Notes: generated from the sequence alone by a model not told the origin. A stretch of DNA of 64,000 bases from a virus (IMGVR_UViG_3300047330_000027:1-64000); one strand, 5' to 3'. Positions 1 to 64,000 are shown, counted from the stretch's first letter. Program-made: numbers and translations.

Positions 1-832
1 CCATGAGGATGTCTACGGCTGCTGCAGCTTCTTCGTCCCCTTCCCGCTGGTACTTCGCCATCAAGTTGTCCATCCGGAGCTGGTAAGCACCCTTCAGAAA
101 CTTGTAGACAGAACCATCGTGGACGGGCTTTCCATTCTTTCCGAGCTGAGGCGTTCCGTCTTCATTCAAGAGGTACGACTCTGGCAGCATGGCTTCAATG
201 AACTCGGCGGCCGTGGTTGGCGTGCCGTCGAGCGAACCCATGATGGTTTTCAGGTTGGAAAACCGGCCATGCTGTTCTGCGCTGAACTTCGCCTCTTCAG
301 GCGAACGGAAAATCTGTTGGAACTCGTCGAGCTTCGCGGCCTTGCGCGAATTGGCGAACAACGAGTTCTTGAGTTCTGGATCGGCATCAAGCAGCGCCTT
401 TAGCTCGGGCTTTTCCTCAAGCGTCTTGGCAAAGTCTGCGGGCGCGATGCCGGATGCGTCATCAAGCGAGCTAACCTCGCCGTCGTCGGTCGCGCCTTCG
501 CTGCCTGCGGCTGGCGCTTCTTCGGTGGTCGCTTCAGTCTGCGTTTGTTCAGCAGCGTCGGCTTTCGACTTGTTTGGATCAGGCGGAACAATCTCGCCCG
601 TCTCGGGATTCATCCCGAGGCCTTCGCGGATACGTTCTGCGATTTGCTCCTGCGGAGACTTCGCGGGCTGGTTGCTTTGAGTACTCTCAGCTCCCCCGCC
701 TGCCCCTGTGCTCGCCGGTGTTGCTGTCGGCGTAGAGGCAGGCGATGAAGCTGCTGGAGTAGTACTTGCAACGGCAGTCCCCGAAGCCGGCGCAGCAGTT
801 GTGGCTGCTGGTACGGTTGCGGTAGTCGCCAT
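1..832 (-). CDS. Scaffold-like virion protein (partial, C-terminus off the window)
   Basis: The frame is open from an ATG at 832 to the window edge (277 codons). The first ~50 residues are Ala/Thr/Pro/Ser-rich low complexity. An acidic region with DDGEVSSLDDASG follows, then a helical stretch of the kind seen in capsid scaffolds. It lies directly downstream of the portal gene, the usual place for a scaffold or head-assembly protein. There is no clear Shine-Dalgarno sequence; instead the ATG sits in a 24-bp sequence that is repeated exactly at the start of the lysozyme gene. The role is inferred from position and composition, not from a recognised domain. Confidence 0.6.
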   Translation of the reverse strand, partial: MATTATVPAATTAAPASGTAVASTTPAASSPASTPTATPASTGAGGGAESTQSNQPAKSPQEQIAERIREGLGMNPETGEIVPPDPNKSKADAAEQTQTEATTEEAPAAGSEGATDDGEVSSLDDASGIAPADFAKTLEEKPELKALLDADPELKNSLFANSRKAAKLDEFQQIFRSPEEAKFSAEQHGRFSNLKTIMGSLDGTPTTAAEFIEAMLPESYLLNEDGTPQLGKNGKPVHDGSVYKFLKGAYQLRMDNLMAKYQREGDEEAAAAVDILM

Positions 833-852
833 GACGGTCGCAACTGTTACCA
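829..852 (-). repeat. 24-bp repeat spanning a start codon (copy 1)
   Basis: These 24 bases, which include the ATG of the scaffold-like gene, recur exactly at 5783-5806 with the ATG of the lysozyme gene in the same register. On the gene strand the repeat reads TGGTAACAGTTGCGACCGTC and then ATGG. Neither gene has a good Shine-Dalgarno sequence, so the repeat may be a late promoter or a translation-initiation leader. Confidence 0.7.
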
Positions 853-872
853 TTCAAACCGCAAATTTGCAA

Positions 873-3278
873 CTACTGGATTGTGGGCTGCGGTGCAGGT
901 TGGCCGCCGCCAGGAGGCGCACCAGCGCCTTGCTGGGCCTGCTGTATCATCATCTGCTGCTTAATGGCCTGCGCTTGAGCCTGGAACGCGCACTGCTTCA
1001 GGAATGCGCGAACATTTTGATAGCCCGGGGAATTCGAGGTCTGCCAGTTGACCTGCATCCAGGTCTTCGCGATGACCGTGGCCATGTTGTAGTCTTCGAT
1101 GTCGGCGTCGGGCAGAATCGACGGCATAACTTGTGGCGCGCCGTTCGGACCAGGCACCACCTTCGGTCCAGTCTTCGCCAGCTCGTTCATCAGCAGTTTC
1201 AACCGGGCGCGTTCGGCTTCACCCTTCATCTTGATCTGTTCCGGCAGGATGTAGCGCGCGACCACCTTCTGCGTGTCCGGGTCAGAGAGCACATCGAGCA
1301 GCCACGGGTTCTTTTGCGCAGAAGAGAGCAGCGTCATAATGCGCTCCTGAATCTCCTCGTAGCTCGACGGGAAGCCCTCGTCGCTCTCGGCGTAGTCGAA
1401 GTTGCCGTTGAGCTGTGACTTCAGCAGCGTGGTCGTCTGCGTGCCACCGTCGATGTCGGACTGCTCGGTGATCTTCATCAGCTCGTCCATGTTCTCGACC
1501 GTGCATTTGACCGAGTTGACCGAGCGTTGCGCGTGCTCTTCCCTCATCTGGTCGAGGAAGATGGCCATCCGGCCCATGGCGGTTTTGAGCGCCTGGGCTT
1601 GGCCGCCCATGGTCTTGACGTTCGGGTCACTGCCGCCGAAGGTCTGGGGCTGCACGCCGGCCAGCGTCTGCGCGAGTTGAATAAGCTGCGGCCCGTATTC
1701 GAAGATTTTCGGGTCGATGTGAAACTCGGGCTGCCACAGCATGTCTTCGAGTTTGCTGCGGCCGCCGTCGGACTCCTTGCGGTAGACCGCTGTCATGTTG
1801 CCCGGGGTCATCGGTCGTTCTTCAAGTTGATCGACATCGAGGTAGTCCCCGTCGACCAGGATGGTGCCGAAGGCCAAGCGATCAAGGTACGCGTGGATCG
1901 AATTCGCGACGTCGTTGATGCGCTTCTGGATGTCGAGGGCAGCATCGCCCACGCCGAACGGGTACATGCCGAAGCCCTTGATGGTGCGGCACGCGGTCCA
2001 TTTATCGGTCATGCGCTCGCCCGCAACATCGAGCAGCAGTTCATCGCCCCAGATAACGAGTTTCACGCCTTCTGGGAACAGTTGGGTCAGTTGATCGCAA
2101 ACGGCCTGGTCATCGAGCACGGCAAAGGCTTCGGCCTGAAGCCAGCAGCGGGTGTAGGTTCCGCGGATCTCGGTGGTCGCGCCATTCATCGTGCCGGCCG
2201 GCGAGGACATCTGCGTGCGCAGCATGGCACCTTGCGAAGCAGGCCCGCTGGCAGCAGTGATGGCGCCGCCCACGATTTCCTTGTACGAATCCGGATACGC
2301 TTTGCGCACCGGGCCCACGTTGGTTTCAGCCGAGAAGTCGAGGTACTGCGACTCGTAGAGTTCTTCCGCATCGCAGTCGCAATCGATGTTGGCTCCCGAA
2401 AAAATGTCCTCGGCGGCCATCGAGTTCGGCACGGTGATCGTGCCGATCCTGGTCGGGACCATAGCGCTCTCGGCCTGATAGAAGTCCGATTGCGAGAACG
2501 GTGCTTTGCAATTCGGGCAGCGCGGCATCAGCGATTGGTTGGCCGCAATCGGCGTCGCCTCCCCGCACTGCTGGCAGACGTAGCGGTCGGGAGTGATCTG
2601 CTTCGAGACCATCGCCTTGATGGGCTGCTCCGACGTCTTCGCGCGGTTTGCGTCGACGATATTGCGCACGTAGGCGAAGTACACGCCGCCGATCCAGAGC
2701 CACAAGAGTTCTTTCCTCTGCAGGCTCTTTGCATTGTTCTGGCGCTCGTTATACGCGCGGATCGTCGAGGCTTTGGACGCGATGTAGATGTCTTGCTCGT
2801 TATCGGCGTCGTTTGGCTGGAAGCGGGTTTTCGCCAGATCGACCGACAGCGCAGCCACGAAGGTAAGGCCGAGCATCTGGTACACGTTGTCGTTATAGGC
2901 GTACAGGTCGATGTCTTTGCCGTCGGTCGAGATCGAATTCATGATCTCGGTGAGGGTGTCATTCGATCCAGGCGCGTTCTGGTCGTACAGGATGTAGGGA
3001 TTGTTCTTAAAGGTGTTGAGCGCGCGGTTGAAGCGCCCGAGGTATTCCTGACGCTTCGGGGCATTGGCCTCGATATGACGGCGCCGGCAATCGAGCAGCG
3101 CCGCAGCCAACTTGTCGGTAACGCCCTGCTTGAGAAGCCTCTTCTGGCGATCGCCGAGAGCAGGCGCATCCTGGGTAGCATCGTTTGAGGCAGGTGGCGT
3201 CATGCCCAGGATGCTGGGGTCGATCTTGACCATTCCCTGCGTCTGGTCCGGCGTCGTGATGGGAAAGCTGGTTGCCAT
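873..3278 (-). CDS. Portal protein with internal zinc-ribbon-like motif
   Basis: This 801-aa protein has the long mixed helical body of large portal proteins, including the stretches AALDIQKRINDVANSIHAY and GGQAQALKTAMGRM. Portals form the ring at the head vertex through which DNA is packaged and ejected. Around residues 236-260 there is a CxxC...CxxC pair (CQQCGE and CPNCKA), a zinc-ribbon-like insertion that is unusual for a portal. The C-terminus is Gln/Pro/Gly-rich. The neighbours agree: scaffold-like gene downstream, small virion genes upstream. The stop is TAG. Assignment as portal is fairly confident; membership of a named subfamily is not claimed. Confidence 0.85.
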   Translation of the reverse strand: MATSFPITTPDQTQGMVKIDPSILGMTPPASNDATQDAPALGDRQKRLLKQGVTDKLAAALLDCRRRHIEANAPKRQEYLGRFNRALNTFKNNPYILYDQNAPGSNDTLTEIMNSISTDGKDIDLYAYNDNVYQMLGLTFVAALSVDLAKTRFQPNDADNEQDIYIASKASTIRAYNERQNNAKSLQRKELLWLWIGGVYFAYVRNIVDANRAKTSEQPIKAMVSKQITPDRYVCQQCGEATPIAANQSLMPRCPNCKAPFSQSDFYQAESAMVPTRIGTITVPNSMAAEDIFSGANIDCDCDAEELYESQYLDFSAETNVGPVRKAYPDSYKEIVGGAITAASGPASQGAMLRTQMSSPAGTMNGATTEIRGTYTRCWLQAEAFAVLDDQAVCDQLTQLFPEGVKLVIWGDELLLDVAGERMTDKWTACRTIKGFGMYPFGVGDAALDIQKRINDVANSIHAYLDRLAFGTILVDGDYLDVDQLEERPMTPGNMTAVYRKESDGGRSKLEDMLWQPEFHIDPKIFEYGPQLIQLAQTLAGVQPQTFGGSDPNVKTMGGQAQALKTAMGRMAIFLDQMREEHAQRSVNSVKCTVENMDELMKITEQSDIDGGTQTTTLLKSQLNGNFDYAESDEGFPSSYEEIQERIMTLLSSAQKNPWLLDVLSDPDTQKVVARYILPEQIKMKGEAERARLKLLMNELAKTGPKVVPGPNGAPQVMPSILPDADIEDYNMATVIAKTWMQVNWQTSNSPGYQNVRAFLKQCAFQAQAQAIKQQMMIQQAQQGAGAPPGGGQPAPQPTIQ

Positions 3279-3767
3279 TTAGCGACCGGCTGCCTCGACC
3301 GCGGCTGCGCGGGATTCGGCCTCGTCGCGCTCGATCTCGTCGATAATTTCCTTTGGCACCGCGCTATCGAACGGCTCGGGTTGAGCGCGCGGCAACACTA
3401 CGACGCCAGGCCGGGAGTACTGCTTCTGCAGTTGCATGACCTTTTGCGCAACTATGCGCCTGTTTCTGGAGCCTGTTTCTCGAATGGCTTGTTTGATAAG
3501 GTCGCGAGGATTTGACGGATCGAACGGCGGCTCTGACGGCTTCGGGTTCTTCGTTCGCCGCGGACCTGAAGGTACTTCATCGTGCGATTGCTGGTCTCGC
3601 GTACCGGCGATGAGGGCAACCATTCGTTCAGTATTGGCTCGTCGCTCTTGATCGACATCGGCAACCCTTTTGTCCGAGGCCTCGCATCGACGCTGGAGGT
3701 CGGCGATGCGAGCCTCGTACTGTCCGCACACCTCGCGATGGTGTGCGTATGTGAGAAACCAGGGCAC
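3279..3767 (-). CDS. Small helical protein upstream of portal
   Basis: 162 aa, starting with GTG that overlaps by one base the TAG of the preceding gene. Its own TAA abuts the portal ATG, so it is translationally packed into the head operon. Residues ~10-55 are predicted coiled coil (EARIADLQRRCEASDKRV). The middle is basic and Pro-rich, and the C-terminus is acidic. I recognise no domain; a minor head or assembly role is inferred from position only. Confidence 0.7.
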   Translation of the reverse strand: MPWFLTYAHHREVCGQYEARIADLQRRCEASDKRVADVDQERRANTERMVALIAGTRDQQSHDEVPSGPRRTKNPKPSEPPFDPSNPRDLIKQAIRETGSRNRRIVAQKVMQLQKQYSRPGVVVLPRAQPEPFDSAVPKEIIDEIERDEAESRAAAVEAAGR

Positions 3768-4129
3768 TAGGGCAGCTCCAGCACTTCTACGCTGGTACCG
3801 GCCGCAAGAGCTGTGATGGTGCAGTAGTTCTGGGCAGCGGCGCCAACTTGTGCAGGCATGGCTAGGAAGTGGCCAGAGCCTCTGATCTGGTTTCTCGCAA
3901 ACTCAAGGATGACGGGATAGTCCGCCGGCAAATACTTGGCCGAGGTGCCGTCGTTGTAGTTGATCTGGATGCCGCCCTGCGAACTGCCGGACGGTTCCTG
4001 AATTTCGACGCGGTTCGCGAATCGGGTCGCGGGAATCGGGGTAGCCGAGCCGGTCGACAGCGCGTAGTTTACGGGCCCGCGGACGGCGCTGTTCGGATTG
4101 GCGGTGAATGCGATGCTTGAGGAGGCCAT
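3767..4129 (-). CDS. Small virion-type protein, unknown
   Basis: 120 aa, rich in small and beta-prone residues (PVNYALSTGSATPIPATRF, QINYNDGTSAKYLPADYPV), ending in ITALAAGTSVEVLELP. The composition suggests a compact beta domain such as a decoration or minor structural protein. It is tightly packed: its ATG follows the upstream stop directly and its TAG overlaps the next GTG. No family recognised. Confidence 0.7.
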   Translation of the reverse strand: MASSSIAFTANPNSAVRGPVNYALSTGSATPIPATRFANRVEIQEPSGSSQGGIQINYNDGTSAKYLPADYPVILEFARNQIRGSGHFLAMPAQVGAAAQNYCTITALAAGTSVEVLELP

Positions 4130-4438
4130 TTACTTTTTCATACCCCCAAGCGCGAAGCCGCGCTTCTTCGGCATCATCTTCGGCTCTTCCTTTTTCATCG
4201 GCATCGAAGGCTTGGCCTTTTTGCCGCGGAAGATGTCGCCCATGCTCTTGCCACTCTTCGAGGGGGAGTAGCTGCTGCCCTGCTTCGGGGGCATGGCTGC
4301 GCCCATGGGCGCGGAAGGAGCCATGGGTGCCTTGGGAGGCATCGGAGCGCCAGGAGAGGCCGGAGCGCCTTGCTGTGGCAGTGTCTCGTCGTCTTCTTCG
4401 TCGCCGGCCGCTGGAGCCATTGATTTCGGTTGGAACAT
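4130..4438 (-). CDS. Pro/Met/Lys-rich low-complexity protein
   Basis: 102 aa. It has an acidic N-terminal patch (GDEEDDE), then repeated PxAPMxP units, then a very basic C-terminus (KKAKPSMPMKKEEPKMM, PKKRGFALGGMKK). The ATG has GAGG eight bases upstream. The polarity (acidic, disordered linker, basic) would suit DNA binding or packaging inside the capsid, but this is speculation. It is in the portal operon and no known family is visible. Confidence 0.7.
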   Translation of the reverse strand: MFQPKSMAPAAGDEEDDETLPQQGAPASPGAPMPPKAPMAPSAPMGAAMPPKQGSSYSPSKSGKSMGDIFRGKKAKPSMPMKKEEPKMMPKKRGFALGGMKK

Positions 4439-4508
4439 GGGGTCAACCTCGGGTGAAAAAATCCCGGAGCCGTGTGAACGCGGACTCCGGGTTCAGAAAG
4501 GCGAGTGA

Positions 4509-4946
4509 TTAGCTCGCGGTTGCGGCTGCGGCACCCCCGGGCGCCGCGGTCGACTTCAAGGACGTTGCCAATGCAGCGAGCTGCGTGAACAGCGCGGGAT
4601 CGAGATTGAGATACCCGACGATTTGATTGATGATCTGCTGCGCCGTCTGCCCGGCTGCGGCGCTGGTCGTGGCGGCGAGCGCGGAGTTCAGCACCGGACC
4701 GATCACTGAAAGCACGGCGGCCGACTTCTGCGCGCCTGTTCCGCTCGACGCGCCGATGGCTGTGAACTGCTGCTCGACCGCGAGCGCGACCTTGGTGGTC
4801 GCGGTGATGGCATTGCCGAGTGCCGGGTCGCCTGCCGAGATGACCTGACCGATGAACTCGGCGATCGGCGCAGCCTTATCGAAAACAGTCTCGATATCCT
4901 TGCCGACGGTCTTGAATTCGGCGACTAAACCAGAGAAGAAAGACAT
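4509..4946 (-). CDS. Ala/Thr-rich helical protein, unknown
   Basis: 145 aa from MSFFSGLVAEFKTVGKDIET. A longer in-frame ORF exists upstream, but this ATG has GAGG at the right distance. The sequence is amphipathic helix rich in Ala, Thr and Gly (AGDPALGNAITATTKVALAV, AATTSAAAGQTAQQI), with no strong membrane segment. It follows the lysis-type genes in transcription order. Function unknown. Confidence 0.7.
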   Translation of the reverse strand: MSFFSGLVAEFKTVGKDIETVFDKAAPIAEFIGQVISAGDPALGNAITATTKVALAVEQQFTAIGASSGTGAQKSAAVLSVIGPVLNSALAATTSAAAGQTAQQIINQIVGYLNLDPALFTQLAALATSLKSTAAPGGAAAATAS

Positions 4947-4959
4947 GGTGTGAGCCTCG

Positions 4960-5277
4960 CTATTGCTTGGGGTTGGTGACGCTGTTGGGATTGGCGTTAG
5001 GGTCGAAAACTTGCCCGGTTGCCCCTGTTTCAGCGGGAGCGGGCTGGTTCCCGGTAAATTGCTGAGCTTGTCGGAAGCCGAGGAAGCCGATGGCGAGGGA
5101 GGGGAGATTGGCGCGGATGTTGAACGCAACGGTCGCAATAGCTTTGATAACCACTCCATACGCTTTCTTCGTCCTGGGGTATCCATCAAGGAACCTTTCG
5201 TTAGGCAGCACGTTCGCGATGAAGGAGCAGGCGGTCGAGATAAGCGAAAGGTCCTTCACGATTTTCAGAAATGTCAT
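4960..5277 (-). CDS. Possible holin or membrane-associated lysis protein
   Basis: 105 aa. The ATG overlaps the stop of the lysozyme gene (ATGA), so the two are co-translated. Two moderately hydrophobic stretches (LISTACSFIANVLP and ANLPSLAIGFLGFRQ) flank a basic segment, and the C-terminus is Pro/Asn-rich. Position next to a cell-wall hydrolase and the hydrophobic stretches suggest a lysis role, but the segments are weak, so holin is only a possibility. Confidence 0.6.
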   Translation of the reverse strand: MTFLKIVKDLSLISTACSFIANVLPNERFLDGYPRTKKAYGVVIKAIATVAFNIRANLPSLAIGFLGFRQAQQFTGNQPAPAETGATGQVFDPNANPNSVTNPKQ

Positions 5278-5786
5278 GTCGTCATCTCCTTCGCCTGCGA
5301 AGTCGCGATCGCGTTGTAGTTCTTGACCAGATCGGCCACGTATTGCTGGACGCCGGGCGAGGGATGGCTGGTGGGCGAACCGTGGTTGTAGACCTGCCCA
5401 ATCTGCTCGACGGTTGAAGCCTTCCAGTGCCCGATCACGTAGCGGTTGAAGAAGCCGACAAATGCCTGGGCGCACGCTTCCGGGTCAGCGTACAGCTCCG
5501 CGGGCGAATAGCCGGTTGCGTTGCAGGGCATCATCTGCCACGGGCCGTAGGAATAGGCTGCGGCTTTGCCGTACTGCTCGAGCAGCGGGATCTGCTCGTT
5601 CTCGGCATTGACGCCGCCCTCGTCGTAACTGCGCTCGTAGCGCGGCTTGCAGTTGGCGCCGGTCGTCGATTCGTTGGCAGCGATGGCCTGCATGAGCACG
5701 ACGCCATCGACGCCAGCCGGCGTTTTTAGGAGCAGCCCGTACTGGGCGCAAAGCGCGATGACCGTCGCTGTAGGTACGGTGTCCAT
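5274..5786 (-). CDS. Lytic transglycosylase-like endolysin
   Basis: 170 aa from the ATG at 5786; a TTG at 5807 could add seven residues. It shows the soluble-lytic-transglycosylase pattern: a catalytic-type Glu in AIAANESTTG (E39), a GPWQMMP motif at residues 81-87 matching the family's G-x-Q-x-M-P, and YNHGS near residue 135 in place of the usual YNAG. Such enzymes cut the peptidoglycan glycan strand. There is no signal peptide, so release would need a holin. The start codon lies in the exact 24-bp repeat shared with the scaffold-like gene and lacks a normal Shine-Dalgarno sequence. Confidence 0.8.
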   Translation of the reverse strand: MDTVPTATVIALCAQYGLLLKTPAGVDGVVLMQAIAANESTTGANCKPRYERSYDEGGVNAENEQIPLLEQYGKAAAYSYGPWQMMPCNATGYSPAELYADPEACAQAFVGFFNRYVIGHWKASTVEQIGQVYNHGSPTSHPSPGVQQYVADLVKNYNAIATSQAKEMTT

Positions 5787-5806
5787 GACGGTCGCAACTG
5801 TTACCA
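5783..5806 (-). repeat. 24-bp repeat spanning a start codon (copy 2)
   Basis: Exact copy of 829-852, again with the gene's ATG (5784-5786) in register. A weaker look-alike (ATGGTAAAAGT) occurs just upstream of the ATG at 58013. Confidence 0.7.
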
Positions 5807-5831
5807 ATAAATCGTGATTTTGGGAAGGGGT

Positions 5832-6215
5832 TTAGATCGTGATGTGAAACAAACGCGCGATCAGGTGCGCGAAAAGTCCGCCCGTGAGCACCCCGATCCA
5901 CTTGGCCATGACGTAGGTACCGCGCAACCACTTATCGCGGCGGGCTTCTTCAGAGGCGCGGATGGCCGTTTTGACGGCTTCCTGCCTGTCGCGCTCGTCC
6001 TGCTTCTGAAGCAGCATGTCGAGTTTGCTTTCGCGAGACCGCTCCCTGTCCCCGACAGCCTTCTGGAGTGTCTTGTCTTCCGTGCGCCACCCAGTAATCA
6101 ACTTTTGAAAGTTGTCGAGGCGCGCCGTCATTTCTTCCCTCGTCTCATCCAGGGCTTTCCTGAACTCCGACCTGGTGACGAATTCGGAGTCGCCTTGCTG
6201 GGGGACATGGCTCAT
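5832..6215 (-). CDS. Coiled-coil protein with C-terminal membrane anchor (holin/spanin candidate)
   Basis: 127 aa. Residues ~12-95 are highly charged and helical (SEFRKALDETREEMTARLD). The last ~25 residues contain one transmembrane segment (WIGVLTGGLFAHLIARLF). A tail-anchored coiled-coil beside the endolysin fits a holin or inner-membrane lysis component. The ATG lacks a strong ribosome-binding site. No exact family recognised. Confidence 0.7.
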   Translation of the reverse strand: MSHVPQQGDSEFVTRSEFRKALDETREEMTARLDNFQKLITGWRTEDKTLQKAVGDRERSRESKLDMLLQKQDERDRQEAVKTAIRASEEARRDKWLRGTYVMAKWIGVLTGGLFAHLIARLFHITI

Positions 6216-6276
6216 GAGCAGGGCTATGCCACCATTTCTCCCCGCTCATGTCAATGTCAATGGCGTGTCCCACGCT

Positions 6277-9200
6277 TCAGTGAAGGATCGTGCTCGGCAA
6301 AATCGTGACGGTGCCGGAACAGTTCAGGTTGACCCCGGTCATCGTGAAGGTGTACGCGGCACTGCCGACCGAGGAATTGGTGTACCCGCTTTTGACCGCG
6401 ATCGCCTGCACGGTTTGATTCGTAGACACCGCAATCGGGCCCGTGTAAAGGGTGCTTCCGGTCGTTGGCGTCGAGCCATTGGTGGTGTAGTAGATCGATG
6501 TGCCCGAGACGGCATCGCTAATGGCGACACTCTGCGCGGTCGAATAATTCCCTGCGGCCGGCGAGAAGGTAGGCGTAGGCAGCGTCCCGTTGATGACGTA
6601 AGCCGCGTAGGTCACCGTGCTGTTCGAATAGCCGCTCGCCTGCGTGAGCACGCCGATCGTCTCAGAAGAAGTCACAGAAATAGTCCCCGAGACCGGTGTC
6701 GATGGCGTGCAGCCCACCCCAATGCAGGACAGGAACGTAGCGCCTGGGGTCGAGCTTGAGGGCGTCACCGACTGCGCGGAGGCATAGCTTCCGGCAGCGG
6801 GGCTGAGGGTGGGCGCGGCGGCTTGCGGTGTGATCGTGTACGCCGCTGTGCCGACGCTGCTGGTCGTGTCTCCGCTGAGATAGCCAATCGCGTTAAGGGT
6901 CTGCGTGGTCGCGACGCTCACTGTCCCGCCATTCGCCAGGCTGGTGCCGTGCGTGCAGGCCGTCCCAGACGAGGTAGGCGTGCTGCCATCGGTTGTGTAG
7001 CACAGGCCAACACCACCCGAGGTTGAGCTGGTGATCGCGACGGTCTGCGCGCTGGTGTAGGTGCCGGCGGCCGGGGAAAAGGTAGGGGTGGCGACCTGCG
7101 GTGTGCTACCCCCGATTGCCCAGGTCATCGTGACCACTGAGCAAGGCGGCACACTCACCGAGCTGCCAGTAAAGGTCGTAGGTGTGGCATCGACGACAGA
7201 GGGCGCAATTGACCCTTGGAAGTAGGAAGAATTGTTGTTTGCGGTGCAGTTAGCAGCACTGCCTCCGAAGATTTTCTCCGTCACCGTCCCAGCAAAGGCG
7301 TCGGCACCGTTCGTCGTCACGGTGTACGTGGTCGACGGATCATAGTTGGTAATCACGCCGGTCGCGGACGTATTTGCCGAGTTCGCGTAGGAAGCGAAAC
7401 GCATGAGGGGAACGTTTGTCTGCGCCGGTACGCTGTCATTGCTGGTTCCCGCATAGCTCGCGATCACGGGCACGCCGCTAGTCGAGTCGGCCAGCAGGTT
7501 TGTGTTTGAGCCGATGTCGGTGTTCACCTGGCGCAGCAGGATCAGCTCTGGAAGGTCGATGCTGGTGTCCTGCGTATTGACTTGTCCCGGACCGTCCGGG
7601 ATGGCGGTATTGGCGTTCCAGGCGTTGAAGTAATATGACGTCCCGCTATTGTTCTGGTAGCCAGAGGTACCGAAATCGGATTCGGCGAAAAGATTCAGTG
7701 GACCGCCATAGGAGTCTTCGCGGGCCATGGCGATCAGAGACGAAATCGAGATGATCGCGCCTCCCACCGAATCGTACTGCTGGTTAATCTGGAGCTGTGT
7801 GGGCGAAGCGCTGCCACTTTGCGGGTTGGTGTTCGACTCGTATATTGCGGTGCCCATGCCGTAGCATGCCGTGTTGAAACTGTTCGAAAAATAGAAAGAA
7901 TGCGTCGTTTGATAATCGGTGCAGGACCCCTGGGTTGAAACCCGCGTCTGCTGGTAGTTGATCTCGCCCAGGCCACCGTTGATGATTGTGTTAGAGGTGT
8001 CGTTGTACGCAGTCATCTTGTAGAAAGCGCCGCCGGTCAGGTCGGGGCAGTAGGTCGGCGTCGAAGAAAGGTTCGTGCAGCCCATCTTTGCCATGGCCTT
8101 GTAGTTGAACTGCCCCTGCCCTGTCGCGTCGCCCTGCTGGTTGGTGATGAGCTTGTTTCTGGAGTTGTAGTTTGGGTCTGTTTTGAACAGATGGACGAAA
8201 GGTCCCATGAGCGTCCCATAGGCCGTCCCACTCCCAGAGTTTTCATATATCCCGGCGCCATCGTTCCACCCCTCGTTGCCGAGTTCGAAAAAGGGCGTGA
8301 TGTTCGCCGCGGTGAGCATCGAGTTCCAGCTCTGGGAGGACGTGCCCGGGCAACCGGATAGGTTGCAGCCCTCGCTCATGAACGTGGAAAGCGTCGCCGC
8401 TTCATTGATCCCACTAATGAGGCTGGTCGTGATCAGCAGCTTGGGCAGGGTAATCCAGCATTTCGTGATTCCGAGCGCATAGCAGAGGTTGAGGTCGTCC
8501 TGGACGCCATAGCTGGGATAAGCAAGCAACTTGCCAGCGCCGCCGCCATAGGGCAGTCCGGAATTCGAGAAAGTGACCTGGCCGTCCGGCATCAAATAAT
8601 GCGTGAGCGAAACCGACCACATCTCGGGGTACATGAAACGGATCGAGTTGAGGTTGAGGCTTTTCAGCTTTTTGAAATCTGCATCACGGAAGGCTGTCGT
8701 GTTGCCCGGATAGGCTGTCCCTTCCGTAAAATGGATGCCCCACACATAGGCGGTTGACCCAGACGCACTGATATTCAAGATGGCGTTGTAGTTCGACTGC
8801 GTGCCGTTCTCAGTCAATGCCATCGTGTGTGTGACGTGGGTCCAGGTCGTCCCTGGAGTGTCCGTCCCGCTTGCGCCCGTGCCGGGCAGATTGGTTCCGT
8901 TTCGCTGCACGGACCACGGGATGGAGCAGCCGGCGGTGGGACATTTTTCCCAGAAATCGAGGACATACGAGCCGTTGAAGTTGACGCCGATGCTGTTGTG
9001 ACCACCAGCCGGGTCTGTCCAAAATGGAGACCCCTGATCGATGCCGTAATTGATCGATCCAGCGGTGGTGGGAATGGAATACGCCTGCACTGCGCCCGTC
9101 ACACTCGGCAGGTCTGTGGTTTCAAATGAAATGGCCGATGGCACATTCGTGTCGTAAACGTTTGGGGCCAGACTGCCCGCAACCGGCTGCCAGCGCACAA

Positions 9201-9693
9201 AGAGCATATCGGCGTCGCTTGCTGAACTGCAGGCTGCGCCGGTACTCAAAGGGTTGCTCAGAGTAAACGTCATGCCGGTGCTGCTGTTGCTAGTGTTGGC
9301 GGTGATCGTTCCTGTGCCGATGACGTTGCCGGTGGAGGCTTGGATCGCGATGTAATTCGCAGGGTTCGCGCCGACAAGCTGATTGACGCCGAACGGATAC
9401 ACGCCCGAGATTGACTGGGAGTTATACCAGACGGTCGAGGAATTGCTGCTGCTCGAGCTGCAGGCAGCCGTGAACGTGAACTCTGCCGGCTGCATGGAGC
9501 CGCCGAGTTCGAAAGCATAATCCCGGAGCAGGATCGTTTGCCTGTTGCTGCCAGACGGCCCATGGACGACGCCGATCTTGCTGACGTTCGTGATTTGCAC
9601 CGTTGTCGGGATGGTCCAAGTTACTTGAGCCCAGGTGATCCCCGGCGACAACAGCAGCAGCGTGATAGCGAGGTTTTTAAGAAGCTTTTTCAC
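6277..9693 (-). CDS. Exported glycoside-hydrolase-like protein with chitobiase-type repeats
   Basis: 1138 aa, starting at a GTG with AAGGA upstream. The N-terminus is a textbook Sec signal peptide: a basic KK, a leucine-rich core (ITLLLLSPGI) and TWA|Q cleavage. The middle has a glycosidase-like stretch with FFELGNEGWND near residue 474; an Asn-Glu pair of this kind is the acid/base in several (beta/alpha)8 glycoside hydrolases. The last ~330 residues hold three or four repeats of the chitobiase C-terminal type (TFSPAAGTYTSAQTVAI, YYTTNGSTPTTGSTLYTG). Many cysteines are consistent with folding outside the cytoplasm. It is the last of three signal-peptide genes in tandem. It may be a receptor-binding or polysaccharide-degrading protein; the export signal is odd for a virion protein. 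Confidence 0.75.
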   Translation of the reverse strand: MKKLLKNLAITLLLLSPGITWAQVTWTIPTTVQITNVSKIGVVHGPSGSNRQTILLRDYAFELGGSMQPAEFTFTAACSSSSSNSSTVWYNSQSISGVYPFGVNQLVGANPANYIAIQASTGNVIGTGTITANTSNSSTGMTFTLSNPLSTGAACSSASDADMLFVRWQPVAGSLAPNVYDTNVPSAISFETTDLPSVTGAVQAYSIPTTAGSINYGIDQGSPFWTDPAGGHNSIGVNFNGSYVLDFWEKCPTAGCSIPWSVQRNGTNLPGTGASGTDTPGTTWTHVTHTMALTENGTQSNYNAILNISASGSTAYVWGIHFTEGTAYPGNTTAFRDADFKKLKSLNLNSIRFMYPEMWSVSLTHYLMPDGQVTFSNSGLPYGGGAGKLLAYPSYGVQDDLNLCYALGITKCWITLPKLLITTSLISGINEAATLSTFMSEGCNLSGCPGTSSQSWNSMLTAANITPFFELGNEGWNDGAGIYENSGSGTAYGTLMGPFVHLFKTDPNYNSRNKLITNQQGDATGQGQFNYKAMAKMGCTNLSSTPTYCPDLTGGAFYKMTAYNDTSNTIINGGLGEINYQQTRVSTQGSCTDYQTTHSFYFSNSFNTACYGMGTAIYESNTNPQSGSASPTQLQINQQYDSVGGAIISISSLIAMAREDSYGGPLNLFAESDFGTSGYQNNSGTSYYFNAWNANTAIPDGPGQVNTQDTSIDLPELILLRQVNTDIGSNTNLLADSTSGVPVIASYAGTSNDSVPAQTNVPLMRFASYANSANTSATGVITNYDPSTTYTVTTNGADAFAGTVTEKIFGGSAANCTANNNSSYFQGSIAPSVVDATPTTFTGSSVSVPPCSVVTMTWAIGGSTPQVATPTFSPAAGTYTSAQTVAITSSTSGGVGLCYTTDGSTPTSSGTACTHGTSLANGGTVSVATTQTLNAIGYLSGDTTSSVGTAAYTITPQAAAPTLSPAAGSYASAQSVTPSSSTPGATFLSCIGVGCTPSTPVSGTISVTSSETIGVLTQASGYSNSTVTYAAYVINGTLPTPTFSPAAGNYSTAQSVAISDAVSGTSIYYTTNGSTPTTGSTLYTGPIAVSTNQTVQAIAVKSGYTNSSVGSAAYTFTMTGVNLNCSGTVTILPSTILH

Positions 9694-9701
9694 GGTTTTC
9701 C

Positions 9702-12700
9702 TTAGTTGATCGTGTAGAGAATGCAGGCCGGGTTCGTGGTGGGAGCGACGGGCAAGGTGATTGTGAAACTCGTGTTCGCGGTGATCGCGCTGACGTATGG
9801 AGGCAACAGGCTCGCGATATTAGCCGGCGCCGTGCATCCGACGGTCGTGTAAGTGAATGAGAACGTGCTTGTGGCCGTCACAATCGTGGTGTTGATCGTG
9901 AGGGTGGTTCCTGATGCCGCAACCTGCACCTGTCCGGCGCTGCTTGCGCCGCACACTGCTGGAGAGGCCGTGCTCGAGCATTTACCGCTCAAGCGCACTG
10001 CGGCCGCCTGAATGTTGCCGACCACGCTGTTGCCGGCGCCGGTGCCGAAATCGAACCATCCCGAGCCAAGCGTCGAGTCCCTGGACCATGCCGTATCGCC
10101 GTTGATTTTGTAGGCGTACGAGGTGCCATTCAGGTTGGGACTCCCCGAGATAGTCGCGCCGTTTGCGGTAAGCACGCCCGTCGAAGAAACGGTAAATTCG
10201 CCCGCCCCATTCGTATACCCAGCGAGCAGGTTGCCTGTGAACCCGCTCGGCGCGTTGGCACCGATCAGCGTACCGCCGGTTGAGAAGGTCGTCGGCTCGG
10301 TGTTTCCAGTGGCGTCCACATAAACGTAAGGGTAGGCCGTGCTCGCCGTGCCCGCCGTGTACGGAGAGCCGCGAAGCCAGATGCCGGGGTTCGAAGCCGC
10401 TCCGTTGCCAGATTGAATGATCCCGTTCTGGAAGTTAGCCAGGCCGAAGGTCCTGGTCCCGAACCCTCCGAAGCCTGTGTTGACCTCGAAGTAGTTGCTG
10501 CCCGGGGTGCGCACCGCAAAGATGTCGCCGCTCTGCGTGTTGTCCCCGTAGATGGTGACATTGGTCGTTTGACCGTTGTCCGCGGTAGCTTGGCCGCCGA
10601 CGGTCATTTGCGTATTCGAGGTCGCGGTGGTGTTCGCGGTGCCCACATTGAAGTTGGTGACCCCTGACGCGGTGTTGTTGTTGACGCCGACCGTGCCTGA
10701 GCCGTTGTCGGTCGCGTCCGGAGCTGTAGAGATCGTGGTGCCAGCCGCGCTGTAATAGCCAAAGTGGTTGGCAGTGCCGCTGCTGACGGTGCCGCTGCCT
10801 CCTCCGCTTGCAGGCCCGGCATTGACCACCTGCCAGCGCGAGGTGGTCGAGTCGAACTTGAGCGAAACGTACTGTCCTTGCGTGCTCAGCGCGTAGGTCC
10901 CGACAGATCCCGAAGCCCCGATGTAATTGCCATTGCCCGCGAGAGTGCAGACGTTGGCTGTCGAATCGACCTTGATGATGGTGTACGTGGTTCCCGAGTA
11001 GGGCGCAGCCACCAGGTTATTGCTGAAGGCCCCGGAGGTCGTGTCGCATTCAACGTAACCGGTGTTGACACTGAAATTCGTGGCCGCGGTGATGTAGGTT
11101 GGCGTGTCCACCAGGCCGTTGCTTTGATAGAACGTGGAGTCCGTCGCCACGCCGCCGCCGGATGTGCCGAGGTGCAGGATGTTGTCGGCGCCGCCGTTGC
11201 CCATCGCGACCCAGTCGAAGCCGTTTGAGTGATCGCGGACTTTGAAGCTGAACCCCGTGGGCACTTGAATGGTGCCCGTCGTTGCCGTGCCCGTGCCGAG
11301 CCGCAGGTAGCCGCTTCCTGTGAACAGGATGTTGCCAGAGGATGAGAGGGTGCCCGCGCTCACGGTCCCGCCGAAGGTGCCGGTGTTGGTCGAAATCGTT
11401 CCGTCGATCGCTCCCTGCGTGGTTCCCACCTTGAGCACGCCAGGACCGCCATTGGTGAGGAAGTCATTTCCGGACCAGCTCAGCGCGTTGCCCGAAGCCA
11501 GTGGCAGGCCTGTGGTGAACGGGCTGCCCTCCGCGACCAGGGTTCCGCTCGCGTCGTCATCCCAGCGCTGCGTAGTGCAATATCCGGCGAGCGGCGCGGG
11601 CAGACCTCCGACCATGTTGTACGGATAGCTGATGGTGAAGCTGTTGCCGGTCGTCTGGCAAACTTGGAGTTTCATCTCCGTATTCGCCGTCTGCGATGTG
11701 ATGGCGATCGTGGTGTTCTGCGTCAGCGTCAGCGTCTGGTACAAGCCGTTCTGCTCGTTGACGGTCACCGTGGCTGCATCCGTCAGTGCGTAGGCCGCGC
11801 CTTCGGTCGTCGTCCCGTAGTCCGGCTGATTGCCACGAATGGTGATGTGCTGCGGCATGCCTGCGCCATACGTGATCGGGATCGTGGTGCTATTGGCGGA
11901 AAGCTGACGCCAGTCGTTGCCCATGAAGCTGATGTAGTCGATGCCGGTGCCGACGTTCGCGAAGTTCGCGCCGCTGGTGCCAGAGCCGTTCGCGAGCATG
12001 ATCGAATTTGAGATTTTCGATCCGTTCGAAGCGGTCCCGATGTTGAAGCACGTAGAGCTGACGCCATCGCACTCGATCCTGTCGAATGTGGCCAGGCCCG
12101 TGAGATAAGCGGCATATTGTGGCGCGAAGGTTCCCCAGACGTGAAGGTTCGAGAAGAACGTTGTCCCGCCGGTGTAGCGGACGCCGATCTGGAAGCTGCG
12201 CGAAGTGCCGCCATCGAAGCGGTTATCGGTCGCGGACGTATCAAACAGCCAAGCCGTCTGCGGACGGTTGGTCGACGTGTAATCAGCCGTCGCCGCCGTC
12301 GCATCGAGGTCATACAAATGCGCGCCGGTAAACGTACCGCCCGTCGCAGAGTGACCGAAGTGGTAAGCGTGCGCTCCGACGCCATAAGTCGGCCTGGTGA
12401 CATTGATGCGCGCTGAGCGGTCGTCATTGACGCGAGGAATCGCCAGACCATCGGTGGCTTCCCAGTTGGGATTGATCGTCAAATCTTTCACCGAGCAGCC
12501 GTCGGCTTCGGTCGAGGATGTATCCGGCTGACCGACCGCGTAAGGCACCACATAAGAATCAGAGCCGGTTTCGGTGCCAGAGCCAGCGGTGGTGCTAGAC
12601 GGCACAGAGAAATGTGTCGCATCGACCACGGTCGCGACCACGGGAGTCGTCGCATTGAGCGCAGAGTTGGCTGTGAGCCCGCTGAAGATAAGTTTGGTGG

Positions 12701-15700
12701 TCCCGGACACCATATTTGCCGTCGACGGGATCGTGAAGGTGGTGGCCGTGCCTGACGCGGTGTAGGCGGAAATCGTGTCCGTCTGGGTCGAAAGGTTCAG
12801 CGTGACCAACCCAACGCCCATGCCCCACAGGTTCGTGCAAACGTTATTCGAGTGGATCGTGAGACCCGCCGTCGGGGTCCCGATACTGTAACTGCCGGCC
12901 GCCAGGTAGATGGTTCCCCCGCCCAGCGCATCGATCAGGTTGACTGTGTTCTGCAGGTTGCCGGATGGGTAGGCGTAATACACGTTGACGTGCGACTGCT
13001 GCTGCGTGGTGACGCCGCCCGTGGTCGTCACCGTGTCGTAAGCGATGCCCGTCTGCGGCGTCGGATCCGGTGAAATGATGGTCGGGTTAGTGGGCGACGC
13101 CAGCGCCTGCCATTGATACGCAGCGCCGGTCGGGGCTGTGGGCGCCGAGCCGGAATACGTAAAGTTGATGGCTCCGTTCGTCGAGCCGGCCACCGCAAGG
13201 CCACCGCTATCGCTGACGGTCACGGTCGTGCCGTTATCGCAAACTGAAGAAGAAGCAGTCGAGGTGGTCGCTGTTGCCGCTTTCGGGAGACAGGTGGGCG
13301 TCTGTCCGGTAAGGCCGCCGCCGCTCCCGCCTGAACCGCCGCCCATCTGATACCAGCGATTCGATTGATAGGGCCCTTCGTTCACCAGCGTGATCGGCGC
13401 GGTTGTGAGCGCGGTCGACGCTCCGGACGTCGGGTAGATATTGCCGCCCGTTGTGATGGTGGCGGCCACGCTGCCGTACGCAACAACTTCCAGGTGCTGA
13501 CCCGGGATGCCGTGGGTGATCGTCGTGATCGGGGTCGTGGTGTTGATATTGATCGAGGTCAGACCGCTGGCGTCCACGTTGTCCGCGGTCGCTCCGATCC
13601 CCGGTCCCATGGTCGGGAAAATCACGCGCGAAGACGCATGGTCCCCGTAGAAAGACCCGCAGTATGCCTGGTCATTCGCGGTGGTGTTTGCAGGCGTGCC
13701 GACGTAGGAAAGGCCCGAGTAGACGTTCGGCGAGCCGGACCCGCCATTTTGCAGGTCGCGAATTTGGCACTCTTTGTAGGACTGCCCGAAAGTCGCAGCC
13801 GAAGTTGCCGGCGCAACGTTTGAGACCGAGTTGGCTTGGCCGATGTCGGTAATATCGGCGCAGCCGGTGGCCGTGCCTGCGTTGTAGTTCGATTGCAGGG
13901 CAGTCGTATCGGTGCAGGAGCTGGTTGGCACAATGCCGGTCATGGTTGTTCCCGTGACCGCGCCGGTGATGATGACCGCCTCTCGCGACGAGGCGTCGTT
14001 ACGTAAGTCTTCCCAGCGGCTCTGCGGGGCGCTGTTGACCATGCCAACGTCGCTGAGCTGGGTGAAGATGTGGTTGCTGTGCCCGTTTGTGTTTTGCGCA
14101 TAGTACGCAGCGCAGTTCGGATAGCACGGTCCTGCGGCGTGGCTGCTGTTGAAGCCCTGAACGGCATCCGTCGCGTAGACCCAATCGACTTCATCATCGA
14201 CGCTATCGTCTTCGGCAGTGCCGCAAACCCCAGTGGGCGACGAAGTAACTGCGAGCGCCCCGGTAACGTAGGCCTGGCAGCCCTTGAGCTGGTTCGCCGG
14301 ATAACCAAGGTTTCGCATGTAGCCGTTGAAGCCCTGATTCAACACAGCTTGGCCGCCGAATCCGTTGCCGAAGCCGGAAATGCGATCAATTAACCAGTAA
14401 TTGCTGCCCAGGTTGTCCCAGATGCCGATGTCGTAGGGTCCCGACGTAATTCCCGAGCCGGCAATCGCGAAGTCATGGAGGTAGACGTAATCTGCGCCGC
14501 CTGAAGCCGGGTGATATGTGGTGCCATTTGAACATGTCAGCCCGTCGGCTGCTACGTGCCCCTCGATCATGGCCGTGGTCGCATTGGTGTGCTGTAACCC
14601 AGGTTTGCTCGAAAACGACTCGCCCCCGAAGTCGACGTCACCCCAAAGCAAAAGTTGGGCGATATTGATGGTGATGCCTGAAGGCAGCGGAATACGATAA
14701 GCCGCCGGCGCCAGCCCCATCTGGTACTGGCATTCGCCGTAATCGATCGTCGCCTGGATGACCTGCTGCGGCGTGTATCCCGAAGTGCCGGCGATGGCTG
14801 CTTTGAGGCCGCCGTCGTAGGCGGGGCTCATCGGGTCGTACACCACTTTCGGGCCTGACTCCATCGCTTGCACAATGAAGTCGCCGGCCGAGCTGAGCGT
14901 GAACGTTGTCGGGTTGAACGTCAGGCTGGAGCTGCCCTGAAACGCCGTAACACCGCTGTTGGCAAAATTGAGGGCGTATGCCGGGCCAGCAGGGTTCGCC
15001 GCCGTGCCACCGCCAGAAGGCGTGCCTACGGTCAGTGGCCCTGCCGCCGTGGTGCTTGGGTTCATGAGCGCCTGCCCGGGCAATGTCCAAGCGGCGTAGG
15101 GCGCGAGGCAGTAAGGCGGACCGTACTTCGGGGACGCAATCGCGAGCCCGCCCTGGCAAGTTCCGGACGCGCTCGGGTTTTGCGTCCACACGATCGTCTT
15201 GTCGGTCGTGTTGAGTTGCGAGCAAACCCATTTGGGGGCGCCCGAAACGGCGTCGCTTTGCGTGTATTGAGCACCAGGAACGCAGGTGACCCGGGGCAAT
15301 CCGAGGCCGGTGATCGAAGATGTGGCGCTGGCCGAGTAGCTATCGAACGAATAGCTGGACTGGTTGATTGCCGTCTGCGGCAGGAGCAAATAGATCGTGG
15401 CGCCTGTAGGGTCGGTCACGGTGATGGTGAACACCAGGCCGGCGGGCGAGGCCGTTGTTGTATTCAGGATCTGCGTTGACGGAAACGCGCCCGCGGTCAC
15501 CGTCGCGGTGTATGCGGTGCCTGGCCCCTGGAGAGTGCCGCCGAGCGGCGTATAGGCCACAGGCGTCCCGGAAGCGTTGGTTGGAATGAAATTGATCTTG
15601 CCCGAAGCGAGTGGGTTCCCTGTGTTATCGAGGACCTTGGTGCCGGATGCCGGGATGGTGGCTGTCTGGGCTGCGGCAAGGCCTGCGGTGGCGAAAAGGA

Positions 15701-15728
15701 TTGCCGAGAGGAAGAGTCGCTTGAGCAT
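9702..15728 (-). CDS. Giant exported beta-helix protein
   Basis: 2008 aa. I chose the ATG at 15728 because AGGA precedes it and it begins a signal peptide (KR, then LFLSAILFATAGLAAA|Q); the frame is open further upstream but without a plausible start. Residues ~330-620 and ~930-1200 look like two right-handed beta-helix (pectate-lyase-like) domains: GGGTIYLAAGSYSIGTP and HNNV/NTT-rich rungs typical of phage tailspikes. The rest is Gly/Ser/Thr/Asn-rich beta repeats as in fibres. Its stop lies eight bases before the next GTG. It is likely a surface adhesin or tailspike-like protein; the signal peptide leaves open whether it joins the virion or is secreted. Confidence 0.75.
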   Translation of the reverse strand: MLKRLFLSAILFATAGLAAAQTATIPASGTKVLDNTGNPLASGKINFIPTNASGTPVAYTPLGGTLQGPGTAYTATVTAGAFPSTQILNTTTASPAGLVFTITVTDPTGATIYLLLPQTAINQSSYSFDSYSASATSSITGLGLPRVTCVPGAQYTQSDAVSGAPKWVCSQLNTTDKTIVWTQNPSASGTCQGGLAIASPKYGPPYCLAPYAAWTLPGQALMNPSTTAAGPLTVGTPSGGGTAANPAGPAYALNFANSGVTAFQGSSSLTFNPTTFTLSSAGDFIVQAMESGPKVVYDPMSPAYDGGLKAAIAGTSGYTPQQVIQATIDYGECQYQMGLAPAAYRIPLPSGITINIAQLLLWGDVDFGGESFSSKPGLQHTNATTAMIEGHVAADGLTCSNGTTYHPASGGADYVYLHDFAIAGSGITSGPYDIGIWDNLGSNYWLIDRISGFGNGFGGQAVLNQGFNGYMRNLGYPANQLKGCQAYVTGALAVTSSPTGVCGTAEDDSVDDEVDWVYATDAVQGFNSSHAAGPCYPNCAAYYAQNTNGHSNHIFTQLSDVGMVNSAPQSRWEDLRNDASSREAVIITGAVTGTTMTGIVPTSSCTDTTALQSNYNAGTATGCADITDIGQANSVSNVAPATSAATFGQSYKECQIRDLQNGGSGSPNVYSGLSYVGTPANTTANDQAYCGSFYGDHASSRVIFPTMGPGIGATADNVDASGLTSININTTTPITTITHGIPGQHLEVVAYGSVAATITTGGNIYPTSGASTALTTAPITLVNEGPYQSNRWYQMGGGSGGSGGGLTGQTPTCLPKAATATTSTASSSVCDNGTTVTVSDSGGLAVAGSTNGAINFTYSGSAPTAPTGAAYQWQALASPTNPTIISPDPTPQTGIAYDTVTTTGGVTTQQQSHVNVYYAYPSGNLQNTVNLIDALGGGTIYLAAGSYSIGTPTAGLTIHSNNVCTNLWGMGVGLVTLNLSTQTDTISAYTASGTATTFTIPSTANMVSGTTKLIFSGLTANSALNATTPVVATVVDATHFSVPSSTTAGSGTETGSDSYVVPYAVGQPDTSSTEADGCSVKDLTINPNWEATDGLAIPRVNDDRSARINVTRPTYGVGAHAYHFGHSATGGTFTGAHLYDLDATAATADYTSTNRPQTAWLFDTSATDNRFDGGTSRSFQIGVRYTGGTTFFSNLHVWGTFAPQYAAYLTGLATFDRIECDGVSSTCFNIGTASNGSKISNSIMLANGSGTSGANFANVGTGIDYISFMGNDWRQLSANSTTIPITYGAGMPQHITIRGNQPDYGTTTEGAAYALTDAATVTVNEQNGLYQTLTLTQNTTIAITSQTANTEMKLQVCQTTGNSFTISYPYNMVGGLPAPLAGYCTTQRWDDDASGTLVAEGSPFTTGLPLASGNALSWSGNDFLTNGGPGVLKVGTTQGAIDGTISTNTGTFGGTVSAGTLSSSGNILFTGSGYLRLGTGTATTGTIQVPTGFSFKVRDHSNGFDWVAMGNGGADNILHLGTSGGGVATDSTFYQSNGLVDTPTYITAATNFSVNTGYVECDTTSGAFSNNLVAAPYSGTTYTIIKVDSTANVCTLAGNGNYIGASGSVGTYALSTQGQYVSLKFDSTTSRWQVVNAGPASGGGSGTVSSGTANHFGYYSAAGTTISTAPDATDNGSGTVGVNNNTASGVTNFNVGTANTTATSNTQMTVGGQATADNGQTTNVTIYGDNTQSGDIFAVRTPGSNYFEVNTGFGGFGTRTFGLANFQNGIIQSGNGAASNPGIWLRGSPYTAGTASTAYPYVYVDATGNTEPTTFSTGGTLIGANAPSGFTGNLLAGYTNGAGEFTVSSTGVLTANGATISGSPNLNGTSYAYKINGDTAWSRDSTLGSGWFDFGTGAGNSVVGNIQAAAVRLSGKCSSTASPAVCGASSAGQVQVAASGTTLTINTTIVTATSTFSFTYTTVGCTAPANIASLLPPYVSAITANTSFTITLPVAPTTNPACILYTIN

Positions 15729-15739
15729 GTATTTCCGTC

Positions 15740-17035
15740 CTATTGGAGAGCGGCGCAGGTGATGGTTACCGTGTTCCCAGCGGCCCCGTCGTGAATGTTG
15801 GCGATGTAGTAGCCGAAGCCAGTGGAAGAGGTGCTGTTCAACCCGAAGGTGGTCTGGGTCATGCCGGTGGAGTCGTTTGTGCCGCCCATGAAAGGAAATT
15901 GCAGGGTGCAGACGGGCGTATAACTGCCGCTGATGGTGTTGGACCAGGTTTGTGTTCCAGCGCAGTTCTGATCGGTGTCGCCGTAGTGAATCAGCGCGCA
16001 ACTGGTGAAGTTCGCGACCGCAACGACGTTGTGAGGAAAGGTAATCGTGCAGGTCCCACCGAGCGCGCAGTTTGTCCCGTTAACGGTGGTCGAGGAATGC
16101 GCGAGCTGGCCGTTCGTGATCGACCCGGTGATGCCGGCGGCCGGGACCGAAGAAGCTGTCGTTGCGTTTGTTGCCGTCGCTGCTGTGGTTGCGGAGGTCG
16201 CGTTGCCGTTGAGTGCCCCGTAGAAATTGGGCGCCGTCACACTGATTGGCAGGCTGAGCTGACCGCTCGCGCTGAGGGTCATGATCGGGCTGCCGGGATT
16301 GCCATTGAAGTTCGTGCCGCCGATGGCAAACCAATCGAATCCTCCGCCTCCGGTTCCGTGCTGGTCGAAGAAGTCGCCTTCTCCCCCGCCGAGTTGGTTC
16401 CAGCCCATCTGGGTGATATTTCCGTTGATCGAGTTGTAATAACCCGTCCCCAGGAGCGGGTTGCCGTACACTTCCCCGCCCAGCACGGAACCGTAGAACG
16501 TGCCATCAAACTGATTGGCCGATACGGTCCCGGTGAAATTCGCATTCCCTCCGGAAAGCAGGCCGCTGACGGTCAGATTGTTCACGGCAGCATCCTGCGG
16601 TCCGGTGGGAGGCACGGGCACGGGCAGCGTTGCGCATGGCTGCGCGGTGTCGAGATTGAAGGGATTGACGGTCGAGAGGATGTCAAAGCAGACCGGCTGT
16701 CCGCTCGGAATGTTGTTGTAGAGGAAGGTGACGTTGTAGCGCGTCCCGCCCGTGACGGTGCCGCACTCGATCACGTCATTCGGCCAGAGTGTGCCGGTGA
16801 TGAGACCCGTGGTGTCCGGGGTCAAGGTGACCGTCGAGCGCACGGGGGAAAATTGGCCAACCACGCGCGGGATGTTGCCGCCACAGTAAGCTAGATCGAA
16901 CTTTACCTGGACAAGCTGGGTGGGGTTCCCGGCGATATCGCCGACGTGTCCAGTGACCGCAACCGTGGTCGCCGCGTGCGCGATCGCAGCAGCGGTGAGG
17001 ACCAAAATGGACAGCAGGCGGGCAAGTTTTCGCAT
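15740..17035 (-). CDS. Exported fibre-like protein
   Basis: 431 aa with a clear signal peptide (MRKLARLLSILVLTAAAIA, then HA|A). Residues ~25-130 form a beta domain with the pattern LITGTLWPNDVIECGTVTG and YNVTFLYNNIPSG. A Gly/Asn/Ala-rich repetitive shaft (GNATSATTAATATNATTASS) and a Cys-containing C-terminal domain follow. It is the first gene of the three-gene exported-protein unit and the start of the leftward late operon in this window. The ATG has no strong Shine-Dalgarno sequence. A fibre or collar role is possible. Confidence 0.75.
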   Translation of the reverse strand: MRKLARLLSILVLTAAAIAHAATTVAVTGHVGDIAGNPTQLVQVKFDLAYCGGNIPRVVGQFSPVRSTVTLTPDTTGLITGTLWPNDVIECGTVTGGTRYNVTFLYNNIPSGQPVCFDILSTVNPFNLDTAQPCATLPVPVPPTGPQDAAVNNLTVSGLLSGGNANFTGTVSANQFDGTFYGSVLGGEVYGNPLLGTGYYNSINGNITQMGWNQLGGGEGDFFDQHGTGGGGFDWFAIGGTNFNGNPGSPIMTLSASGQLSLPISVTAPNFYGALNGNATSATTAATATNATTASSVPAAGITGSITNGQLAHSSTTVNGTNCALGGTCTITFPHNVVAVANFTSCALIHYGDTDQNCAGTQTWSNTISGSYTPVCTLQFPFMGGTNDSTGMTQTTFGLNSTSSTGFGYYIANIHDGAAGNTVTITCAALQ

Positions 17036-17098
17036 CGGCGCTTTCGTTGAGCGTCGAGACTCATACCATTTCCTGTTTCAAAAGTGGGTAAGAAACAC

Positions 17099-17124
17099 AA
17101 AAAGCCCTCGGATGTCGAGGGCTT
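17099..17124 (-). terminator. Rho-independent terminator, leftward
   Basis: A perfect 9-bp stem (AAGCCCTCG at 17102-17110, CGAGGGCTT at 17116-17124) with loop GATGT. Read leftward, the stem runs into TTTTT. It would end transcripts coming from the 17.4-18.7 kb genes and insulate the late operon. Confidence 0.85.
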
Positions 17125-17174
17125 CGTGGAGCGTTTCTGCCTCTGCTCTGCGTCAGAAGGTGGGGCCGACCACA

Positions 17175-17216
17175 CCGTAATCCCTGGAAGGAGATGCGGC
17201 CGGCCTGGAGGCAACA
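17175..17216 (+). other. CTGGAAG-loop hairpin plus GGAGGCAACA (no gene follows)
   Basis: The stem CCGTAATC/GATGCGG (one bulged A, one G-U) closes the loop CCTGGAAGGA at 17183-17192. GGAGGCAACA follows at 17207-17216. This is the same arrangement seen before several real genes, but no convincing ORF starts here, so it may be an orphaned leader or a rightward regulatory RNA. Confidence 0.5.
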
Positions 17217-17366
17217 GGCTATTCACCCGTCGCACGGGTAGTGTCACATTAGCGACCGACGCAACGCAAGCAGAACACACTCAACAGCATGCCAGCGGTA
17301 ATTGGTGCTGGTATCCCCCTAGGCAACACTAAAATGCCTCGCGATGCACGCTTTTGTGCACAATGG

Positions 17367-17684
17367 TCAGCTTTTGGTAACAAAAATGACAGTTTGAGCG
17401 AAACTGACCGGGCGTTTTCGGGGTCTGCCTGTAGACTTTCTGTTCGCCTGGACGCCGCCCCTGATCCACGAAAATTTATCTTTGACCTTGCGCAAAGGTT
17501 GGGTCGTGAATGGAAGTGGCTTCGAAGTAAGTCCGGTGCAGAATTGCTTAAGAAGCGACGCTTGCCCGCAGCGCGGACAGGTCTCGGTGAGCGATGGTTC
17601 GTTGGCGGTAGCGCTTTCGTACTGACCGCAGGTGAAGCAGATCCTTCGCGCGTAGAAATACGCGACCAGCATCGGTGGCGACAT
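17367..17684 (-). CDS. Small zinc-ribbon protein
   Basis: 105 aa with paired CxxC motifs (CFTCGQ near residue 16, CPRCGQ near residue 36, then FCTG), the pattern of a zinc ribbon, and a basic C-terminus. A rightward ORF covers the same DNA; I prefer this strand because of the zinc pattern and the leftward terminator downstream. The start codon has only a weak ribosome site. Function unknown. Confidence 0.5.
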   Translation of the reverse strand: MSPPMLVAYFYARRICFTCGQYESATANEPSLTETCPRCGQASLLKQFCTGLTSKPLPFTTQPLRKVKDKFSWIRGGVQANRKSTGRPRKRPVSFAQTVIFVTKS

Positions 17685-17825
17685 CTGTAGAGTTGCCCCG
17701 TTCCCAATCAGGAATAGGGCATCTGTCCAGCGCTTACCGCCTACAACTCTGCGCCTAAAGCTCTACAGCGCTCGGCACATGCCCATCGCGAAACTAAGGC
17801 CGACTGAGTTGGTGATGCAAGGGCT

Positions 17826-18155
17826 TTAAGCAACCTTTTCTGTTCGAGGTGCTTCAAGTGCGGGTCCGAGTTTCGCGGCGAGTTTTTGCGCGTGCCGATC
17901 TGCGTGGATGGTCATCTCGGCGAGGATGATTTCAACCGAGTGCGCCAGCTCTTCGGCTTTCGCCTGGTCGAAGTAGACCGAGGTTTCGAAGTGATGACGC
18001 CGGCCGCCAAGCTCGTCCTGGCAGGTCCTGCAGAAGTAGCGCGACCCGCACCCCTTTTCGGGCGAGACCGAAGCAAACTCGCTCTCGAAAACGATGAGGT
18101 GCTCGACGCCGTTCACGGTGATGGGTTTCTCGATGATCTTCAGGTCCTGGCTCAT
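17826..18155 (-). CDS. Small Cys/His protein, unknown
   Basis: 109 aa from MSQDLKIIEKPITVNGVEHL. This ATG is preceded by GGGGAGGAG at ideal spacing and overlaps the upstream stop (ATGA), so the longer in-frame version is rejected. It contains CGSRYFCRTCQDELGGRRHH, a possible metal site, and a His-rich helix (EMTIHADRHAQK). No family recognised. Confidence 0.75.
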   Translation of the reverse strand: MSQDLKIIEKPITVNGVEHLIVFESEFASVSPEKGCGSRYFCRTCQDELGGRRHHFETSVYFDQAKAEELAHSVEIILAEMTIHADRHAQKLAAKLGPALEAPRTEKVA

Positions 18156-18253
18156 CGCTTTCTCCTCCCCTGCTTCCCTACCAGCTTTTGACGCGCATGG
18201 CACATTGTCAGCCCTAAAAGCAGCGCGACCGCCAACGCGAGCAAGTCCATCAT
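18152..18253 (-). CDS. 33-aa single-pass membrane microprotein
   Basis: A tiny ORF: MMDLLALAVALLLGLTMCHA, then a basic tail QKLVGKQGRRKR. It has one hydrophobic segment with the positive residues at the C-terminal end. It overlaps the preceding stop and the following start by ATGA on both sides, so it is wedged exactly into the operon, strong evidence that it is translated. Function unknown; the size fits a small membrane regulator or lysis-type peptide. Confidence 0.65.
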   Translation of the reverse strand: MMDLLALAVALLLGLTMCHARQKLVGKQGRRKR

Positions 18254-18660
18254 CCACTCACCGCGGGGCGGCTTCCCTGCCCCGTGATGCGCTCGTACAG
18301 TAAACACCAGGCTTGTTTGGCCACGCGCTCGAGTTCGTTGAAGTCCTGCTTACCGGTGATGTCGAAGGAGAATGGCGAGCACAGCCAGCCGTTGCCGATG
18401 TCGGTGACCCCTTTGTATGGAAGCGGCGATTCGGCTGGCCACTCCGGATTGGTCTTTCGGCCGGCTGCGTAGAGCCAAAAACCGCGGCCTTCGATGGATG
18501 GCAGTTCCCCGTTCGGCACTTCGAAATACGGCGCGTACCCGGAATTGGACATTAGCCAGATGCGCCGGTCCCGCACGCTCATCTCTTGCTCAAGAGCATC
18601 AAGCTTGATCGCGATCTCAACTAGGCTCATCTGGGTTTGCGGGTAGTGTTCGTGGTTCAT
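18250..18660 (-). CDS. Hypothetical protein
   Basis: 136 aa. The N-terminal ~30 residues are helical (MSLVEIAIKLDALEQEM). An aromatic mixed domain follows (FEVPNGELPSIEGRGFWLYA, NGWLCSPFSFDITGK). It is the first gene of a leftward trio diverging from parA. No family recognised. Confidence 0.7.
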   Translation of the reverse strand: MNHEHYPQTQMSLVEIAIKLDALEQEMSVRDRRIWLMSNSGYAPYFEVPNGELPSIEGRGFWLYAAGRKTNPEWPAESPLPYKGVTDIGNGWLCSPFSFDITGKQDFNELERVAKQAWCLLYERITGQGSRPAVSG

Positions 18661-18754
18661 GGCGTCAGTCTAATATGATTCTCTATACAAACTCCATACA
18701 TTTTGCATGGACTATGGATGAGTAGTCATTACTTTCAGGAGTGGAGGCTTTTCA
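18661..18754. promoter_or_regulatory. Divergent regulatory region upstream of parA
   Basis: AT-rich intergenic segment between divergent genes. It holds TATACAA near 18686, an imperfect palindrome TCCAT-ACATTTTGC-ATGGA, and a small hairpin GACTA-TGGATGAG-TAGTC just before the parA ribosome site. ATACAA recurs three more times around the 19.4-kb gap. It is likely where a partition-type repressor binds; the promoter boxes are not clear. Confidence 0.4.
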
Positions 18755-19396
18755 GTGATTTTAACGGTAGGCAACGTCAAAGGTGGCGTGGGGAAAACCA
18801 CGCTCGCCATCAACTTCGCCATCACACTCGCGCGCCGCGGCAGGGAAGTGCTGCTGATCGACGGGGACGAGCAACAGACGGCGATGCAGTTTACCGATCT
18901 GCGCTCGGGCGTGCTCGAAAAGGCCGGTTACACCTGCGCATCGCTGTTCGGTCGCAACATCCAGACCCAAGTCAAACAGCTCGCGAAGAAGTATGACGAC
19001 ATCGTGATCGACGTGGGCGGCAGGGATACCGGCTCGCTGCGCTCGGCTTTGGTCGTCACAGACGTCGTGCTGATGCCCGTGCAGCCGCGCTCTTTTGACC
19101 TGTGGGGCACCGATCTGACCATTTCGCTGGTTCAGGAAGCCCGCGAGTGGAACGCGCCGCTGGTGGCCATCTGCGTCGTCAACGGCGCCGATGCGAAGGG
19201 AAGTGACAACCTGGCGACCGCAGAAGAATTGCAGAAGCTGGGTGGAGTGGAGGTGTTGCCGCCATACATCGTGCGCAGGAAGGCCTTTCCGAACGCAGCC
19301 ACGGCAGGGAAGGGAATTGTCGAGTGGGACGACGAGAAGGCCGAGGCCGAGTTTATGGCGGTATTTAAGATGGTGCTCGCACGCTGGAAACGGTGA
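18755..19396 (+). CDS. parA: ParA-family partition ATPase
   Basis: 213 aa from a GTG with GGAG upstream. It has a deviant Walker A, KGGVGKTT at residues 9-16, with the signature lysine; LLIDGDEQQTAMQF (Walker A' region) follows, then IVIDVGGRDT and VLMPVQPRSFDLWG. This is the short ParA type lacking an N-terminal DNA-binding domain, usually paired with a small ribbon-helix-helix partner, which is present downstream. Such pairs segregate low-copy plasmids and plasmid-like prophages. With no integrase seen, it points to an extrachromosomal prophage state or to interference with host partitioning. Confidence 0.88.
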   Translation: MILTVGNVKGGVGKTTLAINFAITLARRGREVLLIDGDEQQTAMQFTDLRSGVLEKAGYTCASLFGRNIQTQVKQLAKKYDDIVIDVGGRDTGSLRSALVVTDVVLMPVQPRSFDLWGTDLTISLVQEAREWNAPLVAICVVNGADAKGSDNLATAEELQKLGGVEVLPPYIVRRKAFPNAATAGKGIVEWDDEKAEAEFMAVFKMVLARWKR

Positions 19397-19461
19397 ACTC
19401 AATACAACATGCATAGATATTGTATGCGTTATGCAGTTATTCTGAATTAGAGGTCAATACA
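19397..19461. promoter_or_regulatory. Candidate partition site or operator
   Basis: The gap between parA and its partner contains TCAATACAA twice (19397-19407 and 19453-19462) and an inverted TTGTAT, forming an ATACAA...TTGTAT palindrome with a 12-base spacer, plus a nested GCATA-GATATTG-TATGC. Repeats like these are typical binding sites of ribbon-helix-helix partition proteins. Confidence 0.45.
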
Positions 19462-19719
19462 ATGACAATCGCCAGCACCCCCATCAAGCCGCGGCCGCGT
19501 CCGGTCGAGACGTTTACGGAACGCGCGGAAATTCAGCAGGGAAGGGAAGTGGTCGACCGCGAAAAGCCGGTACTGCTTCAGGCGCGTATCCCGCGTCACG
19601 TACTCGCACGCATCGATCAGAACGCTTCGCGGGAAGGAATCTCGCGCAACGCGTTCCTGGTGTCAGGGATTATGCGCCTGATGGATATTCTTGAGCGCGA
19701 CCGCAGGGAAGGGAATTGA
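19462..19719 (+). CDS. Ribbon-helix-helix partner of ParA
   Basis: 85 aa from MTIASTPIKP. A basic, Pro-rich N-terminal arm is followed by a ribbon-helix-helix pattern: VLLQARIPRHVLARIDQNA (strand, helix 1), REGISRNAFLVSGIMRLMDI (helix 2). It probably binds the ATACAA repeats on either side of parA and acts as the adaptor or autorepressor of the partition pair. The ATG at 19462 sits inside one such repeat, which would suit autoregulation. It ends two bases from a convergent gene. Confidence 0.75.
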   Translation: MTIASTPIKPRPRPVETFTERAEIQQGREVVDREKPVLLQARIPRHVLARIDQNASREGISRNAFLVSGIMRLMDILERDRREGN

Positions 19720-19721
19720 CG

Positions 19722-20018
19722 TTACTGCTGCCACGCTTCGCGCCGGTAGCCGTCCTGATCGGTGCCTTGGTTATCGAGGTTGCTGTCATCCACGTAGCCA
19801 TGGGCCATGATCGTCATCGTCGCCCTGAGCTGCGTGATCTGTAGTTCCAGGTCCTGAATTTGCTGTCGGTCGTCTTCGAGCTCCTGCGTCTGGTCGACCA
19901 CCTCGATGGTGTGGATCGAATTGCTTGAGATTTCACCGAGCGCGAGGACGATGACAAACGGCAGCGCGATCGCGGCGAATCGGGTGTATATCTGGAGTGC
20001 CTTTCTAGCTCTATCCAT
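19722..20018 (-). CDS. Single-pass membrane protein with coiled coil
   Basis: 98 aa; the ATG at 20018 has AAGGAG at ideal distance, so the longer upstream version is not used. One transmembrane segment lies at residues ~12-30 (RFAAIALPFVIVLALGEIS). A coiled coil follows (QELEDDRQQIQDLELQITQL), then an acidic/polar tail. The architecture resembles i-spanins but the gene is far from the lysis cassette. Function unknown. Confidence 0.7.
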   Translation of the reverse strand: MDRARKALQIYTRFAAIALPFVIVLALGEISSNSIHTIEVVDQTQELEDDRQQIQDLELQITQLRATMTIMAHGYVDDSNLDNQGTDQDGYRREAWQQ

Positions 20019-20069
20019 GCCGTAACTCCTTGATTCTATGTCTGATAACATAGTTTCTGTCTACTGGAT

Positions 20070-20411
20070 TCAAACGATCAGCGAATGATCCTCGGCAGTG
20101 TACAGGTAACCAGGCTCATATTCCGAGAACCGCGAATTGTGGAAGAAGAACCTGTAGCTGTCCATCGGAACGCCCGGCGGATCAACTGAGAAGACGTGCT
20201 TCTCGTAAACGCGCCCGATTTTGTAATCGTGACCGACCAGAATTTCGTTCTCGCGCGCAACCCACAGGAACATGGTTTTCTCGGGAACGAAGGGGTTCCA
20301 GCGATATATGCGCGGCGGGGCAACGCGAGCCGGATCGATGGCGTCGCTAGACGAGATCCCGCAGAGATGCGTCCACAGCTTTTTGAACGGCTTGAGAATC
20401 GTTTGCCACAT
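20070..20411 (-). CDS. Hypothetical protein
   Basis: 113 aa with basic N-terminus (LKPFKKLWTHLCG) and an aromatic mixed domain (YRWNPFVPEKTMFLWVAREN, YRFFFHNSRFSEYEPGYLY). An AGAGG sequence precedes the ATG. It overlaps a Cys-rich ORF upstream by 65 bases. No family recognised. Confidence 0.65.
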   Translation of the reverse strand: MWQTILKPFKKLWTHLCGISSSDAIDPARVAPPRIYRWNPFVPEKTMFLWVARENEILVGHDYKIGRVYEKHVFSVDPPGVPMDSYRFFFHNSRFSEYEPGYLYTAEDHSLIV

Positions 20412-20568
20412 ATGGAGCCTCTTGCTTTTGGGCCGGCGGCGGTTCCGTTGGAAGACCGCAAGCGCCGCCCCAGTCGCTACAGTCTTTGCAAGGCTGGCAG
20501 AGGCCGCCGCTGGTGGCCGGCAGATCGCAGATCACCACGCAGCGGCACTGCTCGGTTACTTGTTCCAT
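20347..20568 (-). CDS. Small Cys-rich protein (tentative)
   Basis: 73 aa with CRCVVIC, CQPCKDC and GGAC clusters, suggesting metal binding. The ATG lies inside a 14-codon micro-ORF (MDPVSLLNFKPWNK) that itself has GGGGAG upstream, so translation may be coupled. It is supported mainly by cysteine spacing and weakened by its 65-base overlap with the next gene. Confidence 0.45.
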   Translation of the reverse strand: MEQVTEQCRCVVICDLPATSGGLCQPCKDCSDWGGACGLPTEPPPAQKQEAPYVANDSQAVQKAVDASLRDLV

Positions 20569-20825
20569 GGTTTGAAATTGAGCAGACTCACCGGGTCCAT
20601 GTGGTCTCCCCTTCCAGTTGGAGATTTCACCTGGGGTCGAGCGCACCGACCCCAGGCTTGCTGCCTCTATAGCGGGTTGTCATCCGGAAGTCTGATACTC
20701 GCTGCCGTACGCCTTATGCCTATGGGATGGCTCCCTCGTACTAGCCCCTCGCAGCGTACTTTGAGGGCGGCAATCCTGACAGTGTTTCTCTCCGGTACAG
20801 CGACTTCCCTTTCGCGGTGGAATGT
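20569..20825 (-). other. Structured intergenic leader with two hairpins
   Basis: 257 bases without a supported gene. Read leftward it contains a perfect 10-bp hairpin (20630-20656, arms CCTGGGGTCG/CGACCCCAGG), directly followed by a CTGGAAG-type hairpin (20605-20624, arms TCTCC/GGAGA, loop AACTGGAAGG). GGGGAGA just after acts as a ribosome site for a micro-ORF. No U-run follows, so simple termination is unlikely. Confidence 0.5.
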
Positions 20826-21158
20826 CTATTCGAGCCGTTGGATGATGTCGGACAGTCGACCGTTGAGAGAGTCAGCGTAGCTAGCTAGCTCGGTACTCAA
20901 ACCCGCAATGTCTCCTGGATGCTGTGCCGTTTCTGGTGATTTAGATGGCTGGATCAGTCCTTGAGCGAACAGGAGGCTATGAATTCGGTCTAACTGTATG
21001 TGTGCCATCTGCACGTAGGCATGAGCACGAGCAAGCTGCTTGCCGACAGATTCAGTCGGAGCTGACGTTGATACGAAGTTTTGAGCATTGTGGTAGATGG
21101 ACGGGGCGGGAGTTTGAGGATTTCCCAGATAGCGGGCACCCTCTTCGGGATACGGCAT
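20826..21158 (-). CDS. Hypothetical helical protein
   Basis: 110 aa. The ATG follows the characteristic GGAGGCAACA leader, good evidence of translation. The N-terminus is Pro-rich; the rest is helical (VGKQLARAHAYVQMAHIQLD, GLSTELASYADSLNGRLSDI). No domain recognised. Confidence 0.75.
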   Translation of the reverse strand: MPYPEEGARYLGNPQTPAPSIYHNAQNFVSTSAPTESVGKQLARAHAYVQMAHIQLDRIHSLLFAQGLIQPSKSPETAQHPGDIAGLSTELASYADSLNGRLSDIIQRLE

Positions 21159-21202
21159 AGTGTGTTGCCTCCAGGCGCGTGCGGGGTAGAACTAACGTTG
21201 CA

Positions 21203-21224
21203 GCGAGGCTTCCAGATTCCTCGC
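21203..21224 (-). other. CTGGAAG-loop hairpin upstream of 21158 gene
   Basis: Stem GCGAGG/CCTCGC (6 bp) closing loop AATCTGGAAG on the minus strand, about 30 bases before the GGAGGCAACA leader of the next gene. Confidence 0.6.
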
Positions 21225-21291
21225 GACTGAGACATCATAGACCCTTTTGTAACCGTTTGGGCAAGTGGAAACTTCACAGTCTCTGAATTAT

Positions 21292-21564
21292 TTACGTGGG
21301 CTCGACGATCTCTTTTGCACTTTCGTTTGTTCCATGTGGAACACCCGCGAATCGAGCTTTGCCGATTGTGAATTCCTTCGGCAACACTTCCGGCTTTGCC
21401 ACCAGGACCTTGGTTTGCTTCGGCCAGTGCGTTGCCTCATTCTCGCGGTCGCACTGAGCCCAGCAGGAACAACAGAGCGCATCGTTGGTGCCTGGGCGCA
21501 CGGGAGCGACGTGGTTATAGCTCGACGTGCACCCGCAGATGCAGTTGCAAACGGAGGTCAACAT
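21292..21564 (-). CDS. Cys-rich small protein
   Basis: 90 aa from MLTSVCNCICGC. The ATG shares one base with the upstream stop (TGATG). Eight cysteines lie in two clusters, CNCICGC at residues 6-12 and CCSCWAQC near 38-45, strongly suggesting a metal site. The remainder is Lys/Pro-rich (KQTKVLVAKPEVLPKEFTI). No named family; the operon position and cysteine clusters support a real gene. Confidence 0.7.
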   Translation of the reverse strand: MLTSVCNCICGCTSSYNHVAPVRPGTNDALCCSCWAQCDRENEATHWPKQTKVLVAKPEVLPKEFTIGKARFAGVPHGTNESAKEIVEPT

Positions 21565-22025
21565 CAGTCCCCTGCCCCGAGTTGCTTCGCGTGGCTGCTG
21601 ACATTCAGCTTGAATTGCTCCCATGCGGTCTGGTTGGTTCCAGGAGCGACTGCGTAAGGCATGAACACCTGTGCGGCCTCGACCTGGTTCGATTCCACGA
21701 TGGCGATCTGCGCGGCAATCCAGTCTTTGACGATGCGCCACGCAATCCACTTCGATTGCTTCTCGATGCGCGCCATCATGGTCGCCGTCCACCGCCCTCG
21801 CTGTTTTTGTTTCTTCATCGCGCGTTCGACGCCGGCCACATTCACCGGCAATGCGAACTCGACCGATACATTGTGGATTTGGAGTACGAATGCCACCCCC
21901 GATGGCTCCCCATTGGGCGCGTAGTCTGCCCGAATCGAGCGCGCGCCTTTGGACGCGAGCAGGGCACTGATCTCAGCAACCGTCTGCTGGACCGGGATGG
22001 TGGTGGTGTAGTTCTTGATCGGCAT
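21564..22025 (-). CDS. Conserved phage protein of unknown function
   Basis: 153 aa beginning MPIKNYTTTIPVQQTVAEIS with AAAGGA upstream. From memory this start and the WRIVKDWIAAQIAIVES...FMPYAV tail belong to a hypothetical family seen in many phages of different hosts; the role is unknown. It has an alpha/beta N-terminal half (possible small-molecule or nucleic-acid fold), a basic centre (KKQKQRGR) and a helical C-terminus. Confidence 0.8.
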   Translation of the reverse strand: MPIKNYTTTIPVQQTVAEISALLASKGARSIRADYAPNGEPSGVAFVLQIHNVSVEFALPVNVAGVERAMKKQKQRGRWTATMMARIEKQSKWIAWRIVKDWIAAQIAIVESNQVEAAQVFMPYAVAPGTNQTAWEQFKLNVSSHAKQLGAGD

Positions 22026-22034
22026 AAGTTCCTT

Positions 22035-22214
22035 TCAGATTTTGTGCGCAGTATGAATCATCGGTTGCGCCTTCACGATTCCTGTGCGGCTGGTGCGCGC
22101 CGGATGCATGACAACGATCTTCTGACCATGCCGACCTCGGCAGGGCTGGCCAGCAGGCGCGAGGCAGCGCGGACACTTGCGATCAAGCGCGAACGCGGCT
22201 TTCTTCTTGATCAT
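22035..22214 (-). CDS. Phage zinc-binding small protein
   Basis: 59 aa: MIKKKAAFALDRKCPRCLAP, then AGQPCRGRHGQKIVVMHPAR. The pattern CPxCxAxxGxPCR...H is the small zinc finger found in many phages. The ATG overlaps the upstream stop (ATGA) and has GAAGGGA before it. A paralogue with the same signature (CPKCKARRGYPCR) is encoded 200 bases upstream at 22420-22605. It is probably a nucleic-acid-binding accessory protein. Confidence 0.72.
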   Translation of the reverse strand: MIKKKAAFALDRKCPRCLAPAGQPCRGRHGQKIVVMHPARTSRTGIVKAQPMIHTAHKI

Positions 22215-22423
22215 GAGTTCCCTTCTTTCGGCCTATGCCCGATGTGGAAGTTCCCGCACTCGAAGCATCGGTAGGGCAAGATTTCGGTGCCGGTCGCGAG
22301 GGATCGAGCTTCCGCAACCTTCTCGGCCAGCGTGATCGAGTGGTAAGGCTTCTTCCGACCACAGCGGCTCATCGATACCTCGGCCAGGGTGCGATGTCCG
22401 GTAATGCCGACGGGCCCGATCAT
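22211..22423 (-). CDS. Zinc-ribbon small protein
   Basis: 70 aa ending in LPYRCFECGNFHIGHRPKEG. This YRCxxCxxxHxGH half of a zinc ribbon is common in small phage proteins; the N-terminal MSRCGRKKPYHS may supply the other ligand. ATGA overlaps on both sides tie it to its neighbours. An internal ATG (MSRCGRKK) is an alternative start. Confidence 0.72.
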   Translation of the reverse strand: MIGPVGITGHRTLAEVSMSRCGRKKPYHSITLAEKVAEARSLATGTEILPYRCFECGNFHIGHRPKEGNS

Positions 22424-22605
22424 GAGACGCCCATCTGCGCCTCAAGCACAGCTTTACGTGCGCGCGCGGCATCGCGTCGCTCTGCGTGAGGTTCTTTCAT
22501 GGGATTGCCCTTGCCGCGCTTGACACCGCGCTCTAGCGGCCGGCAGGGGTAGCCGCGTCTTGCTTTGCACTTCGGGCACTGAACGCTCTTCCAGGTAGCG
22601 AACAT
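22420..22605 (-). CDS. Phage zinc-binding small protein (paralogue)
   Basis: 61 aa, with the GGAGGCAACA leader before the ATG. CPKCKARRGYPCRP at residues ~10-23, a basic linker, and PHAERRDAARARK match the small phage zinc-finger type. Codons 3-8 form a short CGCT-ACCTGGAAG-AGCG hairpin resembling the recurring leader hairpin, here just inside the gene. Confidence 0.75.
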   Translation of the reverse strand: MFATWKSVQCPKCKARRGYPCRPLERGVKRGKGNPMKEPHAERRDAARARKAVLEAQMGVS

Positions 22606-22626
22606 TGCGTGTTGCCTCCGTCTTGC

Positions 22627-22968
22627 CTACTGCGAATAGTCCTCGTCAGGGGTGTGGAATAGGATTTTGTTGTCGATGATGGTGGCGACGCCGAGATGCT
22701 CACCGCTGCCGCTGTACAGGTCGACCTGTTGGACTCCGGCGCTTTGCTCCATGCTCTTCTTTTCCGCGAAGTCGCTTTCGCACCACGAGATATAGGCCAC
22801 GGAGAGACCTATGCCGACGATCGATGCAAACAGCCACGCCAGGCTGAAGTGATGGTCGATTGCCCAGTTGAGGGTCAGCCAAATGCCGGTGAGCGAAGCG
22901 ATGAAGAGCAGCAGGTCCAACAGAAAGTGTTTCGCTGTGCGGAGATAGATACTGCGTCTGATCACCAT
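22627..22968 (-). CDS. Two-pass inner-membrane protein
   Basis: 113 aa. Two hydrophobic segments (HFLLDLLLFIASLTGIWLTL and LAWLFASIVGIGLSVAYISW) separated by a short NWAIDHH loop. A ~50-residue soluble tail follows (VDLYSGSGEHLGVATIIDNK). The start shares TAATG with the upstream gene. Superinfection exclusion or another membrane role is possible but unsupported. Confidence 0.7.
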   Translation of the reverse strand: MVIRRSIYLRTAKHFLLDLLLFIASLTGIWLTLNWAIDHHFSLAWLFASIVGIGLSVAYISWCESDFAEKKSMEQSAGVQQVDLYSGSGEHLGVATIIDNKILFHTPDEDYSQ

Positions 22969-23261
22969 TAGTTCACCATCACTTTCTTACCGCTGGCTGC
23001 GTCATTGAGCAGCGCGGCCGCCTGCTCAGTCTCTTGGAACTTCGCGATATTCTTCACTGCCTGCTCGATGCGATCGCCGGCGTCACCAGGTCCGTAGATG
23101 ATCCACTGCATCAGCATCGCGGCTGACTCGTAGAACACGCGCCGGGTCGTCTCATAGCTTTGGTGGCTAGGGGCGAACGGTAGTTTGGCAGCGAAGTCCT
23201 GCCAAGCCATATCGATCGGCTGGATCAGCTTCGCGGCTGCTTCGTCTTCCATGCGGCTCAT
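22968..23261 (-). CDS. Small helical phage protein (paralogue group member)
   Basis: 97 aa. WQDFAAKLPFA...YETTRRVFYESAAMLMQWIIYG...AVKNIAKFQE shares its layout with the proteins at 23632-23949 and 23950-24225: a short start, an aromatic-small helix centre and a helical end. Such small all-helical proteins occur in clusters in phage genomes. It overlaps both neighbours by ATGA/TAATG. Function unknown. Confidence 0.7.
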   Translation of the reverse strand: MSRMEDEAAAKLIQPIDMAWQDFAAKLPFAPSHQSYETTRRVFYESAAMLMQWIIYGPGDAGDRIEQAVKNIAKFQETEQAAALLNDAASGKKVMVN

Positions 23262-23635
23262 GGCTTGGGTTCCTGCGGCTCGATGCCGACGTGCCGATTC
23301 AATAGCTCGGGCACAGAGGGCGGTTGTGGTCGGCGGGCGCCTTCGGGTATGCCGAGCGACTGAGTATGGTCCTGCGCCTGGTCGTCATCGCCTTCGCACA
23401 GATGCACACTGCCACTATGCAGATGAGCATGCCCGATGCCGCTGATCTCCGCAACCGGCTTACCGCGCAGCTTGATGATCAACTGATCATCGTCCTCTCT
23501 CTGGGTCGTCTCGTAGGTCCAGTCACTGACCTTTGGCAGATAGTGCAGCGTTGACATCACCGTCGTTAGCACCAGAGCCATCGTGTGCGGCGTCAGGATC
23601 GCTCCGTTGAGGCTGAGCCTGTAGATGGCGCTCAT
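23258..23635 (-). CDS. Hypothetical protein
   Basis: 125 aa. Residues ~1-70 look beta-rich (MSAIYRLSLNGAILTPHTMA, DDQLIIKLRGKPVAEISGIG). A His-containing segment (HAHLHSGSVHLCEGDDD) and a Pro-rich tail follow. ATGA overlaps both sides. No family recognised. Confidence 0.65.
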   Translation of the reverse strand: MSAIYRLSLNGAILTPHTMALVLTTVMSTLHYLPKVSDWTYETTQREDDDQLIIKLRGKPVAEISGIGHAHLHSGSVHLCEGDDDQAQDHTQSLGIPEGARRPQPPSVPELLNRHVGIEPQEPKP

Positions 23636-23949
23636 AGCTTCACGGTCCGGGCGATGGATTCGTCGATCATGCCCTGCTGAAACGCCGCGTATTCGGCCTT
23701 GAGCGCAAGCAACACTTCAGCAGCCATGACTGCCATGTTAATGGCCTCCGCCTTATCTTCTGGCCCATTCAGCACCAAGTATCCCGACACTGCCAGCGCG
23801 TAGCCAGCTCCGTTGAAGAAGATCATTCGCAGCCACGCGATAAATTCAGGCGCAAACGCGCAGCCTTCATCAATCATCTGCGCGCAGCAGATTTGCCACG
23901 CATCTTGTATCGAGCGGGGCAGCTCGTGTTCGCTCATCACGAATTCCAT
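23632..23949 (-). CDS. Small helical phage protein (paralogue group member)
   Basis: 105 aa, GGAGGCAAC leader before the ATG. FIAWLRMIFFNGAGYALAVS...AINMAVMAAEVLLALKAEYA is the same helical layout as the genes at 22968 and 23950. Function unknown. Confidence 0.72.
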   Translation of the reverse strand: MEFVMSEHELPRSIQDAWQICCAQMIDEGCAFAPEFIAWLRMIFFNGAGYALAVSGYLVLNGPEDKAEAINMAVMAAEVLLALKAEYAAFQQGMIDESIARTVKL

Positions 23950-24225
23950 CTAGTTGCCTCCTGGCCGGGTTGCGGCCATGCTGTCGTTGATTCCCTTGAA
24001 TCGCCTTGCGAGCTGCTGCGCGCTGACCTTGATCGCCTCTTCAAGCGCATTCATCCCGGCATAATCGCGGTTCTGTAGTTGCTGGAACACGAATCCCATG
24101 CCCATCAGCAGGCACCGCTCCATGGCGATGCCTGAGAGTGAGCGCCGATTGACGCCGATAAGCTTGATCGCGTGGTCCGCGAAGGCCTCAAGCGCCTCGG
24201 CTGGCGGTGGCACGGCCGGTTTCAT
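23950..24225 (-). CDS. Small helical phage protein (paralogue group member)
   Basis: 91 aa. ALEAFADHAIKLIGVNRRSL...ERCLLMGMGFVFQQLQNRDY...LEEAIKVSAQQLARR resembles its two neighbours in size and helix layout. The ATG overlaps the upstream stop. Function unknown. Confidence 0.7.
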   Translation of the reverse strand: MKPAVPPPAEALEAFADHAIKLIGVNRRSLSGIAMERCLLMGMGFVFQQLQNRDYAGMNALEEAIKVSAQQLARRFKGINDSMAATRPGGN

Positions 24226-24641
24226 TTGTGGCCGGCAGTCGGTTTCGCGATGGTGCGGTCCTCAGGGTCGCGGCAGTCGTGGCCTTCCCGAAACGGCGTC
24301 GAGGTTTCGTTAAGGCCTCTAAATTTGGCCGTACTAACTCCAAGTGCGGTCTTCAAAGTCTCGCTCGCATACCCTTCCAACACATCGTCTGGCAGGTTTG
24401 TCAACATCAGCGATATTGTGCGGCCCTGGTGCTCTGCGCAGCCGATACCGAATGGCATGAGGTGAATCTCTTCGTTCTCGATCAACGAACAAGACACCCC
24501 GATGAATGAATGGACGTCGTACTTTTTGAGGATGGCTACAATCTCTTCGCGCATCTGCTCGCCGCGCTCGATTGCCTGTTGTGCGGTGGGTAGAATTCCG
24601 GCAGAAACGGGCGTTCCTGCGGCTTCGGCTGCATTGCTCAT
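24222..24641 (-). CDS. Hypothetical protein
   Basis: 139 aa from MSNAAEAAGTPVSAGILPTA, chosen because GGAGGCAAT lies just upstream; a longer in-frame ORF lacks this. The middle (IVAILKKYDVHSFIGVSCSL, EIHLMPFGIGCAEHQG) suggests a small alpha/beta domain. Its leader carries several hairpins. No family recognised. Confidence 0.72.
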   Translation of the reverse strand: MSNAAEAAGTPVSAGILPTAQQAIERGEQMREEIVAILKKYDVHSFIGVSCSLIENEEIHLMPFGIGCAEHQGRTISLMLTNLPDDVLEGYASETLKTALGVSTAKFRGLNETSTPFREGHDCRDPEDRTIAKPTAGHK

Positions 24642-24660
24642 ATTGCCTCCAGTTTGGTGA

Positions 24661-24748
24661 TGTGAGCTTCCAGACTCACAGGTTTTGGTCGAAAACCACG
24701 CGCTAGGAGCCTCGTGGTGCAATCCGTAAGACCCCGGTGGGCCTACGG
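24661..24748 (-). ncRNA. Structured leader with four stem-loops (attenuator-like)
   Basis: Between the helicase-loader-like gene and the next gene, the leftward RNA can form four stems: 24744-24748/24724-24728 (CCGTA/TACGG), 24713-24718/24695-24700 (ACCACG/CGTGGT), 24692-24697/24681-24686 (GGTTTT/AAAACC) and 24675-24680/24661-24666 (TGTGAG/CTCACA, loop TCTGGAAG). The second and third share three bases, so they are mutually exclusive, as in attenuators. The last is a member of the recurring CTGGAAG family and sits just before the GGAGGCAAT ribosome site. Confidence 0.5.
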
Positions 24749-24761
24749 TACCTCCGAATCG

Positions 24762-25466
24762 TCAAACGCTCGCTGCTAGCCCATCTGCGCGCGCTGACTC
24801 CCACAATGCTCTCAGCTTTGCACTCATGTCCCGCTGCACATTCTGGGGATCACTGTTGAACGGCCAATCCACTCCGCGGTAGAAGAACGGGTGACCGTTT
24901 GCTAGCCAGCGTAAACCCTCGCGCAGCTTTCCGTCACCAGCAATTATCAACGCCTGTTCGAGCGCGGCCGGGATCTCGGGCGCCGGCCAGAGGCCTCCGC
25001 CCACCATCGCGCGCTTCTCTTCGTCCCAGGTCGAAGGCTTTGGGCAACCTTTCCAGTCAATGCCGTGGCGTTTGAGCGCCGTCAGGAGCCAATCCATCTG
25101 CTTGGCCCACTCAACCGTGCGCTGGTATTCGAGTTTTTTCTCGACCGTCTTGAGCAGATCGAACGGCATCGGCCAATCACGATAGCGGCGCTCGCTTAGG
25201 CTGAATGCCTCGACTAGCAATGGGTAAGACAGGTGCTGCAGTGCGTCCGGGTAGACCACTAGATGCACCGGGACCACCGGTAGCTCGTGCAACGCCCGCA
25301 AACGCTGGTAAGCCCGCTGGATGGCCGCCCGGCGCTGGCGCATCGTCGCCTCCGCTGGACTCAATAGCTCGGCGTATGAGGTCGGGAGATGATGCGGCAG
25401 TAACAGCCCCGCTTCGTCGACGTCCCAGGTTCTTTCCGGATTGGACAACTCCACCAGTTCCCCCAT
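24762..25466 (-). CDS. Possible helicase loader (lambda P position)
   Basis: 234 aa from MGELVELSNPERTWDVDEAG; AAGGAG precedes this ATG at good spacing. A helical protein with a basic centre (LLKTVEKKLEYQRTVEWAKQ) and aromatic C-terminal segments (WLANGHPFFYRGVDWPFNSD). I recognise no domain. It directly follows the initiator gene, where lambda-like phages keep the helicase loader, and a DnaB-type helicase is encoded elsewhere, so a loader role is plausible. Its first ~97 codons overlap the end of the initiator gene in another frame. Confidence 0.6.
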   Translation of the reverse strand: MGELVELSNPERTWDVDEAGLLLPHHLPTSYAELLSPAEATMRQRRAAIQRAYQRLRALHELPVVPVHLVVYPDALQHLSYPLLVEAFSLSERRYRDWPMPFDLLKTVEKKLEYQRTVEWAKQMDWLLTALKRHGIDWKGCPKPSTWDEEKRAMVGGGLWPAPEIPAALEQALIIAGDGKLREGLRWLANGHPFFYRGVDWPFNSDPQNVQRDMSAKLRALWESARADGLAASV

Positions 25467-26541
25467 TGTTGCGCTCCTTCCAGATTTCCGGACTCTCTTT
25501 CCAAGTCCCATTTTCGAGCCAGCGATCCAGCCTGGCGATAAATCGATCTTCGCTCGCCGCCGACACATACACACCCCAGAGATCGAATAGGTTCGTGGCT
25601 GCCTGCTGCTGCGTCTGACTCCAGTGCTTCGCTCCCGCCTGGACTGCCTGGAGGAACATCCGCTCGGTAATCGCGAGTCGACCTGCCTTGCCGATTTTCT
25701 CTGCTTGGCCGAACAGATTTTGAAAGACGGAAGTGACGAAAATCCGGCTCGAAGAATCTGGATTTACGGGAGTGTTTTGGAGCGGTGTTTTTGAAACAAA
25801 ATCGTGATCAGAAAAATCGAAATCTTCATGTTCTCTGGGGGAGGATATTTCGGGCTGAATTTCTGCTGAAGTTTGGTGAGAATTTTCTGTGAGGTTTTCG
25901 CTGTCTCGCGCGTGCGTATTGGCTAAACTATCATCCGTAACCCCAGAGTATAAAGCTTTTGTTTTTAATATATTAAATAGGGTTTTAGTACTACTGTGCG
26001 CGCGCGAGGCGCCAGGCGAACCCATGCCCAAACGGGAAGGGGTTGGTGGGGAACCCATGCCGGATTGGGTAGGGGTTGAATCGGAACCCATGCCCAATCG
26101 GGGAGGGGTAAAGCCCTGCCCTTCCTGCTCTTGACCCCTGCCCGTATGGGTAGGGGTTGACACTGTACTACCCCTGCCCATTTCGGTAGGGGTTACATCT
26201 TCCTGACCCATGCCCATTTGGGTATGGGTATCAGGTCTAATTCTGGTCACGTCGAGGGCGAAAAAGTCGCCTTTCGGATGACCAATCTTTCCCACCCGTT
26301 TCAAGTACCCTGTGCGGATCAACTGCGCGAGGGCAGCTCTGGTCTGTTTCTGGGCAAAGCCAATCTCTGCCGCGATCTCTGAAACCCGCGCTTGTATAGC
26401 ATTTTCCTCGGCATCAAGTCTATGTGCGAAGTAGCCGAGAACCGCCTTCTGATACCCAGGATACGGATGGTCTTTCGTTGATTCGATGGTGGTTTTGTAC
26501 GCCCAATGGCCATGCTTACTGCTCATAGGACGTGACCCCAC
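25177..26541 (-). CDS. Replication initiator (lambda O-like) carrying iterons in its coding sequence
   Basis: 454 aa from a GTG with GAGG upstream. Residues ~15-100 form a winged-helix domain (YQKAVLGYFAHRLDAEENAI, IGFAQKQTRAALAQLIRTGY). Residues ~104-174 are a low-complexity repeat (MGMGQE, MGRGS, LGMGSDSTPTQSGMGSPPTP) produced by six palindromic DNA repeats. Residues ~280-370 are helical and Trp-rich, with a final Gly/Ala/Pro-rich tail that overlaps the next gene. DNA-binding domain, in-gene repeats and an adjacent AT-rich stretch match the plan of lambda O with its origin. It would recruit the helicase loader and DnaB. Confidence 0.75.
   Translation of the reverse strand: MGSRPMSSKHGHWAYKTTIESTKDHPYPGYQKAVLGYFAHRLDAEENAIQARVSEIAAEIGFAQKQTRAALAQLIRTGYLKRVGKIGHPKGDFFALDVTRIRPDTHTQMGMGQEDVTPTEMGRGSTVSTPTHTGRGQEQEGQGFTPPRLGMGSDSTPTQSGMGSPPTPSRLGMGSPGASRAHSSTKTLFNILKTKALYSGVTDDSLANTHARDSENLTENSHQTSAEIQPEISSPREHEDFDFSDHDFVSKTPLQNTPVNPDSSSRIFVTSVFQNLFGQAEKIGKAGRLAITERMFLQAVQAGAKHWSQTQQQAATNLFDLWGVYVSAASEDRFIARLDRWLENGTWKESPEIWKERNNGGTGGVVQSGKNLGRRRSGAVTAASSPDLIRRAIESSGGDDAPAPGGHPAGLPAFAGVARATGGPGASSGLPGRTAAPVLPIASRGIQPKRAPLS
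25949..26230. other. Putative replication origin: six iterons plus AT-rich region
   Basis: Six 25-bp repeats start at 26020, 26053, 26086, 26134, 26170 and 26206. The pattern is ACCC-A/C-TGCCC, variable centre, GGTA-G/T-GGGT, so each is itself a palindrome (outer arms ACCC/GGGT). Spacing is 33, 33, 48, 36 and 36 bases, all in frame. A strongly AT-rich stretch (25949-25990, containing TTTTTAATATATTAAATAG) lies on one side, as the melting region does in lambdoid origins. The arrangement inside an initiator gene is the basis for the call. Confidence 0.7.
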
Positions 26542-26888
26542 ACAAATACCTCAAGTGGATCAGGGTGATGGGAAGGGTCGGGATCGAGACGGCATGGCTG
26601 CCGTCGGGTGTTCGCGGCCTTCCAGTTCCGCAAACGTGTTGTCATGGGCGCACAGGCCCGCGATCGTTCATCAGTGATCCTCAGCTCCTCAGCGGTACTC
26701 CGACCTCGATCTCACTGGCAACATGGGCTGAGGGCCATGCGCCAGTCTGTCTGCCTACTCGCGATCCTCAATCTTGTTTGCGCTGGCCGGCGCTACCGAG
26801 GACGGCTTTCAGATCAGAGACTTCACGATACACGCGAGCTGTTTTGCTCGCAAGGTGAGAAATGTGGTTCTGTTGAATTGTTGGCATT
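26542..26888 (-). other. Intergenic region upstream of the initiator
   Basis: 347 bases with only shadow ORFs. It contains a CTGGAAG-type hairpin on the minus strand at 26610-26635 (stem GTTTGCGG/CCGCGAAC with one G-U pair, loop AACTGGAAGG) and a GCGAGC-TGTTTT-GCTCGC hairpin at 26834-26851. It is probably the leader of the initiator transcript; promoter boxes are not clear. Confidence 0.5.
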
Positions 26889-27338
26889 TTACGGGAAATT
26901 CGGGTCAGAACAGGCCTCTAGGAGCCTCACCTTGCGATCGCTGGCAGCCCGGACGACCTTAGATACCACCGAAATCGTCCTGGCCACGCGCGCATCGACT
27001 GTAGCCCCAATCTGGGCCTCCAGAGTGTCTACCGTGACCCCCTGAAAGCGGTGCAGGCGGTTTGCCTTGACCGAGGGATTGCGCCATAAGGTGTCGCGAC
27101 GCACCACGTAGTAACTGCGGCGCTGCTCGATCTGCGTGATGAGATTGGCCGCGAGCAGAATGGGTATCGAGTCCTGAGCGTGCTGGATCCGCATGCGCAT
27201 GCCGGCCGCGATGTGCTTGGCCGGGGCATACGCAATATCGAGTGAGTTTGCCTGAAGCGCCATGTATAACAGTGTGCGGAAAGGTCTCGCGTCGACCGGC
27301 GCGCGATCCATGACGAGGTAAACCAGATCGTGCTTCAT
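26889..27338 (-). CDS. Possible winged-helix regulator
   Basis: 149 aa. Residues ~15-85 fit a winged-helix layout (PFRTLLYMALQANSLDIAYA, MRIQHAQDSIPILLAANLIT, QIEQRRSYYVVRRDTLW). A helical C-terminal half follows. It is the first leftward gene from the divergent region at 27.34-27.50 kb and precedes the replication genes, where a regulator or replication accessory protein is expected. The ribosome site is weak. Function inferred. Confidence 0.6.
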   Translation of the reverse strand: MKHDLVYLVMDRAPVDARPFRTLLYMALQANSLDIAYAPAKHIAAGMRMRIQHAQDSIPILLAANLITQIEQRRSYYVVRRDTLWRNPSVKANRLHRFQGVTVDTLEAQIGATVDARVARTISVVSKVVRAASDRKVRLLEACSDPNFP

Positions 27339-27496
27339 CTGGTGACGATTGTAATCCGTGAAAATAATTTGTGTTGCGTTTGTGTCTCATGTGTGTCATT
27401 GTTATTTTGTCAGTCTGGAAGCTGACCCGAAAATGGAGGCACTCGAAGCCTAACCCCATTGCCCCGCCGACAAGGCGGGGCAAGGAGATAAAAAAG
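27339..27496 (+). promoter_or_regulatory. Divergent early control region with two hairpins
   Basis: This 158-base gap separates leftward and rightward early genes. On the plus strand it has a CTGGAAG hairpin at 27409-27426 (GTCAG-TCTGGAAG-CTGAC), a micro-ORF MEALEA at 27433-27453 and a perfect 10-bp hairpin at 27459-27483 (TTGCCCCGCC-GACAA-GGCGGGGCAA) that ends right where GGAGAT, the ribosome site of the 27497 gene, begins. Upstream is T/G-rich DNA with repeated TGTGT. Early promoters should lie here, but I cannot place -35/-10 boxes. Confidence 0.55.
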
Positions 27497-27751
27497 ATGA
27501 CGAAAACAGTACAACTCCCAGAAAGGTTATTCAAGGACGGAGAAATCCCGGTTTGGGTCACCTACAGTCTCACCGATGAACACGCGCAAAGTAGCTATGG
27601 GCGCCCAGTGCTGGTTGGGCCTGACGGGACGGCATACGGCCCTGATGATCGTTTACCCAACGGCGATTGGGCTGCCTTGGCTGTGCAACTGTCCTGTGAC
27701 GGCATCGACGATCCTGAATATTTCACAGCTGTTAACAGGTTTGTCGGTTAG
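27497..27751 (+). CDS. Small hypothetical protein, first rightward early gene
   Basis: 84 aa from ATG at 27497, preceded by AAGGAGAT. Mixed domain: VQLPERLFKDGEIPVWVTYS, YGRPVLVGPDGTAYGPDDRL. No family recognised. First-gene position suggests early expression against the host. Confidence 0.7.
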   Translation: MTKTVQLPERLFKDGEIPVWVTYSLTDEHAQSSYGRPVLVGPDGTAYGPDDRLPNGDWAALAVQLSCDGIDDPEYFTAVNRFVG

Positions 27752-27792
27752 CCATGAAACAGCAAACCATCGACGCCGGAAGGGAGATTGTA

Positions 27793-28017
27793 ATGGGAAA
27801 GACATTCAAGGTGGGTACGAAGGTCTATTGCTTGCGCGAACACCCCGACGCCATCGGCGAAGTTATCCGCATCATGCCACGCGGTCTACAAATAGAGTGG
27901 ACCGCACCACCATCCCCCACGCTGCCATTCGGCTGCATTAACCTAGAGCTTTGGGTTTACGCAGACCTACATCTTTTACGAGTAATCGGAGAGGAGCGCT
28001 TGCCGCATTCATCCTAG
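27793..28017 (+). CDS. Small beta-rich protein
   Basis: 74 aa from MGKTFKVGTKVYCLREHPDA, chosen because AGGGAG lies eight bases upstream; an ATG at 27754 would add 13 residues. KVGTKVYCLREHPDAIGEVIRI resembles the start of small KOW/SH3-like beta barrels. Function unknown. Confidence 0.65.
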   Translation: MGKTFKVGTKVYCLREHPDAIGEVIRIMPRGLQIEWTAPPSPTLPFGCINLELWVYADLHLLRVIGEERLPHSS

Positions 28018-28178
28018 ATACACTGGCGAAAAACCGGAACGCTGCCCAATACCTCTACCGCAATCAGATTGGATCGTACGCTCGCGTTCAGGTTATGGAC
28101 CTGCTGGACGACATTCGCCGTAATTACCTGAAAGATGACACATACGCTCGCCAGTCGCGGGCATTGATGCTTCGCTAA
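27951..28178 (+). CDS. Small helical protein (start uncertain)
   Basis: Up to 75 aa; the frame's only early start is TTG at 27951, overlapping the previous gene by 67 bases. The C-terminal ~58 residues (FILDTLAKNRNAAQYLYRNQ, VQVMDLLDDIRRNYLKDDTY) look like a real amphipathic helical protein. The start codon is unresolved. Confidence 0.45.
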   Translation: MGLRRPTSFTSNRRGALAAFILDTLAKNRNAAQYLYRNQIGSYARVQVMDLLDDIRRNYLKDDTYARQSRALMLR

Positions 28179-28190
28179 TCGCCAAGTCGC

Positions 28191-28210
28191 CGCGCTGCTC
28201 CTACAGCGCG
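28191..28210 (+). other. Intergenic hairpin
   Basis: Perfect 7-bp stem CGCGCTG/CAGCGCG with loop CTCCTA between two small genes; no U-run follows, so it is not a typical terminator. Confidence 0.45.
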
Positions 28211-28263
28211 CGGATCGTCGTAAGCTCCGCAACAATTTCATCAACCCAACCAGGAGGGAAACA

Positions 28264-28404
28264 GTGCAGACGACACTCGAAGCGCTACGCACCATCTGGC
28301 GCCACCTTTTCACGCCGCGGTGCTGCTGCGGAAAGTGGGGCGAAGCGCCCTGCTCGCCCGAATGCAACGAGGAAATGGCCCACCGTCAGGCTTGGTATGG
28401 CTGA
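28264..28404 (+). CDS. 46-aa Cys-rich microprotein
   Basis: GTG start with CAGGAGGG at ideal spacing. MQTTLEALRTIWRHLFTPRC, then CCGKWGEAPCSPECNEEMAHR. A CCC...C...C cluster suggests a metal site. Strong ribosome site and cysteine pattern support it despite the length. Confidence 0.65.
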   Translation: MQTTLEALRTIWRHLFTPRCCCGKWGEAPCSPECNEEMAHRQAWYG

Positions 28405-28430
28405 TCGTCAGGTCCGGTAGTTCAACCACC

Positions 28431-28475
28431 AGGCGCGTCTGGAAGCGCGCCTCTTCACCACCACAGGAGGCAACA
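28431..28475 (+). other. CTGGAAG-loop hairpin plus GGAGGCAACA
   Basis: Stem AGGCGCG/CGCGCCT, loop TCTGGAAG (28438-28445), then GGAGGCAACA at 28466-28475, six bases before an ATG. Confidence 0.7.
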
Positions 28476-28480
28476 GGCAG

Positions 28481-28759
28481 ATGTACAGATCATTCTCTGG
28501 TCGCTTTTATCTTCAGCCGTCCGTCGAGACGCTGCTCAACGACATCCACTCCTTCTCTCAGCACTCGAAAGAGATGCTGGACTGCTCGCGGCTCCAGGCT
28601 AATTGCGGGAACCATTCGCTCGCGCACGCCTACGCAGTCATGGCCGGCAGCTCGGCCAGGTCCGCTGCGCATCTCGCGGAACAGGTTGAACGAGACTTCC
28701 CCGTCACCTATCTCTGTATGACCGTGGCCCACTCTCAACAGAAGACGGTGGCCGCGTGA
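28481..28759 (+). CDS. Hypothetical protein
   Basis: 92 aa behind the hairpin/GGAGGCAACA leader. Helical: FYLQPSVETLLNDIHSFSQH, MLDCSRLQANCGNHSLAHAY. No family recognised. The next gene starts on its stop codon (GTGA). Confidence 0.75.
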   Translation: MYRSFSGRFYLQPSVETLLNDIHSFSQHSKEMLDCSRLQANCGNHSLAHAYAVMAGSSARSAAHLAEQVERDFPVTYLCMTVAHSQQKTVAA

Positions 28760-28866
28760 GCCCGCGCGATCGCGAGGACATCGCGAATGCCGGATGGCTG
28801 CTGGTGATCATCGTCGTCACGCTGTTCTCGCTGTTGTTTCTGACCATGCCAGGAGGTCCGAGATGA
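28756..28866 (+). CDS. 36-aa single-pass membrane microprotein
   Basis: GTG overlapping the upstream stop. MSPRDREDIANAGWLLVIIV, then VTLFSLLFLTMPGGPR: one transmembrane helix. It overlaps the next gene by ATGA. It is paired with another small membrane protein. Confidence 0.65.
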   Translation: MSPRDREDIANAGWLLVIIVVTLFSLLFLTMPGGPR

Positions 28867-29003
28867 AGAACGCTCTCAAGGAATACGCCATCATGCTCGG
28901 GATCGGCCTGGTCTACCTGGCCGTGGTCGGTCTTCCTGCGGTGGCTGTGCTGCACGAGTCACTGTTCAACCTCGCAAACCACTTTTCCGCATACCACTTC
29001 TAG
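28863..29003 (+). CDS. 46-aa membrane microprotein
   Basis: MKNALKEYAIMLGIGLVYLA, then VVGLPAVAVLHESLFNLANH. One hydrophobic helix, ATGA overlap with the previous gene and AGGAGG upstream. It may act with the 36-aa partner; function unknown. Confidence 0.68.
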   Translation: MKNALKEYAIMLGIGLVYLAVVGLPAVAVLHESLFNLANHFSAYHF

Positions 29004-29011
29004 GAGGCAGC

Positions 29012-29854
29012 ATGACACGTGTACTCGATCTGAAAACGCTTAAACTAAAAGTGGGCAGTCACAATCCCTCATCGCATGAAATGTGCGTCATGGAAGCGGT
29101 TGCCTTTGTCGCCGGGGAGCCTTGGTCGGATTCGCCGGAATGCGCATCGCCTGTGATCGCAGCATTCCTGCGGTCTTATAACGACTCGGTGTCGGACGAA
29201 GTTCGCCAATCGCTGAAGCAGTACATCCCGCGATTAATTGGCACACGCGGCACTGATGCGCAGGAAGAAGCACGATCACTGATTGTTGCCGATTGGCTGG
29301 TACGCACGCATACCCCGGCATGGCTGCGGTTGGCTGGACTCACTCAGCAAGCAGAAGCGCTGTCATCTCTGCCGGAAATTACATCGATGGCGCAAATACC
29401 GTCGATCAAGCCAGCCATTGAAGCCGCTAGAACAGCCGCAAACGCCGCTGGGGCCGCCGCTCGGGACGCCGCAAACGCCGCCGCAAGCGCCGCTGGGGAC
29501 GCCGCTGGGGACGCCGCTGGGGCCGCCGCTGGGGCCGCCGCTTGGGCCGCTTGGGCCGCCGCTGGGGACGCTGCTCGGGACGCTGCTGGGGCCGCTGCTT
29601 GGGACGCTGCTCTGGACGCTGCTCTGGCCGCTGCTCGGGACGCTGCTCTGGCCGCCGCTGGGGCCGCCGCTGGGGCCGCCGCTGGGGCCGCCGCTGGGGC
29701 CGCCGCTGGGGCCGCCGCTGGGGCCGCCGCTCGGGACGCTGCTTGGGACGCTGCTCTGGACGCTGCTCGGGCTAAGTTGGATCCTACGGTCGCAGAACTC
29801 CAAGCCACGGTTCCAGCGTTGATTGAACGAATGCTCGCAGTAGGTGCTCAATGA
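29012..29854 (+). CDS. Protein with long alanine-rich helical repeat
   Basis: 280 aa with AGGAGG six bases before the ATG. Residues ~1-125 form a globular domain (CVMEAVAFVAGEPWSDSPEC, LLRTHTPAWLRLAG-like). Residues ~135-262 are almost only Ala with Gly, Asp, Arg, Trp and Leu in an AA-x-DAA-x-AA pattern, expected to form one long helix or helical repeat. The DNA is a tandem array of nearly identical 9-12-base units that leaves five frames open. From memory similar domains occur in other phages. Function unknown. Confidence 0.72.
   Translation: MTRVLDLKTLKLKVGSHNPSSHEMCVMEAVAFVAGEPWSDSPECASPVIAAFLRSYNDSVSDEVRQSLKQYIPRLIGTRGTDAQEEARSLIVADWLVRTHTPAWLRLAGLTQQAEALSSLPEITSMAQIPSIKPAIEAARTAANAAGAAARDAANAAASAAGDAAGDAAGAAAGAAAWAAWAAAGDAARDAAGAAAWDAALDAALAAARDAALAAAGAAAGAAAGAAAGAAAGAAAGAAARDAAWDAALDAARAKLDPTVAELQATVPALIERMLAVGAQ
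29430..29775 (+). repeat. Tandem GC-rich 9/12-base repeats inside the alanine-rich gene
   Basis: Repeats of GGGGCCGCCGCT and variants (GGGGACGCC, CGGGACGCTGCT). Near 29650-29735 the 12-base unit repeats about seven times almost unchanged. Such arrays are prone to slippage, so the repeat number may vary. Confidence 0.8.
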
Positions 29855-29904
29855 GCACAACTTTTCCGGTCGAGATGCACTGCGGTTCCGGCGGTGACGA
29901 GTGA
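29851..29904 (+). CDS. 17-aa linking micro-ORF (tentative)
   Basis: MSTTFPVEMHCGSGGDE overlaps the stop before it (ATGA) and the GTG start after it (GTGA). It may serve mainly to carry ribosomes to the next gene. Confidence 0.35.
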   Translation: MSTTFPVEMHCGSGGDE

Positions 29905-30086
29905 ACGCGCGCTGGTCGAAGATCCACGCTGATCTTCTAGTGCGCATCCCTGCAACGGGGGAGATTGCGAGCTATGACGTCTACATCGACTACGACGCGC
30001 TGATCGACATGGCGCGTCGTGCGGTCACACGCAAGGGACAGCAGACGCGATATGGCGCGCTGCTGGTCAGGGTCACACGCAAGTAG
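29901..30086 (+). CDS. Small basic protein
   Basis: 61 aa from GTG: NARWSKIHADLLVRIPATGE, IDMARRAVTRKGQQTRYGAL. Beta strand plus basic helix; no family recognised. Coupled to the upstream micro-ORF. Confidence 0.6.
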   Translation: MNARWSKIHADLLVRIPATGEIASYDVYIDYDALIDMARRAVTRKGQQTRYGALLVRVTRK

Positions 30087-30143
30087 CCTGCCCGAATGCT
30101 GGCGACTTCGGCAAAAGAAGACGCTAGGCGAAAGGACACACCT

Positions 30144-30338
30144 ATGATACAAACTGAATACATGGCCACTACAGCGAAAAAGAAAGCGCCCACGAAGAAG
30201 CAGCCAACCACTGTCTACCACGTCCGCCTTGCCCCCAAGGTGGAAGCGTTGATGGAAAAAGAAGCCCAGCACCGTCAGAAGGCAAAGGGTACACTGCTGC
30301 GAGAGATCATCGAGAACCACTACCTGCTCCCGAATTAG
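30144..30338 (+). CDS. Ribbon-helix-helix-like small regulator
   Basis: 64 aa; the ATG at 30144 has GAAAGGA upstream. A Lys-rich N-terminal arm (KKKAPTKKQP), then TVYHVRLAPKVEALMEKEAQ and GTLLREIIENHY fit a ribbon-helix-helix DNA-binding fold. Possible early-gene regulator. Confidence 0.65.
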   Translation: MIQTEYMATTAKKKAPTKKQPTTVYHVRLAPKVEALMEKEAQHRQKAKGTLLREIIENHYLLPN

Positions 30339-30357
30339 AGAGCAGCCCTGTAACACA

Positions 30358-30395
30358 CTGCGCGTCTGGAAGCGTGCAGCCACCTGGAGGCAACA
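30358..30395 (+). other. CTGGAAG-loop hairpin plus GGAGGCAACA
   Basis: Stem CTGCGCG/CGTGCAG (one G-U), loop TCTGGAAG (30365-30372), then GGAGGCAACA at 30386-30395 before the ATG at 30400. Confidence 0.7.
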
Positions 30396-30399
30396 CATT

Positions 30400-30978
30400 A
30401 TGGCACTCGTACTCGCATTCCCAGCCACTCGGCTGGAGCCTGCTGAATATAAATCTCTCGATCCCGTCTATTGCGCTCACTGCCATCAGGAGTGGGACGA
30501 AGACGACCACCGCGACGAATTCACCGAAGTCGACGGCGCGATCTACTGCAACGAAACCTGCCTGCGCATCGCGCGTCTCGAAGCGATCCGCACGGAAGCC
30601 AAGCATCGCCTCGCCACCGCGCTCGAAGAGCTGATCGCCCGCGCCTACTCGCTGTCCCGGGAATATGGAGAGGTCGATGAGGATGAGCACGCGCGACCGA
30701 TCTCGATTCTTGAAGACGCCGCCGAGCACCTCGACGGATTCATTCACAACTATCCCACCGGCTATCGCGACGGCGGCATCATGCTCTCGGTCGTCGAGAA
30801 AGACAAGATCGAGCGCTCGCTGAAGGAATGCCTGGAGCGCGACTACCGCGAGCTGACCGCCAAACCGCACCTTGGGTACATGATTGCTCCGCGCATGGCA
30901 CGTGCCGGCGTTTCTCTGATGATGCTCGACAACCAAACGCGCGAGAGCCAAGGGCAGGAAGCGAAATGGAGCCTGTGA
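30400..30978 (+). CDS. Zinc-binding hypothetical protein
   Basis: 192 aa. CAHCHQEWDEDDHRDEFTEV with a later YCNETCLRIA gives a C4-type site at residues ~25-52. A long helical region follows (ATALEELIARAYSLSREYGE, KIERSLKECLERDYRELT). It precedes the exonuclease gene, and the TGATG junction couples them. A recombination-linked role is possible. Confidence 0.72.
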   Translation: MALVLAFPATRLEPAEYKSLDPVYCAHCHQEWDEDDHRDEFTEVDGAIYCNETCLRIARLEAIRTEAKHRLATALEELIARAYSLSREYGEVDEDEHARPISILEDAAEHLDGFIHNYPTGYRDGGIMLSVVEKDKIERSLKECLERDYRELTAKPHLGYMIAPRMARAGVSLMMLDNQTRESQGQEAKWSL

Positions 30979-31880
30979 TGGGACTGACCGAAAACCTCGC
31001 ACAATACCGGGAAATCAAAGCCGAGGCGCGAGACCGCCGCCAATTCCTCGGCGGAAGCGACATCGCGGCCGTGCTCGGCGTGAGCCGCTGGCAAACGCCG
31101 TATGGCCTTTACCACGAGAAGACGGCGCAGGGACCGCCGCAACTCGACCCCGAGAAAGAGAAGTTCTTCCGCCGGCGCAAGATGCTCGAACCCGTCATCA
31201 TCGACATCGGGCGCGTGGAATACGGACTCGACATCATCCAGCGCAACCAGGTGCATGCCGACCCGCAGTATGACTGGATGCGCGCCGAAATCGACTTCGA
31301 GTGGCGCGATGACGACGGCAGTATCCAGAATGCCGACGCCAAGAGCGCCAGCCCGTTCACTCGCGATAAATGGGGCATCGAGCAAGGCGATGACGAGATC
31401 CCGATGGAGTACACGGCGCAGTTTCTCTGGGGCCAGATGGTCACCGGTCGTGAGCTGACGCTGTGTGTCACCCTCATCGGCACCGACGACGCGCGTATTT
31501 ATCGCGTGAAGCGGGACGATTCCTTGATCGCACACATGCGCTCCGAAGCCCTGAAGTTCTGGGAGCGCGTGCAGGAGCGCAGGCCGCCGCCGATCACCAC
31601 GCTTGCCGATGCGCGGCTGGCTTTCCCCCGCGACGCTGGATCGACAGTTGTCGCGAATCCCGAGATATGCGAAGCCCTGCAATCGCTGGCGGAGCTGAAT
31701 CTCGAAATCAAAACTGCCGAGATGAAGGCCGACGAGTTGAAAGCCAAGATCGAGGCACACATGGGCACCGCAGCCTACCTGGTCGATGACCAGGGCGACA
31801 AGTTAGCAACCTGGAAGACGCAGCAGCGCGCAGCCTACTCGGTGCAAGCCGGCGAATCGCGCGTATTTAGAACCTACTAA
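30978..31880 (+). CDS. YqaJ-type recombination exonuclease
   Basis: 300 aa from the ATG at 30978 (TGATG overlap); 30966 is an alternative. FLGGSDIAAVLGVSRWQTPY is the family's N-terminal signature. YDWMRAEIDFEWRDDDGS followed by NADAKSAS is the metal-binding core, where most members have an acidic residue-x-Lys as E-x-K; here it reads D-A-K. The C-terminus has a helical EMKADELKAKIEAHMG tail. YqaJ nucleases resect double-stranded ends to give the single strand that RecT anneals; RecT is the next gene. Confidence 0.85.
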   Translation: MGLTENLAQYREIKAEARDRRQFLGGSDIAAVLGVSRWQTPYGLYHEKTAQGPPQLDPEKEKFFRRRKMLEPVIIDIGRVEYGLDIIQRNQVHADPQYDWMRAEIDFEWRDDDGSIQNADAKSASPFTRDKWGIEQGDDEIPMEYTAQFLWGQMVTGRELTLCVTLIGTDDARIYRVKRDDSLIAHMRSEALKFWERVQERRPPPITTLADARLAFPRDAGSTVVANPEICEALQSLAELNLEIKTAEMKADELKAKIEAHMGTAAYLVDDQGDKLATWKTQQRAAYSVQAGESRVFRTY

Positions 31881-31891
31881 GGAGCCCCACG

Positions 31892-32830
31892 ATGTCCACA
31901 GCAGCACTCACGCAAGCAACCGGCGCGCCCCAGGGAGCCATGGAGCGCAAGACGAAACCCTTAACCTTTCCCGAGATGCTCGAACGCTATAAAGGGCAGA
32001 TCGCTTTAGCTCTACCGAAACATCTCAACCTCGAACGTATGGCGCGCATTGCGCTTACCGCGTTCAAACAGAACAAGAAACTGGCCGAATGCACACCCGA
32101 GAGCGTCTTCGCTTCGGTCATTCTGGCGTCGCAGCTCGGGTTGGAGCCTGGCGTCCTCGGCCAGTGCTATCTGATTCCCTACAAGGATCAGTGCACGCTG
32201 CAGATCGGCTATCAGGGGCTGCTCGATCTCGCGCAGCGGACCGGCCGCATTCGCTCGATTGAGGCGCACGTCGTCCATCGCAAGGATGAGTTTCGCTATG
32301 AGATCGGAGCCGACCAGCCGCTGTCGCACAAGCCCGAACTGTTCGATGATCCAGGCGAACGTGTATTGTGCTACGCGATCGCGAAACTCGACAGCGGCAC
32401 AACCATCGTTGAGGTGATGACGAAACGCGAGATCGAGCGCATTCGCGACCGCTCACAGAATGTCATCAACGCGAAGAAGTACGGGAAGGCTACGCCGTGG
32501 GACACCGACACCGAAGAGATGTGGCGCAAGACGCTTATCCGGCGCATCTGCAAGTACCTCCCGAAGTCGATCGAACTCACGATGGCGACAGCGCTTGAAG
32601 ACACCAGCGACCGCCGCGGTGCGCAGGACCTGTCGCTCGCGAACGCGATCAACATGGACTGGGCGCCTCCTGCGCTTGGCGACGGCAACGATGAACCAGC
32701 AGGCAAAACCATCGAGGCTACTGACAAGGCGAAGGAAGAGACGAAACCGACCGAGACTGAGACGAAGGCCGTCGTTGCCGAGACGCAGCAGGTTCAGCAG
32801 CAAGAACTGGTCGCGGCAGGCGACTGGTAA
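31892..32830 (+). CDS. recT: RecT single-strand annealing protein
   Basis: 312 aa, AAGGAG before the ATG. Typical RecT core: SVFASVILASQLGLEPGVLG, QCYLIPYKDQCTLQIGYQGL, LDLAQRTGRIRSIEAHVVHR, MWRKTLIRRICKYLPKSIEL. The acidic, Gln/Glu/Thr-rich C-terminus is variable in the family. Works with the adjacent exonuclease in phage recombination. Confidence 0.93.
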   Translation: MSTAALTQATGAPQGAMERKTKPLTFPEMLERYKGQIALALPKHLNLERMARIALTAFKQNKKLAECTPESVFASVILASQLGLEPGVLGQCYLIPYKDQCTLQIGYQGLLDLAQRTGRIRSIEAHVVHRKDEFRYEIGADQPLSHKPELFDDPGERVLCYAIAKLDSGTTIVEVMTKREIERIRDRSQNVINAKKYGKATPWDTDTEEMWRKTLIRRICKYLPKSIELTMATALEDTSDRRGAQDLSLANAINMDWAPPALGDGNDEPAGKTIEATDKAKEETKPTETETKAVVAETQQVQQQELVAAGDW

Positions 32831-32852
32831 GACACTCGGCAAAAAGAACCGT

Positions 32853-32916
32853 GGACTAGTTCGCAACCTGGAAGGCCGAACTAGTCCAGTGACACACCAA
32901 GAAATCGGAGGCAACA
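32853..32916 (+). other. CTGGAAG-loop hairpin plus GGAGGCAACA
   Basis: Perfect 11-bp stem GGACTAGTTCG/CGAACTAGTCC (32853-32863, 32877-32887) with loop CAACCTGGAAGGC. GGAGGCAACA follows at 32907-32916, directly before the GTG of the ATPase gene. It has the longest stem of the family. Confidence 0.75.
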
Positions 32917-32917
32917 A

Positions 32918-34765
32918 GTGAAGATTGACCGTATCGCCCTTACGAATTTCCGCAGCCACGCCGCCACCAACCTTAACCTCACGCGCATCAATGTGATTCG
33001 CGGCGCGAACGGCGTCGGCAAGTCGTCAATCGAACAGGCTATTCAACTCGCGCTTTCTGGCACCTGCGAAGGGTTGACTGCGAGCGGCGCGGGTTCGGCC
33101 AACCTGATCCGCACCGGAGCAGAGAAAGCCGAAATCATCCTCGCGACGTCGCACGGGGACCGTAAGGTGACCATAACGCCTGCCGGGAAAGCCACCAAGG
33201 ATCGCGAGTGGACGGCGAAGCACCGCGACTTGGTGTTCGCGTGCGTCACCAACACGCGCTACTTCCTGTCGCTCACCCAGGCGAAACAGTCCGAAGTACT
33301 CGCTTCGCTGATCCTGCCACCGAGCATGACGCTGGAGCCAAAGGTTGCCGAAGCTATGGATGCTGTCGGCATCGTTTGCGACCTGACGATACCGCCGTTT
33401 CAGTTCATCGAGCAGGCATACAAGGCCGCATTCGAGGCCCGGCGCGACGTGAACCGCGACCTGAAGAACTGGCGCCCGATCGCCTACACCGCGCCGGCGG
33501 AGGGCGGAACGGTTGCCGAGATCCGCGCGCGGCTCAAAGAACGGCAGGACGAACTGGCGAGCCTGAAGGCCAAACGCCACACCGCCGTCGAGTCGTCGAA
33601 CGCCAACGCGGATCGCAAGGCGCGCGCAGGAGCGGCATACGACATCAAGAAGCAGCGCCTTGAGACCGAACAGCGCATCCTCAACGACGCGAACAAGCAG
33701 GTACTGCCGAAGGCGAAGGTGGCCGAACTTAAGAAGGTCGCCGCAAACAAGGCGCGCGCCGTCGAACTCGATGCCATCATCCTCGAACAGCAGGCCGAGG
33801 TGCGGCGCCTCCAGGCGCACGCAAAGCAGCTTACCGACAAACTCGAAGATGCCACAAACTGCCCGACCTGCAATCAGCTCATCACCGAGGAAGTGGCGCA
33901 GGCGCTGGTGGCTCCCCTGGCCATGAACATCGATAAGGCGATCGAGATCGAACGCGGCTCGATTGACGCGCGCAAGGCATTGGGTGACCCGGAAGCCGCA
34001 TCGCGGGAGTTGCGCGTCCACGAGCAGGCACTACAGGACGCGGACCGCAGCCGTGCGCGCATTGCGGAACTCGAAAAGGACATCGCCGAACTCGAACACG
34101 ATCGCAACCTGGTGATCGAGATCGTCGATACCTCGTCGATTGATCAGCAGATAGCCGACCTGGAGCGTCGCCTTGAGAAGGGCAACCAAGCCTATGGGGA
34201 AGCACTCAACAACGAAAACCGCAAGAAGGAGTACACCGAGAACCAGAAGCTGAAGGCTGAGCTGGAACGGTCGAAACAGCATCTCGAATTTCTGGTGGAG
34301 CGGTTTTCCCCGACCGGCATCAAGGCCGAGATGCTCAACGAATCCATCGGTGGATTCGAGCAGCGGGTCAACCAGGTGCTTCACGCCTTCGGGTACGAGG
34401 CGCACCTCAGGTTCGAGCCGTATGAGTTTCGCGTTACCCGCGACGGCATGAAGGGCGATCTCGAACTGTTGATGCTCTCGAAGTCGCAGCAGATGCGCTT
34501 TGCCGTGGCGTTCCAGGTGGCGCTCGCGCTGTGGTCGGGCGTGAAGATGGTCGTCATCGACGAGACGGACATGCTCGATGCTGCCGGCCGCTCGGCGCTC
34601 ATGCGCACGCTGGTGGGACTCCAGGGACTCGACCAGGCCATCTGCATCGGCACCGACGAGCGCACGAATGTGCCCGACGCGCCCGGGCTGAGCGTGTTCT
34701 ACATCTCTACCGGCGACGATCTCGTGAGCGAAGTGAACCTGCTCGGAAGGCCGGTTGCGGCATGA
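32918..34765 (+). CDS. RecF/Rad50-like SMC-type ATPase
   Basis: 615 aa from GTG. Walker A GANGVGKSS at residues 29-37. A long coiled coil is interrupted near residue 314 by CPTC, the zinc-hook motif of Rad50-type proteins. LSKSQQMRF near 520 stands in for the ABC signature, and MVVIDETDMLD near 544 is Walker B. Together these give a small Rad50/SbcC-like protein that should dimerise through the hook and act on DNA ends, consistent with the YqaJ and RecT genes upstream. I see no SbcD-type partner nuclease; the YqaJ enzyme may fill that place. Confidence 0.85.
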   Translation: MKIDRIALTNFRSHAATNLNLTRINVIRGANGVGKSSIEQAIQLALSGTCEGLTASGAGSANLIRTGAEKAEIILATSHGDRKVTITPAGKATKDREWTAKHRDLVFACVTNTRYFLSLTQAKQSEVLASLILPPSMTLEPKVAEAMDAVGIVCDLTIPPFQFIEQAYKAAFEARRDVNRDLKNWRPIAYTAPAEGGTVAEIRARLKERQDELASLKAKRHTAVESSNANADRKARAGAAYDIKKQRLETEQRILNDANKQVLPKAKVAELKKVAANKARAVELDAIILEQQAEVRRLQAHAKQLTDKLEDATNCPTCNQLITEEVAQALVAPLAMNIDKAIEIERGSIDARKALGDPEAASRELRVHEQALQDADRSRARIAELEKDIAELEHDRNLVIEIVDTSSIDQQIADLERRLEKGNQAYGEALNNENRKKEYTENQKLKAELERSKQHLEFLVERFSPTGIKAEMLNESIGGFEQRVNQVLHAFGYEAHLRFEPYEFRVTRDGMKGDLELLMLSKSQQMRFAVAFQVALALWSGVKMVVIDETDMLDAAGRSALMRTLVGLQGLDQAICIGTDERTNVPDAPGLSVFYISTGDDLVSEVNLLGRPVAA

Positions 34766-35049
34766 CTGAATTCGAGAAAGAACTCGCTTCTCTCATCAAC
34801 CGTCACAGCAAGGAAAACGGAAGCATGACGCCCGATTTCATCCTTGCCTCTTACCTGACGGAGTGTTTGGCCAACTTCGACCGCATCATGCTGTGGCGCC
34901 AGAAGTGGTATTCGCCTGAAGGCGTGCCGGCAGCCGAAAGGATCAACGGGCCCAAGCCTACCCAGGCTCGCCGCGAGCCCTGTTTCGATTGCGACACTGA
35001 CGGCAGATGCACGATGAACTGCGGACCGCGAATTGAGGCCAAGCCATGA
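34762..35049 (+). CDS. Conserved small phage protein with Cys motif
   Basis: 95 aa starting MTEFEKELASLINRHSKENG; ATGA overlap with the ATPase gene. From memory this N-terminus (through SMTPDFILASYL) is a common phage family of unknown function found in early regions. The C-terminus CFDCDTDGRCTMNCG adds four cysteines. Confidence 0.78.
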   Translation: MTEFEKELASLINRHSKENGSMTPDFILASYLTECLANFDRIMLWRQKWYSPEGVPAAERINGPKPTQARREPCFDCDTDGRCTMNCGPRIEAKP

Positions 35050-35366
35050 GCATGCAGGTGTACCTGGTGACCGCGAGCGGCAGCACGACCGGGCAAAGCA
35101 TTTTCGCGTATGACCCGGATGTGCCCATCGGCAACACGGGCAGTTCGCTCTCGCTTTCGGGCAACCTGATCCAGTTCGATAACGACGACAGCGACAACGT
35201 GAACCTCATGGTCACGCTCTACGCGAACCAGGACCAGGCGGTTTTTACCGGCATGATTCCCTACTCGGCCTTCGCGCCCGGCAAGAGCCCGAGCATGCGC
35301 GTGAACCTTGCGACTGCCGACAAGTGGTGCACCGTGCTGTTTCAGCTCTTGGAGGCAGCGGCATGA
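35046..35366 (+). CDS. Hypothetical protein
   Basis: 106 aa, ATGA overlap. Beta-rich (MQVYLVTASGSTTGQSIFAY, VNLMVTLYANQDQAVFTGMI). No family recognised. Confidence 0.68.
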   Translation: MSMQVYLVTASGSTTGQSIFAYDPDVPIGNTGSSLSLSGNLIQFDNDDSDNVNLMVTLYANQDQAVFTGMIPYSAFAPGKSPSMRVNLATADKWCTVLFQLLEAAA

Positions 35367-35659
35367 ATGGAACCCTCTACATCAACGAAAGCGATGAGTG
35401 GATCTGGACACTCGCGCGCAAGTACGCCGGCAACCGGCTTTCGCGGGTGGTTCTCGACATCTTGCGGGATTACGTGGCGGATCGGATGCTGATCAATGCC
35501 CAGCGCCATCTTCTCGAACGCGGGGAAGTGTTCTTCGACCCCGTTGCGTTCGTCGTGATCGACCAGGCGCGTGGCCGGCTTAGGGGCACGATGGCCGCGA
35601 AGGAGCGCCCAGATGCCGCGGCCCTGGAGCATCTGATCGACGAAAGCGGGATGGTCTAG
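35363..35659 (+). CDS. Hypothetical protein
   Basis: 98 aa from MNGTLYINESDEWIWTLARK, with GGAGGCAGC upstream (a variant of the recurring leader). Helical (RVVLDILRDYVADRMLINAQ). Its TAG lies one base before the methyltransferase ATG. Confidence 0.7.
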   Translation: MNGTLYINESDEWIWTLARKYAGNRLSRVVLDILRDYVADRMLINAQRHLLERGEVFFDPVAFVVIDQARGRLRGTMAAKERPDAAALEHLIDESGMV

Positions 35660-35660
35660 G

Positions 35661-37523
35661 ATGCCTTACACAATACTGCACGGCGATGTGCTCGACATGC
35701 TGGCGACCCTGCCAGACGCGAGCGTGCATTGCTGCGTGACGTCGCCCCCGTACTGGGGTTTGCGCAACTACGGCGTGGCTGGCCAGATCGGTTTAGAGCC
35801 GACGATAGCAGAATACGTCGCGAAGATGGTTGCAGTGTTTGCCGAGGTTCGGCGCGTTCTTCGGGATGACGGCACATGCTGGGTGAATCTGGGCGATAGC
35901 TATGCAACCGGAACGCAGCAGCGAAGCACTGGGCGTAATGATACACAGCGAATCACACCTGGTGGTCGCGGGGGATCATTTCGCGGTGGTAGTCGCCAGC
36001 AAACTTATCAACGCGACGGATGTAAGTCAAAGGACTTGATTGGAATTCCGTGGCGCGTTGCCTTCGCTCTGCAGGATGACGGCTGGTATCTCCGCCAGGA
36101 CATCATCTGGGCCAAGCCGAACCCGATGCCCGAAAGTGTGACGGGCTCGCATTATTCCCGGCATCTAGTTACAGTAAAAGAGTATGAGAGATTGTCAGGT
36201 TTGCCGTACGTCGATGAGCGTGCCGGGGATGCGTGGGCCGGCGACATGCCCCTCCTGTCGGAGAGAGAAAGCATTAGCCGTAAAGCGCCGTTATCAGCAG
36301 AGCGCCAAGGGCATTGCGACAGCCCAAGCAAGGGAGGCGCGGGAGGACGTAAAGGAAAAGCGCAGACAGTTCAGCCGGTCTCAATACGGTGCACGCAACA
36401 AAGCCAAGTACGAGGCGACTCTCAAGGGCCAGCAAACACGGAAGAAAGCGATCGCGAAGTACCGCAAGAGCGACAGCGGAAAGATAGCAGCAGCTACTCT
36501 TCATCAGCAGACGAGGGATCGTCCAAAGCGGAAGGAACAGAGGGACAAGGCGAACAGCCGCTATGTCAGAACGGAAAAAGGGAAAGCCCGATCTCGCCGT
36601 CAACATGCACGGCGCAAGGGAGCCATCCTGGCGACAAGCAATCCGTTGACGGCCGCAGATTGGGCGGAGATTCAAAAGGCACACAAGTACCTTTGCTATT
36701 ACTGCAAGAAGAAGACCAAGCTAACGATGGATCACGTAATCCCGCTCAGCAAGAAAGGCCAGCACGCGAAGGAGAACGTGGTTCCGGCATGCCAGCCCTG
36801 CAACAGCAGGAAACGGGACCGGCTGATACTCCTCTGCTAGTCGGTTGCCCTGGCTGCCCAAAGTGCATTCAGCACCACGGGTACACGTTCCATCTATCCG
36901 CGGGCCGCTGCACAAAGGCGCATGAGTACGTGTTTCTGCTGTCGAAGCGTCCGCGTTACTACTTCGATCAAGACGCCATCCGCACACCTTTCTCGGAAGA
37001 GAACAAGGGTACATCTGCGTACGAATCAGGGGATACTCGCCACCGGACTAAGGCTGGACTTGTTGAGTATGCGACAAAGATGCGAAGCAAGGTCAAAGTG
37101 CCTGGCGGTTGGGACCAAGGCGAAGGTGCACACGGCACGATTCACCGCGATGGAAGAACATCCGCTACCTATGCGGAGTACGAAGCAAAGGGCGCAAATA
37201 AGCGCAGCGTGTGGAATGTGGCCACTGAAGCTTATGCAGAAGCCCACTTCGCCACTTTCCCGACTGCGCTTGTACGTCCTTGCATCCTGGCTGGCTGCCC
37301 CGAAGGCGGCACTGTACTCGACCCGTTCTCCGGATCGGGCACGACTGGCGTGGTCGCGCTGCGCCACCAGCGCAACTACATCGGCATTGAACTCAATCCG
37401 GAATACGTCGAGATGAGCCACAAGCGGATCAAGGAAGATGCTCCGCTATTCAACTCTTCCTCTGCGGACGATGATTTTCTCGACCCCCACGAACCCGACA
37501 CGATGAAGGATGGTCACGCATGA
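35661..37523 (+). CDS. DNA methyltransferase (N4-C/N6-A, beta class) with a 253-codon in-frame insertion
   Basis: 620 aa. Residues 1-160 carry motif IV TSPPYWGLRNY, LKDLIGIPWRVAFALQ-like and DIIWAKPNPMPESVT. The C-terminal part resumes at RCTKAHEYVFLLSKRPRYYF and includes motif I LDPFSGSGTTGVVAL and NYIGIELNPEY, the IV-before-I order of beta-class enzymes. Between them 759 bases are inserted without any stop in this frame, translating to a Ser/Gly/Gln/Glu-rich, probably disordered loop. Removing them gives a normal-sized enzyme of 367 residues reading MPESVTGRCTKAHEY. The enzyme may protect phage DNA; whether it stays active with the insert is unknown. Confidence 0.85.
   Translation: MPYTILHGDVLDMLATLPDASVHCCVTSPPYWGLRNYGVAGQIGLEPTIAEYVAKMVAVFAEVRRVLRDDGTCWVNLGDSYATGTQQRSTGRNDTQRITPGGRGGSFRGGSRQQTYQRDGCKSKDLIGIPWRVAFALQDDGWYLRQDIIWAKPNPMPESVTGSHYSRHLVTVKEYERLSGLPYVDERAGDAWAGDMPLLSERESISRKAPLSAERQGHCDSPSKGGAGGRKGKAQTVQPVSIRCTQQSQVRGDSQGPANTEESDREVPQERQRKDSSSYSSSADEGSSKAEGTEGQGEQPLCQNGKRESPISPSTCTAQGSHPGDKQSVDGRRLGGDSKGTQVPLLLLQEEDQANDGSRNPAQQERPAREGERGSGMPALQQQETGPADTPLLVGCPGCPKCIQHHGYTFHLSAGRCTKAHEYVFLLSKRPRYYFDQDAIRTPFSEENKGTSAYESGDTRHRTKAGLVEYATKMRSKVKVPGGWDQGEGAHGTIHRDGRTSATYAEYEAKGANKRSVWNVATEAYAEAHFATFPTALVRPCILAGCPEGGTVLDPFSGSGTTGVVALRHQRNYIGIELNPEYVEMSHKRIKEDAPLFNSSSADDDFLDPHEPDTMKDGHA
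36142..36905 (+). mobile_element. 759-bp insertion carrying an HNH endonuclease gene
   Basis: The segment is bounded by CGGGC at 36142-36146 and again at 36901-36905. Its length is exactly 253 codons and precise loss of one repeat unit would restore a continuous methyltransferase. It encodes an HNH nuclease in the +1 frame relative to the host gene while leaving the host frame open. There is no intein C-terminal HN-C/S/T signature. It is probably a homing-type element adapted to a tolerant loop. Confidence 0.7.
36184..36840 (+). CDS. HNH homing-type endonuclease nested in the methyltransferase gene
   Basis: 218 aa in a different frame from the surrounding gene. N-terminal zinc finger CQVCRTSMSV...CPSCRREKAL (residues 4-28). 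A long basic region with repeated GK/KRR segments follows. The C-terminal HNH core is CYYCKKKTKLTMDHVIPLSK...NVVPACQPCNSRKRD, with both CxxC pairs, DH and N in place. AAAAGAG precedes the ATG. Such enzymes cut alleles lacking the insertion and so spread it. Every residue is encoded by DNA that also codes in the methyltransferase frame. Confidence 0.85.
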   Translation: MRDCQVCRTSMSVPGMRGPATCPSCRREKALAVKRRYQQSAKGIATAQAREAREDVKEKRRQFSRSQYGARNKAKYEATLKGQQTRKKAIAKYRKSDSGKIAAATLHQQTRDRPKRKEQRDKANSRYVRTEKGKARSRRQHARRKGAILATSNPLTAADWAEIQKAHKYLCYYCKKKTKLTMDHVIPLSKKGQHAKENVVPACQPCNSRKRDRLILLC

Positions 37524-37732
37524 CGCTTGATCCGAACAAACTAAAAGCTGATACCGAGCAGTTTCTTAAAGACATGGCAGGGAGCCGGGAACGCAGTTCT
37601 GCCGCTATAGACGTGCATGAAGATCATGCAACACTTCCAGGGCTTGATGAACTTCGTGGGACATCCCCAAAATTCGAGGAAGGAATGAGCTCCGAAGAAT
37701 TTGTTCGCTCAATTCGAGATGCCAACTGGTAG
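37520..37732 (+). CDS. Small acidic protein
   Basis: 70 aa, ATGA overlap with the methyltransferase stop. Helical and acidic (NKLKADTEQFLKDMAGSRER, EGMSSEEFVRSIRDANW). Ends in TAG; the same frame continues open into the next ORF. Confidence 0.65.
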   Translation: MTLDPNKLKADTEQFLKDMAGSRERSSAAIDVHEDHATLPGLDELRGTSPKFEEGMSSEEFVRSIRDANW

Positions 37733-37747
37733 AGATCACATTGTCTA

Positions 37748-37993
37748 TTGGGATACAGCCATCACGCAGCGTGCGCAATCAAAGCAGCGAAAGCGATGGG
37801 CAAATGGGTTCATGTTGGCCGAGTTAATACGCCAAGTCGATTTGAATATTTCGAGAAACTGGGCGCCGATTCGATTGACGGCAGCGGCCTAGCACGCTTT
37901 TCGTGGATGAGACAGCGGTTGCACGGCGAGTATGCGCAGCCAGGGTTGTATCCGGACGAGAACACGACTATAGAACAGGATGGTTACGCATGA
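37748..37993 (+). pseudogene. C-terminal fragment of a TGT/DpdA-like protein (tentative)
   Basis: About 80 aa from a TTG: AIKAAKAMGKWVHVGRVNTP, then GADSIDGSGLARFSWMRQRL. From memory the HxGRVN and CDSxDGS/G motifs mark the C-terminal end of phage proteins related to tRNA-guanine transglycosylase (DpdA-like), which are normally several hundred residues. The upstream part is absent, so this looks like a remnant. It is in the same frame as the preceding gene, separated by one TAG. Confidence 0.45.
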
Positions 37994-38748
37994 GTGAAGG
38001 AGCGCCACTCGTCATCGATTTGTTCTGCGGCTTAGGCGGATGGGCCGATGGATTTCTTGCGGAAGGATATGAAGTGCACGGATACGACATTGAAGCACAT
38101 GACTACGGTACTGGCGGCTATCCCGGAACGCTGATCCTCAGAGATGTCCGCACCATTCACGGCTCCGAACTAAAAGACGCTACCTGCATTGTTGGATCGT
38201 CGCCCTGCCAGGAATTCAGCTACCGCGCCATGCCGTGGAAACGGGCCAAGGCGCTTCCGCCGCCATACCTCGGCATGGAACTCTTTCAGCACCAGTTCCG
38301 CATTCAGCGCGAGGCATCAGAAGCGGCAGGCAGGCATATTCCGATGGTGGTTGAAAATGTCAAGGGCGCGCAGCCTTGGGTCGGTAAGGCGGCTTGGCAT
38401 TACGGCAGCTTCTACCTTTGGGGAGATGTGCCGGCGTTGATGCCAAAGGTTGCACATCGCAAGTTAAAGACAGTCGGGCCGGTGACGGTTCATCAAGCCG
38501 TGAATCACAATTGCCACATAAACGAGACGCGAGATGCATTCAAAGAGGGCGTCAAATTCTGCCAATCCGGTGCGGCTTGGTTCGACGGCAAGCCCCGAAA
38601 CAAGATGCTTGGTCATTTTGGCCCAGCTGCCTTCGGATCAAAGAGTAATGCGCGCAAAGCAGCATCGGCCATGATTGCAAAGATTCCGTTTGATTTGGCT
38701 GTGTGGATTGCGCGGGCCTACAAACCAGCGGAAAAGAAAACGGCATGA
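37990..38748 (+). CDS. C5-cytosine DNA methyltransferase
   Basis: 252 aa from MSEGAPLVIDLFCGLGGWAD. Motif I DLFCGLGGWADGF, catalytic motif IV GSSPCQEFS (Cys near residue 73) and motif VI VVENVKG are present. GKPRNKMLGHFG and the KIPFDLAVWIARAY end fit short phage C5 enzymes. It is the second modification enzyme of this cluster, overlapping the preceding ORF by ATGA. Confidence 0.88.
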   Translation: MSEGAPLVIDLFCGLGGWADGFLAEGYEVHGYDIEAHDYGTGGYPGTLILRDVRTIHGSELKDATCIVGSSPCQEFSYRAMPWKRAKALPPPYLGMELFQHQFRIQREASEAAGRHIPMVVENVKGAQPWVGKAAWHYGSFYLWGDVPALMPKVAHRKLKTVGPVTVHQAVNHNCHINETRDAFKEGVKFCQSGAAWFDGKPRNKMLGHFGPAAFGSKSNARKAASAMIAKIPFDLAVWIARAYKPAEKKTA

Positions 38749-38762
38749 GTGAAGGAGCAGCA

Positions 38763-39038
38763 ATGAAGAGAAAGATAAGGCACCCCCGCCGCTGGAAAGT
38801 CGTTCTGCACGTGACTGACCGGCCCAAAAAAGATGAGGCGTATATGTCCGCACAGGAGATATTCCAGATATTCAAAAAGATGGGCGATCTACCGGCTGGC
38901 ATAAAGATTCACATGATAAAGCCGGAATTCGTGCCTGAAGCGGTGGCCAAGAATGAAGGTGCGAGATGGCCGACGACAGTGCCGAAATACCAGTCACGAG
39001 TCATTACCTTTGTTGAGAAGAGAGGAGAGCAGCAATGA
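38763..39038 (+). CDS. Hypothetical protein
   Basis: 91 aa from MKRKIRHPRRWKVVLHVTDR with AAGGAG upstream; an ATG at 38745 is possible. That upstream start repeats the sequence found at the C5 methyltransferase start (ATGAGTGAAGGAGC), probably because the ribosome site and start were duplicated. No family recognised. Confidence 0.65.
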   Translation: MKRKIRHPRRWKVVLHVTDRPKKDEAYMSAQEIFQIFKKMGDLPAGIKIHMIKPEFVPEAVAKNEGARWPTTVPKYQSRVITFVEKRGEQQ

Positions 39039-39088
39039 GCGAGACAACCAAACCAGATGAGGTGGCAAAAGCGAAGGAGATGAAATGA
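39035..39088 (+). CDS. 17-aa linking micro-ORF (tentative)
   Basis: MSETTKPDEVAKAKEMK overlaps the stop before it and the ATG after it. Its last codons GCGAAGGAG form the ribosome site of the MazG-like gene. Possibly only a coupling device. Confidence 0.35.
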   Translation: MSETTKPDEVAKAKEMK

Positions 39089-39396
39089 GTTACGGATTCG
39101 GACAACAGAACGACATGGTTCACGAAGTAGGAACGTGGGGCACGAAGGTATTCACTACAGCCACACCTGATTCAATTTGCGCTCACCTACGGAAAGAAGT
39201 CTTAGAGCTTTCCGCGAAACCCGATGATGAAGAAGAGGGCGCAGACTGTATTCTTCTCATCTACCACTTAGCACATCGGCAAGGCTGGAACCTTGAGCAG
39301 GCAGTGCGCAATAAGTTCGAGAAAAACAAAAAACGAAAGTGGGGTGCGCCAGATGCGGATGGTGTGTGTGAACACGTTCGCGAGGAGCAGCCCTGA
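39085..39396 (+). CDS. MazG-like nucleotide pyrophosphohydrolase (DUF550-type)
   Basis: 103 aa. ICAHLRKEVLELSAKPDDEE gives the E-x(2)-E half and EGADCILLIYHLAHRQGWNL the E-x(2)-D half of the MazG-type metal site. VRNKFEKNKKRKWGAPDADG is the usual ending. These enzymes hydrolyse dNTPs (dATP/dGTP in characterised relatives) or ppGpp-like nucleotides during infection. Confidence 0.82.
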   Translation: MSYGFGQQNDMVHEVGTWGTKVFTTATPDSICAHLRKEVLELSAKPDDEEEGADCILLIYHLAHRQGWNLEQAVRNKFEKNKKRKWGAPDADGVCEHVREEQP

Positions 39397-39415
39397 ACCC
39401 CTCGGAGGAGCAGAA

Positions 39416-39574
39416 ATGACGGCCACGCGTGAGGCGGTATGCCGGTGGTGCGGCGGCACGATCATAAAAGATGACGTCTTCGAAAATGAGTGGTTGCACA
39501 TGCGTTCTCGCGATTTTTGGAATTGTCACGGTGACTGCCCCGAGCCAGCCCCCGAAAAGCGCGAGAACGAATAA
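39416..39574 (+). CDS. 52-aa zinc-finger protein
   Basis: ATG with CGGAGGAG upstream. CRWCGGTI at residues 9-16 and HMRSRDFWNCHGDC near 28-41 give four Cys plus His, a compact zinc site. Function unknown. Confidence 0.7.
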   Translation: MTATREAVCRWCGGTIIKDDVFENEWLHMRSRDFWNCHGDCPEPAPEKRENE

Positions 39575-39578
39575 TTAC

Positions 39579-40103
39579 ATGTTGACCGCAGACCAATTCG
39601 ATGAGCGCGTGAAGGACCTCTATCGGTACCAGCGCGACCGCCTCAAGCGTTTCCAGAAAAAGAAGCGCTGGAAGTGGTTTCGTCCGACCGAACTGAGCTT
39701 CACCCTGGACGACTTCGCGCTCAAGGTTTGGAAGACAGTCGGACTCTTCGCCATTCCCTGCCGCTTCTGCTCGCGGCCGGTGGACGTGTTGGAGATCAGC
39801 CCCGACCACCACCATCCGCTTAAGTACGGCGGAACTTGGGATCTCGATAACCTCGATTGCGACGTATGCGATCAATGCAACCGAATGAAAGGAGCTCTCC
39901 ACCACGATGACTACGTAAAACTGCGCACCTGCCGGCAACAGCTTTCACCCGCAGGGCAAAGCGAACTCGACTCCATTCTCCAAAACGCAGGACCAGGCAT
40001 GCAGGCGCGCTGGAAGGCGCATGCGGACCGGGCGGCCAAAACGAAAACCCCGAAGAACCCTCCCCGCGCGAAGCAGGAAGAGTTCTTGAGCAAGATGTGG
40101 TAA
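39579..40103 (+). CDS. HNH nuclease
   Basis: 174 aa from MLTADQFDERVKDLYRYQRD. CRFCSRPVDVLEISPDHHHP...NLDCDVCDQCNRMKG carries the two CxxC-type pairs, the DH and the N of an HNH site. The basic N- and C-termini suit DNA binding. It lies among recombination and replication genes, not beside the terminase, so it may be a free-standing endonuclease or recombination nuclease. Confidence 0.78.
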   Translation: MLTADQFDERVKDLYRYQRDRLKRFQKKKRWKWFRPTELSFTLDDFALKVWKTVGLFAIPCRFCSRPVDVLEISPDHHHPLKYGGTWDLDNLDCDVCDQCNRMKGALHHDDYVKLRTCRQQLSPAGQSELDSILQNAGPGMQARWKAHADRAAKTKTPKNPPRAKQEEFLSKMW

Positions 40104-40119
40104 CCGGAGGCAACACACG

Positions 40120-40845
40120 ATGGATTCACTCGGCAGCAAATTCTTTCCTGGGCAGCGAAAGCGCCTGACCCTCAACGATTACGCGCAGCTCGAAGCCAAC
40201 GATGAACAGCGCTCGAAGCGCAAGAAACTAACGGTCTCGATGGAGATCGACGGCACCAATAACCTGGCCGGCATGCCTGAATGGGTCCATGAGGCCTACG
40301 TCTACATCGCCAAAGACGGCAACTACGCCAAGCGTGTGCAGTACAGCGACGAGACCGCGATGAAGGGCATCACGTTCACGATCTACTCGACGCCCGAAGG
40401 CCAGCAGTGTTTCTCTCCGCTGACCCGCTGCGTCCTCAAGAAGCTCCAGATGGTGCGCAAAGGCAAGGAAGACAAAGCACGCTTCCACCTGCAATTTGTG
40501 ATCTACACCCCCGATACTCTCGACCTTCACCAGTGGCTCGATGACCACTTCGCAAAAGAGTTCTGGGCCAGCTTCGACCAGGGCCAGATGGAACTCGAGC
40601 TGCAGAAGGGCGACGTTGTGGAACTCGTGGCTGATGGCGGCGACGACGATGACGACTACGAAGACGACGACATCGATCCTGAAGACGAGGACGAGGACGA
40701 AAATGACGAAACCGAAGTACAAGAGGTCACTGTGCACGAGCCGAACTATCTAGGCAAAGAACACGATGACAGCTTTCGGTCGACACCACTTGTCTCGGCT
40801 GCTGCGCGCAACAAGCGCAACAGCGCCGTCACCGCCCGCCGCTAG
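40120..40845 (+). CDS. Acidic-tailed protein upstream of helicase
   Basis: 241 aa with the GGAGGCAACA leader. An alpha/beta N-terminal domain (KKLTVSMEIDGTNNLAGMPE, YVYIAKDGNYAKRVQYSDET) precedes a run of Asp/Glu at ~170-200 (DDDDDYEDDDIDPEDEDED). A folded domain with an acidic tail just before DnaB would fit a single-strand-binding or helicase accessory protein, but no such fold is recognised. Confidence 0.7.
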   Translation: MDSLGSKFFPGQRKRLTLNDYAQLEANDEQRSKRKKLTVSMEIDGTNNLAGMPEWVHEAYVYIAKDGNYAKRVQYSDETAMKGITFTIYSTPEGQQCFSPLTRCVLKKLQMVRKGKEDKARFHLQFVIYTPDTLDLHQWLDDHFAKEFWASFDQGQMELELQKGDVVELVADGGDDDDDYEDDDIDPEDEDEDENDETEVQEVTVHEPNYLGKEHDDSFRSTPLVSAAARNKRNSAVTARR

Positions 40846-40867
40846 ATAAGTCTCCGGGGAACCACCC

Positions 40868-42241
40868 ATGCACGATGATCGACAGGCTCCCGCCTCTGGT
40901 GGGGCGGGGGAGTCTGCTGTCCTTGAACGGGGACTGCCAGCGTCCCCTGACGCCGAGCGCTCCATTCTCGGCGCCATCCTTCTCGACGACAAACACTACG
41001 CTGAAGCTGCATCGCAGATCGAGCCATACCACTTTGCGCTCGACGGGCACCGGCGCATATTCCGAGCCTTTGAACGGCTGCACGGTAAGCAGAGTGCGAT
41101 CGACATCATCACCGTGATCGAAGAACTGTCGCTCAAGAAGGAGGTCGAGGCCGTGGGCGGCGTCGCTTACCTCGCATCGCTTACCGAAGGCCTGCCGCGG
41201 CGCATCTCGATCACGGAATATATCGACATCGTGAAGCAGAAGTCTGCCCTCCGCGACATCATTCGAGCAGCCTACGCCACACTCGATCAAGCCGCCGACC
41301 AGACGGACGAACCGGCGCAGATCATGGCCGAACTGCAGGCGAGGATGCGCGAGATTGCCAGCGACCACGATTCTGCGGTTGTGGTTGAAAGCACCAGGGC
41401 GTTCTTTATCCGGCGCTACGGCAACGTCGACGCGTTCCTCAAGCCTCCGGAGCGTGCCGCCGGCATCCTCACGCCATGGAAGCAGTACAACGAACTCACA
41501 GATGGCGGCATTAAGCGCCAGGAGCTCACCATTGCGGCCGCGCGGCCTTCGATGGGGAAAACAGCCTGGGCGATGAACGTGGCCGTCTACGCGGCTGTAA
41601 AGCTCGGCATGAAGGTCCTCTTCTTCTCTGCGGAACAGTCGAAAGAGCAAATTTTCGACCGAGCCGTCTGCTCAATCGCGCGCGTGACCATGCGCGAGCT
41701 GCGCGACACCCAGGCGCGCTTCACCCAAACCTCGTACGTAAACGACGCTATTCAGGACCTGGTATCGAGTTTTCTCTGGTTTGACGACACCGGGGACCTG
41801 ACCGTAGACCAGATCGATGCGCGCGCGGAACTGAAAAGCCGCACCGACGGGCTCGACCTAATGGTCACCGATTTTTTGCAGTACCTTGACCCTGGGCGCT
41901 TCGCACGGAAAAACGACACGCGCAGCATTCAGATCGGCAATATGACCAAGAGTTTGCGGAATACTGGGAAACGGCTCCACGTGGGAAACCTCGTTCTTGC
42001 ACAAACGGGACGAAAAGACTCGAGTTCTGCGCCGTCATTGTCAGACCTAAGAGAGTCCGGCGACATAGAACAGAACGCCGATCAGGTTACCTTTCTCCAT
42101 CGGCCTGAGTACTACGACAAGGTTGACCCGGATAAGAAGGGCGTCGCAGAATTCATCATCGCCAAACAACGCAACGGTCCAACCGATACAGCCCGAACCC
42201 AGTTCATGGGTAAATACTTTTCATTTGTCGACCAACAATAA
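40868..42241 (+). CDS. dnaB: DnaB-type replicative helicase
   Basis: 457 aa. The N-terminal helical domain has PDAERSILGAILLDDKHYAE and IDIITVIEELSLKKEVEAVG. The RecA-like core has Walker A AARPSMGKTAWAMNV near residue 225, LFFSAEQSKEQIFDR, VTDFLQYLDPG (Walker B region) and LRESGDIEQNADQVTFLHRP. It unwinds the fork; the initiator and loader-like genes at 24.8-26.5 kb would bring it to the origin. Confidence 0.93.
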   Translation: MHDDRQAPASGGAGESAVLERGLPASPDAERSILGAILLDDKHYAEAASQIEPYHFALDGHRRIFRAFERLHGKQSAIDIITVIEELSLKKEVEAVGGVAYLASLTEGLPRRISITEYIDIVKQKSALRDIIRAAYATLDQAADQTDEPAQIMAELQARMREIASDHDSAVVVESTRAFFIRRYGNVDAFLKPPERAAGILTPWKQYNELTDGGIKRQELTIAAARPSMGKTAWAMNVAVYAAVKLGMKVLFFSAEQSKEQIFDRAVCSIARVTMRELRDTQARFTQTSYVNDAIQDLVSSFLWFDDTGDLTVDQIDARAELKSRTDGLDLMVTDFLQYLDPGRFARKNDTRSIQIGNMTKSLRNTGKRLHVGNLVLAQTGRKDSSSAPSLSDLRESGDIEQNADQVTFLHRPEYYDKVDPDKKGVAEFIIAKQRNGPTDTARTQFMGKYFSFVDQQ

Positions 42242-42283
42242 CTCATCTAATCGGGAGTATCTTGATGCGAGGGAGACTAATCA

Positions 42284-43090
42284 ATGGCTACAGCTACTGA
42301 ATCACCCGCTGGCGTGACCGACGAAACCAGCAAGACGGCGAAGGCAGCGGTCTATAAGACGCCTGGCTCGCTCCAACCCTCATCCCTTCAACCCGCAGCA
42401 ACAACCCCGGTAATCTCGACCACCAGCGCGAGCGCCCCGATCCACATCAAGACCGGGACGTTGGTGCGGCTGGTCTCGAACGTGGGCGGAGTCCTCGGCT
42501 TCCTGTACGGCTTCGTGACCTCTGCCGCAACCCACGTGCAAGAGTTACTTGGTGAGAACGGCGAGCCATTCCTCTCCGTCTTCGCCATGACCAGCAAGGA
42601 TCTGCGCACCATCGCCGCCGATCCTGGCAAAGCCTTTACCCTTTACACGGCTGTGCCTCACGTCTCGCAGAACGTATCGCAGGACCTGGCAGCCGGCATT
42701 TACTGGATTGACCTGCTCCCTGACGCTGGCGAGGAAGTCGATCTGCCCGGGTTTGATATCTCGGACGTGCAGAACACGCTCGACAAGGGCGAGATCCAGC
42801 GGAAGAAACACGATAACGTCGGCATCGGTCCTGTGGCTGATCCGGACGTGGCGCAGGCGTCCGGGACTGCAACCTCCGTTGCACTCGGTCTCCCGCCCGC
42901 CGCGGTTACCCCTGTATCCACCGAAGTGGTGATTCCCCCTTCAGCGACGGTGGCCAATACTGAACTCCATGAACCATCCCAAACCGAGCCTATGGGTGCT
43001 GGAACCCCAGAGGCGGCAACAAGCACGTCGGCCCCGGAAGACACCTCTAAGACCGGCGTGTACGCAACGACGACCGGCCTGGAGAAGTAG
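42284..43090 (+). CDS. Hypothetical protein, end of the rightward early unit
   Basis: 268 aa with GGGAG upstream. The N- and C-terminal ~60 residues are Ala/Thr/Ser/Pro-rich and similar in composition. The centre (residues ~55-150) is a compact domain (IKTGTLVRLVSNVGGVLGFL, LGENGEPFLSVFAMTSKDLR, AAGIYWIDLLPDAGEEVDLP). Followed by a terminator. No family recognised. Confidence 0.7.
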   Translation: MATATESPAGVTDETSKTAKAAVYKTPGSLQPSSLQPAATTPVISTTSASAPIHIKTGTLVRLVSNVGGVLGFLYGFVTSAATHVQELLGENGEPFLSVFAMTSKDLRTIAADPGKAFTLYTAVPHVSQNVSQDLAAGIYWIDLLPDAGEEVDLPGFDISDVQNTLDKGEIQRKKHDNVGIGPVADPDVAQASGTATSVALGLPPAAVTPVSTEVVIPPSATVANTELHEPSQTEPMGAGTPEAATSTSAPEDTSKTGVYATTTGLEK

Positions 43091-43125
43091 TAGAGTTAAG
43101 AACGTAACAGTTTATAGCCCATTTC

Positions 43126-43164
43126 AGGCACCCTCCCTCAGACCGGAAGGTGCCTTCTTTTTTT
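43126..43164 (+). terminator. Rho-independent terminator, rightward
   Basis: Arms AGGCACC (43126-43132) and GGTGCCT (43149-43155) followed by a run of Ts to 43164. It closes the rightward early unit immediately before the convergent terminase genes. Confidence 0.85.
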
Positions 43165-43165
43165 G

Positions 43166-44308
43166 CTACATGCGCCCCTTGCGCCGCATCGGGATCATCG
43201 TCTTCCTTCTTCCCATGCCTGGGTGATCCATCAAAAAGCGCTGTGCCGCGAACTGCTGAGACATCGGGTTCAGCGGCTGACCGATCTTTTGCTCGACGCC
43301 TTGGATCATGGCGTGGAACTGCTCGACCAGCGGGATCGCCGTAGGACGCGGCAGGTTGAGCACGACGTACTTGCACGCGTCGCGCGCGTGGTTGTCCTTG
43401 TCCTGAATGGTCTCGGTCGGATTGCGCGTCGTGAGCTGGCGGTCGCTCAGTTCATTGCGCTTGGTGCGGTACAACTCCCAGAGCAGATTGGGGCAGTCGT
43501 AAGGGTGCAGCCCTGGTTGACGGCGCCCGGTGTAGTTTCTGCACACGATTCTGCACATCGGCTTGAACTCATCGAGCTTCGCCCAGCGCTCCATCAGCCG
43601 CGTCACGAAAGTAAGGTCGCTGCGCTCACCGTCGTACTGTTGCAGAAACTTGACGCCGCTCTTTCGGTAAGAGTCGTTGATCGCCGCGAATGTGCCGTCT
43701 TTCTGCGCCTGGCTTTCGTAGAAGATGGACGGGTCAGCCATGCACCACCGCGGCTTGCCGATAGAGTGCAGCGCATTCAGCTCCGCTGCGTTCTGCCAGA
43801 TTTCATTCTCCCATGGTTCCTGACCCGGCTTCAGGTCGCGGCGGTAGTTATAGTACTCACCGCAAAAGTAGATGCAGCCCTCGAAGTCGATGTAGGCCTT
43901 GATGAGCGCCGTGGCATTGGTCTTGCCGTGATCGAATCCTTCCACGCAATCCCACCGCGGGTCGGGCATCCAGTCAGGGTCAGTAATGATGATCTGTTCT
44001 TTATGCTTGTTCAGTGTTGGGGCGAGAAGCAGTTCGCCGCCGCCGGCGTTGTAGTTGATTTCCTGCTCTCGGTCCCATGCCCCTTGCGAAGAGTAGTTCG
44101 CCTTCTGTTCCTTGTACCAGAGCGCACCCGCTTCCGTGTCCGGATCTCGATTCGGGTCGGCAGAGTAATGAATCGAGACTACGGGTATCCCTGTGGCCTT
44201 GAAGCGAAGGCCGACACCGCGACTGATCTCCAGACGCTGTTGAGCGGGTAGTTGTCGCAACTCCGCATACGCGCGGTCGACCAGTTCCCTGACTTCCTGC
44301 TCTGTCAC
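43166..44308 (-). CDS. terL: Terminase large subunit, nuclease domain (split gene)
   Basis: 380 aa from a GTG that directly follows the TAG of the ATPase half, in the same frame. GFDHGKTNATALIKAYIDFE carries the first nuclease Asp and DNHARDACKYVVLNL the last, with DPSIF between them; this is the RNase H-like nuclease that cuts DNA during packaging. The Met/Arg-rich tail (MGRRKTMIPMRRKGRM) ends the protein. Normally one polypeptide with the ATPase domain. Confidence 0.83.
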   Translation of the reverse strand: MTEQEVRELVDRAYAELRQLPAQQRLEISRGVGLRFKATGIPVVSIHYSADPNRDPDTEAGALWYKEQKANYSSQGAWDREQEINYNAGGGELLLAPTLNKHKEQIIITDPDWMPDPRWDCVEGFDHGKTNATALIKAYIDFEGCIYFCGEYYNYRRDLKPGQEPWENEIWQNAAELNALHSIGKPRWCMADPSIFYESQAQKDGTFAAINDSYRKSGVKFLQQYDGERSDLTFVTRLMERWAKLDEFKPMCRIVCRNYTGRRQPGLHPYDCPNLLWELYRTKRNELSDRQLTTRNPTETIQDKDNHARDACKYVVLNLPRPTAIPLVEQFHAMIQGVEQKIGQPLNPMSQQFAAQRFLMDHPGMGRRKTMIPMRRKGRM

Positions 44309-45046
44309 CTAGGCCACCGCGTCTTGGCAGAAGTCGCCGTACCAGGATGCGCTCGCAGTCGAATTGAGCACGATCTTCATGGCCGAGGCCTGCGCGTTGT
44401 CATAGCTCGCACCTGCTTCAGCCTGAAAGCAACTCTCGTCCTGGATGTAACCCCATGGGTGAAATGATCGAATCTGATCCTTGCCGGCCGGGATGCCCCA
44501 CATCACCGATCCGTTACGAAACCCAAGTTCACCCTCGGCAAACTGTTCGATCGGCTTCACCAGCGGAAATGCCTCCTGCAGCCAGTCCGGTTGCGAGCGG
44601 TAGAGCTGCTTCGCGTAGCCGATCATCTCTTTGCTCTTGTCTTCGGTCATCGACTGGAACACGATCTCGCGCGCGGGTGTCAGCATGGCCTCGAAAATGA
44701 AGTAACCGACGATCGCCCAGCTCATCATCATGTCGCGCGACTTCTCAAACGCCGTCACCTTCTGCCGGCGAATCAGTTCGTGCGCGATCTGGAAGTAGTC
44801 ATTGTCCGGAAAGGGCTCGTATGGCGATGCGCAACCTTCTTCTTTCCAGTGCGGGTTGAAGGTGCGCGTGTGGTTCCTCATCCAGTGCCAAGCGTTGCGC
44901 GTGGCTTCGCGGACGCGCGGCTCGTCGCCTGTGTGCGTGCGCTCGGTCTCTTCACCTTTTGCGCGCGCCAGACTTTCTTCCATGGAGTTGCTCTCCATGC
45001 GGGCCCACGCGCGGGCGAGCGGCGTCGGGGCAATCGGCGCGGGCAT
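44309..45046 (-). CDS. terL: Terminase large subunit, ATPase domain (split gene)
   Basis: 245 aa, start overlapping the small-subunit stop (TAATG). VTAFEKSRDMMMSWAIVGYF is the terminase-type Walker A with its Lys/Arg-rich approach, and PWGYIQDESCFQ is Walker B. NSTASASWYGDF matches the coupling region that precedes the nuclease linker. The protein stops at TAG (44309-44311), and the nuclease half continues in the same frame with GTG, so packaging needs two chains, readthrough or suppression. Confidence 0.83.
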   Translation of the reverse strand: MPAPIAPTPLARAWARMESNSMEESLARAKGEETERTHTGDEPRVREATRNAWHWMRNHTRTFNPHWKEEGCASPYEPFPDNDYFQIAHELIRRQKVTAFEKSRDMMMSWAIVGYFIFEAMLTPAREIVFQSMTEDKSKEMIGYAKQLYRSQPDWLQEAFPLVKPIEQFAEGELGFRNGSVMWGIPAGKDQIRSFHPWGYIQDESCFQAEAGASYDNAQASAMKIVLNSTASASWYGDFCQDAVA

Positions 45047-45552
45047 TAGTTGACCTTGGCGGGTGAGGTCGCGGGCGGTTTATCGAACGTGCCGTACTTG
45101 GCGAAGTTATCGAGCTGTTCCTGCGTCTTGCCCTTCAGACCGGAAGGAATGTCGCCTAAAGCATGCAGCGCTTCAAGGATCACGCGCGATGCCTCGACCT
45201 GGCCGGTGATCGTGCCCTTGGTCAAGTGTGCCGGCGTCTTTGAAAGGGCGTACAGGTTCATCACTACCGACTCTGGCGTGATGTCCACTTTCTTCAGGTC
45301 AGCAGCCGTGCGGCGTGCCATCTCCTGCGCGACCAGCGAAGAATACTCGTTGCAGTAGCGGCGGACGCGGTTGCTGTTCCACACCGCTTGCGCATTCTCT
45401 TTCGGGATGCCCGCCAGTTCTGCCGCCATGTCGAGCGTGGTTCCTTCCCCCGACATCATCTCGTGGGCAAAGGCCATCTCGCGGCCGGTGATCGGTTTGA
45501 GCGCAACAGGGACGCGCTCGGGCTTCTTTGCTGCTTTCTTCTTGGTCGGCAT
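45046..45552 (-). CDS. terS: Terminase small subunit
   Basis: 168 aa, AGGAGCC before the ATG. Basic N-terminus (PTKKKAAKKPERVPVALKPI), then a helix-turn-helix-like region (GTTLDMAAELAGIPKENAQA, NSNRVRRYCNEYSSLVAQEM) and helical ITPESVVMNLYALSKTPAHL. Position directly before the large subunit and the DNA-binding N-terminus support the role of recognising packaging sites. Confidence 0.82.
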   Translation of the reverse strand: MPTKKKAAKKPERVPVALKPITGREMAFAHEMMSGEGTTLDMAAELAGIPKENAQAVWNSNRVRRYCNEYSSLVAQEMARRTAADLKKVDITPESVVMNLYALSKTPAHLTKGTITGQVEASRVILEALHALGDIPSGLKGKTQEQLDNFAKYGTFDKPPATSPAKVN

Positions 45553-45560
45553 GGTGGCTC

Positions 45561-48500
45561 CTACTGTACGGCGGATGCGCCCTGACGACGGATCAGGCTC
45601 GCCCGCTTCTTCGCGAGGATCGGGGCAAGCTCGGCCTTTTCCCGCGGCGTCGCATATTTCTCTACCATTTCCCGGAGCTGGATGTAGCTGAAATCGGGGC
45701 TGAGCGCCAATTTTTCGACGTAATCCATGTTGCGTTCCCGCATCGCGGTGCGCAGTTGCGCAAGCGAGCGGTGGCCGATGGTGCGGTCCCGGTCATAAAG
45801 CGCCACTTGGTCAGGGGTCAGCGGGTCGTGCCTGTCGCGCTTCATCTTGAGCATGCGCTGCAGCAATGGCGACTGATCGAGGGACTTCGAGGCGCCACCA
45901 AGACCAGCCACGCGCAGCGTCTTTGACACGGCATCCTGCGAGCCGTAGTTGTTCTGCAGGCTGGATAGCGCAATCGGCTCTGGGATCGCGTACTTGGCTG
46001 CCTGCGCGACCTGCTGATACAAAGGCGCGTTCGGGTCGTACACGTAGTTGCCGAAGAAATCACGGTTGTTCGCGAGGTCTAAAAAGCGGCTGGAAACCTG
46101 GGACAGCGAACCCTTCATATAGCCCGCAGGATCTCGGTAAGCGTGCTCGAAGTCGCGCAGGCCGCTAGGCAGGTTCACGCGATCAGGAATGCCTGTGCGC
46201 GCATCCATGCGCCCGGTCCGGGGATGGATCGACTCAAGCAGGAAGGCGCCCGCCGCCGAGTAGCCGTTGCGCTCGTCCTGCGTCAGCCACTCCCATGGAT
46301 ACTTGCCCGAGAAAATCTTCGAGATGAGCGTGCCAGTAATGACGGAGGTGATCGCCATGCTCAACAGCCACGCCTGGTTCATGCCCAGGCGAGGGATGTA
46401 GTCGGCATTCGTGCGACCTTCGGGACGCTTCCAGTTCTTCGCGTCATTGAACATCGCGGCCAGAGGATCGCGGAAGGCCTCGGCGGTCTCAGAACCCGCA
46501 GCGGTCACCAATCCGCGCCAGTTCCCGAGCTTCCAGGTAACCGAGCGGAACAGAAACTGCATGGCGCTCTTGAACGTATTGTTCCAGACAACGTTGTCGA
46601 AGTTCATTTCGCCGAAACGGTTCTCGGTGGTGTCGTTGACCTTGCGCGCGATCTCGAGTCTGGTCGTCTTACCGTCGATCAGGTCCTGTGCGCGCTCATC
46701 CATCTGCTCGGCAAACTGCTTGAGGAAGAAGCCGAGTTTCAGCCTGGGGATGAATACATCGAACAGCGGTTTCATCATCCACGACTCGGCGGCTGGCAGC
46801 AGGCGCAGCGCAGCGCCCACGTAGTTGCCTTCCTTCGCGGCTTCCTTGATGCCCTTGACCGGATCGAATTTGTAGTCCGGGTTCATGTTGAACTGCGCAC
46901 CACCCTTGAAAACGATGCCGTCGAGGACATCCGGATATTTCTGAAAGAACCTTGTCCCGCGCTTGGTCTGCGCAAACTGCTCTGCATTCGAGATTGCTTT
47001 CAGGTAGCTACCGCCGTCGCGCGCGAGCATAAAAGGCGCCGCGATCGAAGTCGACGCCTCGGTCATGCCCTTGATGAACTGATTGAAGTTGCCGGAGCGC
47101 ACGCCGATGTTCCAAGCGCGCATTATGCCGGTCGCGAGCTGCGAACCGATCGCCTCGTTCGACTCGAACAGTAGATGGAAAGGCGATAAACCCATCTCGA
47201 CACCGGTGGCGAAGTTCTTCAGCATCAGCATGCCCTTGCCGATCGCCTGATCGCGGATATGGTCGCGGCTGAGGTAGTTGTTCAGGATGCGCGCGCTTCC
47301 CTGCTCCACGTACCACTCGCCGGCATCGATCCTGCCTTCGCCGGACGCGGCTGGGAAATAGACTTTGGCGATGCGGTCATCGACCTTTGTCCATCCCTCT
47401 GGGGGCTTGGTGCCGGTCTTCACGAATTTACGCAGGCCGAGTTCCTTGAGCGACGCCCAGTACTTTTGCGCTGCGATGTAGTGCATCTTCGAGGCTTCGA
47501 CCATCGAGAACAGCTTCCAGGCATTGAGCGTGGGCAACTCGCCGCCGTTCTCCAGGCCTTCCGAGATGGTCGCCAGCGTCTGTTGCTTGAAGAATTGCTT
47601 CGCGCCCTCGAACGGTCGTTTGCCGCTGGTGCCTCCGCCCTTCACCTTGCCGGACCCGGGGATCACCTTCCAGATCGCGCCATAGTAGTTCTCTTTCGCT
47701 TCGAGCGACGGGCGATAGGTCTGCACCATAGCGAAGCTGCGGTTGCCGATTTCGTCCATCAGGTCGGAAATTTGCTGCAGTTCCGGCGTCTGCTGGCGCA
47801 TGCCCTGGCGCTTGCGGTCCATGAACTCGATGTTCGCGGCGTCGCCGATCTTGTCCATAAACTTCTCAAGGCCGCCGTTGACGTGCTCAAGCAGGAAGCG
47901 ATGTTCTTCTCTCATACCCTTGGCATCGAAGAACGCATCGAGTGAGTCCGCGTTTACGCCGATGCGGGGGTAGAGCAGGTTTGTGATCTGCTTGCCAGCC
48001 GCGACCACGCCCGTGCCCAGCTTCTCGAGCGCGGGCGCGACGTCCGCCTTATAAAAGGCGGAGGCGACCTTGTAACCAGCCTCGGCCGCGATGTCCAGGC
48101 CGAAGACCGAGGCGCGCATGGTGGTTGATGTCTTCGGATTCGGCTTCGATTCGAGTGCTTTCTTGCCTTCGTCCTTGGGCTCGAACTGCCGAGCGATCTC
48201 AACCTGGGACGGCGGAGCGTAGAGCGCCTTTTTATTCTGGACAGCGGTGATCGCCTCGTTCAGTTTGTTCTTCGGGATCTCCGCACGCATGGTGTTGCCG
48301 TGCGACACGAAGTCGCCCACGATTGAGCGGAGTTTCTCATCGAGAAAGAACTGCGCGCCGCGCGCCTTCGACTTGTGCGTGACGATCAGAAGGTCGCCAG
48401 TGTTGCCGTTTCGCACGATGCGCACATCTCCGTCACGGCTGGCCACGCCCATCGTGGCTGCTTCCTGGGAAGGTACCGCGTTCAGGTACTTCGCAATCTG

Positions 48501-51500
48501 CTGCGGTGTGCGCATGCGGTAATCGCCGCGCGTGTTCTCCTTGATCTCGAATTTCTTCGGGAGCAGGATGCCCATCTCGGTTGAACCGTCGGCCTTGGTG
48601 AAATTGATGATTGAGCCTTTGGTTCCCTGCAGTTCGCTGTACGCCGCGAGCAGATTGCCAGTGATGATCTTTGCCGTCTCCCGTCCCTGCGGCTGCAGGT
48701 TGCGGAAAATCTCTTCGGGCCGATAGTGCAGGTAGCCAGTCTGGATGCGCGAGAGCTGCGTAGCCGGCACCTTCTGAAAGCGCAGCGAACCGTCGGTCGC
48801 TAGCGTGACATTGATCTTTGAGAAGCTGTAAGGGTTGCCGCTGCCCTTGTGCGTCGACTCGACATTCACGATCGCTGCCCGGTAGCCATCGCCATTGATC
48901 TCGACCCGCATGGTCGAGCCGATGGGATGCTGCTTCAGGAACTGGCGCGTCATGTTGGCGACGCCATCGGCGCGCTGGAAGGTGGTCGACTCGGGATCGA
49001 GTGTGGCCTTCCAGTCCGCATATTGCTTGTCGAGGTCGGCCTGCATTCTCTGCGCGTGCTGCTGGCCGCTGGCCGCACCGTCCAAGCTCTTCTTGATCTT
49101 CTCCGCTACCTCGTCGGCCGTAAGCGGCTTTCCCTGGCTCTTGATCGAGTACTCGCCATAGACCGACTCTTGGCCAAAAGGCGAACTGCGATCGGTAGCT
49201 TCGGTGAGCTGCTGAGATTTCGTTTCCTTGGCATCGAAATCCATGGTGCGCGGTTCAAGCTCATTCTGGTTGGTCTCATTCAGGTAGTCGATGTAGTCGT
49301 TGTAGGCCTGCTCTACGTCGTTGTAGAACGCCGTCTGATCTTTCACAGGCAGCAGCGCCAGTTTACCTGTGACCTTGCGCGCAAGATCGTCTTCAGGCGC
49401 GTTGTGGTCCCCGCTGCCCTCGATGCCGAGCTTCTTTTCGAGCTCCGGATTATCGTTCAGGTAGGTATTGACGATCTCATCGCCGTACTTATTGAGAATG
49501 TCGGCAGCCTTGACCGACGTCGCGGACTCGGTATTTGAGGAAGTATTCGCGTTGAGCGACTTCATCTTCTTCGAGAGCAGCGCCGTCGGCCGTTTTTCTG
49601 CGGGCAGGTCGACAGAAAGGATGGTGTAGCTCGGCAGCCTGACCTGGCCCGTGCGGTGAATGCGCCCGAGCATCTGCATGAAGATGTTGATGTCCTGCGC
49701 CGGCTGCGCCACAACCATGTGCCGCGGGCGCTGATCTTTGAATTTCTCGGAAGCGTGCAACGAAATGCCGGTCGATCCCGCAACATTGACGACCAGAGCG
49801 TCCAAGCGGCCGTCATTGAAACGCCTGGTTGTCAGCACGCGGTCGAGTTCCTGCTCGGGGATCGAAGCCAGTCTCGGAATGTCTTCCGTGTAATCGACCA
49901 TCAGCGATCGACCCGTGACTTCTGAAACTGAGTGGCCGGCCTGCTCGATACGCCAGCGCATCCAGTCGATCGGGCTGACCGGGATGTCGAGCTTCAGTTT
50001 GTCGATCACCGCTTGCGCCTTGTCGTATTCGGCGCGCGTTTCTGCGTCTAGATCGTTGAGCGAGATGTATTTCTTGGTCTCGTTTCCCTTCTGGTCCTTG
50101 ATCGTGATGTAGCGCGTTTTCTTGAGCGAGTTCGAGAGCACGGTGCGGTAGTCGTAGTTAGTGAGCGGGTCGCCTTCCTTGAGGCCATTGTCCTCGACGT
50201 ACCGCTGAAGGAAGGAGCCCATGGTGTTTTCAACCGCAATGATCGGTTTTTCTCCGCGTTTGATGGCTTCAATCGCGCGGTCGGCAGCGGAATCGGCTTT
50301 GAGCCCAAGCAGCATCTGGCGCACAAAGTTGTGGACGATCGACGAGAACTCGGAGTGCTGCACGGTATTGGCGGCCTTGTTCCCACCGCCCTCCACTGCT
50401 TGCCCCGTCTTCGCGGCTTCCTTCTGCATCTGATTCACAAAGCCGTTATGGAAGGCCTTGTCTGCTTTCACGATCGCGCGAAGGGCTTCGGTTGCTTTGT
50501 CCGACATTTGCGTGTGCTCGGCGCGTCGTTCGGAATCGGTCTCCGTGCGCATCTCGACGCCATCGTAGGAACGTTCGCGCCGGAAAAACTGACCTGCCTT
50601 CACCAGATTGTTCGAAACAACCGTCTGGAGTGGGAGACCGCCCGCAGCCATCGCATCGCTGAGCGCTTCACGATCCTTTGACACCAGCCCAATATCCGTT
50701 TTGAAGTAAACCGGCATATTGTCCGGGCGCTTCGCATATGTCGCCGAGAGGTAGGTCACGCCCTTCGCGTTGGCGAGCAGCCCCTGCACGAACTCGCCGG
50801 TCTCCGATTCGCCGCCAGCATTGTGGCTTTCGTCGAGCACGAAGACTGCGCGGTGAGCGATTGAGGAAAGAACCTGTTGCTGCGTGTTGGCCTTATTGAT
50901 CTGCGAATAGGTCAGGAACATCGCATTCGAGCCGGCTGGCAACTGGCCCGAATCTCTGATCTTTTCAAGCGTCTTGGTGTGCGTCGATTGCTTGTTTGCA
51001 AAGGCCTTCGACCCGTCCGGCAGGGTGATCGATTCCTCGCGGTTCATCAGGAACGGATTGATGTCGTCGGTGCCGATGTCGGCCAGATCGCCATACATAT
51101 CCGTGAAGAGTTGCGGTTTGACAGTGACAAACGTCGGGATGTGGCCATTCCGCGCTGCCCAGCGGATGATGGCGGCCGCCTGGCGCCCTTTGCCGATGCC
51201 TGTCTGGTCTCCGATGATGACTGCCTTGCCGCGCTTGATCTGGTGGATTGCGGCCGCAACCGAATCGACCTGGAGGCCCATCAGGACATCGTGCATCTCG
51301 TCCTTGGTCGAGTATCCAAGTTCCGAGCGCACGAATTCATCGATGTCCCCGACTTCATCTTCAAGCCGGTTCATGGCCTGCTTAAGAGGGCCACGCATAT
51401 TGGTGGGGATCAGGACGCCTTCGTCTTTTTTCGAAGAGGCGGGGGTGTACTTTACCTGGTATTCGTTGTCCGCACTTACGAGGGGATCGTTTCGCTGATC

Positions 51501-54500
51501 TCCGAGAGCGACGGGAGGTCGTTCTTGTCTAGGCTCAGGATCTGGCCTTCCTCGTTCCAGCTTATTTGATCGAGCAACGTCTGCATCGGGTCGCAGTTCA
51601 GGATCAGTGATGGGTACGCTTGGGGATCGTTCTCCGTCGCTATTGCGTACTGCGTCGGCTGGTGCTCCTCGCTCGCTGACAGCACCTGCTTTGCCTGCTT
51701 CGGGTCCGCTTCCACCAATTCGGTCAGCCGACTTTCCAGCATCGGCTCGTACTGCTGGCGGCTCAGAACTTTCTCCGGACCGCTGTACGGCACCACCAGG
51801 CTGTTGGTCTCGATTTTCTGGCTTGGCGGCTGCCAGACGGTCACTGAGTTGCCCATAAACATCCTCCCAGCTCTTGACTCGCTGGATCGTGCCTTCCTGT
51901 GGAGAGTGTGCATCCGATTCCTGCCGCCCGTCAATGGTGATGACCCTGACCGGCCAGCCAGCTCCTTGGCGCGCGTACAGGTCCCCATCGACCTCGAAAT
52001 GGGAAACTACGTTGTAGTGCGAGTACAGCCAGTTGAAGAAAATGCGGTCATCGGTGTTCATGCCGCCAGCGACTTTGCTTGCCCCGAGGATCAGGACCGC
52101 GCGGCCATCCTGCCGCATAGCATCGAGCGCCCGTGCCGCAATCAGGTGGTCGATCTGGCCGATCTTGTAACCGTCGACGGCTACTTTTGCAGTGCTTCCG
52201 TTCTCCTTGATGGAACCGAATGGCGGGTTCGCAATGACCACATCGGACTGTTTCGCGGGCGCGACGTTGGTTGCGGTCGCGTCCTTTCCGGTGACCTGGA
52301 AGCCCTGCTGTTTGAGCGCTGCGGCGCGATCCGGGTTGAGTTCATTTGCCTGCGTGTGCTCCGGGTTGGCGGCAATCAGCAGCATACCGTTGCCGGCGGT
52401 CGGCTCGTAGACTTCGCTGTTCGGAGTGATGCCGGCCAACTGGCTCGCCACATACGCGAGCGGCGCAGGTGTCGAGTAGGCCTGGTTTGCCATCGAGGTT
52501 GAAGTGCGGATGTTGAGGTTCGGCTGGGCTTCGTAGAGCTTCAACAGTTTGCTGAAGGTCGCGCGCGGGGATGCGCCCTGCGCCACAATATCGCGTGCGT
52601 GGAGCACGATCGCGTGCTCGAGCGCTTCCTGCGCTTCTTTCATCCGTTTGTCGGTGACGATCCTCTTGTCATACTCGAAAACGATTTTCTTGAGCTGGTT
52701 GTTGTTCTCAGGCATCTGGCCTGCGCGCAGACGCTCCAGCAGGTGACCGGCTAACCCTTCAGGCGAAGCCCCTTGCGAGACTTCGCCCGGCTCTGGCGGG
52801 TTCTCCATCATCTCCTTCTTACCGCTGGATTGAACAACCTCGGGAAGGACCTTCTCGTTCTTGACCGTGATCTCGCTGCCGTCATCGGTCTTGATGCGTG
52901 TGATCCGCTGATCCTGATACGCAACGGTGCCGGCACGTTCCTCGCCCTTATTGTCGACAGCCGTTACACGGTCGCCCTTCTTGGAAGCAGCCACCGCAGA
53001 AGATTCTGGTTTTTCTTCGACTCGACCAATGTCGCTGATGTGCATCCCATGATGCTTCTCAGCGAACAGAGTCTCCGCTTGTCGCCTGTTTAATGCGGTC
53101 ACCACAGATCGGACTGGTTTTGGATCGCCGGCGTATTTTCTGACCTGTGCCTCGTATTCGCGGGGCATGGTGTTTTCATTGCTGGCTTCCGGGATAACCG
53201 TCTTCCCGCCAGTGCGCGGCTCGTGAACGATCAGTCGGCCTTCACCGCCCTCGATGGTGGCGTTGACCTCGGGATCGGAAATCGTGTGCTGCGTCGAACC
53301 GAAGCTGTACTTGTGCTCCTGCTCAGCGGGCTTTTCCAGCGTCTCGTCCATCTGGATCGACGGCACGCCCGACTCTTCTTCCCTTTGCTGCGCTGCCCGT
53401 TCGCGCAATACATCGTCGGCCTGCCCGACGTGCATATTGGCGCCTGGATGCCGTTCCTGAAGTACCTGCGCTTGCGTTTCGACGGCGCCGGGCTTCGAGG
53501 CGTCGACCGCAGAATCCTGAATGGCCACGCCCGTATTTGGATCACGCGCCGTGACGATGGCCGGCTGCGCGGCTTGCTCGACTTCCTCTTTGGTCTGGAT
53601 ATGGCCCATCAAGTCGCCGTGTGTCCCGGCTTTCGCTGCTTCCTTGATCGTGGCGGCACGGATGCGGGTTGGATCGTAGATGTACGTTCCAGCTCCAGGA
53701 ATATCGCCCTTCAACTCGATTGACTTGAAACCGTTCGGGATCGCTGGCTTATAGGTCGAGCCTTCGGGCAGCATGACCACCTTGGTCGTGCCGTTCTGGA
53801 GCGCCTGCATCTGCGCATCGACCGTCGAGCGCGGCTCTTCGAGTACTTCGTGTCCAGGGCCACCCACCGTTGGCTCGGTCGGGTTGTCGTAGTTCTGAAC
53901 AAGATCGTTCGCCATGTCGCGCGGGACGCCGAGCTGACGCTGCACCAGGTTCACGCGATCCTCGCCCTGGACCTCCTGATTCGAGTCGAGGATCGTCTTC
54001 GTTCGCATCTCAGGCGAAGTGTCGATGCCGGCCTTTTCTTCGTCGGCCGCTTTCTTCTCCGCGGCTTTCTGTTGCTCGGCAGCCTGCTTTTCAGCAGCCT
54101 TTTGCTGCTCATCGATCTGGCGCTGACGCTCGTCCTTCATCGCCTGGATGTTGTTCTGGTGCTCCTGAATGGTGTCGTTGATGAACTTCTCGGCCAAGGC
54201 CTGCGCCTTCTTCGGCGAATCGATGGTGTGCACCATGTCGTCCGGTCCGATGATCGTGCCACCCTGCTTCCAGATCCACGCAGCGAGGTTCTGGTGCGCT
54301 TCGAGCAGCATCTGCGAGCGCGCTTCAGGAGGTGCGAGCTGCACCACTTTGGCCGCAGTCATCAGCGTCTGCTTGGTGAGCGTCTTCTGATCCATGCCGT
54401 CGGGCATCGGCGGTTTCGGAGGCTGCGGTGGAGGGATGCCAGCGGCCATCCTCGATGCCGCCTGATCGAGCGCTGAAGATGCCGCTGCGGTCGACACTGC

Positions 54501-55655
54501 GTTCGACTGTTGCTCGGTCGCCGTAATTTCCTGTGGGCTGGGTAGCTGCGCCGGCGCTTCGGGCTGTGGGCCGCGCGCGATGTTTACCGAGACCTGCTTC
54601 CCCGCGACGCGCACGCCAGCGCTATACGCCTCAGGCGTTCGCCCGACGCCCGCCTGAACGCGCCCGCCAAGCGCAGAAACAGCAGCGCCTTCGCCCTCTA
54701 CGCCGGGCAGCGCACCCTTGCTGGCCTGAAGGCCCGAGAGCGTCGCCAATGCCGCGGGGAAAAAGAAGCCAGCCGTCTTCGCGAACTCCTGTACCTCGGG
54801 AGGCGCGCCAGCAAGTTGGGCCGCCTTTTGCGCCGTCCATCCACCTGCGTAACCGGCCGCGACGCCCATGGCGAGTTTCAATGGCTGCTGCAGCACGGCA
54901 GAGCCGAAAGCAGGAAGGCCGGCATCCATGATGCCCTTCATCGTCTCGGTAGCGCCCTGCGCGGCCTGGCGCACGCGCTGGCCTGGGGCTGCTTCGTCGA
55001 GATTGTCGATCGCGTTCGCGATCTCGCCCGTGCCGCGATAGAACTCGCCGGGACCGCCTGCGACCTGCGCGCCCAACTTCAACAACTTTTCGTCCGGCGT
55101 TTCGCCTACGATGCCCCGCAACCTGCCGGCGAACTGCTGATCTTTCGCGAGTTCACTGCGTGTAACGTCTCTCGCCCCGGGAAGCGCGCTTACCCAAGTA
55201 TTAAAATCAGCATTCTCGACGGGCTCATCCGGCATCGCGCTGCCAGCCGGTAAGTCGGTCGATACGGGATGAAGTACAGCGTGTCGGCGCGAAACTTCAT
55301 CGCCGATCGTCAATGGACCAGGTTGTCTGGGCTTTAGCGTGTCGTCGAGAACATAGCCACCAGCGCCTTGTTCTCTTTCCATTTCTTCGCCGCCGGCTGA
55401 CTGAACGTGGGGCACGGGGCCGAGCGAAACGGGTTTCCGGTCGAAATATGGGCGAACGGCAGTATTGTTTAGACCACCGCTGGTTAAGTCGTCGATCTGA
55501 TCGGACGCACTCGCTCTCGAAGAGGGTTCTTCAAACGGATTATTGCGCGTGCCATCGTCAAGCGTTTCGTCCATCTGGATGGCCGGGCCCGAGGGTGCGG
55601 CCTGCGGCGCAGCAGACGAAAGTGTTTCGTCGAGCTGGATCGGAGAGGTTGCCAT
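45561..55655 (-). CDS. Giant polyvalent protein: DNA methyltransferase + SNF2/strawberry-notch helicase (DarB-like)
   Basis: 3364 aa. Residues 1-900 are largely disordered and charged, with IQLDETL/IQMDETL motifs at about 6, 26 and 766. An N6-type methyltransferase follows: EPTAGNGMLL near 1085 and ANPPFGSIK near 1146. A superfamily-2 helicase comes next: GDQTGIGKGRQ near 1485, VLDESHNAGG near 1607, MLGRIHRTGQ near 1995. The remaining ~1000 residues are helical, like domains at the end of other large polyvalent phage proteins. Known relatives (P1 DarB type) are packaged and enter with the DNA to block restriction. Location between terminase and ejection-type proteins supports this. Confidence 0.85.
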   Translation of the reverse strand: MATSPIQLDETLSSAAPQAAPSGPAIQMDETLDDGTRNNPFEEPSSRASASDQIDDLTSGGLNNTAVRPYFDRKPVSLGPVPHVQSAGGEEMEREQGAGGYVLDDTLKPRQPGPLTIGDEVSRRHAVLHPVSTDLPAGSAMPDEPVENADFNTWVSALPGARDVTRSELAKDQQFAGRLRGIVGETPDEKLLKLGAQVAGGPGEFYRGTGEIANAIDNLDEAAPGQRVRQAAQGATETMKGIMDAGLPAFGSAVLQQPLKLAMGVAAGYAGGWTAQKAAQLAGAPPEVQEFAKTAGFFFPAALATLSGLQASKGALPGVEGEGAAVSALGGRVQAGVGRTPEAYSAGVRVAGKQVSVNIARGPQPEAPAQLPSPQEITATEQQSNAVSTAAASSALDQAASRMAAGIPPPQPPKPPMPDGMDQKTLTKQTLMTAAKVVQLAPPEARSQMLLEAHQNLAAWIWKQGGTIIGPDDMVHTIDSPKKAQALAEKFINDTIQEHQNNIQAMKDERQRQIDEQQKAAEKQAAEQQKAAEKKAADEEKAGIDTSPEMRTKTILDSNQEVQGEDRVNLVQRQLGVPRDMANDLVQNYDNPTEPTVGGPGHEVLEEPRSTVDAQMQALQNGTTKVVMLPEGSTYKPAIPNGFKSIELKGDIPGAGTYIYDPTRIRAATIKEAAKAGTHGDLMGHIQTKEEVEQAAQPAIVTARDPNTGVAIQDSAVDASKPGAVETQAQVLQERHPGANMHVGQADDVLRERAAQQREEESGVPSIQMDETLEKPAEQEHKYSFGSTQHTISDPEVNATIEGGEGRLIVHEPRTGGKTVIPEASNENTMPREYEAQVRKYAGDPKPVRSVVTALNRRQAETLFAEKHHGMHISDIGRVEEKPESSAVAASKKGDRVTAVDNKGEERAGTVAYQDQRITRIKTDDGSEITVKNEKVLPEVVQSSGKKEMMENPPEPGEVSQGASPEGLAGHLLERLRAGQMPENNNQLKKIVFEYDKRIVTDKRMKEAQEALEHAIVLHARDIVAQGASPRATFSKLLKLYEAQPNLNIRTSTSMANQAYSTPAPLAYVASQLAGITPNSEVYEPTAGNGMLLIAANPEHTQANELNPDRAAALKQQGFQVTGKDATATNVAPAKQSDVVIANPPFGSIKENGSTAKVAVDGYKIGQIDHLIAARALDAMRQDGRAVLILGASKVAGGMNTDDRIFFNWLYSHYNVVSHFEVDGDLYARQGAGWPVRVITIDGRQESDAHSPQEGTIQRVKSWEDVYGQLSDRLAAAKPENRDQQPGGAVQRSGESSEPPAVRADAGKSADRIGGSGPEAGKAGAVSERGAPADAVRNSDGERSPSVPITDPELRPDADVARSNKLERGRPDPEPRQERPPVALGDQRNDPLVSADNEYQVKYTPASSKKDEGVLIPTNMRGPLKQAMNRLEDEVGDIDEFVRSELGYSTKDEMHDVLMGLQVDSVAAAIHQIKRGKAVIIGDQTGIGKGRQAAAIIRWAARNGHIPTFVTVKPQLFTDMYGDLADIGTDDINPFLMNREESITLPDGSKAFANKQSTHTKTLEKIRDSGQLPAGSNAMFLTYSQINKANTQQQVLSSIAHRAVFVLDESHNAGGESETGEFVQGLLANAKGVTYLSATYAKRPDNMPVYFKTDIGLVSKDREALSDAMAAGGLPLQTVVSNNLVKAGQFFRRERSYDGVEMRTETDSERRAEHTQMSDKATEALRAIVKADKAFHNGFVNQMQKEAAKTGQAVEGGGNKAANTVQHSEFSSIVHNFVRQMLLGLKADSAADRAIEAIKRGEKPIIAVENTMGSFLQRYVEDNGLKEGDPLTNYDYRTVLSNSLKKTRYITIKDQKGNETKKYISLNDLDAETRAEYDKAQAVIDKLKLDIPVSPIDWMRWRIEQAGHSVSEVTGRSLMVDYTEDIPRLASIPEQELDRVLTTRRFNDGRLDALVVNVAGSTGISLHASEKFKDQRPRHMVVAQPAQDINIFMQMLGRIHRTGQVRLPSYTILSVDLPAEKRPTALLSKKMKSLNANTSSNTESATSVKAADILNKYGDEIVNTYLNDNPELEKKLGIEGSGDHNAPEDDLARKVTGKLALLPVKDQTAFYNDVEQAYNDYIDYLNETNQNELEPRTMDFDAKETKSQQLTEATDRSSPFGQESVYGEYSIKSQGKPLTADEVAEKIKKSLDGAASGQQHAQRMQADLDKQYADWKATLDPESTTFQRADGVANMTRQFLKQHPIGSTMRVEINGDGYRAAIVNVESTHKGSGNPYSFSKINVTLATDGSLRFQKVPATQLSRIQTGYLHYRPEEIFRNLQPQGRETAKIITGNLLAAYSELQGTKGSIINFTKADGSTEMGILLPKKFEIKENTRGDYRMRTPQQIAKYLNAVPSQEAATMGVASRDGDVRIVRNGNTGDLLIVTHKSKARGAQFFLDEKLRSIVGDFVSHGNTMRAEIPKNKLNEAITAVQNKKALYAPPSQVEIARQFEPKDEGKKALESKPNPKTSTTMRASVFGLDIAAEAGYKVASAFYKADVAPALEKLGTGVVAAGKQITNLLYPRIGVNADSLDAFFDAKGMREEHRFLLEHVNGGLEKFMDKIGDAANIEFMDRKRQGMRQQTPELQQISDLMDEIGNRSFAMVQTYRPSLEAKENYYGAIWKVIPGSGKVKGGGTSGKRPFEGAKQFFKQQTLATISEGLENGGELPTLNAWKLFSMVEASKMHYIAAQKYWASLKELGLRKFVKTGTKPPEGWTKVDDRIAKVYFPAASGEGRIDAGEWYVEQGSARILNNYLSRDHIRDQAIGKGMLMLKNFATGVEMGLSPFHLLFESNEAIGSQLATGIMRAWNIGVRSGNFNQFIKGMTEASTSIAAPFMLARDGGSYLKAISNAEQFAQTKRGTRFFQKYPDVLDGIVFKGGAQFNMNPDYKFDPVKGIKEAAKEGNYVGAALRLLPAAESWMMKPLFDVFIPRLKLGFFLKQFAEQMDERAQDLIDGKTTRLEIARKVNDTTENRFGEMNFDNVVWNNTFKSAMQFLFRSVTWKLGNWRGLVTAAGSETAEAFRDPLAAMFNDAKNWKRPEGRTNADYIPRLGMNQAWLLSMAITSVITGTLISKIFSGKYPWEWLTQDERNGYSAAGAFLLESIHPRTGRMDARTGIPDRVNLPSGLRDFEHAYRDPAGYMKGSLSQVSSRFLDLANNRDFFGNYVYDPNAPLYQQVAQAAKYAIPEPIALSSLQNNYGSQDAVSKTLRVAGLGGASKSLDQSPLLQRMLKMKRDRHDPLTPDQVALYDRDRTIGHRSLAQLRTAMRERNMDYVEKLALSPDFSYIQLREMVEKYATPREKAELAPILAKKRASLIRRQGASAVQ

Positions 55656-57437
55656 TTAGGGAGCGGTCTGTTGCTGTTGCGGTGGCTTTCCGACAAGTGC
55701 TCGGTTGTTCGTAAGAAGGATTTTCCCGTCAGGGAAAACGAACCGCACGAACGCGTGCCGCCCGTCAGGTGTCATTGCGGGATCGCCTAGCGAGTAGGGC
55801 TTCTTGGTCGCGGGATTCATGACCTTCGATACGGTGAGCGGCTGTGGTGGCCGCTGCTGGGGCGCTACGGGCGCTTGCCGGGGCGCGGAGGCCTGCGGCG
55901 GTGGTGTTGGAGCGCCAGACGGTTCAAGGTCGGTCTGGCCGTTCAGAACGCCGGGCTGCGCCTGCGTGACGGCCTGCTGGCCAGATCCCGGCTGTGCTGG
56001 CTGGCCCTGTTGCTGCGGTACCAGCGGCTTACCGGACGAGTCATTCAGCGCGACACCATTTTCGTCATGTTGAACGGGAACCGTCTGGAAGCCGAGCGTA
56101 TTCATCGACTGCGAGTACTGCCCTTCGGCGTCGTCGAGCTGCGCCTTGTGCTGCATTTTCAGTTGCGCGATGTACTCGTCTTTTTCCTTCGGGTTGTTGA
56201 ACGGTTCGTTGGTTTCCGGGTTGGTGCCATTCTGCGCGATCTGCAGATTCTGCGCGAAGCCCCGCGTGCCCTTCGTGGGGTCGCCATTCTGGATCGTGGA
56301 GATCACCTGATTGCGCTGCTGCAGAAGCTTGTTCGCGTCCTCCTGCCTCTTGCGCTGGTTGGCCGGCGAGCCTGGAGTGTTGACCGCATCTCGCGCTTCG
56401 GTGTCGTCCAATTCGCGACGGCGCAGGCTCAGCTCGCCGCGCTGGTACGCGCCCGTCTGCCCCAGTTCCTGCTTTCGCAGATTCAGGTCATCGGTGTGAT
56501 ACAGCTCTTCGTCTGAGAGCTTCTTCTGCTCGCGTGCGTCGCCTGTCGTTTCGCGGCCTTCCTCGAAGGCCTGGTGGCGCTGGTTATTGGCGTCCTGCGT
56601 GTCCTGCCGCTGGTTCTCTCGCGCCCTCTGCGCGCCGGTAGCTGCGGTGTTGAACTGTGTGTCCTGATCAGCGAACTGCTGACGCTGGTGCTCATAGAGC
56701 GCGTCCTCATCGCTCATGTCGCTGCGATCGTTGGCGATGCGTCCCTTGTCGCCCTCAAGCGACTTCTGCCGATTAGCTTCAGCCGCGTTATAGCGACGGT
56801 TGGTAACGGCCGCGCCACCAGCGGCATCCTGGCTGAGAAACCCTGCAAGGCCACCGAGTAACCTATCTTTCCAGCCAACCTTTACGCTGGGATCGTTACG
56901 GTCAATCGCCTTGGAATCTTTTGCGTACAGGTCCTCGTCCTGCTGGAGCTTGGTGCGGTCAGGTGCCTTGTAGGTCGGGGCGGTCGGGGCGGATGCCGCC
57001 ATCTGGCCAGGGCTGCCCATCGCTGGTGTGCCGCCAGGTCCAGGCGTCTCGATGTGCGAATTGGTGCCATCAGCGCCGCCACCGGAAGAAGACGTTCCAC
57101 TCGGCTTTGTCACCGCGGCGGGCTTCGAACCGCCATCGGCGCCGGGTTTCGACGTATCGTAACTTGGTGTCGAATTCTTGCCTGGGGCTGTCCCATCGGT
57201 TGATGGAGTGCCTAGGCGCGAGTTTGAGTCGCCCGTCTTGTTGTTGCTTTCCTTGTCGACCGAAGAGGTAGACCCGCCTGACGCGGATGTGGTGGCTACC
57301 GATGGATTCGGTGTTCCCGTGTGCGAGTCAGAGCCGCCGTCACCCGTGCCAGAGGCCGCAGAGTCGCCTTCGGACGGCGCAGTGCCGCCTTCCGGGGAGT
57401 CGTAGAGTGTTTCGTCGTCTTCCGGATCACCGGCCAT
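55656..57437 (-). CDS. Gln-rich internal virion (ejection) protein candidate
   Basis: 593 aa, AAAGGACAG before the ATG. Residues 1-165 are Ser/Gly/Thr/Pro low complexity starting GDPEDDETLYDSPEGG. Residues ~170-400 are a long charged helix (QRARENQRQDTQDANNQRHQ, LRKQELGQTGAYQRGELSLR). The end is Gln/Pro-rich, with a final beta segment (GRHAFVRFVFPDGKILLTNN). Long helical, Gln-rich proteins beside a polyvalent injected protein are typical of podovirus ejection complexes. No homologue named. Confidence 0.68.
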   Translation of the reverse strand: MAGDPEDDETLYDSPEGGTAPSEGDSAASGTGDGGSDSHTGTPNPSVATTSASGGSTSSVDKESNNKTGDSNSRLGTPSTDGTAPGKNSTPSYDTSKPGADGGSKPAAVTKPSGTSSSGGGADGTNSHIETPGPGGTPAMGSPGQMAASAPTAPTYKAPDRTKLQQDEDLYAKDSKAIDRNDPSVKVGWKDRLLGGLAGFLSQDAAGGAAVTNRRYNAAEANRQKSLEGDKGRIANDRSDMSDEDALYEHQRQQFADQDTQFNTAATGAQRARENQRQDTQDANNQRHQAFEEGRETTGDAREQKKLSDEELYHTDDLNLRKQELGQTGAYQRGELSLRRRELDDTEARDAVNTPGSPANQRKRQEDANKLLQQRNQVISTIQNGDPTKGTRGFAQNLQIAQNGTNPETNEPFNNPKEKDEYIAQLKMQHKAQLDDAEGQYSQSMNTLGFQTVPVQHDENGVALNDSSGKPLVPQQQGQPAQPGSGQQAVTQAQPGVLNGQTDLEPSGAPTPPPQASAPRQAPVAPQQRPPQPLTVSKVMNPATKKPYSLGDPAMTPDGRHAFVRFVFPDGKILLTNNRALVGKPPQQQQTAP

Positions 57438-57446
57438 GTCTGTCCT

Positions 57447-58013
57447 TTAAGCAAACGCCGCTGTCAAGCCTGCGCCGGCACCCTTCATCGCGGTTTCGCC
57501 AAGGCCTGCCCACATGTTGTCTTCGTCTTCCTGCTGCTGAATGAGCTGACCCGAGGTGGCGTCGGCCTCGCCGATCTGCTCGCCTTCGTTCGAGTTCTCG
57601 GAATTTGCGCCCGCGAGTTGGTCATTCGTGAGCTGATCCTGCTGCTTGAGCCACGTATCCTCGTTCGCCGTATCACGGCTGGCGTCGTAAGCGTCGGTCG
57701 TCATCTGGCCCTGCTGCGCGTTCTGAGCAACGGCGCCAGGGATGGCGTTCGCGTTCTGTCCGGTGCGCAACGCGGTCGCGCGCAGGTTCTGCGCTGCCGC
57801 ATCGTTGGTCGAGTGCTGGGCTGCGGAGGTTGTCAGATTCTGGTCGGTTTTATAGGCTGTCGTCTGAAAGGGATTGCCGGCCGCCAACTGGGAGTTGACG
57901 TTCGACATGTACATATCCATGTCGCTGTTGTAAGCGCCCTGATCCTGCTTCGCATTCGTCTGCGCCATCGTATTTTGCGATGTCGCGTCGCCGACCCCAC
58001 CGTTGCTGCTCAT
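57447..58013 (-). CDS. Gln/Asn-rich internal virion protein candidate
   Basis: 188 aa. GVGDATSQNTMAQTNAKQDQ, MYMSNVNSQLAAGNPFQTTA; Ala/Asn/Gln-rich throughout, ending AMKGAGAGLTAAFA. Small Gln-rich helical proteins in this position often join the ejection apparatus. No strong ribosome site; a short stretch resembling the 24-bp late-gene repeat lies before the ATG. Confidence 0.65.
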   Translation of the reverse strand: MSSNGGVGDATSQNTMAQTNAKQDQGAYNSDMDMYMSNVNSQLAAGNPFQTTAYKTDQNLTTSAAQHSTNDAAAQNLRATALRTGQNANAIPGAVAQNAQQGQMTTDAYDASRDTANEDTWLKQQDQLTNDQLAGANSENSNEGEQIGEADATSGQLIQQQEDEDNMWAGLGETAMKGAGAGLTAAFA

Positions 58014-58042
58014 GAGTGGGGACTTTTACCATTACCGCAGCT

Positions 58043-58531
58043 CTAAATGCGACCCTGAAAGAAAGAAAAACGCTCCATCGCCTTGAATCCGATACGGTCG
58101 TAGATCGGCGCCAGAAAGCCGGCAATGCGTTTTCGCGCGTGCACCTGGGCTACGCGAATCTTTTTCGCACGCATAAAACCGACCAGACTGGGCTTCAGAT
58201 CGAGGAAGTCTTCAACACCTTCCTTGGTAAATCCCAGCTTGGCGATTTCGGCGATCATCTCGATATAGCAGCCGTCGACGATCTCACCCTGCTCATCGCG
58301 CGCCACCAGCGACAGGATTACCGGCCACTGAAACAGAGACGGCACGCCCTGCGGTCCGCAGTAGCGCTCCAGGAAGCGCACGCATTTCATCAGTTCGGGG
58401 ATGTCCTCGGGCGTTGTGGCTGTCCAGGTGAGACCGTTTTTCGTTTTCAGTACGAAATCGCGCCAGTACTCGACCCAAGGATCGAGCGGCCGCTCATTGC
58501 CAGGCGAAGCAGAACCATCCAACGTTGCCAT
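58043..58531 (-). CDS. GNAT-like or structural accessory protein
   Basis: 162 aa from MATLDGSASPGNERPLDPWV with GGGAG upstream; overlaps the previous gene by 38 bases. VILSLVARDEQGEIVDGCYI and APIYDRIGFKAMERFSFF recall an acetyltransferase strand pair and its Y-x-x-x-GF ending, and GNAT-like genes occur in virion modules of some phages. The acetyl-CoA loop is not obvious, so activity is doubtful. Confidence 0.55.
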   Translation of the reverse strand: MATLDGSASPGNERPLDPWVEYWRDFVLKTKNGLTWTATTPEDIPELMKCVRFLERYCGPQGVPSLFQWPVILSLVARDEQGEIVDGCYIEMIAEIAKLGFTKEGVEDFLDLKPSLVGFMRAKKIRVAQVHARKRIAGFLAPIYDRIGFKAMERFSFFQGRI

Positions 58532-59969
58532 CCCACGTATCTCCCTGCCCATCCTGATACCGCAGCAGCGCGCGCCCAAGGTCCGCGCCGCAGACGGCGA
58601 CGCCATGCATCGGGTTGCCAGTATCGTTGTAACTGGACGGGGCCGCAAATACCAGCGAGTTGGTGAAATTAAATCCGGCCGGCAGGGTAAAACCCGAAGA
58701 ACTCGCCACGTTGCCCGAGCCGATCGCAATCTTCGAGCCGCCCGGCGTGTTCAGCACCACGAAACTTCCGCCGGTCACTGCCGTCACCGGCATGCCCGCC
58801 AAATACGCAACAGCAAACCAAGTCGCGGTCGCGGACCACACGTTTCCCGAGCCGTCGTGAAATTCCGAGGTCACCGTGGTCCCAGCCACGCTGCACACCA
58901 CACCATGCGCATGGTTGCCAGACGAAAAGCCGCTATTCGCGGACGCTACCACCTGCCAGTTCGCGGAGCTGAACCCTGGCGGGAGTTCGATATTGCCACC
59001 ATCGTTGACCACGCCTGACCCGATGGCGATCTGCGCGCCGCCGCCCAAGGTGAAAATGCCCCACCCGCCTTGCGTTACCCGGTAATAGCTCCAGTTGGTG
59101 CCGAGCGGGTTCCACGCGAAAGCGAAGATATTCGCTGACCCGGACCAAGTATCGTGTGATCCATCGCTATATTCCATCAGCACCACGGGGGGCGAGGTCT
59201 GCGCGCCTGATGGTGGCGTCCCGTTGTAACCGATCGAGCAGTTCCAGCCATGCGCGTCGTTGCCTGTTTCCTGGTAGCCGTTCGGCGAACTGATGGCCGC
59301 CATCGACCCGGTAAACAAATACTCGGGCAGCGAGAACGTCCCCTGATCGGCAACCAGCCCTGCCACAAACGCCACCGTCTCTGAACCAGGCAACTGAAAC
59401 ACCGCGGCGACCCCGTTTGTCACAGGTTCCACAGTCACGCTTTCGGCCGTACCGTTGAGCGCTTTGCCTCCGTTCGCGTTCTTCCATTGGTTCCAGTTCA
59501 CGCCGTCGTAGCTCGACCGGAAACGGAAATACCACTGGCCCGCCGCGAGATCGGCAATCGTCCAATAGGTCATCGTCGAGCCGGTATTCCCGCCGTAGAG
59601 GGTCACATTCGACGACTCCGAAAAGCTGGGGCTGGTGGCTGCCTGAATCTGGTTGTAGATCGGCGTAACGTTGGTCTGGGGCGAAAGCGAAGAAGCAATC
59701 TGCTGCGCCTGGAGTACGGAGGTCGGCGACTGTGCGCCGGGCAGCGTGAGTTCAATAATGTAATTCGGCGTCAGATACGAGACTTGACCTTTGAGCTGCG
59801 GCGGTGCGTTCTTGGTGCCCGTGTTCGACACCGAGGCCTGCTGCTGCTGCACCTGCGCAATCGATGTCAAAATCTGCCGCAGGCTGTTGTTGCCGCCCGA
59901 CGCATCGATGATCTTCTGAACCGGAAGCGAGACCTTCTGGCTGCTGGGCCCGCCATTTACCCTTGCCAT
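58494..59969 (-). CDS. Tail/fibre protein with three C-terminal repeats
   Basis: 491 aa. The N-terminal ~90 residues are helical. A fibronectin-like domain follows (YWTIADLAAGQWYFRFRSSY, DGVNWNQWKN). Then three ~90-residue repeats each contain a Leu-Pro-x-GF/YLF lead, N-x-x-HG, and an ending like DTWxG...WFxFAW (EYSDGSHDTWSGSANIFAFA; FHDGSGNVWSATATWFAVAY; YQDGQGDTWDGNVGWFCFAW). The ATG follows the upstream stop directly. Likely a virion appendage. Confidence 0.68.
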   Translation of the reverse strand: MARVNGGPSSQKVSLPVQKIIDASGGNNSLRQILTSIAQVQQQQASVSNTGTKNAPPQLKGQVSYLTPNYIIELTLPGAQSPTSVLQAQQIASSLSPQTNVTPIYNQIQAATSPSFSESSNVTLYGGNTGSTMTYWTIADLAAGQWYFRFRSSYDGVNWNQWKNANGGKALNGTAESVTVEPVTNGVAAVFQLPGSETVAFVAGLVADQGTFSLPEYLFTGSMAAISSPNGYQETGNDAHGWNCSIGYNGTPPSGAQTSPPVVLMEYSDGSHDTWSGSANIFAFAWNPLGTNWSYYRVTQGGWGIFTLGGGAQIAIGSGVVNDGGNIELPPGFSSANWQVVASANSGFSSGNHAHGVVCSVAGTTVTSEFHDGSGNVWSATATWFAVAYLAGMPVTAVTGGSFVVLNTPGGSKIAIGSGNVASSSGFTLPAGFNFTNSLVFAAPSSYNDTGNPMHGVAVCGADLGRALLRYQDGQGDTWDGNVGWFCFAWQ

Positions 59970-62687
59970 CTAGCCGAGCACTCCTGTCGAGAACTTGCGC
60001 ACGTACAGCGCCGCAGTGTGCACTTCCCACCAGTTTCCGGCAACCCCGCCGTTGTCCCAGCCGATGCCGAAGCTGGTCGAATAGCGCCCGTTGACCCCGA
60101 AGTCTTGCTCCAGTTCCACATTCGGCTGAAGCACCATCTGACGATTATCTTTCGATAACGGAATGAAATTCCCTGCCGTATCGAATGCATGCACGTTGAT
60201 CGGGCCATTGCCCTTGGCTGACAGGCGCGCACCGTTCAGTTGCAGGTTGACGTTCGATGTCCTCGGTCCAGGCACGCTGATCCAGGTCGAGAAGTATCCC
60301 TTCTCGTTCGAGTCGTAGTCGTGGTCGAAGTACTGGCCCTCGTTCAGCGAATAGAACGCTCCGTCATACCCGCCATAGAACAACTCATTCGACAGATCGA
60401 CGCCGACGTCTGCCACGTTCGAGAGATAGCGCTGCGGGACATACAGCATCTGCGGGATGGCTAGGTCATCGACAGACCACTTGCGCCCTTGGACGTTCGG
60501 AATCAGGACGCCGCGGCGCGCGGAGAAGATCACGGGATCTTCAAAGCCGTAATGATAGTTGAAGGTCAGCCGCACGTTATTGGTCAGCGAGGCGCCGGTC
60601 GGGATGCAGATCGTGACCTCTTCGCGGTACCCATCGATCGTGACCGAAATCTCCTGTGCCGCGTTCCAGTTGATCGTTTTCCAGATTTGCTCGATTTCTC
60701 GATTAATGCGCATCGCAAACTTGCCGGCCACCTTGAACACGCCGTCACGGTGCGCAAAGATCAGGATGTCTTCGTCGTCCGTTGACCAGATGTCGACAGC
60801 TTTCGGTCCGCAAGGACCGCGGCCTTTCCATAGTGGGTTGACCTCCCAGTCCTGCGGATCGCCATCGTTCGGGGTCACGACGTAGCCGCCGTTCTCCTTC
60901 ATCGATATTTGCACTTCCCCGATCTCGCGCCAGCATACGGCGCGATCGCCATTCGACTCAGCTACCTGGATCAGCGAGTTTGGAATCCGCACGGCTTCAG
61001 GGTCGTCGAGGTCGGAGACCAGGTGACCGCTGGGGAAGCCAGTGCAGCCGGTGTAGATGACCTGGCTTAATTGCTCCGAGAAGAAGACATCGGAAGCCGG
61101 CGGCACCTCGATCCTTTGTGCGTAGTTCGTCACCTCGTTTGCGCCTGGCAGGAAGGTGTCGGTGAAATTGAAGGTCGCCGAAGTCGTAACGTTATCGTTG
61201 ATGATCGTGGCCGTGATCGGCACATTGGGCTGGCCAAAGCCGGGACTCTCGACATCGTTCTGAGCAATCCAGTAATACGGGCCTGCCGCGCTCTGCCCTG
61301 CGACCGTAAAGGCACAGATGCGCGCCATGGTGTTGTACGGTCCAATCGGGATTTTGCCTGCGTAACACTGGTATCCAGTCGCCGTGACCTCAAGCAGCAC
61401 GGGGGTCGAGGTGGTCCAGCCCGTGATATAGCCGTTCCGATTCATGAACAGAACGATCATGTAGCGGTCGCCGACATCCACATTGCCGGCAGGCGTCACC
61501 GGCGCGCTTGAGATGGTTGGCAGTGCCTTCCCTACCGGGTACGCGCTGATGGTCACATTGGCGCCCGGCGCGTAGGGGCCACCGATCTGCGCATAGTAGG
61601 TCGGGTCGATGTACTGGGCGAGCACGGGCGCACCGGGCACGATGTAGCAATAAGCGTTGTAGCTGACCGCTGCCTGTCCTGCCGGAAAGTCGCCGCCGGC
61701 TGCGATATACGCAGGGATCGCTGGCAGCGTGAATCTGAGATCGACCGGCCCGCCCGTCGTGTTTTGCCATTGGAGCACAGTCGTGGTGTCAAAAGTGCCG
61801 TCCGGGTTGGTGACATCGGTCGAACTTTCACCGGCAGCCGAGTTATACGTCAGCACCAGAAAGACAGTCGCGCCGTTAACGATCGGCGAGCCAGCGTCGG
61901 CAATCGGAGTCGGGTTGAGCGCGAGGCCAGCGTTCGGAAGCCCTGAGAGCGCGAAGGGTGTCGCTTCGACCCACTCGATCCCGTTATCGGCAATCATGCC
62001 GCCAGCGCCCGGCCAGACAGGTTGCACGGCGCCGCTGGTCCCGGCCACGGTGCAACGGTAGATGTACTGGTTCGGGGTATTTGGCACCCAGCTCCCGCCG
62101 CCGTCTCCCGTGCCGTTGCTGAGGAAGTTCGATGGCGAGACGATTTGACCCACGCGATACGCAGTCGCAGGGTTCCATGGCGCAGCGACGGGCTTGTCTG
62201 ATACCGGGTCGAGGTTCCCCGTTTGCGGCGCATAGACCAGGTTCGGGGCGATGCCGCGGCCGAGGTTGCCCATCGCGAGATATCCGCGGTTGAATGCCTG
62301 CCGGATGACTGGATTCAGACCAGGCGTTAGTGGGATATTCGCATTGGCGATGAAAGCGCCCGTCGACAGAAGGGCTTTGGTGGCTTGAAGAAACGGGGTG
62401 GCAGAGTAGATGTTGCCGCTGTTCGAGTCATACGCGAGCAGCTTGATGTACTCGCCTTGTGTGGTGTCTTCCGCGATATAGCGAATCAGGCCGGCGCCGG
62501 TGATCTTCGCGTTCGCAGCGATCTGAAGACGATTCTCAAATCCCCAGCGCGTCGCAACGCTTTCCGCCCGGTACCTGCTGTTGCGAACAACGCTGGCAAG
62601 CCCGAGCGGAAGCAATACGCCATCGTCCCATTGGGCCAGTGAGCCCATGCGAGGAATGGTTTGCGGAGTGGAGCCGTCGAAGTTCAA
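59970..62687 (-). CDS. Large tail-hub/structural protein
   Basis: 905 aa. The apparent start is a TTG seven bases after the upstream stop; ATG at 62648 is an alternative. Mostly beta-rich: PQTIPRMGSLAQWDDGVLLP, AVQPVWPGAGGMIADNGIEW, DVGDRYMIVLFMNRNGYITG, VFFSEQLSQVIYTGCTGFPS. Size and position next to the connector fit the tail-hub or nozzle proteins of short-tailed phages, such as the P22 gp10-type role, but I see no specific motif. Confidence 0.65.
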   Translation of the reverse strand: MNFDGSTPQTIPRMGSLAQWDDGVLLPLGLASVVRNSRYRAESVATRWGFENRLQIAANAKITGAGLIRYIAEDTTQGEYIKLLAYDSNSGNIYSATPFLQATKALLSTGAFIANANIPLTPGLNPVIRQAFNRGYLAMGNLGRGIAPNLVYAPQTGNLDPVSDKPVAAPWNPATAYRVGQIVSPSNFLSNGTGDGGGSWVPNTPNQYIYRCTVAGTSGAVQPVWPGAGGMIADNGIEWVEATPFALSGLPNAGLALNPTPIADAGSPIVNGATVFLVLTYNSAAGESSTDVTNPDGTFDTTTVLQWQNTTGGPVDLRFTLPAIPAYIAAGGDFPAGQAAVSYNAYCYIVPGAPVLAQYIDPTYYAQIGGPYAPGANVTISAYPVGKALPTISSAPVTPAGNVDVGDRYMIVLFMNRNGYITGWTTSTPVLLEVTATGYQCYAGKIPIGPYNTMARICAFTVAGQSAAGPYYWIAQNDVESPGFGQPNVPITATIINDNVTTSATFNFTDTFLPGANEVTNYAQRIEVPPASDVFFSEQLSQVIYTGCTGFPSGHLVSDLDDPEAVRIPNSLIQVAESNGDRAVCWREIGEVQISMKENGGYVVTPNDGDPQDWEVNPLWKGRGPCGPKAVDIWSTDDEDILIFAHRDGVFKVAGKFAMRINREIEQIWKTINWNAAQEISVTIDGYREEVTICIPTGASLTNNVRLTFNYHYGFEDPVIFSARRGVLIPNVQGRKWSVDDLAIPQMLYVPQRYLSNVADVGVDLSNELFYGGYDGAFYSLNEGQYFDHDYDSNEKGYFSTWISVPGPRTSNVNLQLNGARLSAKGNGPINVHAFDTAGNFIPLSKDNRQMVLQPNVELEQDFGVNGRYSTSFGIGWDNGGVAGNWWEVHTAALYVRKFSTGVLG

Positions 62688-62694
62688 CCTTCGG

Positions 62695-63126
62695 TTAGCC
62701 CGTCATCCTGGAGGGCGCGACCAATTCGAGGATGGCGAAGTCGGCCAGATCCTGCGCGCTGTACGCAGTACCGGTCGCTATTTCGGTTGCTTCGGCATTC
62801 ACGGCGCTGGTCTCAAGCAGCATCATCTGGATCGCGTTCGCCCAAGATGTTGCGGTCGGATTCCAATTAAACACTGTCGTATAACCCGTAAATTCACGGG
62901 TGCATTTGAGGATGTACTTGCCCTGGGTCACATAACTCGGGTCGAAAAGACCGCCGATGATGTTGCCCGTGGGCGTGGGCAATGAGGCAGTGGTGAGGTT
63001 GATGGTCTCGCCACCGGCGCCATTTGCGTTGCGGGCGTAGGTTCCGGCCGTGACAGTCACCTTGTACTGGCGAGTTGTCTGGCGGCGGGATTGCTGCTCT
63101 CCGTAAGACTTAACGGCGTTGGGCAT
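62695..63126 (-). CDS. Small virion protein
   Basis: 143 aa, GGAGG before the ATG. Basic start (KSYGEQQSRRQTTRQYKVTV), beta-rich middle (GGLFDPSYVTQGKYILKCTR), helical end (ETSAVNAEATEIATGTAYSA). It sits between the connector and the tail hub, so it may be a head-completion or stopper protein. Confidence 0.65.
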   Translation of the reverse strand: MPNAVKSYGEQQSRRQTTRQYKVTVTAGTYARNANGAGGETINLTTASLPTPTGNIIGGLFDPSYVTQGKYILKCTREFTGYTTVFNWNPTATSWANAIQMMLLETSAVNAEATEIATGTAYSAQDLADFAILELVAPSRMTG

Positions 63127-63188
63127 CGTTCGTTCCTCCAGCGCTCCGGTTTTGGAGCGGGTTCAGAATCGTGGTGGTTGACCCGGCG

Positions 63189-63869
63189 CTAAATGTAGCC
63201 AGCGGGTGAGGTCCTGCGGATCGTGGAATGAATCCGCGGGATGAGAGGTCGTTTGCCCTGACGCTGTTTCACCAGCACGCCCGCAAAGGCGTCCCAGGCT
63301 TTCATGCGCTTCATTTCGAGGCTTGCGGCAATCGACATGCCTTTGATCGTCGCCACCTCTTTGGCTACCTGCAGCGCGAGGATGTGGGCGGTGCCACGAA
63401 TCACGTTTTGCTGCGGGTCGTAAATGTTGGTCGAGACCTGATCGAAGTAAATCCTCAAGGTCACAGGAACAGCCGAGGGAGTGACTGCAATCGCGCCATC
63501 GATAAACGTCCACTGGTACGCGCCGATCGATTGCGGGGTCACGGCATCGAGTTCATCGGTCGGGATGGATTCGGAGAAGGTGTACTCGGGCTGCGAGGTC
63601 AGCCACCATCTGATTTTCTTCGGCACCTTCATCGTGGCCAGCGCCTGCCCATCCGCAAGCAGCGGCGTCAGGTCGGTCTGGCCGGCTGTCAGGTTCACCA
63701 GCGCGTTCGACTCGATGTACTGCATGCCGAGCAACTCAAGGTCAACGTCAAGGATGTCGTACTCCTGGTCGATCCACGGCATCAGGTAATCCGTGTCGTA
63801 CTGGGAGTTCGAGGGGTCGTCGAGCAGGACACCCACGCGCTTTACGATGTCGGCTGCGTCCTGCAGCAT
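63189..63869 (-). CDS. Head-tail connector/adaptor protein
   Basis: 226 aa, AAGGAGG before the ATG. LQDAADIVKRVGVLLDDPSN...YLMPWIDQEYDILDVDLELL and the helical end EMKRMKAWDAFAGVLVKQRQ resemble podovirus connector (gp4/gp6-like adaptor) proteins, with a central beta domain. Order coat side, connector, tail is as expected. Confidence 0.7.
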   Translation of the reverse strand: MLQDAADIVKRVGVLLDDPSNSQYDTDYLMPWIDQEYDILDVDLELLGMQYIESNALVNLTAGQTDLTPLLADGQALATMKVPKKIRWWLTSQPEYTFSESIPTDELDAVTPQSIGAYQWTFIDGAIAVTPSAVPVTLRIYFDQVSTNIYDPQQNVIRGTAHILALQVAKEVATIKGMSIAASLEMKRMKAWDAFAGVLVKQRQGKRPLIPRIHSTIRRTSPAGYI

Positions 63870-63881
63870 GGGTGCCTCCTT

Positions 63882-64000
63882 TTAGGCTGTCGCCTGGTCT
63901 CGCTTGCGTGCCGCTTCTTCCGCCTGCAGTTCGCGAATAGCGAATGCCGAAAGCGGCTTGCGCCGGCCTGCCTTGATACGCTCGGGGCGCTCATCTTTCG
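63882..64000 (-). CDS. Partial gene cut by the right edge
   Basis: Only the last 39 codons are in the window: DERPERIKAGRRKPLSAFAI, then RELQAEEAARKRDQATA and TAA. Highly charged helix. In a head module the upstream gene would be the coat or a small head protein; it cannot be identified from this fragment. Confidence 0.55.
   Translation of the reverse strand, partial: KDERPERIKAGRRKPLSAFAIRELQAEEAARKRDQATA

What the first reader, a model, noticed from the sequence alone, without database searches (positions are those of the whole stretch)
6277..17035. Three consecutive giant proteins with Sec signal peptides in a phage late operon
The proteins of 431, 2008 and 1138 aa all begin with canonical signal peptides (cleavage AHA|A, AAA|Q, TWA|Q), contain fibre, beta-helix, glycosidase-like and chitobiase-type repeat regions, and are cysteine-containing. 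Tailspikes normally assemble in the cytoplasm and lack export signals. Possible explanations: the proteins are secreted or surface-displayed during infection or lysogeny (biofilm or exopolysaccharide degradation, host adhesion, decoy receptors), virion assembly includes a periplasmic or post-lysis step, or host genes were captured.
Basis: partly seen in the sequence, partly recalled or inferred. Interest (0 to 1): 0.78.

Follow-up and report, generated by a model that had tools for sequence, protein, structure and literature searches.

The report
Exported, disulfide-paired phage tail proteins
This soil phage, like several unrelated relatives that infect Acidobacteriota, puts bacterial export signals on its tail-fibre-type proteins, and the paired cysteines in those proteins suggest that they really leave the cytoplasm, which phage tail parts are not expected to do.

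Summary
Three adjacent late genes (431, 2008 and 1138 aa) begin with textbook Sec signal peptides (SP). It is not unique to this phage. The cultured Acidobacteriota podoviruses Tunturi_1/2 carry SPs on gp12, 13, 14, 16 and 17. Relatives of the window phage (L079, L180, L044), relatives of Tunturi_1/2 (L071, L187, L189) and an Acidobacteriota prophage (G271) carry SP-bearing fibre blocks, mostly beside head and lysis genes. P22, K1F, KP32 and Tunturi_3-5 have none among 54 genes of at least 400 aa.

An independent test indicates that the SPs work. SP-bearing fibre-type proteins have an even cysteine count in 50 of 55 clusters (p=2e-10); SP-less fibre-type proteins in 32 of 64. The same CHB_HEX repeat carries 0 or 2 cysteines in SP proteins but 0 or 1 in SP-less ones (p=1e-8). 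This is the signature of disulfide folding outside the cytoplasm.

Best reading: tail fibre/spike-type proteins made late, exported and oxidised, probably meeting virions when the inner membrane fails. Export is well supported (about 0.9). Virion attachment is inferred (about 0.5); the main rival is free secreted enzymes. No proteomics exist. The beta-helix and glycosidase folds are unconfirmed (AlphaFold failed). I found no precedent in the searchable literature.

The parts
15740..17035 (-). P1, 431-aa SP-bearing fibre-type protein, 10 mature Cys (even)
   Evidence: ORF and translation; SP rule; Cys count
16973..17035 (-). P1 signal peptide MRKLARLLSILVLTAAAIAHA|A
   Evidence: exact cleavage site (AHA|A or AIA|H) not resolved
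16613..16972 (-). P1 mature N-terminal module, homologous (29% over 119 aa, E=9e-4 in a local set of 1393 proteins) to the very N-terminus of an SP-less fibre-type protein in phage contig L030; 4 Cys here, 0 in L030
9702..15728 (-). P2, 2008-aa SP-bearing protein, 28 mature Cys (even); no recognisable family
   Evidence: AGGA-type site before the ATG
15669..15728 (-). P2 signal peptide MLKRLFLSAILFATAGLAAA|Q
6277..9693 (-). P3, 1138-aa SP-bearing protein, 19 Cys; 28% identical over 1000 aa to an SP-bearing protein of another phage (L059 family)
9628..9693 (-). P3 signal peptide MKKLLKNLAITLLLLSPGITWA|Q
6343..7107 (-). P3 C-terminal CHB_HEX_C_1 / Fn3_assoc repeats
   Evidence: Pfam PF13290 E=2.8e-25; matches Tunturi_1/2 gp17
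7837..8274 (-). P3 segment between two Glu conserved with L059: E474 (ELGNEGWN) and E619 (AIYESN), a possible clan GH-A catalytic pair (hypothesis)
   Evidence: alignment; no Pfam or structural support
5832..6215 (-). 127-aa holin-like protein (coiled coil, C-terminal hydrophobic segment) directly downstream of the block
   Evidence: translation; no Pfam hit; naming by inspection
5274..5807 (-). 177-aa lysozyme/transglycosylase-like protein; homologue beside the SP block in L079 (39%)
   Evidence: no Pfam hit
873..3278 (-). 801-aa portal-like protein; homologues next to SP-fibre blocks in L079 and L180 (28-29%) and, weaker, in Acidobacteriota prophage G271
   Evidence: portal assignment from position and homologues' context

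Best explanation
These are the tail fibre/spike-type proteins of a podovirus-like phage of Acidobacteriota, each fitted with a host-style Sec signal peptide. They are made late, pushed through SecYEG unfolded, cleaved at AxA|(Q/A) by signal peptidase I, and folded with disulfide bonds by the host VKOR/DsbA-type system in the periplasm. DNA-filled particles assemble in the cytoplasm without them. When the holin opens the inner membrane, the particles meet the concentrated exported fibres and bind them through the conserved N-terminal module that lies just behind the signal peptide. Shown: signal sequences, recurrence, synteny with head and lysis genes, disulfide-type cysteine patterns, host oxidising enzymes. 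Inferred: late timing, cleavage, periplasmic retention, attachment to virions.
For: (1) Canonical SPs on all three proteins; 0 of 54 long genes in six control phages. (2) Recurrence: Tunturi_1/2 gp12, 13, 14, 16, 17; L079 and L180 next to homologues of the window portal; L044 next to homologues of the window's 491-, 188- and 3364-aa proteins; L071, L187, L189 in the gp12 family with diverged but retained SPs; an Acidobacteriota chromosomal prophage with four collinear window homologues. (3) Disulfide signature: even Cys count in 50/55 SP+ fibre-like clusters versus 32/64 SP-; CHB_HEX repeats 0 or 2 Cys in SP+, 0 or 1 in SP- (Fisher p=1e-8). An even-Cys preference marks exported disulfide proteins (PMC7678975). 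(4) All 7 Acidobacteriota genomes tested encode VKOR and DsbA-like Thioredoxin_4. (5) Fibre identity: position between structural and lysis genes; conserved N-terminal module with divergent C-terminus in the gp12 family; P1's N-terminal module also found without an SP at the start of a fibre-type protein in L030; in Tunturi_2 every fibre-like gene carries an SP, leaving no SP-less candidate.
Against: No virion or secretome proteomics exists. SignalP could not be run. P3 has an odd Cys count (19). No attachment mechanism is known for fibres arriving after export, and Sec export of a 2008-aa protein is costly. The beta-helix and glycosidase folds could not be confirmed. The P1/L030 homology is weak (E=9e-4). 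The window has only distant relatives, so conservation is judged on other members of the type.
Confidence: 0.5

Rival explanations
1. The proteins are exported but never join the virion: free or host-surface glycan-degrading and carbohydrate-binding factors that clear exopolysaccharide, help release and spreading, or act as soluble adhesins.
For: Enzyme- or glycan-type domains on SP proteins: CHB_HEX, pectate-lyase-like and beta-helix matches in Tunturi gp14 and gp17, GDSL lipase in L189 and CBM5/12 in L059; the export evidence fits equally well.
Against: In Tunturi_2 all fibre-like proteins carry SPs, so virions would lack any recognisable fibre or spike; the gp12 family shows the conserved-N/variable-C pattern typical of virion-anchored fibres.
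Confidence: 0.3
2. The signal stays uncleaved or the proteins end up on the infected or lysogenic cell surface, as superinfection blockers or decoys.
For: Precedent of phage-encoded envelope proteins next to tail-fibre genes, such as lambda Lom (PMC12309495).
Against: Clear AxA cleavage motifs, late-operon position beside lysis genes, no anchor or lipobox behind the signal; several very large proteins per phage.
Confidence: 0.09
3. The hydrophobic N-termini are not export signals but virion-assembly or membrane-insertion segments, removed or buried during morphogenesis in the cytoplasm.
For: P22 gp7 loses its N-terminal 20 residues to a host protease, OpdA (annotation); no direct export data.
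Against: Would not explain the even-Cys pattern or the 0/2 versus 0/1 Cys difference in the same repeat, since SP-less fibres meet the same medium after lysis; the AxA|Q pattern also occurs among host secreted proteins.
Confidence: 0.08
4. Captured host secreted genes or contig mis-assembly rather than a phage function.
For: CHB_HEX repeats and AxA|Q signals also occur in Acidobacteriota genomes.
Against: Same arrangement in complete genomes of plaque-forming isolates and in several unrelated phages; no bacterial homologue of the P3 core.
Confidence: 0.03

Closest known systems
Tunturiibacter phages Tunturi_1 and Tunturi_2, gp12-gp17 (PP887698, PP885685; PMC11924767)
   Same: Block of large SP-bearing fibre-type proteins between tail and lysis genes; CHB_HEX repeats in gp17; Acidobacteriota host
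   Different: Proteins not homologous except for the CHB_HEX repeats; head genes not detectably related in these searches; the paper's main text does not mention the signal peptides
Ordinary podovirus tailspikes/tail fibres (P22 gp9, K1F endosialidase, KP32 gp37/gp38)
   Same: Genomic role and position at the end of the structural genes, near lysis genes in K1F and KP32; large polysaccharide-directed proteins
   Different: No signal peptide; known to assemble in the cytoplasm (my knowledge)
Phage proteins with known export signals: signal-peptide endolysins of Gram-positive phages (PMC8878798), lambda Lom (PMC12309495)
   Same: A phage uses host Sec export for its own protein
   Different: Lysis enzymes or membrane proteins, not the tail-fibre set
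Bacterial exported disulfide (DsbA-substrate) proteins (PMC7678975)
   Same: Signal peptide plus even cysteine number
   Different: Phage-encoded, in a late structural/lysis region

Membership tests
Sec/SPI-exported proteins | Positive n-region, hydrophobic h-region, AxA-type cleavage site at residue 15-36 | tested here: met
   Rule-based predictor, all three proteins; controls 0/54. SignalP itself not available
Sec/SPI-exported proteins | Signature of oxidative folding (paired cysteines) | tested here: met
   Met for the type: 50/55 even versus 32/64, CHB_HEX repeats. In the window P1=10, P2=28 even, P3=19 odd
Sec/SPI-exported proteins | Cleaved and found outside the cytoplasm | not testable with these tools
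   Needs proteomics
Phage tail fibre/tailspike proteins | Encoded in the late region among structural and lysis genes | tested here: met
   Portal-like and lysis-like neighbours; synteny in L079, L180, G271
Phage tail fibre/tailspike proteins | Conserved N-terminal virion-anchor module with variable C-terminus | tested here: inconclusive
   Pattern clear for the gp12 family; for window P1 only weak homology to an SP-less fibre-type N-terminus; P2 has no homologue
Phage tail fibre/tailspike proteins | Beta-helix / trimeric fibre fold | tested here: inconclusive
   No Pfam hit for P1/P2; AlphaFold of P2 1040-1440 pLDDT 32
Phage tail fibre/tailspike proteins | Present in the virion | not testable with these tools
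   No proteomics available
Clan GH-A glycoside hydrolases (P3 core) | Profile match or TIM-barrel fold | tested here: not met
   No Pfam or PDB sequence hit; AlphaFold of the core pLDDT 31, so the fold itself stays undecided
Clan GH-A glycoside hydrolases (P3 core) | Two conserved catalytic Glu | tested here: inconclusive
   E474 in GNE.WN and E619 in AIYE.N conserved with one homologue only
CHB_HEX_C_1 / Fn3_assoc repeat proteins (P3 C-terminus) | Pfam profile above curated cut-off | tested here: met
   PF13290 88.5 bits, cut-off 22

The most novel reading that the evidence does not exclude
A two-compartment way of building a tailed phage: heads and tail stubs are built in the cytoplasm while the whole fibre/spike set is Sec-exported, disulfide-bonded and kept in the periplasm, and the virion becomes infectious only when it collects its fibres during lysis. 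The strategy arose or spread in several Acidobacteriota phage lineages.
Probability: 0.42. Interest if true: 0.88.

Novelty: new variant of a known kind. Interest (0 to 1): 0.74.

Why it matters
Tailed-phage morphogenesis is taught as purely cytoplasmic. A whole class of phages whose host-recognition proteins are exported and oxidised would break that rule, explain how cysteine-rich spikes can fold, and add a new meeting point for assembly. It also predicts that SignalP plus cysteine parity can find such proteins in metagenomes, and that fibres could be shared between co-infecting phages or blocked in the periplasm. It is directly testable with the cultured Tunturi_1/2 phages.

Tried and rejected
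Pattern scans for close relatives of the three proteins and of the portal alone in IMG/VR found none; the Tunturi gp11 scan found none. A genome scan for the P3 core found none. AlphaFold on the P3 core (2 sequences) and on P2 1040-1440 (single sequence) gave pLDDT 31-32 and was not used; no fold search was run on such models. A gp12-domain search of 396 Acidobacteriota genomes gave only weak matches, the clearest of which is a host Oar-type protein. Even-Cys parity among host secreted proteins in 400 kb of a Tunturiibacter-type genome was not significant (15/26): the sample is small and contaminated with membrane proteins, so it neither helps nor hurts much. Rejected: chance (shuffles, controls), host-gene capture as a whole explanation, assembly artefact.

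Full report
Observation. The window is 1-64000 of a 67,861-base virus record. On the minus strand, 15740-17035, 9702-15728 and 6277-9693 are three adjacent long ORFs of 431, 2008 and 1138 aa (P1, P2, P3). Each starts with a basic n-region, a hydrophobic core and an AxA-type site. Just downstream lie a holin-like and a lysozyme-like gene (5832-6215, 5274-5807) and a portal-like gene (873-3278); the record continues with a head-protein-like gene (L006). The block therefore sits where podoviruses keep tail fibres. Names of the holin-, lysozyme- and portal-like genes rest on inspection and on homologues' context, not on Pfam hits.

Is it more than chance? A rule-based Sec predictor (positive n-region, 8-residue core of mean hydropathy at least 1.9, small residues at -3/-1) recognises OmpA, PelB and beta-lactamase. 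A strict version finds no SP in 54 genes of at least 400 aa in P22, K1F, KP32 and Tunturi_3-5, but 8 of 18 in Tunturi_1/2 (two near-identical phages, so about four independent) and 46 of 242 in viral loci chosen only for a CHB_HEX repeat; shuffled N-termini give 3 of 242. SignalP was not available.

Recurrence. tblastn of P3 led to Tunturi_1 and Tunturi_2, plaque-forming podoviruses of Tunturiibacter (PMC11924767). Their gp12, gp13, gp14, gp16 and gp17, between the tail gene gp11 and the endolysin gp21, all begin with SPs (gp16 seen in Tunturi_2). The paper's main text never mentions signal peptides. A CHB_HEX-based scan of IMG/VR yielded 79 loci. Some carry SP-less CHB_HEX tail proteins, others whole runs of SP-bearing genes. 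SP state is concordant within contigs (0.68 of pairs versus 0.51 shuffled; 0 of 5000 shuffles reach it).

Relatives. L079 and L180 carry portal homologues 28-29% identical to the window's, with SP-bearing blocks just upstream. L044 has homologues of the window's 491-, 188- and 3364-aa proteins beside two SP genes. L071 is a Tunturi_1/2 relative (head protein 24%, gp11 30%, gp12 51% in its N-terminal domain), and the gp12 family in L071, L187 and L189 keeps an SP whose letters have diverged, followed by a conserved module with two invariant cysteines and a divergent remainder. L019 and L026 are Tunturi_3 relatives with SP fibre genes, although the Tunturi_3 tail genes have none. A search of 396 Acidobacteriota genomes found a prophage in G271 with four collinear homologues of window structural proteins, then SP-type fibre genes and an endolysin, next to chromosomal genes. 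This supports an Acidobacteriota host for the type; the host of the window phage itself is inferred.

Are the signals used? If exported, the proteins should fold in an oxidising compartment and prefer paired cysteines, a criterion used for DsbA substrates (PMC7678975). Among fibre-like proteins (Ser+Thr+Gly+Asn above 33%), SP-bearing ones have 1.61% Cys (median) versus 0.76% for SP-less ones (p=1e-8). After clustering at 40% identity, 50 of 55 SP-bearing clusters have an even count (p=2e-10) against 32 of 64 SP-less; the result is stable over predictor cut-offs 3.6-4.6. A within-domain comparison is sharper. The same CHB_HEX repeat has 0/1/2/3 Cys in 26/1/23/1 repeats of SP-bearing proteins, and 0/1/2 in 42/35/4 repeats of SP-less ones (Fisher p=1e-8); two of the four exceptions (L042, L069) look like missed SPs. 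SP-less fibres also reach the medium after lysis, so exposure after lysis does not explain the difference; export before folding does. Seven of seven Acidobacteriota genomes encode VKOR and DsbA-like proteins. In the window P1 and P2 have 10 and 28 mature cysteines and P3 has 19; P3's last, C1125, lies beyond the repeats.

What do they do after export? Three points favour virion fibres over free enzymes. In Tunturi_2 every fibre-like gene carries an SP, and in the window the only SP-less protein of that composition is the 491-aa structural protein, so no ordinary fibre is left. The module behind the SP is the conserved part in the gp12 family, as in virion-anchored fibres. P1's mature N-terminal module resembles the bare N-terminus of an SP-less fibre-type protein in L030 (29%, E=9e-4), with four cysteines in P1 and none in L030. 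Against this, enzyme-like and glycan-binding domains (pectate-lyase-like, GDSL, CBM5/12, CHB_HEX) would also suit free secreted factors. Virion location is untested.

Weak spots. The predictor is my own; gene starts were chosen from several candidates; IMG/VR contigs are phage by classification; some call sets overlap; Tunturi_1 and _2 are near-identical. Structure predictions failed, so the beta-helix and glycosidase claims remain unproven. Literature searches found export signals on endolysins and on lambda Lom but none on a tail-fibre set; subscription papers were not searchable.

Verdict. Export is well supported (about 0.9). Collection of exported fibres by virions at lysis is the leading but unproven mechanism (about 0.5). 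It is a new variant of phage tail fibre/spike biology and directly testable in cultured phages.

Noticed in passing
window 43166-45046 (-): The large-terminase-like gene is split into a 245-aa and a 380-aa ORF in the same frame by a single TAG codon at 44309-44311: readthrough, recoding, true split or sequencing error.
   Followed up: partly
window 45561-55655 (-): 3364-aa protein with a Strawberry-notch-type helicase (PF13872/PF13871) and a methyltransferase-like segment, like giant DarB-type anti-restriction or ejected proteins; homologue in L044.
   Followed up: partly
L019, L026 versus Tunturi_3 (L004): Relatives of Tunturi_3 carry SP-bearing fibre genes although the Tunturi_3 tail genes have none, suggesting gain or loss of the export signal within one lineage.
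   Followed up: no
G271:C158 (L172-L173): Prophage in an Acidobacteriota chromosome with the same head module and SP fibre genes; its expression or induction could be tested.
   Followed up: partly
window 30828-42241 (+): Replication arm with RecE/RecT-like recombination proteins, an SbcC-like protein, two DNA methyltransferases and a DnaB-like helicase.
   Followed up: no
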